This document shows positions 1 through 64,000 of a stretch of DNA of 64,000 bases, piece after piece (the first letter of the stretch is position 1; every line of letters begins with the position of its first letter). Below the pieces are notes generated by a model that was given only the letters and a program-made list of their open reading frames with translations, had not been told where the DNA came from and made no database searches. Both the position numbers and the translations under genes were made by a program. Source of the DNA: Nymphaea colorata (lineage: Eukaryota > Streptophyta > Magnoliopsida > Nymphaeales > Nymphaeaceae); NCBI RefSeq assembly GCF_008831285.2, contig NC_045141.1, positions 16,726,106 through 16,790,105 of the forward strand, written 5' to 3'.

Positions 1-229
1 TATCAACAGGAGATATCATATTTAACATTATTTATGACGTTTGATTATCTACATGGAAACATGTTCTCCAGCAAATAAATAAATAAGCATGTCAAAAGGG
101 TCACTTACCTATGTGTCAATTGTAAAATAAAGCAAAAGCTGCCTTCGGCTATCATTTTTTGCAACATAATCAATAATAGTAAATGCATCTGCCTGTATTT
201 TTTATGGAAAGCCAAAAAGAGCCACATAC

Positions 230-3200
230 TTGCAATTCTGGTGCTCTGTGAGGTTGCCCATACCACTCCTCATATTCATCAATGTTACGGAGCCGAAAAT
301 CCTGCAGTTTTCATCCTATTATCTTAGCCCTAAATTAAAGGCTGATGAACAATAAGCAGCAGAAATCTCAGATGACCTCAAAAGGAGCTGAAAGCAATGC
401 ATACCGCAGAAAGATCAACAATTTTTATCCCCCTTGGAAGACCTTTAATGATTTCCTGTAGTAAGAAACAGTACAGCCATTTGATTGCATCAACTGATAA
501 CCACAACATAATAGACAAAAGAATGCATTCAAATTTCAGAAAGGAAGATGCGTTCCCAGGCAAGAAAAAGATAAAGGACCTGAGTTGTTCCATGTGGCAA
601 ACAGCAAAACACAGCATCAACTTCAGAGAAGTTGGCATCTTTGACGGCAATCATCTTTGGCAACTCCTGCAATTTTAATCAATAATCAATAAGTCCCTAA
701 AAGTCATTATCTTAAGCAAATGTCAATTTCTCAAATAATACATCTATGTAACCAATCATAAGTCCCAGAAATAAAAAAATAGATCTCATAGTTTCACAGT
801 GCAGTCATAAACACTGGATTGACCATATCTTCATTACAAAATATTAGTCATGTAAGTTTGAGACTAATTTTGAGGGAGAAACTTCTGGAGATTAAAATTA
901 TAAAAGATAGACAAAATAGCAAAATCAAGACAGGATTAAAAATATCAAAGAAAACAAAAAAAACTATGAAAAATTCATAAAGAATAAATAAGAGTAACTG
1001 GACATACATTATATAATCATGAAGTTGTATAATGTAGGATAAAAGATAAAGATTGTCATGCATAAAATGCATCATGTTTCCCTTCATGTATAGCCATCCG
1101 AAGCCTGGAAATGCATCATAATGATGTATCATTGGCGACTTGCTACCATGTACAACATAAATAAAGCTTGTGAAGTCCATATGCTTTCATAGAAGAACCT
1201 GCTGAACATGGAATGACTTCGTGAACTCAAGGGCATTTTTGGCACAGGATGTTTCGGCCAAAGTGTCAAAAGAACATCCAACTGGTGTAGCACAAAAGCA
1301 GGTGATAATTTAATCACATAAGTTACGATCATATAATACCATGTTTACATATAATAAGTGAACACATCAACCCTTATCAATGTCACCTTTTCAAATGAGA
1401 AAAGCACACGAATTCACTCGCATCAAGCATCAGCGCTTCAAGCCAATAACAAGTGCTATTGGAGGAAGACAACTCAGTCATTGATTACCTAACTAGATCA
1501 ATTGTTCTATTTCTTTTTCTTAAGAAAAGAAAAAAATACTAATTTCAGATCATTTCACTGTCCAAGCTCACATTATGATGTGGTGAAATCTCTAGATACA
1601 TCACAAATGCAGAGAAGAAAGCTAGGAACACCCCCCCCCCCAAACCACCCGGGAACCACCAAACAAAAGAAAAACTGTTCACCAAATTTTATTGACATAA
1701 ACATAGACAAAAGTGATCACATGATTTGGAGCTGTTAACTTCAGAACTGAACCCAGCTCTGAATTTCAATAATACATCAAATACACATCCACAACAAAAT
1801 GGAGAAGCTGCATGACGACTTGCCCTTACTTGTGTAATCAAGTGAGGAAACACAGATCCAAGAGATTGTCCAGCTTTTCTGTCAGCAGTCATAAGTGTGA
1901 TTTTAAAGTTTGGATGGTTTGCTAAAAGCCTCACGATCTGCTCCAAAAAAAAAACAGCCAAATAGAAGTGAATATTGAGAAACAACAACGTGTTGACTAG
2001 GAATGTACTGGAATTCATGGTATGCCATGGACAGAATCCAAATCAGTGACTGGGATCAAAGATCTACAGAAAGTGGTAATAAAAGCAAATTTCAGACAGT
2101 AAAAAGCGACAAAGCATTTTATTTAATGAAGAACCTTTTTGGTTTCATAACATTGTCATTCTGTGGAAGATGAATCTGTTGAATCTTTCAACCATGAAAA
2201 GAGCAGATATGAGTATAGAAAGAACTGATCCTATATATGTTCTCTCTTGATTAAACACATCTATCAATTTCAACGGCTAAATTCACTCCACATTGCCTAG
2301 CACGACCTTTTATACCCAAGTTAACTAAGGTGGAGCCTCGTGTAGCTATTTGTTGGAATTCAATAGTACCAATTAGGAACAATTTTTACTCAGGCCTACA
2401 ATAGAGTTTGAACCTAACACAAAAGATGTTGACCATAGAGGATCCAAGACGATTTTACATCCTTCATCAATTAATCACGTACTCCATATGCATAACACAT
2501 GCACATCAGTATGCACCCTCTCACCCTTGCGTTTACCACAGCAACACAGACACATCTACATGCCCGTCTACATACACGAATATACACAATTACGCACATA
2601 TAAGTACCCGTGGTATAGCCCTGGTTCCAATGTAGATAATCAGCAGTCTTCGAGAACAACCACTGGAAAGTATGCCACATCAGCATATTAAACCCCTGTT
2701 TTAGAGCAGCCGACCACCAAAAGTGAGAGCAACCAATGAAAACATTGGTTGCTACCAACTAATCAACGAAAATTACATTAAATGTTTATTTAGAATTGCA
2801 TATGGTGAATCCAATCTAGGCTACTAAATTACTAATTTGCTGCTTTTAAAGGCAACCTTTTGTATCCGGCGATCACATACAAATTTACTTTCTGAGAGAA
2901 GCATGTAACGACGAGAGGAAATTCATCTAGCAGTTGCAATTCATAGGAATGGTTACCGCAGAAACCAATCGAACGCGTAAAAAGGAACTTGAAAACTCTA
3001 CCTCGGAACCTGTATATCCACTTGCACCGAGCACGCCCACCCTAACAGTCTCTGAAGATTTCTTACTTTCTTGGCCAGTCGAGGGGAAGGTCTGCGAAGG
3101 TGAAACTACTGAGGCCCTCACAAGGAGCATGCTTGAATTCCGCTTCCCAAATTTTGGAAGTAGAGAAGCTTTTCGTCCATTCTGCTATATAGAACAAAGA

Positions 3201-3350
3201 TTTAAGATTGAAGTAGAACGTCACATAATAATCAACAAGGAAAGTAATCACAAGAAAAAATGCAGGACCCTGCGACCAGCATTTCCAATGACCGACCTTC
3301 CATGTGCATCCATAATCCACATGGACTGATCCAAATGTCACGGAGCTCAT
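230..3350 (-). CDS. ArgC: N-acetyl-gamma-glutamyl-phosphate reductase, plastid (5' six exons; gene runs off the left edge)
   Basis: This enzyme reduces N-acetylglutamyl phosphate to the semialdehyde with NADPH, in plastid arginine synthesis. Six exons with GT-AG borders and matching phases can be read: 3297-3350, 3002-3181, 1830-1937, 580-666, 405-455 and 230-301. All boundaries are phase 0, and together they give 184 residues. Residues 1 to about 60 look like a transit peptide (MSSVTFGSVHVDYGCTWK, then rich in S, R and K). The NADP-binding loop VGVLGASGYTGSE follows, then IVRLLANHPNF, LMTADRKAGQS, VDAVFCCLPHGTTQ, KIVDLSA and DFRLRNIDEYEEWYGQPHR, in the order known from plant ArgC. The catalytic Cys motif (NPGCYPT in the family) should lie in the next exon, left of position 1. 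The third intron is long (667-1829), and the second (1938-3001) holds an AC-rich stretch near 2480-2620. The start at 3350 fits the start of the Arabidopsis protein. The gene identity is secure; exon 1 is somewhat less so. Confidence 0.93.
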
Positions 3351-3960
3351 TTCTGCGATTTGCGAGCAGCCCACCTGTGTTTGATGCAGGAAACTCAACT
3401 AAATAAGGACGTCATTTACAACTCTTTCCACCACAGAAATTGATTCACACCGAAGCATAGTTTATCATGGTCACTCAAATTTTCCAGACGATCTCAACCT
3501 TCCGCCACGATTGCAAACCAGCATAGCCAAAAAACCAAACAACTAAAACACGTTTCAGAATCTCAGAATTATACAATTTTCCTATGAATATTAAAGTTCA
3601 TTAACAAAACGAGATTCCTCTCCATTTTCCCCAAGAACACCCAAACCGAACGACAGGCCGATTAATCATTGAATCGAAAGGTGCGAAAAAAAATAACTAC
3701 CTTGCGAATTAGATTCCGCGGTCAGATACGCGCTCCCCTGTCAATCCGGCCAAAATCGGAGCAATTATTCAGAAATCCGAAGTAACAACTGGGACGGAAC
3801 ACAATCCAACGATCGACTTTGAGCTTTTTGATAGGATTAGGGTTAGCGCTTCTACTCGGTTCCACTGTAATGAAGTCTACCAAGTGGAAGACAATATTTC
3901 TTTGTTCTTTTCTGTCGTGGGTTTTTCCCTTTCCCCCGCAACGCAATCTCTTCCCGCTAA
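3351..3960 (-). promoter_or_regulatory. Presumed 5' leader and promoter of ArgC
   Basis: This is the DNA upstream of the ArgC start codon. I see no clear TATA box. The stretch 3780-3900 (GGGACGGAACACAATCC, then a TTTTGATAGGATTAGGGTTAG-like segment) matters because related sequence recurs downstream of U2 copy 1 (about 8850-8955) and in trace form after U2 copy 3. It was therefore duplicated with the snRNA cluster. The promoter role is inferred from position only. Confidence 0.4.
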
Positions 3961-5829
3961 AAAAAAATGAAGCCGTTTACGAGCCGCCGAGTAAGAGGTG
4001 TGAAAACGTAACTTTCCTTGATTTTGACCGTAGCGAGACCGATACTCGGGCACCGGTCGAGTTTGAGCCTGGCCAAATCCAAACCCCAATCGAGTAAACT
4101 CTACAAAAAATTTACGGAGTTTTTCGCTTTGTGTTATTATGCTATAAACGAAAAAATTAAATATTTTACAAAAATTACTCAATTTTTAATTGTTAATTTA
4201 ACGTTTAAATTATATATGTGGTTTTCATGCCACCGAAATTGGTATGATTTTTATAAAAATTTTCCAGAAAATAAACTGATTGACATCCTCATTTTAGTCA
4301 ACGCTCCTTCAACTAATGTAATATCGCAAAAGTATAGACTTGTATGCAAAATTATGAATAATGTTACAAAATTTATAAAAGAACTTGCTAAGTGATTGAT
4401 CATCTTGAGGTTAAAAATTTGTCGAACCATGAGCTCCATTTAAGAGTGGACCAAGTTGTTATAATACGTTCCACCTACACAGATTTTTTGTAATTTTAAA
4501 CGAAATGTATGCTCTCTGATCAACCTTGTAAACAATATCTTTTACATACATCATCGTCAAAGATCGTTTAAGGACAACAAAGTAGTGAGATTAAAAGGTT
4601 CCGAATAAGTCAAGCTATTTGTGTTTGAAGTTGCCTGAGGGCTACATAGATCTCGAGCAAACTCATAAAAGGGAGCTCCACGAAGCAAACATGAAGCATA
4701 TGTACTTCCCAACTCAACTCACATAAGTTTGTTAATAACGATCAATTTATTTTGCATAATAACCCGTGGGAATGTTACTTTGCCTATAAACTGAGAGTAC
4801 AATTCAAGCCATGTTTCTATAGAGGATGTTGAGTCTATCTCCATAAGTTTCGAAACTTGAATCGTGTACTATATATATTTACATCCGAACAATATGTTTC
4901 AAGTGTGAATAAGCCCAGTTAGGTGCAAGACATTAACAGTAGAGAAATCCTCAGTTCTTTTTGCTAATTAGGTGGCGACGTCAGTTTAGGTTATAACAAG
5001 TTAAAAAGTTTTAATAGTGTACTGTTTTTTTTAAAGCCTCTAAACTAAACAAATCATTTGCTCCAAAGCCCTTCAAGTGGGGACACGATTATCAATCTAT
5101 TCATTGTCGTTTATCCACATAATAGAAAATTTCCACACCAATATCCTTCAAAATATAAAGGTTGGTGGATTGTGATTTGGAATTCCATGAAGTTCACTCC
5201 TTTTGGCTTTCACAATTTGTTTTTGAATAGTATTTTTTAGAGTTGGCGTTTGTTGGTATGGCTAAGATTGGTCAAAGGATTCATGCAGGAGGCGCTTCCT
5301 CTTAGGCCTTTGATCAATCAGAGTCTGCAGCAGCCTCTGTATAAAGCATGTATTGGGACCCAAAAGAGATTAGGTGGGAAGTTGCAGTCAACACCAACCA
5401 AACTTGATGCATATAAATACAATAAGCTATACCAACTAGCGTCAAATTCTTACATAACCAAGCCTCAAATCAGAGTCTACGAGTAAACAGTACAAGACTA
5501 TCAACAAGCTTGAAAGATTGACCGGCTGAGAGAGGGAGAAAGATGCATTTGTGTCGGCTCCGATTTTATTTGGTGTCAGACCCTGGTCAATGTTTTGCAT
5601 CAGATCCCGCTTTCATCTGGGCCAGAATCCAACCGGGGGTAGCTTTTGCATGTAAAAGCATGCTACTATTTTTCTCAGGAACGTGTGCTACAGCGTATTT
5701 CAGATCTAGAAAAAAATTTGTTCAATCCGAATACAGATCTCAATTGCTTGTCAGTTTTCTACATTTGGATTTAGATGTTTTAAATCAATTTCATTTTCTT
5801 TATAGGTTTAAATGGCCCATGAACGACGG
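3961..5829. other. Intergenic DNA between ArgC and the snRNA cluster
   Basis: The stretch is AT-rich, without splice-consistent coding blocks or RNA genes that I recognise. Several ORFs of 60-125 codons occur, but none shows a known motif or coding texture. No simple repeat or terminal inverted repeat stands out. Confidence 0.5.
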
Positions 5830-6203
5830 GAATTTGCAAGCTGGAGAACAAGATTTGGGCATGGAGTAAAAGAATTTTCAGACAAAATAAAGCACAGGAA
5901 CTGAGCAGCTTGCATTGTGATTTTTCAAGTTAACTGGCATCCGTATCTTTAGTTGAGTCGGTTGTAATTTGGACTTAGACATGAATTTGAATAGAGAAAT
6001 AGTAGAACTGGATCCAAATCCATGTCCATAGTTCCAACTTCAACAATCAAATCTGATGAGGACACCCGTTTTAACGGTTGGATTTGTGAATGCTGCGTGG
6101 ATCAAGTTTTCCTATCGGAAATTGGAAGCCATGCCCGGAAAGAGGGCGTACCCTCCAGTGGTTCAACAGGCAAAAATCCCAAAGGCAACCGCGGAAGAAT
6201 TTA

Positions 6204-6256
6204 GTCCTGTATCGACGAGGAGGTGATATCGACACCCCCAATCGCTTCCTATATTA
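6204..6256 (+). promoter_or_regulatory. U5-1 promoter: USE plus TATA box
   Basis: The USE reads GTCCTGTATCG at 6204-6214 (usual plant form RTCCCACATCG). The TATA-like TATATTA begins at 6250, 35 bp after the USE and 33 bp before the presumed RNA start. This wide spacing is the Pol II arrangement of plant snRNA genes; U6-type Pol III genes have about one helical turn less. Confidence 0.88.
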
Positions 6257-6281
6257 TGAGCGAGGACCAAAAGTGTAACTC

Positions 6282-6412
6282 ACGCAGCCGCGTGGTGAGC
6301 ACAGAGCGAACTATTCTTTCGCCTTTTACTAAAGAATACCGTGTGCTCTCCACTAAAAGCGGCATACGCCTATTTTTGGAGGGTTTCTTCCCTTTGTGGG
6401 GAAAAGCCCTAA
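6282..6412 (+). ncRNA. U5: U5 spliceosomal snRNA, copy 1
   Basis: U5 snRNA holds the exon ends in register during both splicing steps, as the core of the U5 snRNP with PRP8. The invariant loop 1, CGCCUUUUACU, lies inside a hairpin whose arms are ACUAUUCUUU and AAAGAAUACC, closed further out by GUGGUGAGCAC with GUGUGCUCUCCAC. A single-stranded Sm site (AUUUUUGG) follows, then a 3' hairpin (AGGGUUUCUUCCC with GGGGAAAAGCCCU). The 5' end is set by the 33-bp TATA distance and by conservation of ACGCAGCCGCGUG in all four copies. The exact 3' end is approximate. Downstream, ACATTGTTCAATTTAAA is shared with copies 2 and 4 and may be the 3'-end signal. Confidence 0.96.
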
Positions 6413-7816
6413 CATTGTTCAATTTAAATTTCTTATACTTGGCCAAGCGCCTTCTTGGCCTCCAATTTTTATGCTTGCTTTTCTTGTTCGTAAGTTAACC
6501 ATATCAGGTGGGATCGGGCGAAGGAATAAAACTTTAAATACTAGATCCAGATCTGGATGATATTTTGAGGCAGATTTGAGTCCTATATCTGAATGTACGT
6601 ATCGGTGGATTCTCAACAAAGAGTGAGAAATCTGCAATTTATGCAAATAAAATTCTTTAATTTATCAGATTTGTCCCTCTAGGTGTGTTCTTTGGCGTTA
6701 TTTGCAATGTATTAATCACTATGTTCTTGGGCAGAGATAAAATCTTCAAATAAAATATGGTATTTTTGAAAGTAAAATTATATGCCACCTGTTATTTTTA
6801 TTATTATATTTTCATATTTACAAACTAGATGGTGTCAGATAGGGCTGACGACATATGGTATATATGGGTTTTACCTGTAAAACTTGTATAATTATAAACT
6901 AAAAGAAAGTATATGAAAAACGCCAAAGTATATAAAGTAGACATTACGGGCTTCGGGCAAGTTTGGAATCTAAATGATCTCACATGAGAATATACTTATA
7001 GACTACCACCCAGTTTGAGTCCAACATAAAACTATAGCGGATCACGTGTATGTTCATGGCTACATTTTGGTATGGCTGGTCCAAATCCAGACACAAGATT
7101 ATTAAGCCTAACGTGGGATCAAAATCTAGATCTTATGAGAGCTAAGTTGAGCCCTGACCTCAGTATCTATGTGACCTTAGATTTTTATATGCAAGTGAGT
7201 ATAAGACTGTGCGTTTTAAAGAACAAAGAGATAGAAGTTTATATAATACAGATGCAACTGCTTAAAGGTTTTGTTCCAAGTCCATCTCTTTCCTTCTTTT
7301 GACGGAAAAAGAGGATTTGGTCTTGAAAATCTCATAAAAGGTGGGGTTGTATGTAGTCTTGATCTGGGTTTTCAATGGCTGTCAGTTCTAATGCGTACTG
7401 AATTTGAGTCCATTCCTGACCTGGATCCAATCCATTTGCAACTCTATTGAAGTCCTATGGACCAAAATTTCTTATTTACCCGCATTTAACTTTTATTTAT
7501 GCAAAGGAAATGAAATACCAAAATTTCTACAAATATCGTTAGGAAGCATTCAAATGATTGTGGATCTTTGACAAGATTCATGGACATGGGTACTACGGTA
7601 TGGGCCTCATGCTATGGTTTATAGTCATATCTCAGACCCGAAACGTTCAAAATGATTCCTAAGTTGAACTTTTTGGCCATCCCTGGCCCAAATGGGTTGG
7701 GTCCGGTCAGCGAGTTGCCTCCTTTTTGTTGATGTGCTTAGAAAGCCAATTCTGTATCGACTTGAATGCATCAGCTGTCCTTAAATTAGGCGCACGTTAC
7801 TGAACCTTTGTATTAA

Positions 7817-7869
7817 GTCCTGTATCGATGGAAGGAAGATAGTGATGGTTGGTGAGAGGCCTATAAAAG
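7817..7869 (+). promoter_or_regulatory. U2-1 promoter: USE plus TATA box
   Basis: The USE GTCCTGTATCG lies at 7817-7827 and TATAAAAG starts at 7862, 33 bp before the RNA start. The gap between the elements is 34 bp, again Pol II spacing. The flanking word AAGTCCTGTATCGATGGAAG is the same as in U2-2. Confidence 0.9.
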
Positions 7870-7894
7870 AGAGCCAACTGCATCTGTTAAAATC

Positions 7895-8090
7895 ATACCT
7901 TTCTCGGCCTTTTGGCTAAGATCAAGTGTAGTATCTGTTCTTATCAGTTTAATATCTGATACGTGGTCCATGTGACCACACGATATTAAATTAATTTCTT
8001 GTGGGGGAAGTTGGCCACCACCAGTAGCTTGCTACTGGGGCTACTTCGAGCGTCGCCCATGCGTTGCACTACTGCAAGGGCCTGGCGCAC
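7895..8090 (+). ncRNA. U2: U2 spliceosomal snRNA, copy 1
   Basis: U2 snRNA pairs with the intron branch point and with U6 in the spliceosome. The copy is 196 nt, the usual plant length, and starts AUACCUUUCUCGGCCUUUUG. It contains the branch-point pairing sequence GUAGUA and the conserved UCUGUUCUUAUCAGUUUAAUAUCUG region. It also has stem II (ACGUGGUCC/UGACCACACG), an Sm-like site AAUUUCUUGUGG, stem III with the loop AGCUUGC, and stem IV around GCCCAUGCGUUGCAC. No inactivating change is visible. The Sm site carries one C within its U run, seen also in copies 3 and 4. Confidence 0.98.
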
Positions 8091-8139
8091 CCCTACCAAT
8101 TCTTCAATCAAATTTTCATTATCATTAATCTACAATCTA

Positions 8140-8955
8140 CTGCAAACGGTCTCTGAAGATGTTTTACCTTCTTGGCCAGTCGAGGAGTTTGACGGCGAAA
8201 GGGAAACTACTGTGGCCTCCAAAGGGCAGAGCTTGAATTCCGCTTCCCGAATGTTCCTGAAGAGAACGTTTCCGTCCATTTTGCTATTAAACAGAAGAAA
8301 GATTTGAGCATTGAAGTGAAATGTAACAAAATCAAATGAGGAAAGGAATCGCAAGTGCAGGACTCTGAGACAGGCATTTCCAAAGATCAACCTCCCACAC
8401 ATTCATCCAAACGTCACAGAGCTCATACTCTGCAATTTGCGACAGCAGACCTACGTCTGATTGAGGAAAACGCAAACAGACAAGGACAGTTTCTCCAAGT
8501 CTTTCCAACACAGAAATAGATGCAGAATGAAACATAGCTTTTTTTTTTTGGTACATAGAATGAAACATAGCTTTTCGCACTCGAATTTTCCGATCGTCCA
8601 AACCTTCCGCCACGATTGCAAGCTGAAACAGGTAAAGAACCTTTCGAAAGCTCAGAATTGTATTATTTTACCGTGAATTTTAATAAGACGAGGGTTGTTC
8701 CTGTGAGAAACGATTCCTGCACAGACTATAGATAAACGGATACTCTCAAATTAACTGATAGGTAGCTTAGTCACTGCATCGAAAGATAAGAAAATAACTA
8801 TCTTCGCCAATTGGATTACGATTTCAGAGACGCACTTCCCTCCCGAATCGCGCAAAATGAACTTGAGTGTTTTCAGCCTTTTGATAAGGTTAGGGTCGGC
8901 GCATCTAGTCGGTTACACGATAATCAAGTTTAGTGAGTGGCAGACGAGATATAAT
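8140..8955 (-). pseudogene. ArgC 5'-end fragment, copy 1 (broken duplicate)
   Basis: The stretch matches the native ArgC 5' end (about 3045-3880) in the same orientation: part of exon 2 (SSTGQEGKTSSETV against PSTGQESKKSSETV), intron 1, exon 1 and the promoter. Introns are kept, so it is a DNA duplicate, not a retrocopy. Exon 1 starts at 8426 with MSSVTFG and then hits TGA. Exon 2 has lost its reading frame upstream of the matching segment. The match stops just after the SSETV codons, about 50 bp beyond the U2-1 3' end, and all later ArgC exons are missing. It cannot make enzyme. Confidence 0.85.
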
Positions 8956-10354
8956 AACTTTATCCGGGTGCACGAAATGTTTCTCTTACTTTTCTCATCG
9001 AGTAAAGTGAGTAGGAGTATGGACAGCGGTAGCTGGTCAACCATACTACCAGTAGGGGTGAACAATGAGTCGAGCTATGACTCAAGTGAGTTCGAGCTGC
9101 ATCTTATGTTGAACGAGTCAAGCCCGAGTTCACGAGCCGACTCGTTCAACCAATTGAGTCGAGTTCAAGTTTAGTCTTATGAACTCGTTAAAGTTCGACT
9201 CGGCTCGTGATTAAAATACCGGTTCAAAATCGTCTCTAGCGAGAAGCGGGAAATGAAAAGTTTAAACTTTTAGTTTTAGGTTTTGTTTTCGTTCTCCCTC
9301 TCTCCACCTCTCTGTCTCTCATCTGTCGTCGTCTCGAAACTTCTCCCTCCTTCTCTTCTCCGGCAGGCGGCAGCTCTTTTCGTCTTCTCGCTGGTGACCT
9401 TGGTAAAACACTGGCAATTGCGGCAGGTCTGTCCATTTTCTCCTTGTTAGATTTTGTCATTTTAATATGAGTCATTCGCAATTGTGGGGCTTATAGTTTG
9501 TTTGAGCTGATGTTGTTGCTTCTAACTGTGGTTATTTGTGCTTTCGTTTATCTTCCTTATATTTAACTGTATTTTTCACATTGATTTTGTCATTTTTCTA
9601 ATTAATTTCAACATTTAGGTGGTACTCGACTTTTCTTGGTTTTTTTGGTTCTTTCTTTGTGTAGTTGTGTATTTATAGTTGTGAATATCTGGTGTCATTC
9701 AATCGAGTATTCCCTGGAGTTTACTTTCTAAACATTTTGTAGGTTCAGACAACGTCGTTTGTTTGATATATAGCTTTGTGGTTAACAGGAAATTGATGCC
9801 TCATGAAGGTCCAGTGCCTCTGTTTGGCAACAGTTATTTGTCAGTTATGTAGCCTTCCAATTGAATGAGCTGTTCCTGTTTGCATGATTGTCTGTAATAA
9901 GGTCAATTCTAAATGAAATTTGGGAACAAATTTTTGTTCTGGGAATTGAGATTGATTCTATTTGAACATGCTATTCATGCTAGCCGATGATTACTTATGA
10001 TCTTATTATGGGAACATACAGTTTTGCTGACGTTTGTTTTGTAATGAAACTGACTTTTTTGAATAAGCTATCAGCCTATCCCACTTAACGTTCTGTTCCA
10101 CGGTGATCCTTAGCAGATTTTTGGTTTTTTTAAGCATAAATAACAATTCATGCAATTTAGTTTCCTGGATGCAGTTAGTGCTATTGATAAGGAGAACTAT
10201 GTCCCCACAAGCATCGAGGTGATATTCTTTTGATATGCAGTTCTCTGGGAGCTGTTGCATCTAACACTTCTAGCTATTTTGGCTTCAATTAGAATATAGT
10301 TCTCTAAGTGTGATCTTTAACAGTGCTCATGTTGTGTTTAAAATGTATTTTCAG

Positions 10355-10952
<598 letters not shown>

Positions 10953-12170
10953 GTAGACAGGTTACTTTTGCAAGTTTTTTAGTCTCAATTTAAATTCTGA
11001 ACTAGCAAAGTTATTCTGTGTAGGTCTCAATTTATGTTTTTGTGCATCATTGGTTTGTTTTAATTTCTTTTGTTAACCATTTCAGGTTGCATCTTATGAA
11101 TGTACCACACTAACTTGCATTCTGGGTGTGATTATTTTGTTAAGAAAGCTTGCTAACAGCTTAATCTTTCTCATATGACTGTAAGTCTTTTATCTAAGTG
11201 TAAATATTCATCATTAGTTATTGTGGACTTGTTAAATGCTTGTGATTTCCATTATACTAAGTGTACTTCGTCACAACCACAAAGCCATGCAGATAGTTAT
11301 GGATACACAGATGAATCATGGGATTCATTTTTATCTACTTCCTAAAGCAGTGCATGTGTCTGTGTAGAATCATATTCTCCATGGAACCATGGAATCATAG
11401 TAGGTAATGTTGAAGGGGTATATGATGTCCACTGAGCTTTCATGGTTTATTATGTGGTCATTAATTTGACAAAGACTGAAGTCAAAATATTTGTTTTACT
11501 CAAGATTGAGTATCGAGGGGTCAGTATAATACATGAGTCTATTCGGGTAGTCCGTACTGACAATGGAGCTTTATGTGGTTCAATTTAGAACACAATAGCA
11601 TGTCAATGTGGCAATAGGATGTCCGGTTGCTTGGGAAACACTACATTTCATTCATACAGAAGTGTTTCGTTGTCAGACAGAAGTGTTTTCACTGTACACT
11701 TTCATGCACGGAATTCTTGTGTGAACGTGTGAACATGGGCACACAGTTTTCTCACATATAGAATAAAATTTACAACACTTGCTTATGCTTTAGTTTTTGG
11801 ACCTCGAGCTTCTCATGTCTCTTCTACAATCAGATAGGTATCTTCTATGTTTTACAAGCTTAAGGGAATATATATATTATATATATATATATGTATATAT
11901 AATTATTAGAAGAATTATCTTTCATGAATTATGATCTATTACTATTACTGCTTCACTTTAAACTGTCATGGGTGAACATGTCTGATAAAAACATCTGCCA
12001 TTGGCAGCGCATACTTTTCAGCTTGCAATCAAATTTAAGCGTTCGTTAGTTACTGTCGTTTTCACCGGAAATTGACTCTATTCGGTTTCACCTGATATCA
12101 ACATGGCCATGTCCTTTTCCTGTCTTGTATGATGACATTTAAACAGTTATCATTGATATGTTGCTTTCAG

Positions 12171-12315
12171 AAACTGGAGCAGGTTGAAAGAGTGGAGATT
12201 TTGGAGACATCCCTATCAAGAACAAAGCGTTCCTCCTGCTGATGTCCGTAGAGATGATGTCTCCCAAGATGTTTCCGATGGCGAATTATGTATCATCTGC
12301 CTCATGGATGCATGA
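12171..12315 (+). pseudogene. SP1/SPL2-like RING E3 ligase exon fragment (captured)
   Basis: A splice acceptor (TTGCTTTCAG) precedes an open block reading NWSRLKEWRFWRHP, then VSDGELCIICLM, then a stop after two unrelated residues. Plant SP1/SPL2-type ligases of plastid and other organelle membranes end with a basic W/R-rich linker followed by DGELCVVCLMRRRR and a C3HC4 RING. Here the similarity stops exactly after the first two RING cysteines, which looks like a capture breakpoint. No functional RING can form. The assignment rests on a short match, so other MUL1-like RING genes are possible donors. Confidence 0.68.
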
Positions 12316-12462
12316 GATTTATTTAGGGAATGAATATATGTAGCAGCATGTTACTAAAGTAAGATATTTAGTTTCTTGTAGTTCAAATCTCAACGAAAGA
12401 AGATGTCTTAGGACAATGTATTGTTGTTGGTTTGCACTGTTCATTAGAATGTACATCATGCC

Positions 12463-12620
12463 TAAACTAAACGTGTTAAACGAGTTAAATTATGCCTAAA
12501 CGAGCTAAACAAGTTAAATTATGCCTAAACCAGCTAAATGAGTTAAATTACGCCTAAACGAGCTAAACGAGTTAAATGAGACATAACCCTAAACAAGTAA
12601 ATGCCTAAACTAAACGAGTC
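12463..12620. repeat. Subterminal minisatellite of the hAT-like element
   Basis: Imperfect tandem copies of a unit of roughly 28-30 bp built on CCTAAACGAGCTAAACGAG and TTAAATTATG run up to the GAGTCGAGC-rich end of the element. Such subterminal arrays often hold transposase-binding sites in hAT elements; that role is inferred here. Confidence 0.7.
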
Positions 12621-13657
12621 AAGCGAGTCGAGCTTGAGCTCATGTTAGGGAACTCGACTCGAGTTTGAGCTCGAGCTTTTTGAGTCGAGTCGAGCTCGAG
12701 CTGGGCAAGCTCGGGCTCGACTCGGCTCGTGTGCAGCCTTAACTACAAGTCACCTGGCCCGGTATAGAGCAACTAGAACCAGATTTAGGTATGGAGTAAA
12801 AAAGTTTAAGCCAAGACCAAACAGAGATCTGAGTAGATTACTTTGTGATCTTTTAAATTTGGTGGGATTTGGGTCTTTAGTAGAGTCAGTTGTAGTTTGG
12901 ACTTGGACATGATTCAGAATGCAAACGTACTAACACTGGATCCAAATTTGTTCACATTCCTGTCGGCATACAAACGTACCACATGGACCTTCCCCTAGTG
13001 GTTTTAAAAATACAAGATAAAAAGTAGATATGATGGACCGCCTCCTAAGTTTGGAATGTAATTGACCTCACATATTGGAAGCCACAAGAAAGTTTAAGCA
13101 TCATGCATTTTTAGTACCACACCTCGAAATTCCATTGTTTTTTGTCTATCCCCTTTATCATTCTGTGTTGTCCATAAACATGTCATGCTATACAAAAGGA
13201 CACATGGATTTAAAAACCCTGAATTAAGAAGTCCCAACATGTTGTCTCCGGAGGGCTTGTTGGCCGAGTTGGCGTAAAGTTCATCTATCGCAGAAAGGAA
13301 TATTTCAAAAAAGTTATATGATGAAAAGATAAACGCAGAAAGTGTGAGCCAGAGAACATCATAAATCCTGTTAAGATGACGTCAAAGCAGACACTATAAG
13401 GTCCAATACGCACGGGGTTGAGTGCGCTTTCAAAAGTTGTCATATAGATCCTAACAGAGTTGCTGCTGTTATCTCCACTTCAGAATAGCTTCGGCTTTCA
13501 AAAGCAGTGTTACTAAATTATAAGTCTGTAGGAGCTTGTAGATTTAACTGGGTGGCTTAAAGAATGGCTTATACATATGCAGAATCTTCAGTGCTTCAGT
13601 ATTTCTAGTATTGTTTTCCTTGGGTACCCCTTTGGTTAAAAGGCATGCGAAGTGTAT

Positions 13658-14023
13658 CTAATTCACGAGGGCCGATTGATGACGGCCTGATATTTCTTCA
13701 CTGATTTGCTCTATTTTCCCTGTCTCTGCTGCATCATTGACAAATGACAATTCGTCCGTTTCTGTTTTACGCACAGATGATCTAAAAGGCGGCAAACTCC
13801 AATTTGTTTTTGTTCTTTCACTTAGAACATACACTACAGCATATAAATGAGGCATTGGTGATCTTCGAAACGTTCGTTTCTCCTGATAAAATGAATCTGC
13901 TGATGTTTTTCTAAGAAGAACTTTACTACAACTGATGAGGTGAGGACTGCCCGTTTTAATGATTTGATTTCTGTATCCTGAGTCGATCCAAATGTGCACA
14001 TCCCTGCAGAAAATGGAATCCAA
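13658..14023 (-). other. Open frame conserved between cluster units 2 and 3 (copy in unit 2)
   Basis: A 121-codon open frame starts within 150 bp upstream of the U5-2 USE and runs away from it. Its near-identical partner is at 17125-17547 (most residues the same, for example DSGYRNQ, KTGSPHLISCSKVLLRKTSA and EEISGRHQSALVN). I recognise no domain. Because the two DNA copies are themselves very similar, the shared openness need not mean coding. A local 32-bp direct repeat (ATCCAAATGTGCACATCCCT...) near 13988-14045 occurs only in this copy. Confidence 0.25.
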
Positions 14024-14124
14024 ATGTGCACATCCCTGCAGAAAATGGAAGCTATGCAGGAAAAATGACTTTTGCTCAGGGGTTGAAGAAGTAAAGATCT
14101 CAAGGGCAGCCGCGGAAGAATTTA

Positions 14125-14177
14125 GTCCTGTATCGACGAGGAGGTGATGTCGATATCCCCAATCGTTGCCTATATAG
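14125..14177 (+). promoter_or_regulatory. U5-2 promoter: USE plus TATA box
   Basis: The USE GTCCTGTATCG is at 14125-14135 and TATATAG at 14171, with a 35-bp gap and 32-33 bp from TATA to the presumed RNA start. The preceding word CCGCGGAAGAATTTAGTCCT is shared with U5-1. Confidence 0.88.
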
Positions 14178-14202
14178 TGAGCGAGGACCGATAGAGGAAC
14201 TT

Positions 14203-14332
14203 ACGCAGCCGCGTGGTGAGCACAGAGCGAACTATTCTTTCGCCTTTTACTAAAGAATACCGTGTGTTCTCCACTAAAAGCGGCATACGCCTATTTTTGG
14301 GGGGTCTTTTTCCTTTCTGGGTAAAGCCCTAA
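14203..14332 (+). ncRNA. U5: U5 spliceosomal snRNA, copy 2
   Basis: Loop 1 CGCCUUUUACU, the flanking stem arms and the Sm site AUUUUUGG are all intact. The lower stem has GUGUUCUCCAC in place of GUGCUCUCCAC, turning one pair into a G-U wobble. The 3' hairpin is GGGUCUUUUUCC with GGGUAAAGCCC. The post-gene sequence AACATTGTTCAATTTAAA is the same as in copies 1 and 4. Confidence 0.95.
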
Positions 14333-15792
14333 CATTGTTCAATTTAAATTTCTTACACTCGCCCTCTAAGCGAAGTGCCTAGCTCACCTTTTATAGTACG
14401 TAATTCTAGCGTCGTAAGTTGTTATTACCAGGTGAAATTGCGCGTAGCTTTAAAACTTTAAATACTGGATCCAGATCTCGATGATAGTATGGGGCAGACT
14501 TGAAATCTATGTATGGGTGGAATCTCATCAAAGAGTGACAGAAATTTGCAATTTATGCAAATGAAACTCTTTAATTTATTAGGGTATCCTTCTAGGTGTG
14601 TTGGATTTTTTTCTCCTGTTCTTTGGCGTTATTTGCAATGTAACAAACACTATGTTCTTTGGCTGATATAAAATATTCTAATAAAATATGGTATTTTTGC
14701 AAGTAAAATTATATGGCACCTGTTATTTTTATTATTATATTTTTTATACTAACAAAGTAGATGGTGTCAGAAAGGGCTGACGATGTATGGTAATATACCG
14801 GTTTTGCCTGCAAAACTTGTATAATTAGAAACTAAAAGAAAGTATATGAAAGACGTAAGATTAATTGCAATTAAAAATATAAAGATAAAAGTAGACATTA
14901 CGCGGTTCAGGCAAGTTTGGAATCTAAATGACCTCACATGAGAATATACTTTTAGACTGCCCAGTTTGAGTCCAACATAGAGCTACTGCTACAGCGGATC
15001 ACATGCATGTTTCGTGGCTACATTTGGGTAATGGCTGGTCCAAATCCACACACAAGATTATGAACCCTAAGGCCGAACCAAAATCTAGATCTCATGAGCT
15101 AGAGTTGAACCATGACCTCACTATCTATGTGACCCTAGATTTTATATAGAAGTGAGTATAAGACTATGCATTTTAAAGAAAAAAGAGAGAATTTTATACA
15201 ACACGGATGCAACTGCTTAAAAGGCTTTGTTCCAAGTCTATCACTTTTCTTCTTTTGACAGCAAAAGAGGATTTGGTTCTGAAAGTCTAATGGAAGATGG
15301 GGTTGTATGTAGTTTGGATCTAGGTTTTCAATGACCGTCAGTTTCTAATGTGTACTGAATTCAAGTCCAGTCCAACTTCTGATGCATTTTGCTGAACTGG
15401 ATCCAATCCATTTGCAACTCTAATGAAATCCTACGGACCAAAGTTTCTTCTTTACCCACATTCAACTTTTCTTTATGCAAAGGAAAGGAAATATCAAATT
15501 TTCTACAAATATCGTTAGGAAGCATTCAAATGATTGTAGATCTTTGGCATGATTCATGGACATGGGTACTACGGTATGGGCCTCATGCTATGGTTTATAG
15601 TCATATCTCAGACCCGAAACGTTCAAAATGATTCCTAAGTTGAACTTTTTGGCCATCCCTGGCCCAAATGGGTTGGGTCCGGTCAGCGAGTTGCCTCGTT
15701 TTTGTTGATGTGCTTAGAAAGCCAATTCTCTATCGACTTGAATGCATCAGCTGTCCTTAAATTAGGCGCACTTTACTGAACCTTTGTATTAA

Positions 15793-15845
15793 GTCCTGTA
15801 TCGATGGAAGGAAGAAAGCGATGGTTGGTGAGAGGCCTATAAAAG
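15793..15845 (+). promoter_or_regulatory. U2-2 promoter: USE plus TATA box
   Basis: The USE GTCCTGTATCG is at 15793-15803 and TATAAAAG begins at 15838, 33 bp before the RNA start. Sequence and spacing match U2-1. Confidence 0.9.
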
Positions 15846-15870
15846 AGAGCCAACTGCATCTGTTAAAGTC

Positions 15871-16066
15871 ATACCTTTCTCGGCCTTTTGGCTAAGATCA
15901 AGTGTAGTATCTGTTCTTATCAGTTTAATATCTGATACGTGGTCCATGTGACCACACGATATTAAATTAATTTATTGTGGGGGAGGTTGGCCACCACCGG
16001 TAGCTTGCTATCGGGGCCTCCTCGAGCGTCGCCCATGCGTTGCACTACTGCAAGGGCCTGGCGCAC
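15871..16066 (+). ncRNA. U2: U2 spliceosomal snRNA, copy 2
   Basis: This is a 196-nt copy with an intact 5' domain, GUAGUA branch-point sequence and stem II. The Sm region reads AAUUUAUUGUGG, where the other copies have AAUUUCUUGUGG. Stem III is GGAGG...CCUCC outside and CCGGUAGC/GCUAUCGG inside, each paired. Just downstream, CAATACTCAAGTCAAA fits the plant snRNA 3' box pattern CA(N)3-10AGTNNAA, better than at the other U2 copies. Confidence 0.97.
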
Positions 16067-16249
16067 CCCTGCCAATACTCAAGTCAAATTTTCTTTTTAA
16101 GAGAAGCCTGTTTAGATTTGAAAAATTTTGAACTTAGTTACTGTTAATCATTAACTACAGAGAAAATGTAATCGACAATGCACCTCAATCGGCCGACAGA
16201 TCAAAGCGAAATTTCAAGGTAAAGCACCTTAATCTCAATCTTAGAAAAT

Positions 16250-16530
16250 GGATGACCAGTTGCACCGAGGACGCCCGCCGAGTCTCTGAAGATGTTTTTC
16301 CTTCTTGGCCAGTCCTAGGAGTTGGACGCCGATAGGGAAACTACTGTGGCCTCCAAAGAGAAGAGCTTGAATTCCGCTTCCCGATTGTTATCGTTTCCGT
16401 CCATTTTGCTATTAAACAGAAGAAAGATTTGAGCATTGAAGTGAAATGTCACAAAATAATCAAATGAGGAAACGAATCGCAAATGCAGGACTCTCAGACA
16501 GGCATTTCCAAGGATCGACCTTCCAATGTC
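16250..16530 (-). pseudogene. ArgC 5'-end fragment, copy 2 (broken duplicate)
   Basis: The match to native ArgC runs from about 3013 to 3300. It contains the exon 2 region (TTGCACCGAGGACGCCCGCC against TTGCACCGAGCACGCCCACC, then TCTCTGAAGATG...TTCTTGGCCAGTC), intron 1 and the start of the exon 1 side, where the match ends. It reaches further into exon 2 than copy 1 does and lacks the promoter part. It has internal gaps, no start codon and no later exons. Confidence 0.82.
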
Positions 16531-17124
16531 TTATCTCTTTTATCATTATCTTTTGTCCATAAGCATGTATAAAAGCACATGTGTATTTAAAAACCTGAAT
16601 TAAGTCCCAACATGTTGTCTCCGTAGGGCTTGTTGGCCGAGTTGGCCTGAAATTCATCTATCGCAGAAAAGAATGTTTCAAAAAAGTTATATGATGGAAA
16701 TATAGACACACAAAGTGTGAGCCAGAGAACATCATAAATCCTGTTAAGATGACGTTCAAAGCAGACACTATAAGGTCCCCAATGCACACGGGGTTGAGAG
16801 AATGAGAGCGCCTTCAAAAGTTGTCACATAGATCCTAACAGAGTTGCTGCTGTTATCGCCACTTCAGAATAGCTTCGGGTTTCAAAAGCAGTGTTAATGA
16901 ATTATAAGTCTGTAGGAGCTTTAGATTTAACTGGGTGGCTTAAATTAAAGGATGGCTTGTACACATGCAGAATCTTCAGTACTTCAGTACTTGTAGTAGT
17001 GTTTTCCTTGGGTACCCCTTTGGTTAAAAGGCATACGAAGTGTATGACTTTCAAATCAAAAAGGTCTTCTCAAGTAGAGATGTAACGTTCAATGCAACAT
17101 AATGTCGTATAATGCAAGAGCTAT

Positions 17125-17547
17125 CTAATTCACGAGGGCCGATTGATGACGGCCTGATATTTCTTCACTGCTTTGCTCTGTTTTCCCTGTCTCTGCTGCA
17201 TCATTGACAAATGACAATTCGTCTGTTTCTCTTTTACGCACAGATGATCTAAAAGGCGACAAACTCCAATTTGTTTTTGTTCTTTCACTTAGAACATACA
17301 CTACAGCATATAAATGAGGCATTGGTGATCTTCGAAATGTTCGTTTCTCCTGATAAAATGAATCTGCTGATGTTTTTCTAAGAAGAACTTTACTACAACT
17401 GATGAGGTGAGGACTGCCCGTTTTAATGACTTGATTTCTGTATCCTGAGTCGATCCAAATGTACACATCCCTGCAGAAAATGGAAGCTATGCAGGAAAAA
17501 TGACTTTTGCTCAGGGGTTGAAGAAGTAAAGATCTCAAGGGCAGCAA
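17125..17547 (-). other. Open frame conserved between cluster units 2 and 3 (copy in unit 3)
   Basis: A 140-codon frame points away from the U5-3 promoter and starts only 13 bp from its USE. It is nearly identical to the 13658-14023 frame. No domain, transit peptide or membrane segment is evident. It may be a chance frame in a duplicated spacer, or an exon of a transcript diverging from the U5 promoter. Confidence 0.25.
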
Positions 17548-17559
17548 CAGATGAATTTA

Positions 17560-17612
17560 GTCCTGTATCGACGAGGCGGTGTTGTCGATATCCCCAATCG
17601 TTGCCTATATAG
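17560..17612 (+). promoter_or_regulatory. U5-3 promoter: USE plus TATA box
   Basis: The USE GTCCTGTATCG is at 17560-17570 and TATATAG begins at 17606. The 35-bp gap is the same as in U5-1 and U5-2. Confidence 0.87.
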
Positions 17613-17637
17613 TGAGCGAGGACCGATGGAGAAACGT

Positions 17638-17764
17638 ACGCAGCCGCGTGCTGAGCACAGAGCGAACTATTCTTTCGCCTTTTACTAAAGAATACCGTGT
17701 GTTCTCCACTAAAAGCGGCATACGCCTATTTTTGGAGGGTTTTTCCTTATTTTGAAAAACCCCA
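17638..17764 (+). ncRNA. U5: U5 spliceosomal snRNA, copy 3
   Basis: Loop 1, the upper stem and the Sm site AUUUUUGG are intact. The 5' arm reads GUGCUGAGCAC where the others have GUGGUGAGCAC, which costs one lower-stem pair. The 3' hairpin has a different sequence (GGGUUUUUC with GAAAAACCCC) but still folds. The downstream sequence shared by the other three copies (ACATTGTTCAATTTAAA) is absent, so 3'-end formation may differ. Confidence 0.92.
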
Positions 17765-18681
17765 TCATTTATACGTTTAAAATCATTCGTTGTAGATGGT
17801 TATTTCATATCAAGTTTATTTATACTCATAGCTAGTCTCTTTTGTTCGGTTAGGTTCCTTTGTAAGCCTTTCGGTGTTTTCCCTCAAATGTGTCGTGTAC
17901 TCTGTCCTTCCATTGATATGATGATTTAATGATGGAAATAGATGTAATCATTGTAAAGATAAAAGTAGATATTGTGGGCTTCGGGCCCTGGGTTTGAAAT
18001 CTAGAGGACCTCACAATGCTCACATGAGAATTTCCTTCTGACTACTGCGAGCTAGAGTTGAGCCTGGACCTCAGTCTTTGTGGCGACCCTAGATTTTGTA
18101 TGTGAAGTTGAAACTATGAAATTTAAAGGACAAAGAGACAACAAATTTTTACATAATATGGTTCTAACTGCTATGGTTTTGTTCCATTTATTTTCTTCTT
18201 TTGACGGCAAAAGAGAATCTGGTTTCGAAAACCTAATGGAAGCTTGGGTTGTAAGTAGTGTGGATCAAGTTTCGAGGATGCTGTGAATTTCTAGTGTATA
18301 CCGAATCTTCGTCCAGTCCAACTTCTGATTCATTGTGATGTACTGGATCCAATCCATTGACAACCCTAACGAAAGACCAAAATTCGCTCCACCGGAATGC
18401 GTACATGTAACTTTGGTATTTCTACAAATATCGTTAGGAAGCATTTAAATGGATATTGGGATCATGGGTACTACGATGTTGCCCTTATGCCATGGTTTAT
18501 AGTCATATATATCTTAGACCCGAAGCATTCAAAATGCTGCCTAACTTGGCCTAAATGGGGTTGGATCCGGTTAAAGAAACGCACTGTTTTTTGTTGTTCT
18601 AGAGATCCAATTCAAAATCAACTTCAATGCATACAGCCGTCTCAGATTTGTCACTTGTTAGAGATTTCTTTTTTTTTTTTA

Positions 18682-18734
18682 GTCCTGTATCGATGAAACC
18701 AACAAAGTTAAGGGTGGTGGGAGGCCCATAAGAG
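18682..18734 (+). promoter_or_regulatory. U2-3 promoter: USE plus weakened TATA box
   Basis: The USE GTCCTGTATCG is at 18682-18692, directly after a T-run. At the TATA position (18727-18732) the sequence is CATAAG instead of TATAAA, although the 33-bp distance to the RNA start is kept. This promoter may be weaker than those of the other U2 copies. Confidence 0.8.
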
Positions 18735-18759
18735 CAGACTAACCACCTGGGTGAACAGC

Positions 18760-18955
18760 ATACCTTTCTCGGCCTTTTGGCTAAGATCAAGTGTAGTATC
18801 TGTTCTTATCAGTTTAATATCTGATACGTGATCCATGTGATCACACGATATTAAATTAATTTCTTGTGGGGGAAGTTGGCCACCACCAATAGCTTGCTAT
18901 TGGGGCCACTTCGAGAGTCGCCCATGCGTTGCACTGCTGCACGGGCCTGGCGCAC
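18760..18955 (+). ncRNA. U2: U2 spliceosomal snRNA, copy 3
   Basis: This 196-nt copy is the most diverged of the four, yet its changes are paired. In stem II, GUGAUCC/UGAUCAC replaces GUGGUCC/UGACCAC. In stem III, CCAAUAGC/GCUAUUGG replaces CCAGUAGC/GCUACUGG. The branch-point sequence and 5' end are unchanged. One difference (GAGAGUCGCC for GAGCGUCGCC) lies before stem IV. Confidence 0.95.
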
Positions 18956-19044
18956 CCCTACCAACCTCTCAACTCCAAATTTTGTCTTTGCTTATAATTT
19001 CGTTTGCTTTTGTTTTCTAATAATGTTTTCTTCATGCTTTCAAA

Positions 19045-19110
19045 ACAACATAAGGGATGGAACACAATCGGTTTTCAGCGTTTTAACCAGGCTTGGTTAT
19101 ATTTTTCTTA
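19045..19110 (-). repeat. Possible remnant of the ArgC promoter after U2-3
   Basis: GGGATGGAACACAATCG (from about 19054) resembles native GGGACGGAACACAATCC, followed by GTTTTCAGCGTTTTAACCAGG, which resembles GTTTTCAGCCTTTTGATAAGG at about 8868. The match is short and weak, but its place after U2 is the one expected from units 1 and 2. Confidence 0.4.
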
Positions 19111-20280
19111 TGTGATTAGAGTTGGTGTTTTCTTGTAAAATTCTCGATGAATGAAACTCTTTAACAATTTAGTCAAGGTTTCTACAACTCAAACAATCTG
19201 TTCTCTTGCATAACTAATTGTACTTTTTGTGTGTGTTTTGACGGTTGCTCAAGTGAATTTCACAATGACAATTCGTTGAGACATTTTAACAAACTTTTGC
19301 CAAGCAGCAAGCAGTTTTCCTTAGCTGTGATCGCCAGCAGGAGTTTGAGGATGCTCAACTTAGTGGCTTCAAGAGCCTCTAGCTTGAGACCCAATTCGTG
19401 CATGCTCTTCTTCTAGCATTGAAAGGGAGGCATAGAAGCAAAAGCATGGAATTGACTCACAACTCCAACAATTCGTTTCCCGCGGACGGCTGCTGTGGGT
19501 TCCCTGAAAAAGAATGTTCACAGAGAAGAAAAAAGAAATGGCTCCTCACCGTAGGAAAGGGGAAAGCCGGAGATTGTGGAACGATCTATGATCGATGCTC
19601 AGTCAAACTCCTGCGACCCCCCATTCTTTGAGCTCCCGTCCCTCCATGGGAAGCATCAGATCGACGACATACCTCAATGGCCGGACAGTGATTTCCCATG
19701 AGCATCGTATCCTTAGCAGAGAGTTGTGTTCAGTAGCAGATTCATGTAAATTATCTGACCGAATCAACAAGTTACCTGGAGAGCAAATTCGCAGGCAGAA
19801 TGAATTTCGAGATCCTCCTAGCAACAGATGCATATACTTTGCAGCAGTCCTCACCATTTGCAGCTACTGCAACTTTACTATAATTAGCACTCGAGGAAGC
19901 TATGCTGATGTGCACTCTGATTTCCTCACTCCATTTCCACCTGCACCGTTCTATGCCCAGTTGAAGCCAAGGTGCCAGCTTCCATGTCTCGCTACCCGAT
20001 AACTGCATCGATGGGACGAACTCCATGCAGCTAGTCCACACCTTAACAGGGGGAGAAATTCTCTCGTCATTGTGTTTGCAAGTCCAACGGTTAGATGCAT
20101 AAAAGATAACACTTTCACCGCGTATTGAGCATGAATTCCAAGCTTTCACTCACTCCGACTTTGCATAAATCTCCAACTGTTGGACGCCTCCGGCTGCTGC
20201 AAGAACTTGGAAACCATGCATGCAAAGAGGAATTTCCGTTTCCTGTGCCTCGAGTTAGACTTCGTAACGCAAATGGGAGT
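19111..20280. other. Unassigned stretch between U2-3 and U5-4
   Basis: The DNA is less AT-rich than its surroundings, with several overlapping open frames at 19595-20150 on both strands. On the minus strand two blocks (CRWKWSEEIRVHISIASSSA in one frame, HNSLLRIRCSWEITVRPLRY in another) have a coding-like texture but match no family I know. It may be a broken host gene fragment. Confidence 0.35.
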
Positions 20281-20284
20281 TTTA

Positions 20285-20336
20285 GTCCTGTATCGGTGGA
20301 AGAAGTGAATTGATGGCCCACTATCACCTATATAAG
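20285..20336 (+). promoter_or_regulatory. U5-4 promoter: USE plus TATA box
   Basis: The USE GTCCTGTATCG is at 20285-20295 and TATATAAG begins at 20329. The gap is 33 bp, two less than in the other U5 copies. Confidence 0.87.
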
Positions 20337-20362
20337 ACGGCGACGGGACGTTGATGAATTTC

Positions 20363-20491
20363 ACGCAGCCGCGTGGTGAGCACAGAGCGAACTATTCTTT
20401 CGCCTTTTACTAAAGAATACCGTGTGCTCTCCACTAAAAGCGGCATACGCCTATTTTTGGAGGGTCTTTTCCCTTTTGGGGAAAGCCCTAA
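20363..20491 (+). ncRNA. U5: U5 spliceosomal snRNA, copy 4
   Basis: All U5 hallmarks are present: the ACGCAGCCGCGUG start, loop CGCCUUUUACU, paired GUGGUGAGCAC/GUGCUCUCCAC, Sm site AUUUUUGG and 3' hairpin AGGGUCUUUUCCC/GGGGAAAGCCCU. The sequence is almost the same as copy 1. Confidence 0.96.
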
Positions 20492-22479
20492 CATTGTTCA
20501 ATTTAAATTTCTTACTCTCGCCCTAAAAGGAATGTGCCTAGCAATTCTCTCTTAAGGTTTTTAGGCTCCATTTTTTTTCCTTTACTAACTCGTTATTTTA
20601 GCGTCGTAAGTTAGTATTAGCAGGTGGAATTGGGCTTAGCTTTAAAACTTAAATACTAGATCCAGATCTGGATGATAGTATGAGGCAGACTTGAGTCCTA
20701 GATCTGAATCTATGTAAGGGTGGAATCTCATCAAAGAGTGATAGAAGTCTGCAATTTTCTAAAAATAACTCGGTGGAAGGATTGGATTGGACATTTGAAA
20801 GGGATCCAGAAAATCGCCTCAATTGTTCTTGCAGATCCAATTGGATCTCTGTTGGTCTCGAACATGACGAGGCTCCCGGACCTCGCCCAGGACAAATACC
20901 ATGCTGGAGGCTTCAGACTGTTGATGAGATTAAAAAATAAGCCGGATATATGCATTCGATTCGCATGTGCATTCCATTGTCATTTGAGACAGATTCAAAG
21001 GGAGGACGACTTGTCTTGACGGGATATCCATTTGGATCCAAGGAAGTATATCTGCATCCGAAGATGGGAAGGACTACATATATGGTTTAGCGGGAGAATG
21101 GATCCAAGATTGTCACTAAATGTGTGTAACATCTCAAAAATTTGGTGAGAGATCTTCAAGGGCTTATGAAAGAGTCGTTAAAGTAGTTGGGTGTCTTGAT
21201 CCTAACCTTTTACCGCTTGAAACCTCAACTGCAGAGAGTAGGTTTGGATCCATTGGATCAGGGGCGCATGCTCGAGAATAAGTCGGGTCATGGTGTCAGG
21301 TTCAATACTAAAGTTCACAAATACAGTAAAGAGGTAATCATTACAATAAGACTGACAAAAGAAATGCTACTGAGTCAGATTTATCTATCTGGTGACTTAT
21401 TCAAATGCAATCACAGCAGTTCCTTTACAAGAATAAAATGTAGTTGGATGTTGACTAGGTATTAGTTTTCTATTCAAGTTCAGACTCAAACCTAATGTGC
21501 GGTCCAGCTAAACCACAATCCCGATACATACTTGTGAAAGTATCATATTTTTGGCATTCTGTTTTGTTAGAATTGAATATGAGTTGAATACCAACTTCTG
21601 TAAGTCATTGTGATTAAAGATAAGGCTTGAGAAAGTGATAGATCCAATCCATTTAGAGGAAAGGTGTTCATTGACCCTACCTTTTCAAGCTTGCAGCTTG
21701 TCTCAATAGAAATTTAGATCGCAGAGATGGATCCAACGCAGACCACTTGGTAAACACAGAAGCTATTGTAAATCTGATCTACCACCATTATTTTCAATTT
21801 TCGAATGTACTTTAGTTTTAAATACTCAACCGTGTTCTTGGTATCAAAGATACAATTCGACAGTGAAGATCGATGGTATTAAAGACATTACTGCACAGGC
21901 ATCGGGGTATCCCCTACCAAATTTTAATCTAAATTTGTTTGTTTAATTTTATTGGTTGAGCAGTAAAGATGGAATATGGAACCAGCTGAATTCGGATTTC
22001 TGGTTGCCGTTTATTCATCTTACCATGCCCGTATAAATCGGTACAGCTTCATCATTCTCGTGGTCTTGGCTAGAACTTGACAGAAAGGAGAGGAACTAGA
22101 TTGAAGATTCATACTTACAATCCTGATATTGATACTATCAAGTTGATAACTTCTCCAGTTTCTGTAAATAAACGGCATCATCTTCCCGTTGCTTAAATTG
22201 AGCACAGTTGATGTTCCCCTGTTCTAAGGCTGTATAATCGTTGTATTTTTTCTTGATTCATCGATTGATAAAGGACAGGGAGCCATATCCCAGAAGACTT
22301 GCTGTAGTGCTTCACATCCTTTATAAGTCTGTCAAGATTCTTTGTAATTTTACATACGAAATTAAACCTTACACTTATATTAGAATCGGTACAGCTACTT
22401 CAAAATCTTGTAACAAAACATATCTCAAACCGTTTAATGGGACTCTCTGGGAGAAGGAAGAATGCCCACTGTTAATTTA

Positions 22480-22645
22480 TCCGGTGTCTGACTGTTTTTC
22501 GCAAGTTCAACCACATAAACATGATCGTATTGAGAAGTTCAAGACTCTATACTTCAAGATGAAAGACCCAGAAAGCCAATATTTAAACTGGATTTTAAGA
22601 CAAGATCAACTTCAGACCACTAATTTTTTGGTGGACTTGTAAATT
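22480..22645 (+). repeat. Dispersed repeat pair, member A
   Basis: The segment around CTGTTTTTCGCAAGTTCAAC and GAGAAGTTCAAGACTCTATA is related to 24120-24270. Translated in one frame, both give a similar run (EKFKTLYFKMKDPESQYLNW here, EKFKTIYFQIKNPEIQYLSR there). Flanking sequence (21840-22000 against 23690-23850) is also weakly related, so the whole block was duplicated. The type of repeat is unknown. Confidence 0.5.
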
Positions 22646-23177
22646 CCGAGCTACTAAAAAAAAAAAAAAAGATTTGAAGATATTAAAATCCAAACTAAGC
22701 TGTATGCGTAAATCCAATCAAGTTTATAGTACACAACTGTAGCAGTAATAAGGAATTTCAAAATGACAGAGAAATACAAGTTTATGTATATTGTTCCATT
22801 GTGATTTTGCTGTTTGAAGTCCGGCCCAACCCGTAACGAGTTTTTCTGGGCTGGATCCAATCCATTTGCAACTCTAACGAGAGCCGATATTCTACAAGTC
22901 CTTCTCTATCCGAAAACGTATGCTTAACTTTGGCCTACTCAAAGGAAATCGTATATCATTTTTTCTATGGATATTGTTAGCACAAAGTTTCACGGACATG
23001 TGCCTTGGTTTATGGTCACATGTTGGGGACAAAGCGTTCAGAACGGTCCCCGATCTGAAATTTTGGCCATCTTGGCTCAAATGAGTTGGATCTACTTAGA
23101 AATTTGAGTGCTTTCTTTTCCGGACCCGACTTAAATGTTCTCAGCTGTCCCAGATCATGGCAGACCCTTTTTTTTTA

Positions 23178-23231
23178 GTCCTGTATCGATGGAAGGGAAG
23201 AAAGTGAAGGGTGGTGGGAGGCTTATAAAAG
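23178..23231 (+). promoter_or_regulatory. U2-4 promoter: USE plus TATA box
   Basis: The USE GTCCTGTATCG is at 23178-23188 after a T-run. TATAAAAGG begins at 23224, 33 bp before the RNA start. Confidence 0.9.
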
Positions 23232-23256
23232 GAAACCAACTACCACAGCTAAAATC

Positions 23257-23452
23257 ATACCTTTCTCGGCCTTTTGGCTAAGATCAAGTGTAGTATCTGT
23301 TCTTATCAGTTTAATATCTGATACGTGGTCCATGTGACCACACGATATTAAATTAATTTCTTGTGGGGGAGGTTGGCCGCCACCGGTAGCTTGCTACCGG
23401 GGCCTCCTCGAGCGTCGCCCATGCGTTGCACTACAGCACGGGCCTGGCGCAC
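23257..23452 (+). ncRNA. U2: U2 spliceosomal snRNA, copy 4
   Basis: A full 196-nt copy. Stem III is fully Watson-Crick (CCGGUAGC/GCUACCGG inside, GGAGG/CCUCC outside). GUAGUA, stem II and the Sm-like site AAUUUCUUGUGG are as in copy 1. It has CUACAGCACGGGC near the 3' end where copies 1 and 2 have CUACUGCAAGGGC. Confidence 0.98.
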
Positions 23453-24114
23453 CCCTACCAATTCTTAATTAAAATTTTTTTGTTATCTAATTATTATTTC
23501 TTTGATTAAACTTGCCTTGCCGTTGTGTATGTGTTCTAAATATTGTATGTGAGGTCGGTCCTACACCTCTCTAAATTATGAAAAACGCGATTTCTGTTGC
23601 TTTTATTTATTCAAATTCTCAATCATTAAAGAAATATGATATACCACCATTATTTTTCCCTAAATTGTAAACCCATAGGTAAATTGTGTTTCATTTCTAA
23701 ATAATTAAGTTGTTGGTATTAAAGATATAATAGAATGGTGGAGATTGAAGTATTAAAGATAATATTTATTATCAAACGGGGTTTGCCTGCCACTACCAAG
23801 TTTCATCAAAATTATGTAAATTTTGTGTCCAGTTTCTTGGTTGAGTAGCAAACGTTTTGGATCCTGAACTGAATCCAAATTTCTGATTTCACCCCCATAT
23901 TGGGTTTGAATGTTTTTCATCCTAGACCATTTGTTTAGCTTACTCTGCCGCATCAATCGGTGCAGCTACTTCCAGCTCGTATCAAGTCTGAAGATGCTTG
24001 AATTCATTTAGTAGGACTCGGTGGCCGAACTGGGTTGAGGCTAACAAGCCCGACCTCGATTCAGATTTGGGTGTTGATGTTAGGAACTAAACCGGATGGA
24101 AGAATGCACGCCAT

Positions 24115-24270
24115 TAATTTAGCCGGAGTCAACTGTTTTTCGCTTGTCCAACAACCACGTAAATTTGATCAAAATGAGAAGTTCAAAACTATATATTTCC
24201 AGATTAAAAACCCAGAAATCCAGTATTTGAGTCGGATTTTATGACAATCAACTTCAGGCCATCAGTTTGG
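24115..24270 (+). repeat. Dispersed repeat pair, member B
   Basis: Partner of 22480-22645. It shares CTGTTTTTCGC, AGAAGTTCAAAACTATATAT and AACCCAGAAATCCAGTAT with a moderate number of differences. Confidence 0.5.
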
Positions 24271-24399
24271 GTTGTCTTAGAACTATAGGATGAGTATGAT
24301 GCTATATTAGCTAATTCCATACGAGCTGAAAGGGGAGCATGGACAGGATTTCGCGGACCAAACGGAGCCCACCTAAGCAGGGTCTTTTTACGACGCACC

Positions 24400-25544
24400 C
24401 AATCTGGTATAGGGTTTAAGTGGGATTTTGGCCATTGAATCGTCGCCCTTGGAGGTGGTGGAACACCGCTATCTGCGAAGGTAATGCTTCTGCAATCTCT
24501 CTTGAATGATTTTTGTCAGTTGAGAGTCACGTTCTTTCGTGAAATTTTAAGCCGATTCTGTTTTCTCCGTCCGGTTTTGCGATTTTGTGATTCAATGGTG
24601 AGAATCGTCCCTTCTTATTTCAAGATTTTGAGCACCAGCATATCCCTGCGCAACGGGGAGCCGTCACCGCTATGTTCCGCGAAGTTCTCTGGCTTGAATT
24701 AGGTGATATCTGTTGCTGAGCGAAACTTGTTCGACGAAATGATGGAGAGAAATGTCGAGTTATGGGATGGCTTCGTGGGTTTGCAGTGGCTTTGCACTTT
24801 TACATTGTCGATTCGCAAAATGAGTTCGAGGAGAGCCCCTTTTCTTGTGATGGGGAATGGGGGGCGTGGAAGTAATTGGTATACTGCATTTGTTAAGGCG
24901 GACAAGTCTGGGATTTTATCAAAGCCATTTTTTTTTATAGAGACAAATGAAAGAGGACAAGCGCAGAACGCGGCAATTCTTGTTTGGAGTTTTTTTAGAT
25001 CGACTATGCGTGCGTTCCCTCTAAAAATTGGTTAACCATTAAAAGGTTGAAACAGATTCTGCACATATAGGCTCTTGTCTCGCTTTGCTCAATATTGGAA
25101 GGTGGATATGCTAATAGCCTCATAGTCCATTTGCTAGCGACATTTAGCCTCATAGTCCATTTGCTAGCGACATTGACAGTTCTTCTTTTCCCAGATTAAT
25201 TGTTGTTGTAAGAGGGGATGATTGACGGGGATAAGAAGCTGTGTTCTGGTTATATACCAACCGAACATCTAACTTGCTCTTTCCTTCAGCTCTTGCAGTG
25301 CCAAATTCTTTGTCCCACTCTTACATCGTGAAATGCCTTATGATTTTTTATTTCCTTACTGAGAACAAAGGGCGGATGTATAATATGACTTCATGAACAA
25401 CGGGAGCTTGATATTCTTGGAAACTTATCTCTATAGTTTTGATGTGAATCTTTTCTATTTTCTATTACTGCGCAGCGTATGCCTGTCACATGAAAACTTG
25501 ACGTGTTAACCATAAAAAAGTACTGAAATTGAATTTGGTTGCAG
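24400..25544 (+). other. Probable 5' leader exon and leader intron of the plastid membrane protein gene
   Basis: A candidate leader exon ends at the donor-like CTGCGAAG/GTAATG (24480/24481). An acceptor TTTGGTTGCAG lies at 25544, 20 bp before the start codon of the next gene. In between is a 1.06-kb stretch with no coding block, including a 30-bp direct tandem repeat (TAGCCTCATAGTCCATTTGC...) at 25115-25144 and 25145-25174. Placement is inferred from splice signals only. Confidence 0.45.
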
Positions 25545-25564
25545 GTGCATGAGGCGTTGTAAAA

Positions 25565-27284
25565 ATGGCAGCTGGAATTGCTTCAATGTGTATGCCTGAT
25601 TTGGCCCGCTCCAGACTTCTGACGGTCACATCGTTGAAATCCCCCCCATGCATTTCTTTCCGGCTACTCAAGGTTTATCATCTTTCCATTTGTCACAATT
25701 TTACAGTATACCTTCGCTATGCCATCAATTCTAGGTTGTCTTCAATACTCTATTTGCTTTTCTTTTATAAGCCCTATGTGTCTAAGCATATTAGTTTATA
25801 AATGAGGCTATCTCTTTCATGTTTTATGAGGTCTTTGTAACCCATTAAAATGAATTAATTGCTTGGGTTATGTGCAACCATGCATTGGCTTGCAGTTACT
25901 GTTCATTGACTCAAGTATATGTCCTGCATCACAGGATGTCGATAGAGTGAACTTTGTATTGCTCGCATGCACATGCATACTGGCAAATATTCACAGTGGT
26001 TCATGTAAACATGCATCTATGTTGAATTTGATATGATGAGTATATATGTGCTTGTGTTTCGTCAACTAGGTTCAACTACATCGATGAATGTTTTTATGTA
26101 TCACTCAGCGTAGGAAGCACTTCAATTATGTGATTCTGTAATCAAAATGCTGGAAAAGATTAACGTTAGTTGTTTCTGAGGATAATTACAGCATTACAAC
26201 AGTCGATTTAAGTAACAGAAAGCCATTTCCAACAAGCTTGTCCTGGAAATGGCGCCAAGCTGCCTGTTGGACACGATGCTGACACTACAGGTTGAACTCT
26301 TATAAATTTAAACCCATTATTAAGTTCTTTGACTCATAGTCGAGGTGCCAGCATTAATTTGATAGGAAATAAATAACATTGACAATCTGGCTAAACGTTT
26401 GAGAAGCATGTAATTACAGCCTCACAGGCTGCACAAATTGTAATTATGCCTGATAGAAGTTCCAAGTTTATGAATCAGAACAGAGAAAATTTTTGCTGAA
26501 TATTCATGTCATTTTGTCTAATTGCGTTCTCTTCTCATTCTTGAAATTTACTTATTGTAACAGGACCCAGCATCCCGAGGGCTTTTATCTTGTTCAACCT
26601 CTCTGCTGCAATTCCAGAACTTGAGCTACACTGCACCCCGTGCAATAAATTCAGCTTTAGGACCTATGGAGGGCCCTGAGAAATTCAATTTCAGCCAGGC
26701 AGCTGATGCAGCGAAAAATTTGTGGGAAGGTTGCCCCCAACCTGTGAAGATTTTTCCGTGGAAGAAAGCTCTTGTCAGCTACTTGAACCTTATCTTTGGA
26801 CTTGTTTATGGAGTGGTTAAGTACCTTTCTATACCTTTGCTGGCTATTTCATCACTAAGTGAGATGTCATACTGTGCACATGAGAAGAAAATGAAACTTA
26901 TACCCATACCCCTATTAGCTGGAGCTGTTATGGCAGGAATTTTGAAGAATTCGATGGTTGAAGCCTCTCAGGACCTCGAGGTGAGGGTTATTTTTTCTTT
27001 AGGTCCTTATGCATATCCATTGTGCTGCTACCTGAAGTGACTTGTTTTGCATTAATGATTTATAGGGGGGAGATTTTCCATGGCATTTGTTGGCAATAGC
27101 GGTCTTCTTTCTGTTTCTCAAGCTACTTGGACCGTATTATCCATACTGGGGACGCATATTTATCCCCCACTTTGCTAATGGTGGACTGTGGAGAGTACTT
27201 TGGTTCACATTCATCTGGTACAGACAGCCTCGAGAATCATCAAAGAGAATGGACATATCTCTGGGAAATAACCAGTCGTTGTAG
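25565..27284 (+). CDS. Predicted plastid membrane protein, EMB1273-like (three exons)
   Basis: The exons are 25565-25672, 26564-26980 and 27066-27284, with GT-AG borders, all in phase 0, giving 247 residues. Residues 1 to about 60 are rich in S, R and L and lack acids (MAAGIASMCMPDLARSRLLT), like a plastid transit peptide. Three or four hydrophobic segments follow: ALVSYLNLIFGLVYGVVKYL, LIPIPLLAGAVMAGIL and LLAIAVFFLFLKLLG, with the striking motifs SLSEMSYCAHEKK, GPYYPYWGRIFIPHFANGG and LWFTFIWYRQPR. From memory these resemble the Arabidopsis embryo-defective protein EMB1273, whose molecular role I do not know. The gene model is firm; the name is tentative. The 3' untranslated region probably runs to about 27700. 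Confidence 0.82.
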
Positions 27285-30200
27285 AAGATGCTAGTTGGCC
27301 GTCTTGGTTCCAGTGCAGGTTTTGTTAATGACAGCGTCATCCAGAGTAGTCATTGTACCTAATCGCATAATCTTTTTCTTCCATTTCCGTTCCTCGTTCT
27401 GCCTGCTGTCTTTTCAATACATGAGAAAGGGCGTGAATTATAACCTTTCACATTGCCTGGGGGCAGAGTAGCTGAAGGGGTTCTTGGAGTTTCATGTATC
27501 AGCTCTTACTGAAATTTAAGATGATCATATGGGGAGCTTGATGAGGAAGCCGAATGGTGCAGATAGATGTTAACGGACAGGTTAACTTCATGTTCTGTAG
27601 TTTGCTTTCCAGTGTGGCCCTTGAGGTCCTCTCTTTCTAAAGGGAATTACACCTAGCTTAAGCCTTGCACCGATGAAAACCTCTAACGCCTTTTGAATCA
27701 CGGTCGTTTCATGTTAGGTGTCAAAATATGGATGCTCTGTAGCTAAAAAGTCTGAGCCTTAATGGAGTCCCAGTCATGTGTCACTTTTGGTCTTCTATCT
27801 CGCGTCCTCTTTTGGTCTTCTATCTTGCGTCCTCAACAACGAGAAGAAAGGACTAGCATAAACGCTTTTGAAACCCAGTAAATTAAGTAATTAACCACGT
27901 AAAACAAGCTCATTCTTTAGCGTTATGAAATTTTAAAGGAGTAAATCCGTTGAAAATGATAGTATCGGTGTGTCTGTGCGTGTGTGCATGCATACTCGTG
28001 AGTGTATTTGGTGGGTTGAGCCCTATATTGGATAGTTTGTTTCAACGTTTTGGGCAATAATCTGAACTTTCAACATTGACAGAATTATTTTGGGACAAAA
28101 CTGTGATTATGCGTGTGCATCCATGCGGAACGGGTTAAGGAAAAAGGGGTGCTTGTGGAGCTTGCAAGATCACAAATATGCATGTAAGAAATGCAATTTC
28201 TATCTGTTTTTTGAATTCCGCTGCTGCTTAAAGCTAGTGGCATTTCCAATTTTGATGAAGGTAAACTTAATTAGGGGGTATCATAGTAAAAACATTACGG
28301 AATACATGATTCAGGAATACTAGTTTTTTATTTTAAAAACATGATATACTCATGAATGCTGTTGCTAGATCCAATAATCAACCAATAAATATAATCATAT
28401 CATTTGTATTAACACAACAACATGGTGCGTTCTGAAATGCCTACTTAAGGGTGGGTTGCTGCTTCCCACAAGGTTTAGGTTTTGGGTTTTCTTGTTAATT
28501 TCACGCAAAGAGAAACCATGCGGCCGCCATTGGAAAGGAAGAACCGTTCAAAAAAGTAAACCATGAGACCAGAAGAAGCCATGGCTGCTCTTGAAAAATC
28601 TTTGCGGGATTCAGATGTTACAGTCCTTACTGTGGTCATGTGACCCGACCGTCAACTATCTCGGGTGCTGGGCTGAGAAAGTGTGACATGTACAGCGCCA
28701 TTGTTGGTCCATTGGGGGCAACACTAACATGAATCAATGGCGATAGCTCCCCACTAAGGCTTGTCTTGTATTCCAGTATCACAGGTTCAGTGATATTCAG
28801 AACATATTCCTCCTAAAAAATGTATATAAAAGACAAAGAAGTTCTTGAAATTTTAGGAATTTTAGGCATGTGGCAGCAATATCTCAATGATACTACAAAA
28901 TTGTTTCGTCTCCTCGATAAATGGCTTCTCCATATTTCTTCTTTTCTTTTTCCCATTTTATTTTCTTCTGTTCTCGAGATCATCCTGAGATTTACTACAA
29001 AACACCTGGAAACGGTGTTTTTGACTATGGTCCAAAGGTTTGGTTGGGCAACAATGATTCAATTGATCCTGATGCATAGCTCCTTGTTTCTAGTTATTAT
29101 TATCAGGAAAGAAGACAGAGAAACACCCTCAGAAGCTCTAGCACTTAATCAAATTCATGCCTCCAAGTCATATTTCATGCCAATGCTACTGTAACACAGT
29201 ACCAGTGGGTTGCAAGAGGCAGAAAGAGGGAACATTGCACCTAGGAATCCCCACAAAACGCTTTATTGGGATCAGGGCTAGTAGGACTTCCAAGGAAGCG
29301 GAGCTAGCAGAATCAGTCATATTAAATGCCTTTAAAAAGATTTTGGAGTACCGTATTAGATTCCAGTACTAGTGGGAACATAGAGAATCTTGAAAAATGC
29401 TGAACCCGAAGAAGCACAGAATTATGCTTTTAGAATGCTACTGAAAATTCTGAAAGTCTGAACTTCCTGTTCTCCCATAGTTTTAGGAGAAGTTATGCCA
29501 AGAAGAAACTTCTTCGCTTTGGCAGGGACTCCTGCACCATTAAAGCCTGCTCTTTCCAAAATCTAGCTGATAATCAAGTATCCTCTGCTGTTGTTGCTTG
29601 GAAACCTTCCTGTACATATTCTGCAGTCGCCATGCTCAATCATGCAAGGCACTTTCCTCGAATTTTCTGGAGACAAATTGGACTACCAACAAGTTCAAAA
29701 GCTAATCTTCTCAGATAATCTGCCTCCGCATGGGAGCTATGCTCAAGGAAGCAGCATCTGGCAGCTTTATTCATTTATTTAAGCACTTATTTTTCCGGAA
29801 ACAAGGAACCTTCACAGCCTGTTTACCTAGTGGACCAAACTATGTAGCTTCATTTCGATCCACTTAGCAGTTGGCTCTGTAAGTACGCTGCAGCCCTGTC
29901 AGTTGCTGTCAAAGTTGTTTCTGAATAAGAACAGAACAGTTTCTGTGTGACTGAGAATTAAGATTGCATGAAATCCTTGAGTACCCTTTGAAACTGTACT
30001 GGTTCGCCACAAGCAGACAATGACGAAGTAGCTAAGCTCGTGCTGTTCAATCGGGACATGATGAACTGAGCATTCTGCTCCTGACTAGCGTCCAGATAAT
30101 TCCAAAATGCTTTGTGGTCCTTATATAAGGATTATTAGTAGTCCAGATCAAGATTTTATATATTTATCACTGCCTAAGAGAAGTATATTTTGGATAAACA

Positions 30201-31245
30201 TTCCTTTTACTGAAAAAAATTAAACCTTCACATCATAAAATGCATAGTGAGTTGTTGAGCTTTTGACAGTAAACATCAAGCATGCACATTACAGACATCT
30301 GATAGAAATCCTTGTTCCAGTAGGGCATGATCAACATAAAATGCACGGAACATGAAAAGCAATGGTTTGTAATTCAACTATATATATTTATGAACAGAAA
30401 TCAGGTTGCACTAAGTTGATGTGCCCTTTCTTCTAACCGTCACATGTCAGTGCAATTTAAACCATTGATTTTGCACAACAAATAAGTACCTTATGAAGTA
30501 TGAATGCTGGAAAATCAATGGTTTTACTTCTGAAGAAGTAGATTTTTCACAAAGGCAATTGTAATCACAAACAAAATTGAAATTGTTAATGCATAATATC
30601 ATCCTCGAGTATTGCCATTTTCGAAAAAATGAAGTCATTTCGGGAGTGTCACTGTAATCCGTTGTCTACTAAAACGGAAGGTGGGGATTTTGCTTTTGGC
30701 TAGCTCCATAACAGATATGGAGCTTTGATAAAATACTCGCATATTTTCTCTTGTTCAGTTGTCCTTTTCTTGTCCCATAGCTGTGGCGCAAGGAACAGGT
30801 TTTTTCCTTATGAAACTTCCAAGGAACATTGAAAGGAACTATCTCCAAAAGAACACAATCTCTGTTGCTTTATTTACTCCTGAAAGACTTTGAACAGAAA
30901 CATGAAAGCGCCAGATCTACCCTTTCCTTGTTGAGGAGAGGATTTCCAATGGATAGGATGAGGCTCTTGTCATTTTCTGCTATATAATATCCTAAATTCA
31001 CATATATTTAGCTGCAATGAATGCACTATACCTTGCTTTCGTTTGTCTGCCTATGAGATTTTTAATTAGTTTGCAATTAAATTTGTTGTCTGTTGCGATA
31101 AGAACAAAATAACAAACCCTTCTGTTTGTTCACCCCAATCTGTAATTCTGTATCTCTACGCAAAGTAATTCACCTATGCTTTTTTCATATACACATCACA
31201 CACATCTTGATAGATAACTTACATAACTAATTTTACCAACTTAAT

Positions 31246-31248
<3 letters not shown>

Positions 31249-31292
<44 letters not shown>
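31249..31292. repeat. (GA)n microsatellite
   Basis: A perfect GA dinucleotide run of 22 units. Confidence 0.97.
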
Positions 31293-31294
<2 letters not shown>

Positions 31295-32299
31295 AAATAA
31301 TGGGTTCCATCATGTTTTCACAAATTCACACTCAAGCATCTATTCCAAAAGAATATTCATCATTCGCCTTATCCATAGATCACTGTCAGATGCATATCCC
31401 TAGGTAATCGTCTTGATATTTGGAGATATATTCGGCAAGAAACGTTTTCTATCAATCATGTGCACCATAACCCTTCGATATCGGATTCCCTTTCGTGGAA
31501 GAAAGCGAATCCAATCACATCCTGATCATGCTCAAACTAGACCTTATTGATAACAGTACATCCCACATTTTTATATCGGTACAAAGAATAATCTCTTGGT
31601 TCACGGCTCCCCATTAATAAAATATGCGGCCATTCCATTAGTTTTATAAAAGTAAAGAGCGATGATGTACGTGGATGACATATCACACCACATTACATAT
31701 GAAGATGACGTCCATTTTTAAACATTCCTTGTCATGTCATGGCTTGTAGAGCATGAATATTGTCCGTCCTTATCGCTTTTTCAATTCAAAGGGCAGTACA
31801 CTCAGGACATTTTGTCGGCTTAATGAATTAAATAACAAGACTGAGGGGTCTCTGGTTTTTTTAAAATTTCTTCAAGGGCTCTAAGACAGCAGATGTCCCA
31901 TCTATCACCTTAAGTTAGCTTCACTCACACCTTACAGGCATATTTTGCCGGTGCATGTCCGAGTTCCGGGCAGGTGTTTTCATAGTTTTATATAATACCG
32001 ATTTATTTCTTATGGAAAGAAGTTCCCTGTCGTGTAGCTCTTGTAGTTTCCAATACAAGTAACAGGGTTCATGTTTAATTTTTATTAAAACGAATGGCGC
32101 TTCAACCGTGTCTTGGGTCGCCGAAAAGACCTGTCCCTGGTTCTATTTTTATGCTTTTGTACCATGTGTCATCTTTGCATGGGGTCATATTAATCTTTTA
32201 TGTACCTATGAAACGACCAATTTCTTATGAGAAACTTTGTCAATGGACTACTTATCTATTCAGCAAACACCTAGACAGACAATATTGGATCTTAGAAGT

Positions 32300-32700
32300 A
32301 ATGAGAAAAAAAGTGTCACGACCCAGTTTGGTGGATTCCATTCCAATCTGCTCCTTAATAATTTTGCAAAAAAATCAATAACTTAACAACTCTTTTATAA
32401 ATTCTTCAATATTCTCAGAATCTTATATACAAGACTAAACTTTTCAATAAGACATTATACTCTAACCCATTAAGGTACATTAGTGCGTTGAAAACTCAAG
32501 GTATAAGTGTTGAACTTGACTCTGATACCAAATATCACACCTCAATTTAACAGATCCTAACATACCTTCTAGCAGTTTTGATTTTAATCCTAACAATGCT
32601 AAAAACCATGATAATCAAACACTTAATAACCCATGTTATAAGCCCCTAAAAAACCTCACAATCTTAAATGAATTAAACTATTCAATGGGGTGTTACAAGA
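32300..32700 (-). mobile_element. Old LTR-type remnant with primer-binding site
   Basis: Read on the minus strand, a stretch opening TGTAACACCCC (about 32694) and closing AGGTGTGATA (about 32535) is followed at once by TTGGTATCAGAG, which fits the initiator-methionine tRNA primer site used by many plant LTR elements. About 200 bp of related-looking leader follows. No coding parts remain. Related fragments seem to occur near 42380-42640, 52120-52300 and 63450-63540. It looks like an old, deleted, small (possibly TRIM-type) element. Confidence 0.45.
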
Positions 32701-35299
32701 TGGGCTTGACCTCTTTCTTATATGGTGGTTTGTAATTCTTTCGGATGAAGCTTGAACTGATTAACTGTTTAGAATATATAAAATTTCTGTGTTTGATAGG
32801 TTTGGTAAAAATAAATCTCCATACAAAAAAAGTAAGACGATAAGTGCTACTTTTGAACTTGGGGGAAGACACGCGATCCTAAATTATAAAATTCCTTGGT
32901 TTAATTCATCGATGTCTCTCACTTTTTCTCCCTAACTAGTTTCCTAGGGTTCATGGCAAATCCTTTTAGTACAGCACAAAGCATTCAAACGTAGAACTTT
33001 GAGAACTTGTGTTGCCAATCACGGGGTTATAAGTAAATGGTAGGAGGGGAGCAGCAAGAGGGGTCCATCATTACTTAGTTTTTTTTTTTTTATAAGATTC
33101 TAATGCTCAAAAGATGCCTATCAAGCCTCTTCCGATGGACAAAATGTGGACATAGAGAAGAGCAATCTTTTGTTTATCCATCACCAAAAGAAGTTTAAGA
33201 GTATTTATTTACGCTTTCATTGATGGTTCTTGTGCCAAAACTTGGTCTTGGTGACAAGATTTTACTTGGTTGGATTCTGAAACCCACAATTTTTATCCTT
33301 TAAGCATGTGGCGATCTTACACTTCCCACTCTTCCTCTAATAAACTATAACAAGTATGGCACTAACTTAGCAACAATTTCTGGTCCAACACGTTCCTTCT
33401 TAGTCAAGGTCATCATCTCCACTGCACAGTAAAAGATTCAAATCCACCAGGCTTTTGCCAGAGAGATGCTTCACCTTCATTGGAGTTCCCATCTAGAGGA
33501 TTGTTTTACTCAATCATGTAGAAATATGTGGGGCCAAAAGGAAGAAGCAGACCATCCCCAAACTTGCACTTTTAGCTTCAAAAGAGGAGCATAGTCCTAA
33601 AGAGTGTGGGGTGCATTCACCAAGAAATAATATATAAGATAAACAGCCAGTGCCTTTGTCCCATATGGAAAAAGACTTTGGTTGGACCAAGAAATCCACA
33701 AAGAACATTCTCACATTCTGCTGCAACTTGGGCAGAGTTCTCCTGTGTTAAAAAACAAGGCATGGCATGCACTAGCAAGTTAGAAAGCAAACAAGTGGCC
33801 TTTTAAGTTCAGAAGAGGCGCGACCTATATGTGATTGTAAAGTGAAGGAATGAGGAAACAAGCAAGTTCAGAAAAGTTAGAAGATGGGTTTCTTTAGATT
33901 TGAATGTTCAAACTTCTATCAACGACCATAGTTAACAATAATCTACGATTGAAGACTTAGATACCTTTTTTCTTTTCTGTTTGCGATTTAGTTTGAAGTA
34001 GAGTCGACGGCAGTAACTCTCTTGAAACCAAAGGGGATGCTTTTGAAAGCCAGGGATCTTAGATTCATAGATCTGATACGACATGGGTTTTGCTGATCAG
34101 GCAATGTTTATAGTTCATCAAACTAAGGGCCCTCTTAGACTTAAGATCTAAACTTGGAATTCCCATTTTTCTATGAGATTATGATCTTTCATTCATATCC
34201 AAGTTGAAAACCTAAAATTAGGGCCTGTGTAAGGAATGGTTCTGCGAAGATCAAGCTATTGATTGTTGGCATGCATGATACCTAAGGCCTGTGGCCTGCC
34301 TTGAAAACTTCTTTGAGTCTATAGAGATAAAATTTTTGTGTAAATATTTTATTCGACTTTTTTTTCGTCAGGAAGTTTCACTTTGGGAGTATGATCAGCA
34401 TAGTCTGTTCAGTGAAAAGAATATTTTGGGCATCATTCGGTTATGTTTCCTAAATTCAACTGTTTCATGGTTCAATAATCAAATTATCATGATCAGAGAT
34501 ATGATTTGAATGTTAATGTTTATGTCACAAAGAGCATGCACAAAAAAATATATCATTTGATTACACGCACCATAAAATGCTAGAGCATTACCTTTTCTAT
34601 CTATGTCCTCATCAAAATATCTTTTTCCATTTTCGATTGTTCTTCTTTCCAAATTTTTTCATTAAAAAAATCTCTTCGCCTTGCTTTGGTAAAAGGTCTA
34701 TGATCCTGCATAAATGCAGCCGCTTCCTATGTTCTTGCCCAGAAAATGTTTATATTTAATTTCCTTAAACGTACAGTCTTATCATTCTTTATTGCTTGTA
34801 CAAGTTGGAATTTGACCTACTGTTATCCCTTTTCACTATAAGATCTTCAACCAATATACAGCTAAAGCTAGCGGTTCTTTAAAACCTTTCTTTAAGCTTG
34901 AAAGAGACCATAACGCCTCTCTTAATAGAATTTACATTTGGCCTGCCTTTCTCTTTAAATAACATCTCCAACAATTACAAATAGTATGCAAAGTTAAAAG
35001 TGCTTATTTGCTTCGATATCCATCAATCTTGTATTATAATCATATGAATAAATTTTGGCAGAAATATTGTTCATCAAGTTTTCATAATATCGCAAACCCA
35101 TGGATCGCCCAGGTTTCTGCCATCCCAAGACAACTGCACTTATCCTTCCATAATCCAAACCAATAACTACAATCCACTGTTGCTCCCCTGACTCTGGATC
35201 AAATCAAATGAATGAAACTGTCCTCATCTACTTTCAACAGTCATGCATCTTCAAGGCATGCAGCTAAAACAGCTTCGATGAATATTGCACCTGTAAATT

Positions 35300-36290
35300 C
35301 AGATCAAGCACGCGTTTCATTGTGCTCTCACTTGTCCAACCTTTAGAGGAGAGAGAGAGATGGGTGCTGTCGTTTTTCTTTTCCTCTCTTATTTTCATGG
35401 ACGAGAGGGCAAGGAGAGAAGGGGCGGTGGGGAGCCCAAGAAAAAGGGGCGCTGCTTCTAATGCGGGGGACATGTTGGACCCCACCGCTTCTCAGCACAG
35501 TCACAGAGAAGAAGCTCGCCATGGAAGGTGAGGGGGAGAGCCTGGGGAATGGAACAGGCTTGTCCAATTCCACACCCCAGGAATCAAACACCACCACCAT
35601 GGGGAAGAGAGAAGAGAGAGAGAGGGGGCAGTAGCACGCGCGCCCTCTCGCTCTCCGTCCGTCCTACGGTCTACCGACAGTCGTTCTCCTCACACCCGCT
35701 GATCTTTTGAGCGCACCGACCGCCGAAGAAAGATAGAGAGAGGGTGAAAAAAAAAAAGGAAAGAAAGGGAAGAAGGGGGAAGGAAAGGAATCTCTGCTGC
35801 TGCAACTTCTGCTGTTGCTGCTTTAGACATTGGAAAAAATACAATAAAATAGGAAAAGCGGAGAAGGGGCCCTTGACTGCGACCCACCACCGCCCGCCCT
35901 TCGAGGCCGTCCCCAGCCGCTCCCGACGGCGACCGACGCCACCCCCTCCTTCCCCGTCACGTCCCTTTCACCCCCCGATTCGGCTCTGCTCCTCCGTATC
36001 GACCACCGGCGCGCCTTCCCGGGTAGCCACTGCACAGAGGAAGAAACAAAAACCGTTTGGACGGGCACGCGGCCCGTTCCGGCCTTCCCCTCACACACAC
36101 ACTGGCCGAGACGGGACCACACGAACCGGAACCGCCTGTCTTGTTGCTTTCATTGACAGCCGCACAGCACGCAGCCATCGTGTTGCGGTAAAGGGTGGCC
36201 CAGAGACCGTGCCGACCCGGTTTTATCCGAGTCCTGTTTTAGAGAAAACCGAAACGGGATTTGTTGGCTATTCAGCTGATTAAATCGACT
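35300..36290. other. GC-rich island, possible promoter or first-exon region
   Basis: Base composition shifts sharply from AT-rich flanks to a C/G-rich block (dense CCG, CGC and CCCC words), with purine-rich runs at 35341-35400, 35600-35630 and 35735-35800. Long frames occur on both strands, the longest being 179 codons at 35744-36283, but they are low in complexity (K/E/R, then P/R/S). This suggests composition rather than coding. It could be the promoter and leader of an unrecognised gene. Confidence 0.45.
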
Positions 36291-38003
36291 AGGTCCGATT
36301 TCTTCCTAAATTTTGCCGACTGATTTGTTTATTCAGAACTCAAACCAGTTTTAGCTTTTCCTTTTCGAATTTTTTAATCGCAGAAGATCCTCGTTTACAT
36401 GATTGATAATCTACAAGGTCGAGTTTTTTTCTCTTTTTCCAAGATTCGTTGAGATCATATTATAACTTGCAAAGCAAATACTAAGCTCTGTTCATCCCTT
36501 TTTGCCGGCATATTTTGGAGGATATTTACAAAAAATTCAGTGTATTTGTTGCTTCGAGCCACATAAGCGAATGATGAAAAGAAGAACGATCATGGATGGG
36601 AATCACAGAAAATAGATTCGAAGCTCGAACTGCCTAGTTAATATTCATATAAAGTACTTGGATAACAGAAAATATTAAACCAATTAAAAGGAAGTGTGAA
36701 AATAATGGCAGTAATACATGTTTCATGAATCTGCTCTGCTCTAAAAAAACGAGATAGACATATAAAATGCTAGAACAAATGTTTCACTAATATGCTCCAA
36801 TTTGTAAAGTAAATTAGTAACACATTAACTGTTACTGTCACTAAACGACCCCTAAAAATAGCCGTCAACGGTTTAACCTCTAAGACAAAATAAGAAGAAG
36901 GCTTCTGCTCTCATTCAATTCAAGGTGAGATGAAACACTTCTATCAATATTCGTTAAAGTAGAACACCACATCATCACTAAAGCAAAACACCATGTGTTT
37001 GCATTGTGAAACGCATAAATCCGTCGCCGAGACAAATTTTTCACTGCACAGAAAAATGTGCATCCTACAAACAAAACAAAACGTGTCATTTACTCATTCA
37101 ATTTTTAAAAGGTCAAGTTCACTATTTCCTGCGACGTACTTTCTTGGAACTGAGCTTCTCCACTATACCGAAGCTTCTTTCTTTCCTCCATTGTTTTATT
37201 GTTTTTCAGTGCCCTCAAATCGATCGACTGTATCTAGAATTGAATAGTCGACTACTTTTTCTTATCTGCAACAACACTGTGCATAGGACCCGCGGTTGTT
37301 GCGTTGTATATATAATTATATGTATATATCATTAAATTGATTCACCATGCTAATAATGTGCATGATTCAACATATGATTATTTTTCAAAATCATCCTTTC
37401 TTTTCCCTTCTGCGCAAAGGGAAGACGAAACAGATGCAGAGCGACGTGTCTCTGTGGAGTTGGCAGAGGGATCTTCTCTTAACCTCGAGTTCCCGACCTT
37501 TCCAAAACACTTATATATTGTAATGATCCATTTAGTTGGCACTGACATTCAATTAGTTTGAATTCTTGATGTACGCAATTTTCTCATAAATGTGAAAGGA
37601 AGCAGCCAATTCTACTTGTATGAATCAAAAAAAATTTGGAGAAAAAATAAGAATAGAGATGAATATACGAAAAAGCAACCATGGCAAATCCATTTTAAAG
37701 GTTCTGATATGCTTGACACAAGGTACATTTATGAGTTTTGAAAATTTGAAGCAGTGAATTTGAACTTGGAAGGTCATAAGGATAGGACGTAAAGGACACA
37801 CTTCTCCCTTTCTTTCTCAGTTAAATTTGCGGCAGTTCCGGATTCATCCTTCTAGAATACATACAGTACCAGATTCGCCATGACCAAGGAAAATAAGACA
37901 AAGACAGAGAGGAAACTGGAAATAAGAAGTTGGATTTTGAAATTATATAGTCGTATACTGACTGCCAACTTCAACAAAAACTCAAAAGAGATGTTGGTGT
38001 ACA

Positions 38004-38052
<49 letters not shown>

Positions 38053-39143
38053 AATTTAAAGCCTACCTCTAATTATTTCTTATCTTCAATTCAAAAAGTA
38101 ATAGATAAAGAAACAAAAACTATATAATAAACAACAGCATCGGCCCTAATAATGATGATAGTGATGATAACGATCCCTTTAGTTGTGGTCAGCTTTTCCA
38201 CACTCGATCAGTATCTGTGGGGGACGACGTCCTGACCATCTCCTTCCTAAACACTCGCACGTGCCGATCTCGAAGGGCCCCTGCAAAGATTCCGGCACCA
38301 GCGATCGACGGACGGCCCTCTCGGCTTACTTCCACGTATTAATCACCGTTTTCCAAGCAAAATTGTGCTTTGAAATAAACTTGTTGTTAGTAGCAATCAT
38401 CATCTCATTTTTTAATATTCATTCATGCGGCTTCTTTTCCTCCATGCATGACGCGGCTTCGTTAACTAAAGACGAAAACGATGCCATTCGAGAATGTTTT
38501 TTTAAGATGAAAAAAAAAGAAACGAGTTTGATTAGAAAAAAAATGATGCTACTCATTTTAACCGAGGACTTAGACAAAGTTAAATGAAAAATGTATTGTT
38601 GCCTATAAAAAAATAGTAGAGAGAATCAATCCCTTATCCAAACTTACTTCTTGTGGTTGTGATCTCAATTATTAGATTATAAAAGGAGGAGAAACTAGAA
38701 AGACATTGGTATAGGAGGATGTAAGCAGCAAATCTTTAACGTAGGGAATCAATCTTTTTTCTCTCTCTCTCTCCCCCCCTCTTTCTCTCTCTCTGTCTTG
38801 TCTCAAGCTGGTTTGCCTGGAAGGCCATTTCTGGAATTCCATGAACATGTCAAAACCAGAAAACCACTGATTGGCATCCAAAGTGGTTTTGTCTACGCTC
38901 TCCTCCTATTTATTATTGCCCCTTTGTCATCTTCCTCCCCACTCCGGACACATCTCTCTCTCTCTGAACTCCATACCATCCTACCAGTCTGTTATTCTTT
39001 CTCTTCTTCATCTCTCTCTCTCATATCTCACACAGAGACAAACAGAGTCCATCCTACCAATCTGTTATTCTTTCTTTTTTCTTCTCATCTCTCTCTCTCT
39101 CTCTCTCATATCTCACACAGAGACAAACAGGGAAGTAGAGCAA
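36291..39143. other. Intergenic DNA and presumed Dof gene promoter/leader
   Basis: AT-rich up to about 38600, with a (TC)n run at 38007-38047. From 38757 on, repeated CT-rich tracts and two related blocks (around TCTCACACAGAGACAAACAG at 39023 and 39107) lead into the Dof start codon. CT-rich leaders are common just upstream of plant start codons. No separate gene is seen. Confidence 0.5.
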
Positions 39144-40142
39144 ATGATTCAAGAATTGCTAATCGGTGGAGGGGTAGGAGTCGGACTAGGAGGAGGGGGA
39201 GGAGTGGCGAGGCCAATGATAGAGAAGTGCATGGTGATGGGAGAAGAGCGAAAGGCGCCGGACGCAGCTGCCACCGCCGGCGACATCCAGCAGGTGGGGC
39301 TGAAGTGCCCGCGCTGCGACTCGTCCAACACCAAGTTCTGCTACTACAACAACTATAACCTCACCCAGCCCCGGCACTTCTGCAAGTCCTGCCGCCGCTA
39401 CTGGACAAAGGGAGGCGCCCTACGCAACGTTCCCATCGGCGGGGGTTGCCGGAAGAACAAGGCCTCGGGTGGCCGCTCCTCCAAGTCCAAGGCGGAAAGC
39501 GCCACCAATTCCAAGACCTCCAGCACTACTGCCACCACCGCCGCCACCAGCACTGCCGCCAGTAACAGTTGCGTCATGACTGATCGCGAGCAGCCCGCGT
39601 CTTCCTCCGCGCTCACCGCAACCACAGAGTCGCCAGCCGTAATGCAACAGACAGCCACAAGCATCTCCTCCTTTCTGCTGCAGAACTCCCACGTCTTCGA
39701 TCCGCAGAGCTATCTGGGGCTTCTGAAGCCGGCCGGCAACCACAATTCATCCATACTGCCTCAGAGATCAGTCTCAGATGTACATAATCTAGGGGCCATG
39801 GGTGTGCTCAATGGAGGCGTAGGGATATGGAGGAGCGGAAGCAACCTTAACCACCACCACCACCACAATCAGAATCAGCAGTCGTATTTCCACCACAACC
39901 AACTGGGTTTGATGGGAGACCAAACTGGCATTGGTAGTTGTGGCGGAATTCAAGAATTGTATCAAAAAATTCGGGCCGTGAGCGGCAGCTACGTCAACGA
40001 GGAGCATCAGAACGTTCAGCCGGTAATGAACGCCAACTCAATCGTCGAACCAACGGCCTTGGCCGTCGGAGATTTGGGTTACTGGGGTTCAGCACTACCA
40101 TGGCCGGATCTTCACTCCACTGCCGGTGCTTCCTTTCCTTGA
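39144..40142 (+). CDS. Dof zinc-finger transcription factor
   Basis: A single-exon gene of 332 residues. It binds AAAG cores in promoters and acts in the nucleus. The Dof domain spans about residues 53-103 ([20 protein letters not shown], then [20 protein letters not shown] and [10 protein letters not shown]). Zinc cysteines are at 55, 58, 80 and 83 with the family spacing CX2CX21CX2C. A short MIQELL start and a Gly/Val run precede it. A Ser/Thr/Ala-rich linker follows, then a Leu/Gln part ([20 protein letters not shown]), a run of five His residues, and a C-terminal tail [12 protein letters not shown]. The start at 39144 was chosen because MIQEL-type starts are seen in related Dof proteins. 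The same frame stays open 91 codons upstream, but through CT-repeat leader. Nothing looks damaged. The Dof subgroup is not assigned. Confidence 0.96.
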
Positions 40143-43100
40143 TCCTTCTTTTGTTAGAAAAGAATCACCCTCTCTACTCCTTTAATGCGTCTTGTGCCTT
40201 AGAGAATGTAGGACATGGTAGTGATATAATGTTATGGCGTGCCTCCTCCCTCCTTCTCTCTGTCTCTCATTTTCTGTTTTTGTCTCTGTCCAGATATCCA
40301 CTATTTTGATTGGTCGGTGTGAGAATGTAACTTGAACAAGTTATAATAGAGAAAGAATTTAAACAGAGTTCTTATAATTGAGATGGTTTTTTGGAGATCG
40401 AGAAAATCTAGTTACTGCTCAGTTTGAAGGTGATTCTTGTGCGAGAATCGATGCATATTGGGGCGAGGGGCATGGGACAGGCCAATGTCTTCATTGAGCA
40501 GCTCCTTGTCTCTGATCCTTGAAACTTGCAGTCTCTTTATTCTCATTGAGCACTGCTGCTGCTTCTGCTGCACTGAAACACCAAGGATTCTCTGCAATGT
40601 CTCCCCAGCTCTCCTTTCTACAATGTATATCTGAAACCAACTTCGATGCAGATAGCGAATGCGTCTCTCTCTCTCTAAAACACATACACCAAAGTGAATT
40701 CACATTAATTTGTTGTCATTTTATGGACGGGGCCATGTGGATATGAGCCATCGGATGCACGCAGCGCCTGAACATATCGTTATACATGCAGGCTTTTTAA
40801 GAGCTTAAAAAGAATTATTAGCTGCCCATGATACTTTAAAGTATCATGATTGAATAGAAAAGCTCAATGTCCTAAGTCAAGGACATTTTACCCAGTGTTT
40901 GTTTCCTGCAATGCTGACTATTGTTTCTTCAAATGAAAGTTGCATCAGTGACTTTCCGATATTCAATTAATTGGTTCAATTTTTTGCAGATACATATTTT
41001 ATTTAGAAGTTAGTTTTATAGGTTTTATGCTGCCATCTAATAACCTCATTTATATGTGTAAATAAATCATAACCAAATGCAAAACTCCGCAGTACTGAGA
41101 TCTGAGACTCGAGGTTGGAATTGCTGCGTAAATTTGATGCTTATCAAACTGTAGATTTAAGAACTGCAGATTTCAGATCCGTGAGAATTTCAAATGCGGA
41201 AATGCAAAATCCGATTGTGTGTGGATGTGTGTGTGTGTGTGTGTGGAGGGGAAGATGGTGGGAGAAGGGTCTAACTTGAAGTGCAGATTTTAGATCCAGG
41301 CGATGAAGGTAGAGAGAAGATAAAAGAACGAGAGAATGCATCAAACACAGGCTTTTCTAACCCGAGAGTCTAAGACCTCAGATCTCAGAGCCGAGGTTTT
41401 AAAATCTACCTTGAATCTAAAACCAGACCAAAGAAATCTTTAACTTCATACATAATTTTTTTTTTTGTTTCTTGGACGAAGAACCTTCGGAGAACTAGCT
41501 AGATCACGCGATGCAAGAAATAATCCTCGAGTAGTCATCGAAATAAAGTCACAGGAGAATGGTTTCATTGGTTTTGGACAATTATGAAGATTGGTGGCTT
41601 TCACAATTGCAAAAGGGCAAAGCGAAAATGCCTGAAGTTTTAAGTGCAGAAACATAAAATCATATTTGTATCTTAATACTAGCTCAACACGTGGATTTGT
41701 GATGTGACTTGTCTTAGCCACGTAGCGAGCATAGCAATAAATGAGAGAACAGAAGGGAGTCCAATCAGGCTCTATATTTTGGCATTGCTATGCTGCTGTT
41801 CTTTTGTCCCCTTTAGCAATTTGACTGAGACCAAAAGATTCTTGGGCGAATTATAACCCATTAATGTTTCACTACAAATAGCTCTTCCCTAACCAACCTA
41901 CTCGTGGATAATATATATATATATATATATATATTTCTTTTGATAGCGACACAACACATATATTTTGATTTGAATATTCAAACGCAGTCTGCAAGATAAA
42001 CTTTTGACAATTGCAAATTATTCTTACGAGTGAATAGCAGCTCCATCAAGATTGGACTTGACGTTTTCAAGCAAAAGGCGGTTTAATTAGCTCGACAGAA
42101 GTTGGATGTAGCATTGCGTTTAAATTAAAGGAGGTCAATAATTTGATGCTTAGAACCAAGCTTCTTTTGGCAGGACATGGTAGCGAGGTCTTCTGCTGCC
42201 ATCAGCTTCAGCTTGCTGTTTTTTTTAGGAAACAAATTGTAACGATTAGATTAATTTTTGGACTTGGGCTCCTAGTTCAACGAATTCCAACTTACTTTGT
42301 TCGAAAAATTTAGGAACCAAGACAACCAACATCCTTTTTAAGGCAAACTAAAGTTTTGGAGTGTTACAATCCACTCTTTTTAAGGCATACGTATTCATGC
42401 GTGTGAGATCCTAAGTCTGACAGACTCCCGAGCTCGAGTTTTTAGTCTGGCAGATCCCAACCTACCCTTTAGCAATTTCAATTTTAGTTCAAAAAATGTT
42501 ACTAATCTGAACAACTTACCATTTAACAACCTCTTTTATAAACTTTTGATGATATCTCAAAATTTTCAATATTAAACCAAACTTTTGGATCATCATACAT
42601 ATCCTTGGAAGACAAATTTCATGAATATTTTAATTTAACCTCGAGCAACAATTGCCACGCTAAACTCAAAAAACGTTTAAATAATGTTTTCTTATCAAAT
42701 TACTTTTAAGTAGATTGCACAAAAGTTGCTTTATAGGCAATTTTAAGTCATTAACTTCATTGATAGTACTTCATAAATAATGTCACGTGAGTAAACTCAC
42801 CTTTCATTTCAATATTAAAGTGCCTCAGAGGGGGGTTGTGTGTGTGAATCAATTTCATGCAGAACCTAACTCTAGAAACTCTCACAATAGAAGTTGTTTT
42901 GACTGCATGCATTCATCATGAACCCGAACTTGATTCGACCAGTAGTCAATGTGTTCAACATGCTCCAAAACGTATAATATTTAAACATTTTTTTCCTTTG
43001 CTTTACAAGACAACAAAATATTACACTTTTCGGCAATTGATTCGAACCAAGACCTAAACGTTCGTTAGATATAATCAATTCAAAAGCTGTTACTAACGTA

Positions 43101-44600
43101 GACTATGTGGATCATGTTTCCTAAAACGAATGGCAGAACGACTACATCCTACTAAATTGCATGTACACAAATTTGTAGCAAAAATATCTTATTAATCCTT
43201 CTTTTTGCAATAAGTCTAATTAGAAATGTGGTTTATACTAATTTGTTTAATTCGCAGGCAGTGCGGTTTATACAATGAGAAATAAACTTTTGATGACCCA
43301 TCAAATCAGCCATGCTTCTTAAAATGAATGAACATGATTTGAAACTTGATTTCTATTAAATAAATCAACAATACATATTTGTTTGGCGGTTCAAATGAAA
43401 GGTTGAAAACGCCCCCTTCCCCTTGCTCCCAAGGTTTAGGGCTGCACCTTTCAGGATCAGGGGAATCTTATAGTTACACTCGTCAACTAAAGAGTAGCGT
43501 TTGCAACTGTTTGCAGTTCAAAGAAATATAGGATTCATAGGAATCAAACTGATGACGAGACTTTCACCAACCCACCAGATCAACATCCCTCGAGTACAAT
43601 ACATATTTGTTCTATGAAATCATTTATATGGAAGAATGTGACCACATGTATTATCAAAAGGACATATATAGCTCATGAAATATGATCGTTAAAAAGTAAG
43701 AGCTTTATTTGCGTCGGCCTTTGAATGTTCAATTCAATCAGACATCTATATATGAAAGCTGCTAACTCAAAAAAGGAGAATTTAGCATGCAAAGCTCCTT
43801 TTGAAGGCTTCGTATACACGCGCATATATACACACACACTCACAGATAAGCGACTGTTGTTATCAAGAAAAAATTAAGCCTCATGTTCAAACCTATCTTC
43901 CAGCCACGCAAGTCAAGCATTGCAGATTTTTCTGCTATTACATGAAGTCCCATCGTAGACCAGGTCTAATGAGTTGGCTTAAACTTCACATCGCTTGCCA
44001 CATAATTTTTTGTGTTTTAATAGTTTAACTAGTTTATTACCATGGAAATGTTTGCACTTTTCAACTCAAATATATAATTATTAGGAGAAGCATAAAAATT
44101 TGTCAGAAAAATGCAAGGTTCTTGCATCTCAATTTTCATATCCATTCACCAAGAACACGTACTCTGAGTGAGGTATCTCGATCACATAAGCTCAGACACT
44201 TGAAAGCTTGTATATTAATAAATCTTAGCTAAAAGTGAGGCTTATTTGGTATCTCTCTTTTTGTTGCTTCCTTGTTCTTCTTAACATGAGGAAGACCACC
44301 AACGTTCTTGGATGTTACGCTGGAAAACCGATTAAAGCACATTCAATTAACTATATGTGGTGATCATCAGTCGAAAATTCGTGGATACTTTGTGTATTAT
44401 TGCTAGAAAATCTCCTAATGGCTTGGGCATGATGGCGAAGGATTCACACCTTAAGTACTTAACTCGAGAGGTTCTTCCAGTGGGTGGGAAGCCTGAGCAA
44501 ATACTACGCCTCGGCAACCTACTACGAGCTTTTTGCTTTATATAAAAATTTCAAGAATTTCAGGTGCTCGGCAATCTGAAATATGGCTAAGATTATTTTA
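40143..44600. other. Intergenic stretch between the Dof and SKS genes
   Basis: The first 300 bp are probably the Dof 3' untranslated region. Short frames on both strands at 40412-40703 have some coding texture but no recognisable motif. (TG)n at 41217-41243 and (AT)n at 41909-41934 are simple repeats. Direct repeats AGATCTGAGACTCGAGGTT (about 41099) and AGATCTCAGAGCCGAGGTT (about 41380) flank about 280 bp of unknown origin. An LTR-like fragment may lie near 42380-42640. No gene is recognised. Confidence 0.45.
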
Positions 44601-45059
44601 CTTTGTGCGTCTGTCGGGAACATGTATATATATGATGGTCCACAGTGCTGCTGTTCCATACCACGCCGCAGTGGTCTAGCTAATTTGTACCGACAAGCGT
44701 ACCCCCATAATTATTCTGCCACCTTGGTGAATGATGCAAACAAAGTTACAAAAGGGGGAAAAAGTGGCAGCATCATTGATATTCCCTTGAAGCCAGTCAA
44801 ATACACAAACAAAACCAACTGTTACCGTCAATTTCTTCTGAAAAATGGGGGAGTTCAATGACAACATCATACCATCCTCTTCTTACTGCATTAACCGAGC
44901 ACGCTTGCCAGCTACAACAAACAATTTGTCCGTTTCCCTCTAAAGGGCAAGGACAAAAAATCCAAATCTTCGTTGAAAGAGAAGAATCTATGGCGAATTT
45001 TTACCCGCGGTCACCCTCTCGTGACCGAAGGACGAGAAGAAGACCCTCGTTCGGTTCTT

Positions 45060-48000
45060 CTAAACGTGGTACCCCTTGGCTCTACCACAAAGGAGTGCGT
45101 TGGTTGGTATGTCATACTCGTTTGCGAGGCTCTTATCGGCTGTCCAAACTCGGAGATAGAGTTGCTGACCAAGGTATTGCCTCCCCCACATTGCAGACCT
45201 CAGGTTCCACATCCCCTCGTTATCAAACGACACATAAATTGCCGTCCAGGCATTTGGGTACACCTGTAGGAAGCAATGCACGTTAGCGAGACTGGAGCTA
45301 GAATTTCACATTCATTCGTTCTGTTTTGAGTCAGTAAGTCACGGTACCTGAACCGTGTATCTGGCGGGAGCATCTACCAAGTTGTAGGTTTTTCTGCTAG
45401 CTTGAGACCATTGTCCCAAACCATACCTGCATTTTGAAAGAAAGTTCAGAACATAAAGGGAAACCACACCAAAAACTAGATGGACGGTCATCAAATGACG
45501 TAGGTTGATGGAAAGTGGATTCCTGATATGTAGGTTCAAAGAACCAAAAGAAAGGCATACCCCACAACCCAGAAATCGTAGCCGTCAAGGTGCCATGATT
45601 GAAGGGTACTTTCAGTGTTCTGGAAAACGATTTCCATGAAAGCATGGTAAGTAACGGCCATCACGGAAGTGCCCATGTATGCAGCATTTCCGGAAGGCCA
45701 GTCCTGAATGCTGTTGAGGCTGAACACTCCAGCTATGTTGAAGTGGTCGGCAAGCTTCAAGGGCGTGTCAGGGTTGATATAGGAGACGCCATTGACTGCA
45801 TAACGTTGCTTCCCATTAATTCTAGGTGCAGAGTTCGCGAGAACCACTGTCCTGGAAGGCACAATTTGGCCGTAATGGAAGGATCCTTGAGGGTTAGGTC
45901 TTGCTGCACTTGCTGTCAAGTTCCATCTGTCAAGGAAATAGTGGTGCCATTAGTTAAAGCTCGCATTAAGAACTGCAGATAAAAAGTAGTATAACTACCA
46001 AACTGAGAATAAAGTTTATTTTCCAGGCACCAGACGATCAAGCACCTTTTTAGAAGTCGCAAGGAAAAGATTTAGAGAACAGATCAAGATATATACGTCA
46101 TTAGCTTAGAAATTACAATATATCAGGAACCAAGCTGATCACAGTATTGGACGAAAATGGCAACCAAACACGCCGTGTGACCGGTAATTGGTTTGCAATT
46201 GTTTCAACAATAATTTGTTGAGACACGATTAATGTATCACCCTGTTACTTGCGACAGCGGAAAATTTTAAACTACAATAATGGTAGAATTTGTAATCATC
46301 CATCTCCTCCGCAACAACTAGACGTAGAGCCAGAGCTTTCCACAACTTGCTAGCAGGCTAACTAGTTCACAATAGAAAAACTTGAGAATAGTACCTGAAT
46401 GTTCTGGCCTGGTTGAGAGACCAATCCACTTGGTAAGTAGGGCCACCAGGGATAGGTCCCGACACAGGGGTATGGGAGTTGGTATAATGCAGAACCGCAG
46501 TAGCAGTGAGAACGCGCGGAGTGAAACGGGTAGATGCAACGATGTAATAGTCCTTGGCAGGCTGGTCAGCCGTGACCAAAACAGCCATTGATTGTCCAAC
46601 ATGCACATCCAGAGAATCATAAACAGTTTCAAGTGGATGTGTGCCTTCAATTTCTACCAGCTTCAGCTTATGACCCTGAATCCTGAAGTTCAATGACGAC
46701 TCCAAGCCCACATTAGAGATCCTAAATATATAGGTTTTGCCTGTTCAAACAAAGGGATTGTCAAAACATTCTGCATCTGATACACTCAGCTGCCTTTCGA
46801 GCAGCTTATAGAAAAAGAGGGAAAAAACGGTGTTTCAATTTGAATGTACGTCATATTCACATAATGGTCAGTATGAAAGTTGCAAATGGTTATACAGCCG
46901 CCAAATTTGGGCTCCATAAATCAATTAGGACATCATATGTGCTAATGAACATGTATGATAAAAAATAATAAGAGAGCTAATTACCTTGATCCACATTGAA
47001 GGTGGAAGACTGTTGCTGACCATTGATAAGAACTCCATCAGGGGAAGGCAATGGAATGCCCACATCCAGGAAATGTTGCAAAGTCTACAGGCATTATTAC
47101 ATGCAAAAGTTCAAATCAAAGGACTGAATATATTACTTTAGCACACAGTTAGAGCTATTCCGCAAAGCATCAAACATATAGTCACAGTTAGTTACATTCA
47201 AAGCATGACAAATATGTTAAAAAAAGTTCCAAAAATTTTTCATGTTTTGGAAGGAAAATTTTATGGGGACAGCTAGTTACCTTATGGTTGGCCTTGTGCC
47301 AGTCACCAATAAGCACTGTATGGTCCCCAGCAGGAGGAGAATAAGGAACAGGTATGAAAGGCCTTTTAACAACGACAAGACCACCAAACCCTCCAGCAGC
47401 TTTGTGCATGCCAATTGAAGGGAAGTAAGAATAAGTTCCAATCTGATCTTTAGGCTGGAATCTGTATGTGTAGTTTCCTCCTGGTGGGATAGGGCAATTG
47501 GTTCCAAGAACTCCATCTTGCCATGAGTTCTTCCGCTGTTTGATGCCATTCCTAGAAATTTTCATGAGCATTGCATTTCATTGTCACCTCATATGAAGCA
47601 AATATACTGAGAAAACAAATACAGATGGGCACTAAACCATACAAAAACCTTGAATATGACGACATAGGATACAACTATAGGAAATAGTTGACTGTGATGA
47701 CATGACAAGAGATGCAACCAGGACTATTTCATACCATCCAAGAGCAGGTTTCATGTTCTTAGCTGGATGCATAAGAAAGAGATAACTTTCTAGCAGTGCC
47801 TATAGACAAATACTGCTAAGTGCTAACATTGGGAATTGTAAAGAGCCTCCAGAAGATGTGAATGCACTTGTCTGGCTCTTAACATCCAAGAGAAAAAAGT
47901 TTGACGAGCCAACAGTTTGCCCCAGTTTCCACTCGGCAAGTCTACATAGTCACAGGAAACCATAACCTACTTAAAAGGGTTTCGAGATTTGGCTCAATTA

Positions 48001-48662
48001 AGCAAAGGTCTGGTTCAACCTGAAAGAAATAGCGGTAGCCAGGTAATTAATTTCAACTGCTAGGTGATGATGATGCCCTCAATATATTAAAGGACCACTT
48101 TTTTCCATAATCGACGAGACCTACATGATCCCAGTTGATTCAGCGAGTCCAGGACTATTAACAGGATGAAATCTATGCAAGTACCAAGAGCAAAATGATT
48201 ATGTTTGCTAGGTTTCTCGTTCAAAGAAAAACAGAAAAAAAAAAGGAAAGTTGAAAAGAAAGAAAAAAAGGTGGGGTGACAACTTGCAGAAACTCTTACC
48301 AGGTAAGGAGGAAAGGCTGGTCCAGCTTGTTAATGACGTTCAGGATGATGTTGTCATTGGTCATGCAAACTAGACGAGGACCAGGGAACTGCTCGTTGAT
48401 GAGTATACCCTTCACATCCAGTGGCCTCATAAATTTAGTAAATATCAAAATATTCACAAACATCTAAAAATGCAAAAGAATGTAAATCACAGCATTTCGG
48501 AAACTTTCATGTCCCAACCTGCTGGGCTACGCCAAGAGGATAGATTGTCCCATAGGTGACAGTCCACGTCAAGAATCTGTAAGGGTCATCTGCTCTAACA
48601 AGGCAGAAAAGAAGACAAGAAAGAAGCCCAGAGACAATATGGAGGAAACTGTTCTCTCTCAT
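45060..48662 (-). CDS. SKU5-similar (SKS) multicopper-oxidase-like protein, secreted
   Basis: There are eight exons: 48519-48662, 48300-48409, 47281-47551, 46985-47084, 46395-46740, 45561-45926, 45348-45426 and 45060-45263. All have GT-AG borders and matching phases, and sum to 539 residues, the usual SKS length. Residues 1-24 form a signal peptide (FLHIVSGLLSCLLFCLVRA), then DDPYRFLTWTVTYGTIYPLG. Three cupredoxin domains follow, marked by INEQFPGPR, KNSWQDG, CPIPPG, MHKAAGGFGG, VLIGDW, RIQGHKLKLVE, DYYIVASTRF, SAARPNPQGSFHYG, QSWHLDGYDFWVVGYG and YLGQQLYLRVW. The copper ligands of ascorbate oxidase are replaced: TWNGIKQR for HWHG, SWHLDGYDF for HPWHLHGHDF, and FDNEGMWNLRS for the C-terminal HCHIxxH. 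It is thus probably not an active oxidase. SKS proteins act at the cell wall or plasma membrane in directional growth or pollen tubes. No GPI-anchor tail is evident. The 3' untranslated region probably covers about 44640-45059. Confidence 0.96.
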
Positions 48663-50250
48663 GTTGTTAGACCTAACAAATTCGATCAATTAAGTTCCTG
48701 CACGTCGATAGTGACCAGAAGACGTCATTTAGTCCAATGAAGGCTGTAGATAACCGCATTTAAAATAATACTGCAGCCGAAAATTCAAATACATGTAGAA
48801 AAAGAAAAGAACAGACGGGAAAAACGAGAACTAAGGGATCAATCAAACGGAATGCTTTCGCACACAGGGTGTCAACAAAGGAGCATTACCCAGCACAGCA
48901 AATCATTCAACTTGGATACCAATAAAGATCAGAAAGGCCGTTTTAAAATAAAAAAAAAAAGACGTGTCCTGGAACTACAAAATGTAACACCTTAGTCTGC
49001 AATTTGACCAAAGAAAATAAAGATCCGTTGCTGTGCTACTGGAACACAGAAGGGAAATTCGCAAAAAGAAAACATGCCTTAACATCTACATTTTCCAGCG
49101 AGCAAAGGATGAGTACAGGCAGCTACCCATCGCAGGCGGAAAACGAAAAGCAGTTTAAACTATGAAACTTCTTCAAACCAACCCAAGTGCAACAAGAGAG
49201 ACTACGTCCTTGGAACACCAGGGGAAGATATGAAGCAATGAATGTTCTTACAGTACAGAACAGACAATATCCCAACAGAATGAGTGTCGCCCACGCATTC
49301 CATGTCAGCATTTTGGAATGTAAGTCGGAAAAACAAAGCTAAGAAGGAAGAACGAGAAGCTCTTATGCTATCTGCGATCGATCTTCTCTTCTAGAAGTTC
49401 ATCCCAGTGCGAAGCCAGAACGAGGCTCCGAAAATGACGATTCTTTGAGATGGATATCGCCGAAAGCCCCTAAAAGCGTCACATTTAGTACAACAAAAAA
49501 TCTCAAGGAAAGGATATTAGGAATCCACGAGGAGACTCCGAAGTCCGAACAACAAAAATGTTCGTCAAGAACAGAGATCTCAAAGTAAGGTTCGGCCGTT
49601 TCTCCAAGCAATGGACGCTCGAAGAGACTCCGAAACCTCAAAAAGTAGAACTTTTTGCCGGAAAGAAGAGGAAACCGTCCAAAAACGGTGACTTCTCTTC
49701 AAACTCCCGAAGGAAAGAGCGGATTCGCCCAGAGAGTTGCATCACATCGAGTTAAACAGCACGTAGAATGTCTCAAAAGACAAGAAAGAAACAATCAACA
49801 TGACAAGTTCCTACCGAGAAACGACCGCCGGATCCGTCCACCTCCACGGCGCTGAATGCACCTGGACAGACGCTCTAAAAGAGGAGCAGCAAGGAGGTAG
49901 AAGCTGAAGGGCCAGTCAATCCTCACTGCTCAGTGGGCGCCAGGCTAGCATCCTAACCAGGACGCGGTTCACGCGCTTCGTAATAATAAAATCCCCTCAT
50001 CTACTTAGCATTTCATCTCCCGGATTGCGTCCGTGTCCAGATTTGCCGCCATCAACGGTGGGTGAGTTGATTGGAGGAAATCCGCATTCATGACTTCGTT
50101 AAAAAAGCAGCAGCTCTGTCCGGGACCACGGTCTCGCCATTCTCGTTGCATCGTCTGCGGCGCAGCTCAAGGACAAGGAAAAGCGTATCGGACCTTATAA
50201 AAGTAAAAGCAGACCGGATAAGCAAACTAGCCGATTCGAGTCGCCCGAGT
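48663..50250 (-). promoter_or_regulatory. SKS leader and promoter region
   Basis: Upstream of the SKS start lies about 1.2 kb with a donor-like site (TTTCTCG/GTAGGA, about 49816), which suggests a 5' leader exon near 49817-49900 and a leader intron ending shortly before 48662. A TATAAGG word on the minus strand near 50200 could be a promoter. The frame at 49123-49311, starting MLTWNAWATLILLGY, looks like a signal peptide but has no supporting context. All of this is inferred. Confidence 0.35.
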
Positions 50251-50891
50251 CGGTTAATCTCTTTAATTCGTCGTAACTCAGTCACGGGTCAGGGTTTACC
50301 GAGTCGGTTGGGAACTCGACCAATTACTTCATTTATTGGGTCACGAGCCAGAGTTTGCCCAACCAAGGTAAATTAATTACACGGTCCTTTTCCCATTCTT
50401 CTATCCTGCGTTATTGAATATTAGAATTTGTTATTTTTTAAATTGTACAATATCATAAACTAGTATTCCTAAGTATATAAGTACCATCACATATAAAGTT
50501 TCGACAGACTTATCGTGTTATTTATTTATAAGAAACATACGCCTAAGCTAACCAAGTTGTTTATTAAGGGGCTTGTTTCCCCTTCTATTTTTTTTTTGTT
50601 TGGTACTTTGTTGAGTAATCAAAGATGGGAAACCGCCGCTATTAAAAGCATGACGGTCTTCAACGCGGCAGAAATTTTGGGTCAGCCGGCATTAATTCAA
50701 ACAATTTTTATAATATTGAAGACACTAATGTACACCAATATACCAAGGAGCAAATTGTTGGGTGTCAACATGTGAAATGAAAAAAAAAAAATTAGTGGGT
50801 TGGTGTGGACTTTGCACCTACTTATCTCTAATTACTTTAAAACAAGAAGTTACACGTAAATATACTAAAACATGAGCATATTCCTTTTCAA

Positions 50892-50931
<40 letters not shown>

Positions 50932-51602
50932 AGTGGTTGCTTTTTTTAACAATTGAACGAGAGACAAAGAGAAAAAATATATTTCTTTGAAACATCGTCT
51001 TTTACTGATAAATTTTTGAGAGAAAGAGAGGGAGTGTGTGTGAGTGAAATCTCTTTGGAATATTATTTGACCCTGCAGGCCAATGGGAAGGCGTCTCCAA
51101 TAATGCCAACCAGGGTGGGTCCTATAACAATAATTTCTGTTAAAAAATGGAGCAGTCGATAGATTTAGTTTATTTTGTTGGAAGGTAATAAGAGAATGTT
51201 ACTATTGCCAAACTGCCCCTTAGTAAACTTTGTATGGACATCAGGAGAAAACCATGGTTGAGAGTGAAAAGGAGACGGTTTACATACATGGAGAGAGAGA
51301 GAGAGAGAGAAATAAACCAAAAAAGAGACTTCCACTAATTAACTTAACAACGTTCAAATTAAGTGATTGATTCACATCATTTTTATGTGTGAACTCTGTA
51401 CAACAGATGACCATGGGTTGGCCTGCCACACGCAGTCAAACACACTCGTTTACTTTTAACCGATGCTCTGAGACTTAGATCCAAATCTTTGAAAGGAAAT
51501 TTGAGTAAAATTAATTTATAGTATAACTGGTTGGCTAGGCAAACATGTATAAGGTGTCTTTTGTTCGATTTCTGTGGGTGCTATTTTTGTGACCATTATA
51601 AG
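50251..51602. other. Intergenic AT-rich stretch
   Basis: No gene is recognised. An (AT)n run is at about 50896-50926 and a short (GA)n at 51292-51310. Short frames are without motifs. Confidence 0.5.
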
Positions 51603-52031
51603 CACTACAAAAAAGCATAGATTCATCTATGCGTTATAAGCACTACAAAAAAGCATAGATTCATCTATCCGTGGAAAGGTAGCCATCTGTGAAAATGAAA
51701 TTTTACCGATGTTTAGGATGCAATGCTGGTGAAGATCGTGTTTCACCAATGCCTGTAGATGAACGTCGATGAAAATCAGCCTTCATCGACGTCCATGAAA
51801 TGTTAGCAAAAATATTATCACCTACATGCATGAGATATTGGTAATTTGCATTATTTAACTAAGTGTAGGACGACACATGCAGGGATTTATGTGCTAGAAT
51901 ATAGGTGATAGTTTTCATCGACATATTTTTCACCGACGACCTCTGCAAATGCCAGTAAAACTTTTAAAGACGCGACATCATGTTTTACTAACGTTTTTTT
52001 GCTGTTAGTCAATCATCGATTTTTAATAGTG
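51603..52031. mobile_element. Small CACTA-type element with doubled left end
   Basis: The left terminus is CACTACAAAAAAGC and the right terminus, read inward, is CACTATTAAAAATC. The flank AAG precedes the inner left end (51638-51640) and follows the right end (52032-52034), a 3-bp target duplication typical of CACTA/En-Spm elements. The first 38 bp (TTATAAGCACTACAAAAAAG...) occur twice in a row, at 51598 and 51636. The interior is rich in ATCGACG/TTCACCGA words in both orientations (for example GAACGTCGATGAAAATC and CTTCATCGACGTCC), as in CACTA subterminal zones. At about 430 bp it is non-autonomous. Confidence 0.7.
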
Positions 52032-53985
52032 AAGTGAGATAGTATATCGTATCCCACTTGGGTCCTGATGCAGGTCAGGATCCAAGAGGAATGAAAAATG
52101 AAGGAAGGTGGAGGTGCCTATAATGACCCAACCCACTCTTATGCTTGGGCTCTTAATTTGATAGATCTCAATTTTCTCCCTAGCAGTTTCAGTTTTAGCT
52201 TGAAAGAAAGCTAAAAACTAGAACAACCAACTATTTTAACAACTCTCTTTATAAACCCTGAAAAATCCATCAATATTTAGTACGAGAGGTAGGTTGCAAA
52301 CCTTGTTAGGCCCCCATATAGTGTGTTCGACCTCCTCACAACCTCCATATCATGTCTTAAAAAGACAAAAATGAAAATAGTTGAATCGCTATTTTTGTCT
52401 TATAAGGTTGACGATCTTTGGAGGGTATTTTGGTCTTTTCATGCACCCTAACATGCAGTCAATGCTGAGGAATCTAACACATTAGCAGCTTAGGGTTAAA
52501 CCTACAAATGGAAAAAACATAAAGTAATCGATGTATAAGGTCCAGCTCATGTTTCATGTGGGTGGCACTAACTAAAGTAAATAATGAGCTTCATTGACAA
52601 GAACAGATAAGTAGTTTAGTTACCTGCCTCTCTCTTTTCAAGTGAACGACTCGCGGATCCAAGATGTGGAAGATGATTTACTTGTTAAAAATATATGAAT
52701 TACTGCCCATTCCTTTTTTTTTGTTCAAATGAAAAGGGAACCATGGCTCCTCCGAGATGTGGAGGAAGATCCACCATTCCACTTTTATCATTGCAGTTGG
52801 TGGTTCATGGGGGCAGATCATGCTATGAACGTGGCTTTATTTATTTACTACCAAATTCGGCTATTAATTTATATATTTGGCTTTCTTTCTTCTTTTCTTA
52901 ACTGCTCACGTGCTCTCCTTTTTTTTTTCCCCCTTAACAGGGGTAGTTTGTGCCAGTATCCGGATTCCAATTAAGGATGCAAATAGATTAAATTTGATCA
53001 ACCAAGTACCACAAATGGACCTGAATCTAATCACACAGGACATTCTTCACTATGATATGGCGGTTCAAGCATGGGTAACAGTGCATTTCGTGGCTAGAAA
53101 CTGTGGCCAATGATTTGCCGTTATGAAACGCATCATTTGTGACATTTTTAGCGTCACAAAGTTTAATTTTACCCACCCAATAATGGACACTGGCCAGCTA
53201 TTTTAATTCATCTGTATTTATATGTATATGTATATATGTATGAATGGTCCTACGTTTTTTATCACAGAGGAAGTTATCAAAGATATAAACACTTGGGTAA
53301 CTTGTCAAGGTATTAAAGCACCTTGACATTCTACTGTATGGTCAACATGCTGGGTGTTTGGGTGTCAAGTGTCTAAGTTGAACCCCCAATAGAAATTTGA
53401 GGTCCCTTTACTCAAAGAATTGAACTTCCATTTGGTTCCCGTTATCAGGTACAGTTTGCATCTTTACTTCAAATCTTATCATTAACAACTTCAACTTGAC
53501 AAACATGGACAAAAAAAAAAGCTCAATTTCCTTTCAAGCAGTAGCGGAGCCAGAATTTCAAGTGAAGGGGCGCGAGTACACACACATATAAGAGTTTGAA
53601 TATGATGGATGTCAATTACTACTAAACGACTAAAAATTAAAAATCTATCACTAAAAAGTAGTCGCCAAGAAAGAAAAGAATTAGTGATGATTGATGGTTC
53701 CCATATGGACCTGTGCCTCCGCTGGCTCCCATATGGACCTACTGCTGCCTTCTGGCTGAAGGAGGTCAAGAGTTTGACAGCCCAAAGTGCGACTCTTAGT
53801 ATAAATCTGCTAGTCCTGTAAGTTTTCATCCCATGTTGCAAGGTCGAGAAGCTGTTGTACTTTCCAATTGAATTTATAATGAGATGCAGTCGATCAAGAA
53901 CTTTTTCCTTGGGCTCGTTAGAGGAAAGAGTGACGCTTCTTGAACTGCTCACACTAAACAGCAAAGCACTTGAGTTCATGATGCT
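52032..53985. other. Intergenic stretch left of the copia fossil
   Basis: The part 52120-52300 resembles the LTR-like fragments near 32.4 and 42.5 kb (GACCCAACCCACT..., CTAGCAGTTTCAGTTTTAG). A 162-codon minus-strand frame (53491-53979) ends at the copia LTR border and shows no known motif. No gene is assigned. Confidence 0.45.
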
Positions 53986-54357
53986 GAAAGGAAAAACTGC
54001 AACACTAAAATTTTAAATGGTTCGGATTAAAAAATCCTACGTCCACTGTCTCTCACACCAACAAAACGATGGATGTACGGTTCCCTTGATGAGAGGACTT
54101 ATACACGTTTCTTGGAGGATTGTTACAGATTTGTTTAAAATTCAAACAATCATTCCTTAATTTTCTAGTTTCTATAATCATTTCTTTTTCCTTTGATGAG
54201 GATACGTTGCCACTTTTCTTGCCTAGATTCCCTGCCTCGTGAGGTGTTCTTCCTTGATTTATTACTCCAAATATAATGGGCATAGTTGCCATTTTGTTTG
54301 ATTTGTCATTATCTTTATGATTTTCTTCATTTGTTGAGCTGGCATGATTTTCAGGAA
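53986..54357 (-). repeat. Copia fossil, left LTR (3' LTR)
   Basis: It shares with 58026-58372 words such as AAATGGTTCGGATTA, CTCTCACACCAACAAAACGA, GATTGTTACAGATTTGTTTA and TTTGATGAGGATACGTTGC. Borders are approximate. Confidence 0.85.
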
Positions 54358-57300
54358 CGGTCTACAGCTTGTGCGTTAACATCTCCCTTCAATCTCGAGT
54401 GTAGACTGTAGCGAAGACCGAGCTTGTAACCCAACGTTGTCAATCGATGATGGGGCAATGGCTTTGTAAACATATCAGCAAGCTGATGAGCGGACGAAAT
54501 ATATTGAGTAACTAACGATCCAAGAGCCACTTTTTCTCGTAAATGAAAATCAAGCTCAATATGCTTCATCCGGGAGTGATGGGCTGTTTTGATGGTGGAT
54601 TGCAAAGCGGAAAGATTGTCACATAACAACAAAGGAGGTTGAGAGAGAAACAGTCCAAGATCTCTAAGAATAAATGTGATCCAAGTTAGTTCTGCTGTTG
54701 CTGTTGCAAGGGCATGGTATTCTGCTTCACAAGAAGATCTCGCAATACTTTGTTGTTTTTTAGATGCCCAGGAAATACAATTGGGGCCCATAAAGGTTGC
54801 AGTAGCCTGTGGTAGAGCGACGAGTGGAGGTGCAGCCGACCAAATCTGCATCAGAATAAGCTCTAATTGACAATTTGCTGGGCTTAAAGAATTGCATCTC
54901 AAGAGAGATAGTGCTCTAAATATAGCGAAGAATGCGTTTCAGCAACTGGAAATGTCGCAGGGAAGGAACGTGCATAAACTGTGACACATAATTAACAACA
55001 TAAGTGATGTCTGGTCGTGTAAATGTAACATATTGCAGAGCGTCAACAAGACTGCGATACAAGGTAGCATTGGGATATGCTTCTTCTTTTACAGTGTTGT
55101 TACTAGAAACATTAGTAACCATTGGTGTGACAATTGATCGACACGATTGCATCTGAGCGCATTCTAGAATTTCATAGCATAGTGTTGCTGGTTGAGGAAT
55201 AGTCCGGAAGCCGTGCATTGAACTTGAATGCCTAAGAAATAATGTAAGTCCCAAGATCATTCACAGCAAAAGTACGAGATACTTTCTTTTGAAAGGATGC
55301 AAGAAAGGTTGGACTGCTGCCAGTGAGAATGATATCATCCACATATAATAGAAGTATAGTTACAGTCGACTGTTGGAGTCAAACAAATAACAATGGATCT
55401 GTAGAACTGGCTTGAAAATTGTGAGAGAATAAAAATTGAGCAAACCGATCATACCAAGCTCGAGGGGCCTGTTTGAGAACATATAGTGCATGATTTAATT
55501 TGCAAACATGGCATGGAAATCGATTATCTTGGAAACCTGGAGGCTGCTCAATGAATACAGTTTCAGTCAAATAGCCATTCAAAAATGCATTTTTGACATC
55601 AAGTTATTTAAGTGGCCAGCTATTCATGAGAGCAACAGAGAGAACAATCCGAATAGTTGCTGGTTTAACAACTGGTGAAAAGGATTCAAGGAAATCCACG
55701 CCTTCAACTTGAGTATAACCATGTTCTACCAGCATAGTCTATCAACGTGGCCATCACTATTCAATTTGGTTTTGTAAACCCATCGACTGCTAATAATATG
55801 CATGGAGGGATCACGAGGTACCAAGGTCCATGTGTCATTTGCAATCAATGTTGCCATTTCATCCTTCATAGCTTGCCTCCAACCGGGATGGTTAAGAGCA
55901 ATGGAAAAATGTATTGGTTCGGTGGGAGCAAGGATAGTTAATATGTATTTGGGATTGGGTTTGACAATACCATTTTGAAACCGCGTGACCGTAGGATGAG
56001 ACAGTCTAGTAGAGGTATTGGGTAAGACATTAGATGGGATTGGAGAGGGTGAGCTAGGTGGCGATGGTGAGTGAAGGGTTGGCGACTCTGGTGGTGATAG
56101 TAGAGAAGGAGGAAGAAAGGGAGGTTCTGGTTCACTATTGTGAAGTCTCGCAAGATCATGGGGGTTCACTTCGGTGAGAGGAGGCTGGTTAGGTTGTGTG
56201 GCGACGGGAGAGAAGGACACTAGATCATGAGAAAAGTTGTAATTCAGTTGTGCGCTAGCCGAACCTTGATTGAAAAGAAAGCATTTTTCATCAAACATAA
56301 CGTGTCTGGAAATATACACTCGATTTGTCAAGGGATAAAGGCAGCGATAACCTTTGTGTTGGTCACTATACCCTATGAAGACACATGGTAAGGATTTGAG
56401 TTCAAATTTGTGTTTGTTGTAGCTCTTGATATAGGGAAAACATCTACACCCAAAAGTTCTTAGGCAAGAATAATCTGGAGGTTTATGAAATAAACTTTCA
56501 TATGGGCTTAGCATTTGGAGCGTGGATGTCGGCAACCGATTTATGAGCCAAACAGCTGTAGAAAAGGTTTCCACCCAATATTTTGCTGGTAAATTACTAT
56601 GAAACAGTAGAGTTAATCTAAGTTTAGTAACTGACCTGTGTTTTCGCTCCACCAACCCATTCTGTTCATGATTTTTGGACAAGCTTTAAGATGTTTGATT
56701 CCACATTCTCTTAAATGAGAGAGAAATGTAGCGCTATTAAATACACCACCTTCATCACTTTGAAAATTTTTTACAGATCTTCTGAATCGCGTTGTCACCA
56801 TCTTATGAAATTCCATAAACTTTGTAAAGAAATCAGACTTAATTTTAATGGATAGATCCAAGAGTATCGAGATGGTGATCAACAAAGAGAGCATAGTATT
56901 GAAATTTTTGACATCAGTCAACCGGTGCTGGTCCCCAAAGATCACAATGAATTTTTTCAAAAGGTTCATAATATTCATCATCTAATGGAAGAAAAGGCAA
57001 ACATGTTGCTTTTCCCAATTGACAACTTTGACAAATAGAAAACATAGACGTTTTTGCTGTTAAATTTATTCTACCCTTGGACGATAAAAATTCAATGATC
57101 ATAGCTGATGGATGCCCAAGCCGACTATGCCAAATTTTTGAAGTTGGTGTCCTGAAACGATCAGAAAAGAATACTGCATTCGGTATAGTCTTGAGCGCGT
57201 ATAAATTTCCCTCTCTAGCTCCCTTAGCAATCGTCTGATTGGTTTCCTTGTCCTTAATCGCAAACGAATCATATGTAAACTCAAATACATAGGGCATAGA

Positions 57301-58025
57301 TGATGTAAGCAGAGAAACGACATCAATATATGCAGGGATAGGAGGTCGAAGTATCGACGTCATAAACGATTCATAACCCGATCGAAGCCCATTTATGAGC
57401 CAATAAACTTTGTCTTTATCCGACAGAGGTTTCCCAATGGCTGCCAATTCATCACATATGGTTTTGAAACCTGTTTTATACTCAGTAACAGTTTTATCTT
57501 GCTTTTGAAATGTCTGTAATTTTTTGTTTAACAGAAATTCTCATTATCTTGCTTTTGAAATGTATGCAATTTTTTGTTTAACAGAAATTCTCAGTCTTTA
57601 GATTCTCTAGCAAAGACCTTTATAAGAGCATTCCAAACTTTGGAAGAGCTTTGGAGTCCAACCACAAGACCTAGTACTTTCTTCAGATAGTGATCCAGTG
57701 ATCCACCCTCTAAGGAGAGGGTCTGATTTTTTCCAGGCAAAGAATTCTGGATTTGGGATAGAACGGGCCTCAACAACTTCAATTGTAGAGGTCAGTTTTA
57801 GAGATTTGTCCCTCGGTAAAACCCATCATGTCTTGGCTTTCAATCAACCCAAGCATTTGGGTTTTCCAAAGCAAGTAATTCTTGTGAGAGAGTTTGATAA
57901 AGACAAAATTTACAACTTTAACCGTTGAAGGATATGGATACTTAGCTGCCATGACAAACGAGAAGGATGCACCAAAAGCCATGGAGAAATCGATAATCCT
58001 CACGGAGATAACTCTGATACCATAA

Positions 58026-58372
58026 AAGGAAAAAATGCAAGACTAAAATTTTAAATGGTTCGGATTAGCAAATCCTACATTCAGTATCTCTCACACCAAC
58101 AAAACGATGGATGTGAGGTTCCAGGATTTATACACGTTTTTTAGAGGGATTGTTACAGATTTGTTTAAAATTCAAACAATCCTTCTTTAATTTTCTAGTT
58201 TCTATAATCATTTTTTTTTTCCTTTGATGAGGATACGTTGCTACTTTTGTTGCCTAGATTCCCCGCCTCTTGAGGTATTCTTCCTTGATTTATCACTCTA
58301 AATCTAACGAGCATAATTGCCTTTTTGTTTGATTCTGATTTTCTTCATTTGTTGAGCTGATCTTCAGGAAAC
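58026..58372 (-). repeat. Copia fossil, right LTR (5' LTR)
   Basis: Partner of the left LTR, followed on its minus-strand side by the primer-binding site. Borders are approximate. Confidence 0.85.
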
Positions 58373-58740
58373 TGCCAACTTTAAAATCCTAACACAAGTT
58401 GGAAAATAAGAGCAACGGGATATTGATTTATAAGATCGTCTCAGGACAAAACTCAGCTCGTGGTTATAATGTACACAGATCTGTATTCAATTGTCTTCCG
58501 GAACCAATAATCATGTTCTTCTCCTTGTTGGTTGGAATATTCAAAACAATCAGAAATAAAAGACGAGACTAAGGTGGGAAAACTGTAGAATGAAAGGTAA
58601 GCCCTGCCAAACGAAGAATTGGACATCACCGACCACGTGCAAATTTTGAAGACATCGTGGTGCGTGATACAGTAAGTCCAGTATCCACTATAAGGTTACA
58701 GATGTTACAACCTAGCAAACACAACCACCGGTCCTTGCCA
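58373..58740. other. Probable 3' untranslated region of the MEKK-type kinase gene
   Basis: The stretch lies between the copia fossil and the kinase stop codon. It has no coding block or repeat. If the transcript is as long as is usual, it covers most of this stretch, and the fossil sits at or just past the transcript end. Confidence 0.45.
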
Positions 58741-59479
58741 CTAGTGGCAGGATGCTTGATGTTCAGGATCAGTCCTGCAAGCAAGATTTAGAGCTGTTTC
58801 CATGTTCACAGGACCAACATTATATATGTTCTTATTTGTACGTAAAGAAGACAGACTAGGAAGATTCTCAAGCGTAAAGCAAGGAGAAAGAGATGGGGCT
58901 GACAGATTTCTCTGATGTTCAGCACCCCCATGATTGCTTTGGCTGAAAAAGAACAATAGCATACCATAGTAAACATTTACAGCAGAACAAATGGAAATGA
59001 TTTCTTGTTAAGCAGCACAGAGATTGTCACAAGATTGTCACCTTTCCCATATCTTCTTTTGCTTCACCTGCTGCTTTCTTGGCAACGTCGTCAAAGTCTG
59101 GTTTGTTGTCAACTTATTTGATACATGCTGCCATGTTTGAACATGTGTTCATATCAAAGATGGACAAAACAATGAAAAAATGGGTGCAAAGGAGTTACCA
59201 GCTTTTTCATAAGTAAAACTGTCTCATGATAACTAGAAATTTCTTGATGAAGGGAGCCTCCGACAAATGAATGTCCAAGCAACTCTACTGCTGTTGCTCT
59301 GTCAGTTGGATTAACTTGCAAGCAGCGACAAAGGAAATCCTTACCCTCCAAACTCAAATTGTCTGGAATATGGGGGGTTTCATTTCTTGTGACTTTAAAC
59401 ATTGCTGCAGCCTGTACAGGAAACCAACACCAAGCCAATAGTCAAAAGAGCAAATAACAACACACGCACACACACACAC

Positions 59480-59518
<39 letters not shown>

Positions 59519-59613
59519 CAAACTGATACAGAAAAGACGCCTATTCATTTTTCAATTATATCTATATCACCTTGTACACTTCTATGCAACCCTGGTGACA
59601 GATATTGGTATGG

Positions 59614-59660
<47 letters not shown>

Positions 59661-62232
59661 ATATGTGTATGTATGTCTATACCTATAGACATCATGTTTT
59701 AACCAAACCAACACAGGCCAGGACATGTGATATAGAAGCACTTTCCCCACACCGACATGTAGTTACCATATGGGCTACATAGTTGCAATACATGTGCATA
59801 CTAACATAAACAACCATAAGGTTACGGTTGATTTGGCTTTTCTTGTGCTGGCTTTTAATTGTTTAAAAAAGGATTTTTTTTTTCCATTTATTTTTGGTTA
59901 TGTGAACTTTTCTTCTTTCAAAATTGTCATTGAAACTTTGAATACCTTTTAGGTTCTGACTAGCCAATGGTTCTGCCTAGTAACTTACTAGATCCAAGTA
60001 CCTACATGGGCAGGACATGGGTAGGAGAGGTATCAGGGGGCCTAACAGAAGTGCTCATACTCTGTAGACACAAAGTAGACAGACCATGCTATTGAACTCC
60101 AGACCTCCTTCAGCCTGACGGAATTGTTAGTCAGCACTGGGCAGAGGAAAGTCAAGCTCAGGATTCATTATGTGGTCTATGGCACATAATCAAATTGAGA
60201 GCACTCATCACACAACCACAAGATATGCTCACCATAAAAGTGCATAATGCTAACCAGAAAAGTACTGAGAATAACTTCTATGTAACAAAGTGAACGTACA
60301 ATATGGATGTGAAATGAGGACATGATCAGACATGCTGAAGGTTAGAGAGATCTACACGAATTTATATCAAGAAAAGGACTCTAGCCTCTACCTATTGAAC
60401 TCTTATCAGACTTCAACTTGAAGATTGTAAGTCCAACCACCCAACCCAGTGGGCGGACTTGTTTAGGGGTTATAGAAATAATGCCAATACAATAACTGTA
60501 AGTGTTTACAAAAAAATCAACTTGGACAAAAATGAAAATTGTTTTCATGCTATATAGGTCAATTGAAAAGGTTGAAAATCCAAAAATCTAGGAGGCATAA
60601 GGGCTTGGAGAAGACACAAACTCGAATTTAACTCGTAATGGATCTGTTGTTGATCATCACCACCAAAATAATGTCTCAATCCTATATTTGTTCTGATGGA
60701 AAAGTAACCTTAAAACAAAATCAAAGTTATATGACATAGGATAACCAGTTATTTCTGATGGACAGCAGAATTAAGTGAAGAAAAAGTTTCAGTATGGAAG
60801 ATAGGTTCATTATCAGCTAATAGTTTGAACTAGATTCTACAGCTAGTTAAGTTATTTGTGAAAAATAACAACAGCAAAGAAAAGATAATTCTATAGCAAC
60901 AAAAAAAGTATTCACTTTGATGTTTATGTGGAATAAATGAGGAATAAGTTAATTAAACAACATCGTGCATAAATCTATCCACAATAAGCTCACCCAATTT
61001 AAATCACCCCATGGAGGTTTCCCTGTCACCATCTCAATGATGGTACAACCCAAACTCCAAATATCAACAGCAAGGTCATATCCAGTTTCTTTCTGCATCA
61101 GGACCTGGGCAAGAGATAGCTAGTGTTGGAAAATTCTTTATATGAAATCACAAGAAGTGTACAGGAATAGAAGTCTACCTCTGGAGCCATCCAATATGGA
61201 GAACCCTTCATCGATTGTGGTAAAATTTCCCCTTTTAACTGGAAAATGGAAACTCAAAGAAGTGAGTCAAAAGCAAAATTATGCATGACATGCAGACCAT
61301 TCATACCAATGTTGGTCTTACATCCTGTAAATGTTTAATGGCATGCATATCTAAGCATGATGCAGCTAGTGACATCATGCTGATGATTGACTACTCTTCA
61401 ATTTGAAACCATAATTCCCAAGCAGAACATGCCCGCTCATATTCTTCCAGGAGACCAAAACACCATTATGTGAGTGGTTTAAGAGAGAACGACTCTTCCT
61501 CTCCACACGCAAACATACATAAGTTACAAACGTATTAATTTGGGAATGCACTCGAGCATGTGTAGTGTGCATGTGCATATGATTGTGTTTGTGTGCAGTC
61601 TTTTACCTGTGGAAGAAGGGTGGGTGATATGGGAAGTACACTTGATACTAACAAAGTGAAGTAGTGAACTAGTAAGTACAAATTATTTTTCCTTTAATAT
61701 TGAACTTTATCCATGAACTCCATGGTTTGCATACTAAAAAATGAGTTTTGAATCCAGTAGTTGTTCTAACATGCAAATAGTTTTTTCAAGTGCTTAGAAA
61801 AATGACAGGCCCCAACATACTAAGATTTCAGCATTGTGGTTATCCAGTGACATGATACAAGTAGAACGGGAAGGTTCCATTCTCAGTAAATATCATACTT
61901 AACATGGTAGTAAGAAAATTACCAATGATAGTGCAACTAGTAGGCAAGGGCAATCAGTAACAATGAAAAAACTATCTTCCCATATGACAAAACTAAGGAA
62001 TGTCAAGCAGAATGCATGGCTTGACAAGGAAATAATGTAAACGAGAAAACAGAAAAAATAAGAACGTACGCAAATCCAAATAGGAAACTACAGAGATCCC
62101 AGTGAAATGTATAAAACCATTATCCTCATGAAAATTTAAAAGAGAAAAAAGCTCACAGGTTTTGCCACCCCAAAGTCTGCAAGTTTAACAATACCATCAG
62201 TGTCAACCAGTAGGTTTGCCCCCTTGATATCC
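58741..62232 (-). CDS. MEKK-type MAP kinase kinase kinase (3' six exons; 5' part beyond the window or not found)
   Basis: A cytoplasmic Ser/Thr kinase that should phosphorylate MAP kinase kinases. The exons read are 62157-62232 ([19 protein letters not shown]), 61179-61238 ([12 protein letters not shown]), 60994-61104 ([28 protein letters not shown]), 59199-59411 ([36 protein letters not shown]), 59042-59112 and 58741-58942, with GT-AG borders and matching phases. They cover subdomains VIb to XI (catalytic loop Asp, DFG, APE and the DxWSLG helix) and a C-terminal tail of about 95 residues ([20 protein letters not shown] and onward to the stop at 58741). The AAAMFKV and GSPYWMAPE motifs point to the MAPKKK3/5/YODA group rather than Raf- or ZIK-type kinases. 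The P-loop and catalytic Lys exons are not visible up to 64000. The intron 59412-60993 carries simple repeats. Confidence 0.92.
59484..59513. repeat. (AT)n microsatellite in a kinase intron
   Basis: An AT dinucleotide run preceded by a (CA)n stretch (59461-59480). Confidence 0.95.
59616..59657. repeat. (TC)n microsatellite in a kinase intron
   Basis: A TC dinucleotide run of about 21 units, 100 bp from the (AT)n run in the same intron. Confidence 0.96.
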
Positions 62233-64000
62233 CTGAAAAGAAATAGTTATGGAATGCTTCCAAGAGGGTTCTCATAGAAATTTCCAATCACATCAATGAT
62301 TGAACATGGAACGAGGGAAATATGTCATAAATGCAGCTCCACTAGATCCAACAAAAGGAAAGGCAGAGAAACAGAAGACAGTCAAGATGCTAATGGAACG
62401 TTTGAGTAAACTAAGAGACAAAGACAATTTACACATTGAGTAATGAATTTTATGGCTCATGATATTGTTTGTGGCTCCAAAGGAAGAAAGAAAGACAAAG
62501 ACTGCACATAGGATGTAGCTTTTTCATGATATTGTCTGTGGTTATTCCACCCAGACAACAAACCAGATTATTTGAGCTAACAACGAAGTGCATGACTTAT
62601 ATTAGACACTCCATATAAGAATCATGGATGTTGAAAATAGAGTACTACTCAAAATGAAACTTTAGTATGATGACGGGTATCTTTGCCTGGAAAATTAATA
62701 CCCTTGCCTGGAAAATTAGGAAATTTCCTTTTTCATGTTTATTTTGTTTTATGGGTGGCAATTTCTAGATGTGCAAATAAAAGGATGTTTTTTGGTCTGA
62801 GCTTTAGAATAGATTATGAAAGATGAAGTTAAAAAAGTTACCTGTTGATAGCTCCAGAAACAAAAACGTATAACGTATAATCCACAATTATTGAGCAGGT
62901 AAAAGAAGTTCCATGACAAGGCAAACCTAGACATATAAAAGTTTCGTAAAGAAGTTTTTGAATTTCAAAACATCCATAAAATATATCATCATTAACCTAA
63001 ACCTTGGGCTACTAAATTTTTCTAAAATTAGGACCAAGTTTCTGCAGGAATACAAAATGAAAAATTTGATAGTAGTATTAAAACTTTAGATGGAATTATG
63101 TAGGACAATTATCTTACTTGAGAAGAGAACAAAAAAAGCAGATATGATGTAACAATCTGTCCCAAAAAGTGACCCAATTGTCTAGTTTAGTGAAACCCGA
63201 ACCTGCCCTCTATCTGGGTTCGGTTTGCCATAAAAAGAATATGAACCAGGAAAGCTAGTGTGTGCAATCAAAACTTGTAAAACCCTCAAAGCACATAGGG
63301 CATTATAATCTAGGGTATTATACAATATCAACAAGATATGACTATTTTTTATACTGTCAAATAGGGGCTTATAATTTACCCTCCTTAAGGAACACACATC
63401 CATGCATGTGGAACCTAGGACCAAGTGTTGAACTTCACTTTGACATCAACTGTAACAACCCGTGGTCTTTGAAATTGATCAAGTGTCTGATTTGGCAGAG
63501 CCCAACATCCCCCTCAGCTGGCTTGGTTTCAATGCAATGCAACAAAAAGGCTAAGAAGAAAGACAACTAGGGGCATGAGACCGATACTTACAAACCCTTA
63601 TGTATCTTCAATATCATCAATATATGAATCCTCTCACATATACCTTTACATATAAAGAATCGTCAAGGAAGATGCATAAATAGATAAACAGCCTTTTTTA
63701 GAAAACCAGGATATGCTGCATTAAGCTCATTTTGTACTATTCTTTTTCTGCATTAGGCATTAACCACATTTTCCTTATTGAGCAAAAGGAATTTTGGTAC
63801 CTGTGCGGTCAGATCTCAAACTATACTTGTTTTCTGCACTTCTCCTTGTAATAAAAAAAGTTCATAATGCAAATTTCCCACCTAGTTTTGTCTTTAAAGC
63901 ACTTTTCTGTGTCTCTAAATAGTAAGAGATCAGACATTAATGGCTGACAAACTCCAACTAAAAAACAGAAAAACTCTAACCAGGCTTCTATACAGGGTTG
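62233..64000 (-). other. Upstream intron(s) of the kinase gene, no secure exon
   Basis: A kinase exon with HRD and the preceding helix should end just before 62233, but I find no secure one. A weak candidate at about 62841-62890 ends ...SGAINR with a donor of the right phase (AG/GTAACT, joining to G of the next exon). A TGTAACAACCCG word at about 63450 hints at an LTR-like fragment. The rest looks like AT-rich intron DNA. Confidence 0.4.

Follow-up and report, generated by a model that had tools for sequence, protein, structure and literature searches.

An alternating array of four U5 and four U2 snRNA genes in the water lily Nymphaea colorata, probably grown by duplication of a gene pair

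Results and Discussion

Four U5 and four U2 snRNA genes follow each other in strict alternation within a 64,000-nucleotide stretch of the Nymphaea colorata genome (contig NC_045141.1; the whole stretch analysed is called the window below). To judge from the sequence, these are very probably ordinary plant polymerase II snRNA genes, most likely working, in an array shaped by birth and death of its units. The genes, their order, two duplication junctions and the mosaic structure of the units can be read directly from the DNA.

Content and order of the array

The window was scanned with Rfam models at gathering thresholds, and all eight genes gave full-length matches, with 154.7-161.6 bits for U2 (RF00004, gathering score 46) and 84.8-91.8 bits for U5 (RF00020, gathering score 40). 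Such full-length scores rule out chance matches, and with all eight well above the gathering scores, the covariance models bear out the U2/U5 identity on which the original prediction had been made to depend. In array order (U5, U2, U5, U2, U5, U2, U5, U2) and all on the + strand, as had been predicted for eight complete genes, they are U5A (6286-6404, 91.8 bits; this is the end of the model match, and the 3' stem-loop extends a few bases beyond), U2A (7895-8095, 161.6 bits), U5B (14207-14318, 84.8 bits), U2B (15871-16071, 157.2 bits), U5C (17642-17760, 87.9 bits), U2C (18760-18960, 154.7 bits), U5D (20367-20485, 91.5 bits) and U2D (23257-23457, 158.4 bits). The boundaries first given for the array, 6204-23452, have to be corrected to 6286-23457, because position 6204 falls inside the upstream element of U5A and the last gene ends at 23457. 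The seven spacers measure 1490, 6111, 1552, 1570, 999, 1406 and 2771 bp.

No ninth snRNA gene was found by a permissive Rfam scan of positions 1-40000 or by the scan of 40001-64000 at gathering thresholds; the seven other matches of the permissive scan all lay below their own gathering scores. Genes for U1, U4 and U6 were absent from the window at gathering thresholds. Seven of ten translated pieces from the window had no Pfam match. A Dof gene neighbours the array and is closest to Nymphaea.

Outside the window, the U2 core had no matches in viral contigs and three in genome contigs, all of them filed under prokaryote bins. The U2 on all three is of the eukaryote type (two are cut by the end of the stretch examined), and one contig also carries U1, 5S rRNA and three histone stem-loops. 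For U5, nothing in the examined stretches of these contigs (1838 of 9838 bases in the third) scored at the gathering level. We took the three as contamination and left them out.

Promoter elements

A 12-mer, AGTCCTGTATCG, is shared by the upstream regions and starts at -79/-80 in the U2 genes and at -83 in the U5 genes; GTCCTGTATCG is common to all eight promoters and is three transitions away from the published plant USE. Compared with that USE (RTCCCACATCG, near -70), the shared element matches at 8 of 11 positions and differs at three, a match of at least 8/11 being found also in about 5% of random 41-base windows. It is convincing as a USE-like element because two unrelated gene families carry it unchanged and almost equally far upstream. 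The elements lie, all on the + strand, at 6202-6214 (U5A, TAGTCCTGTATCG), 7815-7827 (U2A), 14123-14135 (U5B), 15791-15803 (U2B), 17558-17570 (U5C), 18680-18692 (U2C), 20283-20295 (U5D) and 23176-23188 (U2D); the first base of the 13-mer differs in U2A and U2B, which both read AAGTCCTGTATCG.

TATA-like boxes, expected near -30, are present at -33 to -38 in all eight genes, that of U2C being poor (CCATAAGAG). They are separated from the USE-like element by 33-35 bp in six genes (computed by script) and by 34 bp in U2A and U2B (worked out manually from the coordinates), a distance that fits polymerase II snRNA genes, in which USE and TATA box are described as four helical turns apart (PMC9845283). 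A 3' box, CA(N)3-10AGTNNAA, was found with no or one mismatch behind every gene, and 21% of random windows were equally good. The original prediction had given each gene its own USE and TATA box; the TATA-like box and a shared upstream element indeed accompany all eight, and what needs amending is the element itself, a variant and not the published USE. It is conceivable, though rather unlikely, that in water lilies the USE core of Arabidopsis and spruce (TCCCACAT...) has moved to TCCTGTATCG, with the DNA-binding complex SNAPc changed to match and this array a main source of U2 and U5 RNA. A uniform variant in eight promoters is a direct test case for the flexibility of the plant snRNA promoter code.

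Conservation of the RNAs

In keeping with constraint on the genes, the U2 bodies are 93.5-97.0% identical among copies and the first 92 nt of U5 97.8-100%, and the flanks of the more distant units are 52-82% identical or unalignable. The branch-site pairing motif GTAGTA is intact in all four U2 genes, as is the loop 1 motif CGCCTTTTAC in all four U5 genes. The Sm-like site of U2 reads AATTTCTTG or AATTTATTG, without an unbroken run of T. Among 42 U2 stem pairs, four are changed on both sides, and 98.2% of cells are paired; the covariation score was reached by 2 of 500 shuffles, the support coming from four sequences only, and as many two-sided pair changes arose in 39 of 500 and as many pair types in 383 of 500. 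The changes at these four pairs suggest that the RNAs have been maintained. Individual copies show further differences: U2C has a change on both sides at columns 72-82 and a broken pair at 157-193, U2B and U2D share a T-T mismatch at 117-149, and U5C has lost one stem pair in the alignment and has a replaced 3' stem-loop sequence for which folds still predict pairing, the rebuilt hairpin being another sign of constraint.

Unit junctions and growth of the array

On the - strand before the array, an open frame at 2930-3184 contains sequence like the first exon of ARGC (N-acetyl-gamma-glutamyl-phosphate reductase). Part of it, joined to part of the - strand frame at 1692-2042, matches the argC model TIGR01850 (E 2.3e-14); taken singly, the two frames gave no Pfam match. 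This region is the source of pieces found at two unit junctions: a copy of 3044-3897, comprising exon 1 and upstream sequence, lies behind U2A at 8145-8950 (+; 72.6% identity over 427 bp and 76% over 80 bp, and 66% over 760 bp when scored permissively), and a copy of 2981-3302 lies behind U2B at 16221-16525 (+; 72.3% over 329 bp). Since two of the four U2 copies are followed by pieces of the start of ARGC, equally oriented each time, the array probably grew by head-to-tail duplication. For candidate pieces behind U2C and U2D, 8, 19 and 62 of 100 shuffles were as good, and the junction between units C and D (8 and 19 of 100) has no convincing ARGC piece. A weak nhmmer match to the ARGC piece was seen at 19039-19096 (E 0.019).

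The units themselves are collinear, A and B being 84.9% identical over 2082 bp, and B and C 91% over 682 bp and 73% over 1024 bp. The block upstream of U5 in unit B (13143-14206, +) is a near copy of that of unit C (16527-17641; 87% over 532 bp, 91% over 682 bp), with 90-99% identity in eight of nine 150-column windows from the start of the block to U5; when the B-type block was compared with the interval between C and D, 1 of 100 shuffles was as good. In unit D, both ends of the spacer of A, B and C are recognisable by nhmmer (E 9e-48 and 2e-55). As both lie between U5D and U2D, we dropped the idea that these two genes are not an original pair.

Recombination between units and relics of lost sequence

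Unit B is a mosaic, C-like to the left of U5 and A-like to the right, with the switch at the 3' end of the U5B gene (14308-14310); across 376 informative sites, none of 2000 permutations gave a switch as strong. U2B carries D-like variants in its 3' half (U2 body against flank, Fisher p 5e-6). Between A and B, the 400 bp upstream of U2 contain 13 differences and the 201 bp of the U2 bodies nine, and we put this greater likeness upstream than within the genes down to conversion.

One further unit, X, has probably been deleted. A relic of sequence upstream of U5 remains at 12775-12947 (+; 74.9% over 175 bp with 5845-6019), scoring 121 bits where 100 shuffles reached at most 31. A probable relic of its U5-U2 spacer lies at 13004-13073 (+; 76% over 71 bp with 14871-14939), with 46.8 bits, where the best of 100 shuffles reached 26.8, and a weak nhmmer match (E 0.068). 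A possible relic of a U2 3' end is found in the spacer between U5D and U2D (21886-21943, +; 77.6% over 58 bp, E 3e-6), for which none of 100 shuffles was as good but the nhmmer E value is 0.019. The sequence around this candidate shares 64% identity over 263 bp with a stretch near 23.75 kb. No second relic of a U2 3' end is claimed for that stretch, because 7 of 100 shuffles were as good against U2D.

Origin of the array and alternative explanations

We infer the following order of events. A U5 gene adjoining a U2 gene beside the ARGC gene would have been the founder, and the DNA reaching roughly from where ARGC exon 1 ends to a point shortly past U2 would have been duplicated head to tail more than once. 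Unequal crossing-over at the U5 genes and gene conversion in U2 would then have reshuffled the units, and one further unit would probably have been deleted. Each gene would be a transcription unit of its own, served by its USE-like element and TATA box, and the RNAs would function as ordinary snRNAs. Strict alternation would be a by-product of the copying of pairs.

The original prediction had pointed out that duplicating the two genes as a pair would keep dosage balanced. Selection for equal copy number, holding U5 and U2 together, is compatible with birth and death of units, the eight surviving genes do alternate strictly, and U2-U5 linkage recurs in fishes and Drosophila (PMC3464664) and in Arabidopsis (PMC545797). 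As a selected arrangement it is nevertheless unlikely: each gene has separate promoter elements, the unit boundary lies inside an unrelated gene, one unit was apparently deleted, and in Arabidopsis the copy numbers of U2 and U5 are unequal (18 and 14; PMC545797). The window also lacks U1, U4 and U6, which are required in equal amount. Duplication of a pair is enough to produce the alternation without selection, and dosage balance is rejected as an established cause; it may help to keep the alternation and is unnecessary for explaining it.

It is quite improbable that most of the array consists of decaying pseudogenes with one or two live pairs. The poor TATA box and broken pair of U2C, the stem pair lost in U5C, the probable loss of unit X and the variant USE could be taken as signs of decay, but all eight genes retain their bodies and the common promoter element while the flanks of distant units have diverged, and stem pairs are changed on both sides even in U2C. 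An assembly artefact (haplotigs or false duplication), for which tandem repeats are a usual place and which had been named as an objection, is highly improbable, since the flanks range between copies from 99% identical to unalignable (gene bodies 93.5-100%), spacers are unequal, and each copy has many differences from the others as well as a mosaic relation to them.

Comparison with known U2-U5 linkages

Whether such a paired array had been described was left open at the outset. Among the matches listed in the open-licence literature we found no four-pair U5-U2 array in a plant, but an alternating U2-U5 cluster is known in the fish Plectorhinchus mediterraneus, with U2-U5 linkage also in Drosophila and several further fishes (PMC3464664), and a single pair in Arabidopsis (PMC545797). 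As in Plectorhinchus, U2 and U5 are linked and alternate, and every gene comes with a promoter element and a 3' box, which in Nymphaea are a USE-like element and a candidate box. Spacers in the fish vary little and measure only 533-570 and 168-178 bp (PMC3464664), whereas the four pairs seen in Nymphaea have diverged spacers of 1.0-6.1 kb. The array shares with the fish type the alternation on one strand, but not homogenised units with short, regular spacers (spacers 999-6111 bp; windows 52-99% identical where alignable).

Arabidopsis is likewise a plant, with USE and TATA promoters where Nymphaea has USE-like and TATA-like elements, and its seven U1-U4 pairs represent a pair of two kinds of snRNA genes in several copies (PMC545797). 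Its one U2-U5 pair (U2-17/U5-10) is less than 200 nt apart, in contrast to the fourfold pair of Nymphaea at 1.0-2.8 kb. In Euglena, the linked U3-U5 genes are also a pair of small RNA genes multiplied by duplication, with families defined by the spacer, but the pairs are described as convergent, and PCR found no tandem arrangement (PMC2784804). With the Nymphaea array, an early-diverging flowering plant joins the scattered known cases of U2-U5 linkage, and the growth of a mixed snRNA array can be followed in its junctions, crossover at a gene, conversion patch and probably lost unit.

Four tandem U5-U2 gene pairs

The Rfam covariance models, run over the whole 64 kb, identified eight full-length spliceosomal RNA genes, all on the plus strand, forming four units (A to D): U5A (6286-6404) and U2A (7895-8095), U5B (14207-14318) and U2B (15871-16071), U5C (17642-17760) and U2C (18760-18960), and U5D (20367-20485) and U2D (23257-23457). 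The original prediction, an alternating U5/U2 cluster, was correct in the kind, number, order and strand of the genes. At gathering thresholds, no other Rfam family was found in the 64 kb, and a permissive Rfam scan of 1-40000 yielded no additional snRNA gene.

Promoter elements and the 3' box

All eight genes share AGTCCTGTATCG, at -79 or -80 in U2 and at -83 in U5, and have TATA-like boxes at -33 to -38. Six genes have 33-35 bp between the two (by script); in U2A and U2B, whose upstream elements start with AA, not TA, the distance is 34 bp (by hand). The plant upstream sequence element (USE) is published as RTCCCACATCG (PMC9845283, PMC8551722), is given with one C fewer in PMC545797, and a spruce U6 element is listed as TCCCACATGC (PMC8551722). 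Three transitions separate the array element, GTCCTGTATCG (eight sites, 6202-23188), from the published plant USE. Taken alone, the resemblance between the two is weak (about 5% of random windows match equally well), but the occurrence of one identical element in two unrelated gene families at nearly the same position is not due to chance. Species-specific USEs derived by motif search are presented in a review, implying differences among lineages (PMC12133305); no paper combining Nymphaea, snRNA and the upstream sequence element was found in an open-licence library. The 3' box consensus, CA(N)3-10AGTNNAA (PMC5079582), was matched with 0-1 mismatch in all eight genes, a weak criterion because 21% of random windows do likewise.

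Origin by duplication and recombination between units

In a self-comparison, units A and B are collinear (84.9% over 2082 bp), and B and C match at 91% over a 682 bp stretch comprising U5 and its upstream sequence, and at 73% over 1024 bp around U2. Copies of 2981-3897, the start of a minus-strand gene left of the array, occur 3' of U2A (72.6% identical to the source over 427 bp, beginning 50 bases past the gene) and U2B (72.3% over 329 bp, beginning 150 bases past). Most likely, the source gene encodes the plant N-acetyl-gamma-glutamyl-phosphate reductase (ARGC), because joined pieces of two of its open frames match the argC family (TIGR01850, E 2.3e-14; a partial match under the curated full-length cut-off, with frames joined by eye). 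The ARGC pieces indicate that the array grew by head-to-tail copying of a unit with one boundary near the end of ARGC exon 1 and the other shortly past U2. No convincing ARGC piece was found 3' of U2C or U2D (a weak nhmmer match lies at 19039-19096).

It is possible that the alternation has been kept for dosage balance, as the original prediction proposed, but copying of a neighbouring pair would produce alternation regardless, each snRNA gene has its own promoter elements, and in Arabidopsis the numbers are reported as unequal (18 U2 vs 14 U5; PMC545797).

The U2A-U5B interval (6.1 kb) holds an ARGC piece (8145-8950), a piece from upstream of U5 (12775-12947; 121 bits vs a maximum of 31 in 100 shuffles) and probably a U5-U2 spacer piece (13004-13073; 46.8 bits vs a maximum of 27 in 100 shuffles, weak by nhmmer); because these pieces sit there, a fifth unit probably once lay between U2A and U5B, both its genes since lost. 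Unit D retains both spacer ends (E 9e-48 and 2e-55), with about 2 kb of other sequence between them. Two pairs of diverged direct repeats flank U2D (21770-22005/23632-23888, 64%; 22453-22626/24095-24268, 77%), and the first copy of the 64% pair includes 58 bp resembling the U2 3' end.

Left of U5, B is 90-99% identical to C in 8 of 9 windows (150 columns each), and most of it cannot be aligned with A. To the right of U5, the identity of B to A is 84-99% (71% in the first window), and B is distant from C (52-80%). The 376 sites at which B sides with either A or C place the best switch point at 14308-14310, the 3' end of U5B (0/2000 permutations as strong). Upstream of U2, 103 sites group A with B vs 4 grouping B with D, whereas inside the U2 gene 6 group B with D vs 3 A with B (Fisher p 5e-6). 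The nine A-B differences in U2 all lie in its 3' half, and the 13 differences in the 400 bp upstream are fewer than predicted from that half (9 in 101); this pattern is opposite to that of constraint and speaks against live genes, but we ascribe it to conversion. The mosaic of unit B is explained by a crossover at U5 together with gene conversion of a patch of U2, the conversion donor possibly coming from elsewhere in the genome.

Signs for and against live genes

Signs of gene activity were sought in four sequences of each kind, from the DNA sequence alone. In favour of live genes, the U2 bodies (93.5-97.0% identical) and nucleotides 1-92 of U5 (97.8-100%) are far more conserved than the flanks of distant units; all four U2 copies have an intact branch-site pairing motif, and all four U5 copies an intact loop 1. 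Among 42 U2 stem pairs (defined by a structure string that we assembled from the Rfam line and visual inspection), in which 98.2% of stem cells are paired, four show both-sided changes (72-82, 115-151, 129-142 and 130-141, the last with a G-U intermediate). The covariation score was reached by 2/500 shuffles, the number of pairs with both-sided changes by 39/500, and the number of pair types by 383/500. The U5C 3' hairpin has a different sequence with pairing still predicted. Against live genes, one stem pair of U2C is disrupted and its TATA box is poor, U5C has lost one pair, U2B and U2D have a T-T mismatch at 117-149, and the U2 Sm-like run is interrupted.

Other features of the window

A Dof gene lies at about 38.9-40.1 kb; its closest relative among the best 120 of 4926 matches (8000 candidates scored) was from Nymphaea thermarum (93% of the query aligned at 95% identity), followed by Victoria cruziana (81%). 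By this single gene, the window comes from Nymphaea or a very near relation. On the minus strand at 53987-58370, open frames resembling a Copia-type retroelement are bounded by direct repeats (about 350-370 bp long, 84% identical) that may be its LTRs. Pfam identifies multicopper oxidase exons (Cu-oxidase, Cu-oxidase_3) and, scoring under its cut-off, a weak protein kinase piece among 46370-46744, 47191-47577 and 59157-59441 (all minus strand).

Comparison with known snRNA linkages

One contig assigned to a bacterial bin (L001, 118-4586) carries U2, U1, 5S rRNA and three histone stem-loops; this mixed histone/5S/snRNA cluster evidently reached the bin through eukaryotic contamination. No plant array as large as that of Nymphaea was found among the matches listed from an open-licence library. 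Arabidopsis is described as having seven U1-U4 pairs and a single U2-U5 pair, whose genes lie less than 200 nt apart (PMC545797), and Euglena many U3-U5 pairs (PMC2784804). An alternating U2-U5 cluster is reported in Plectorhinchus mediterraneus, in a paper that also cites U2-U5 linkage for several further fishes and Drosophila (PMC3464664). U2-U5 linkage is already known, and the Nymphaea array adds another case.
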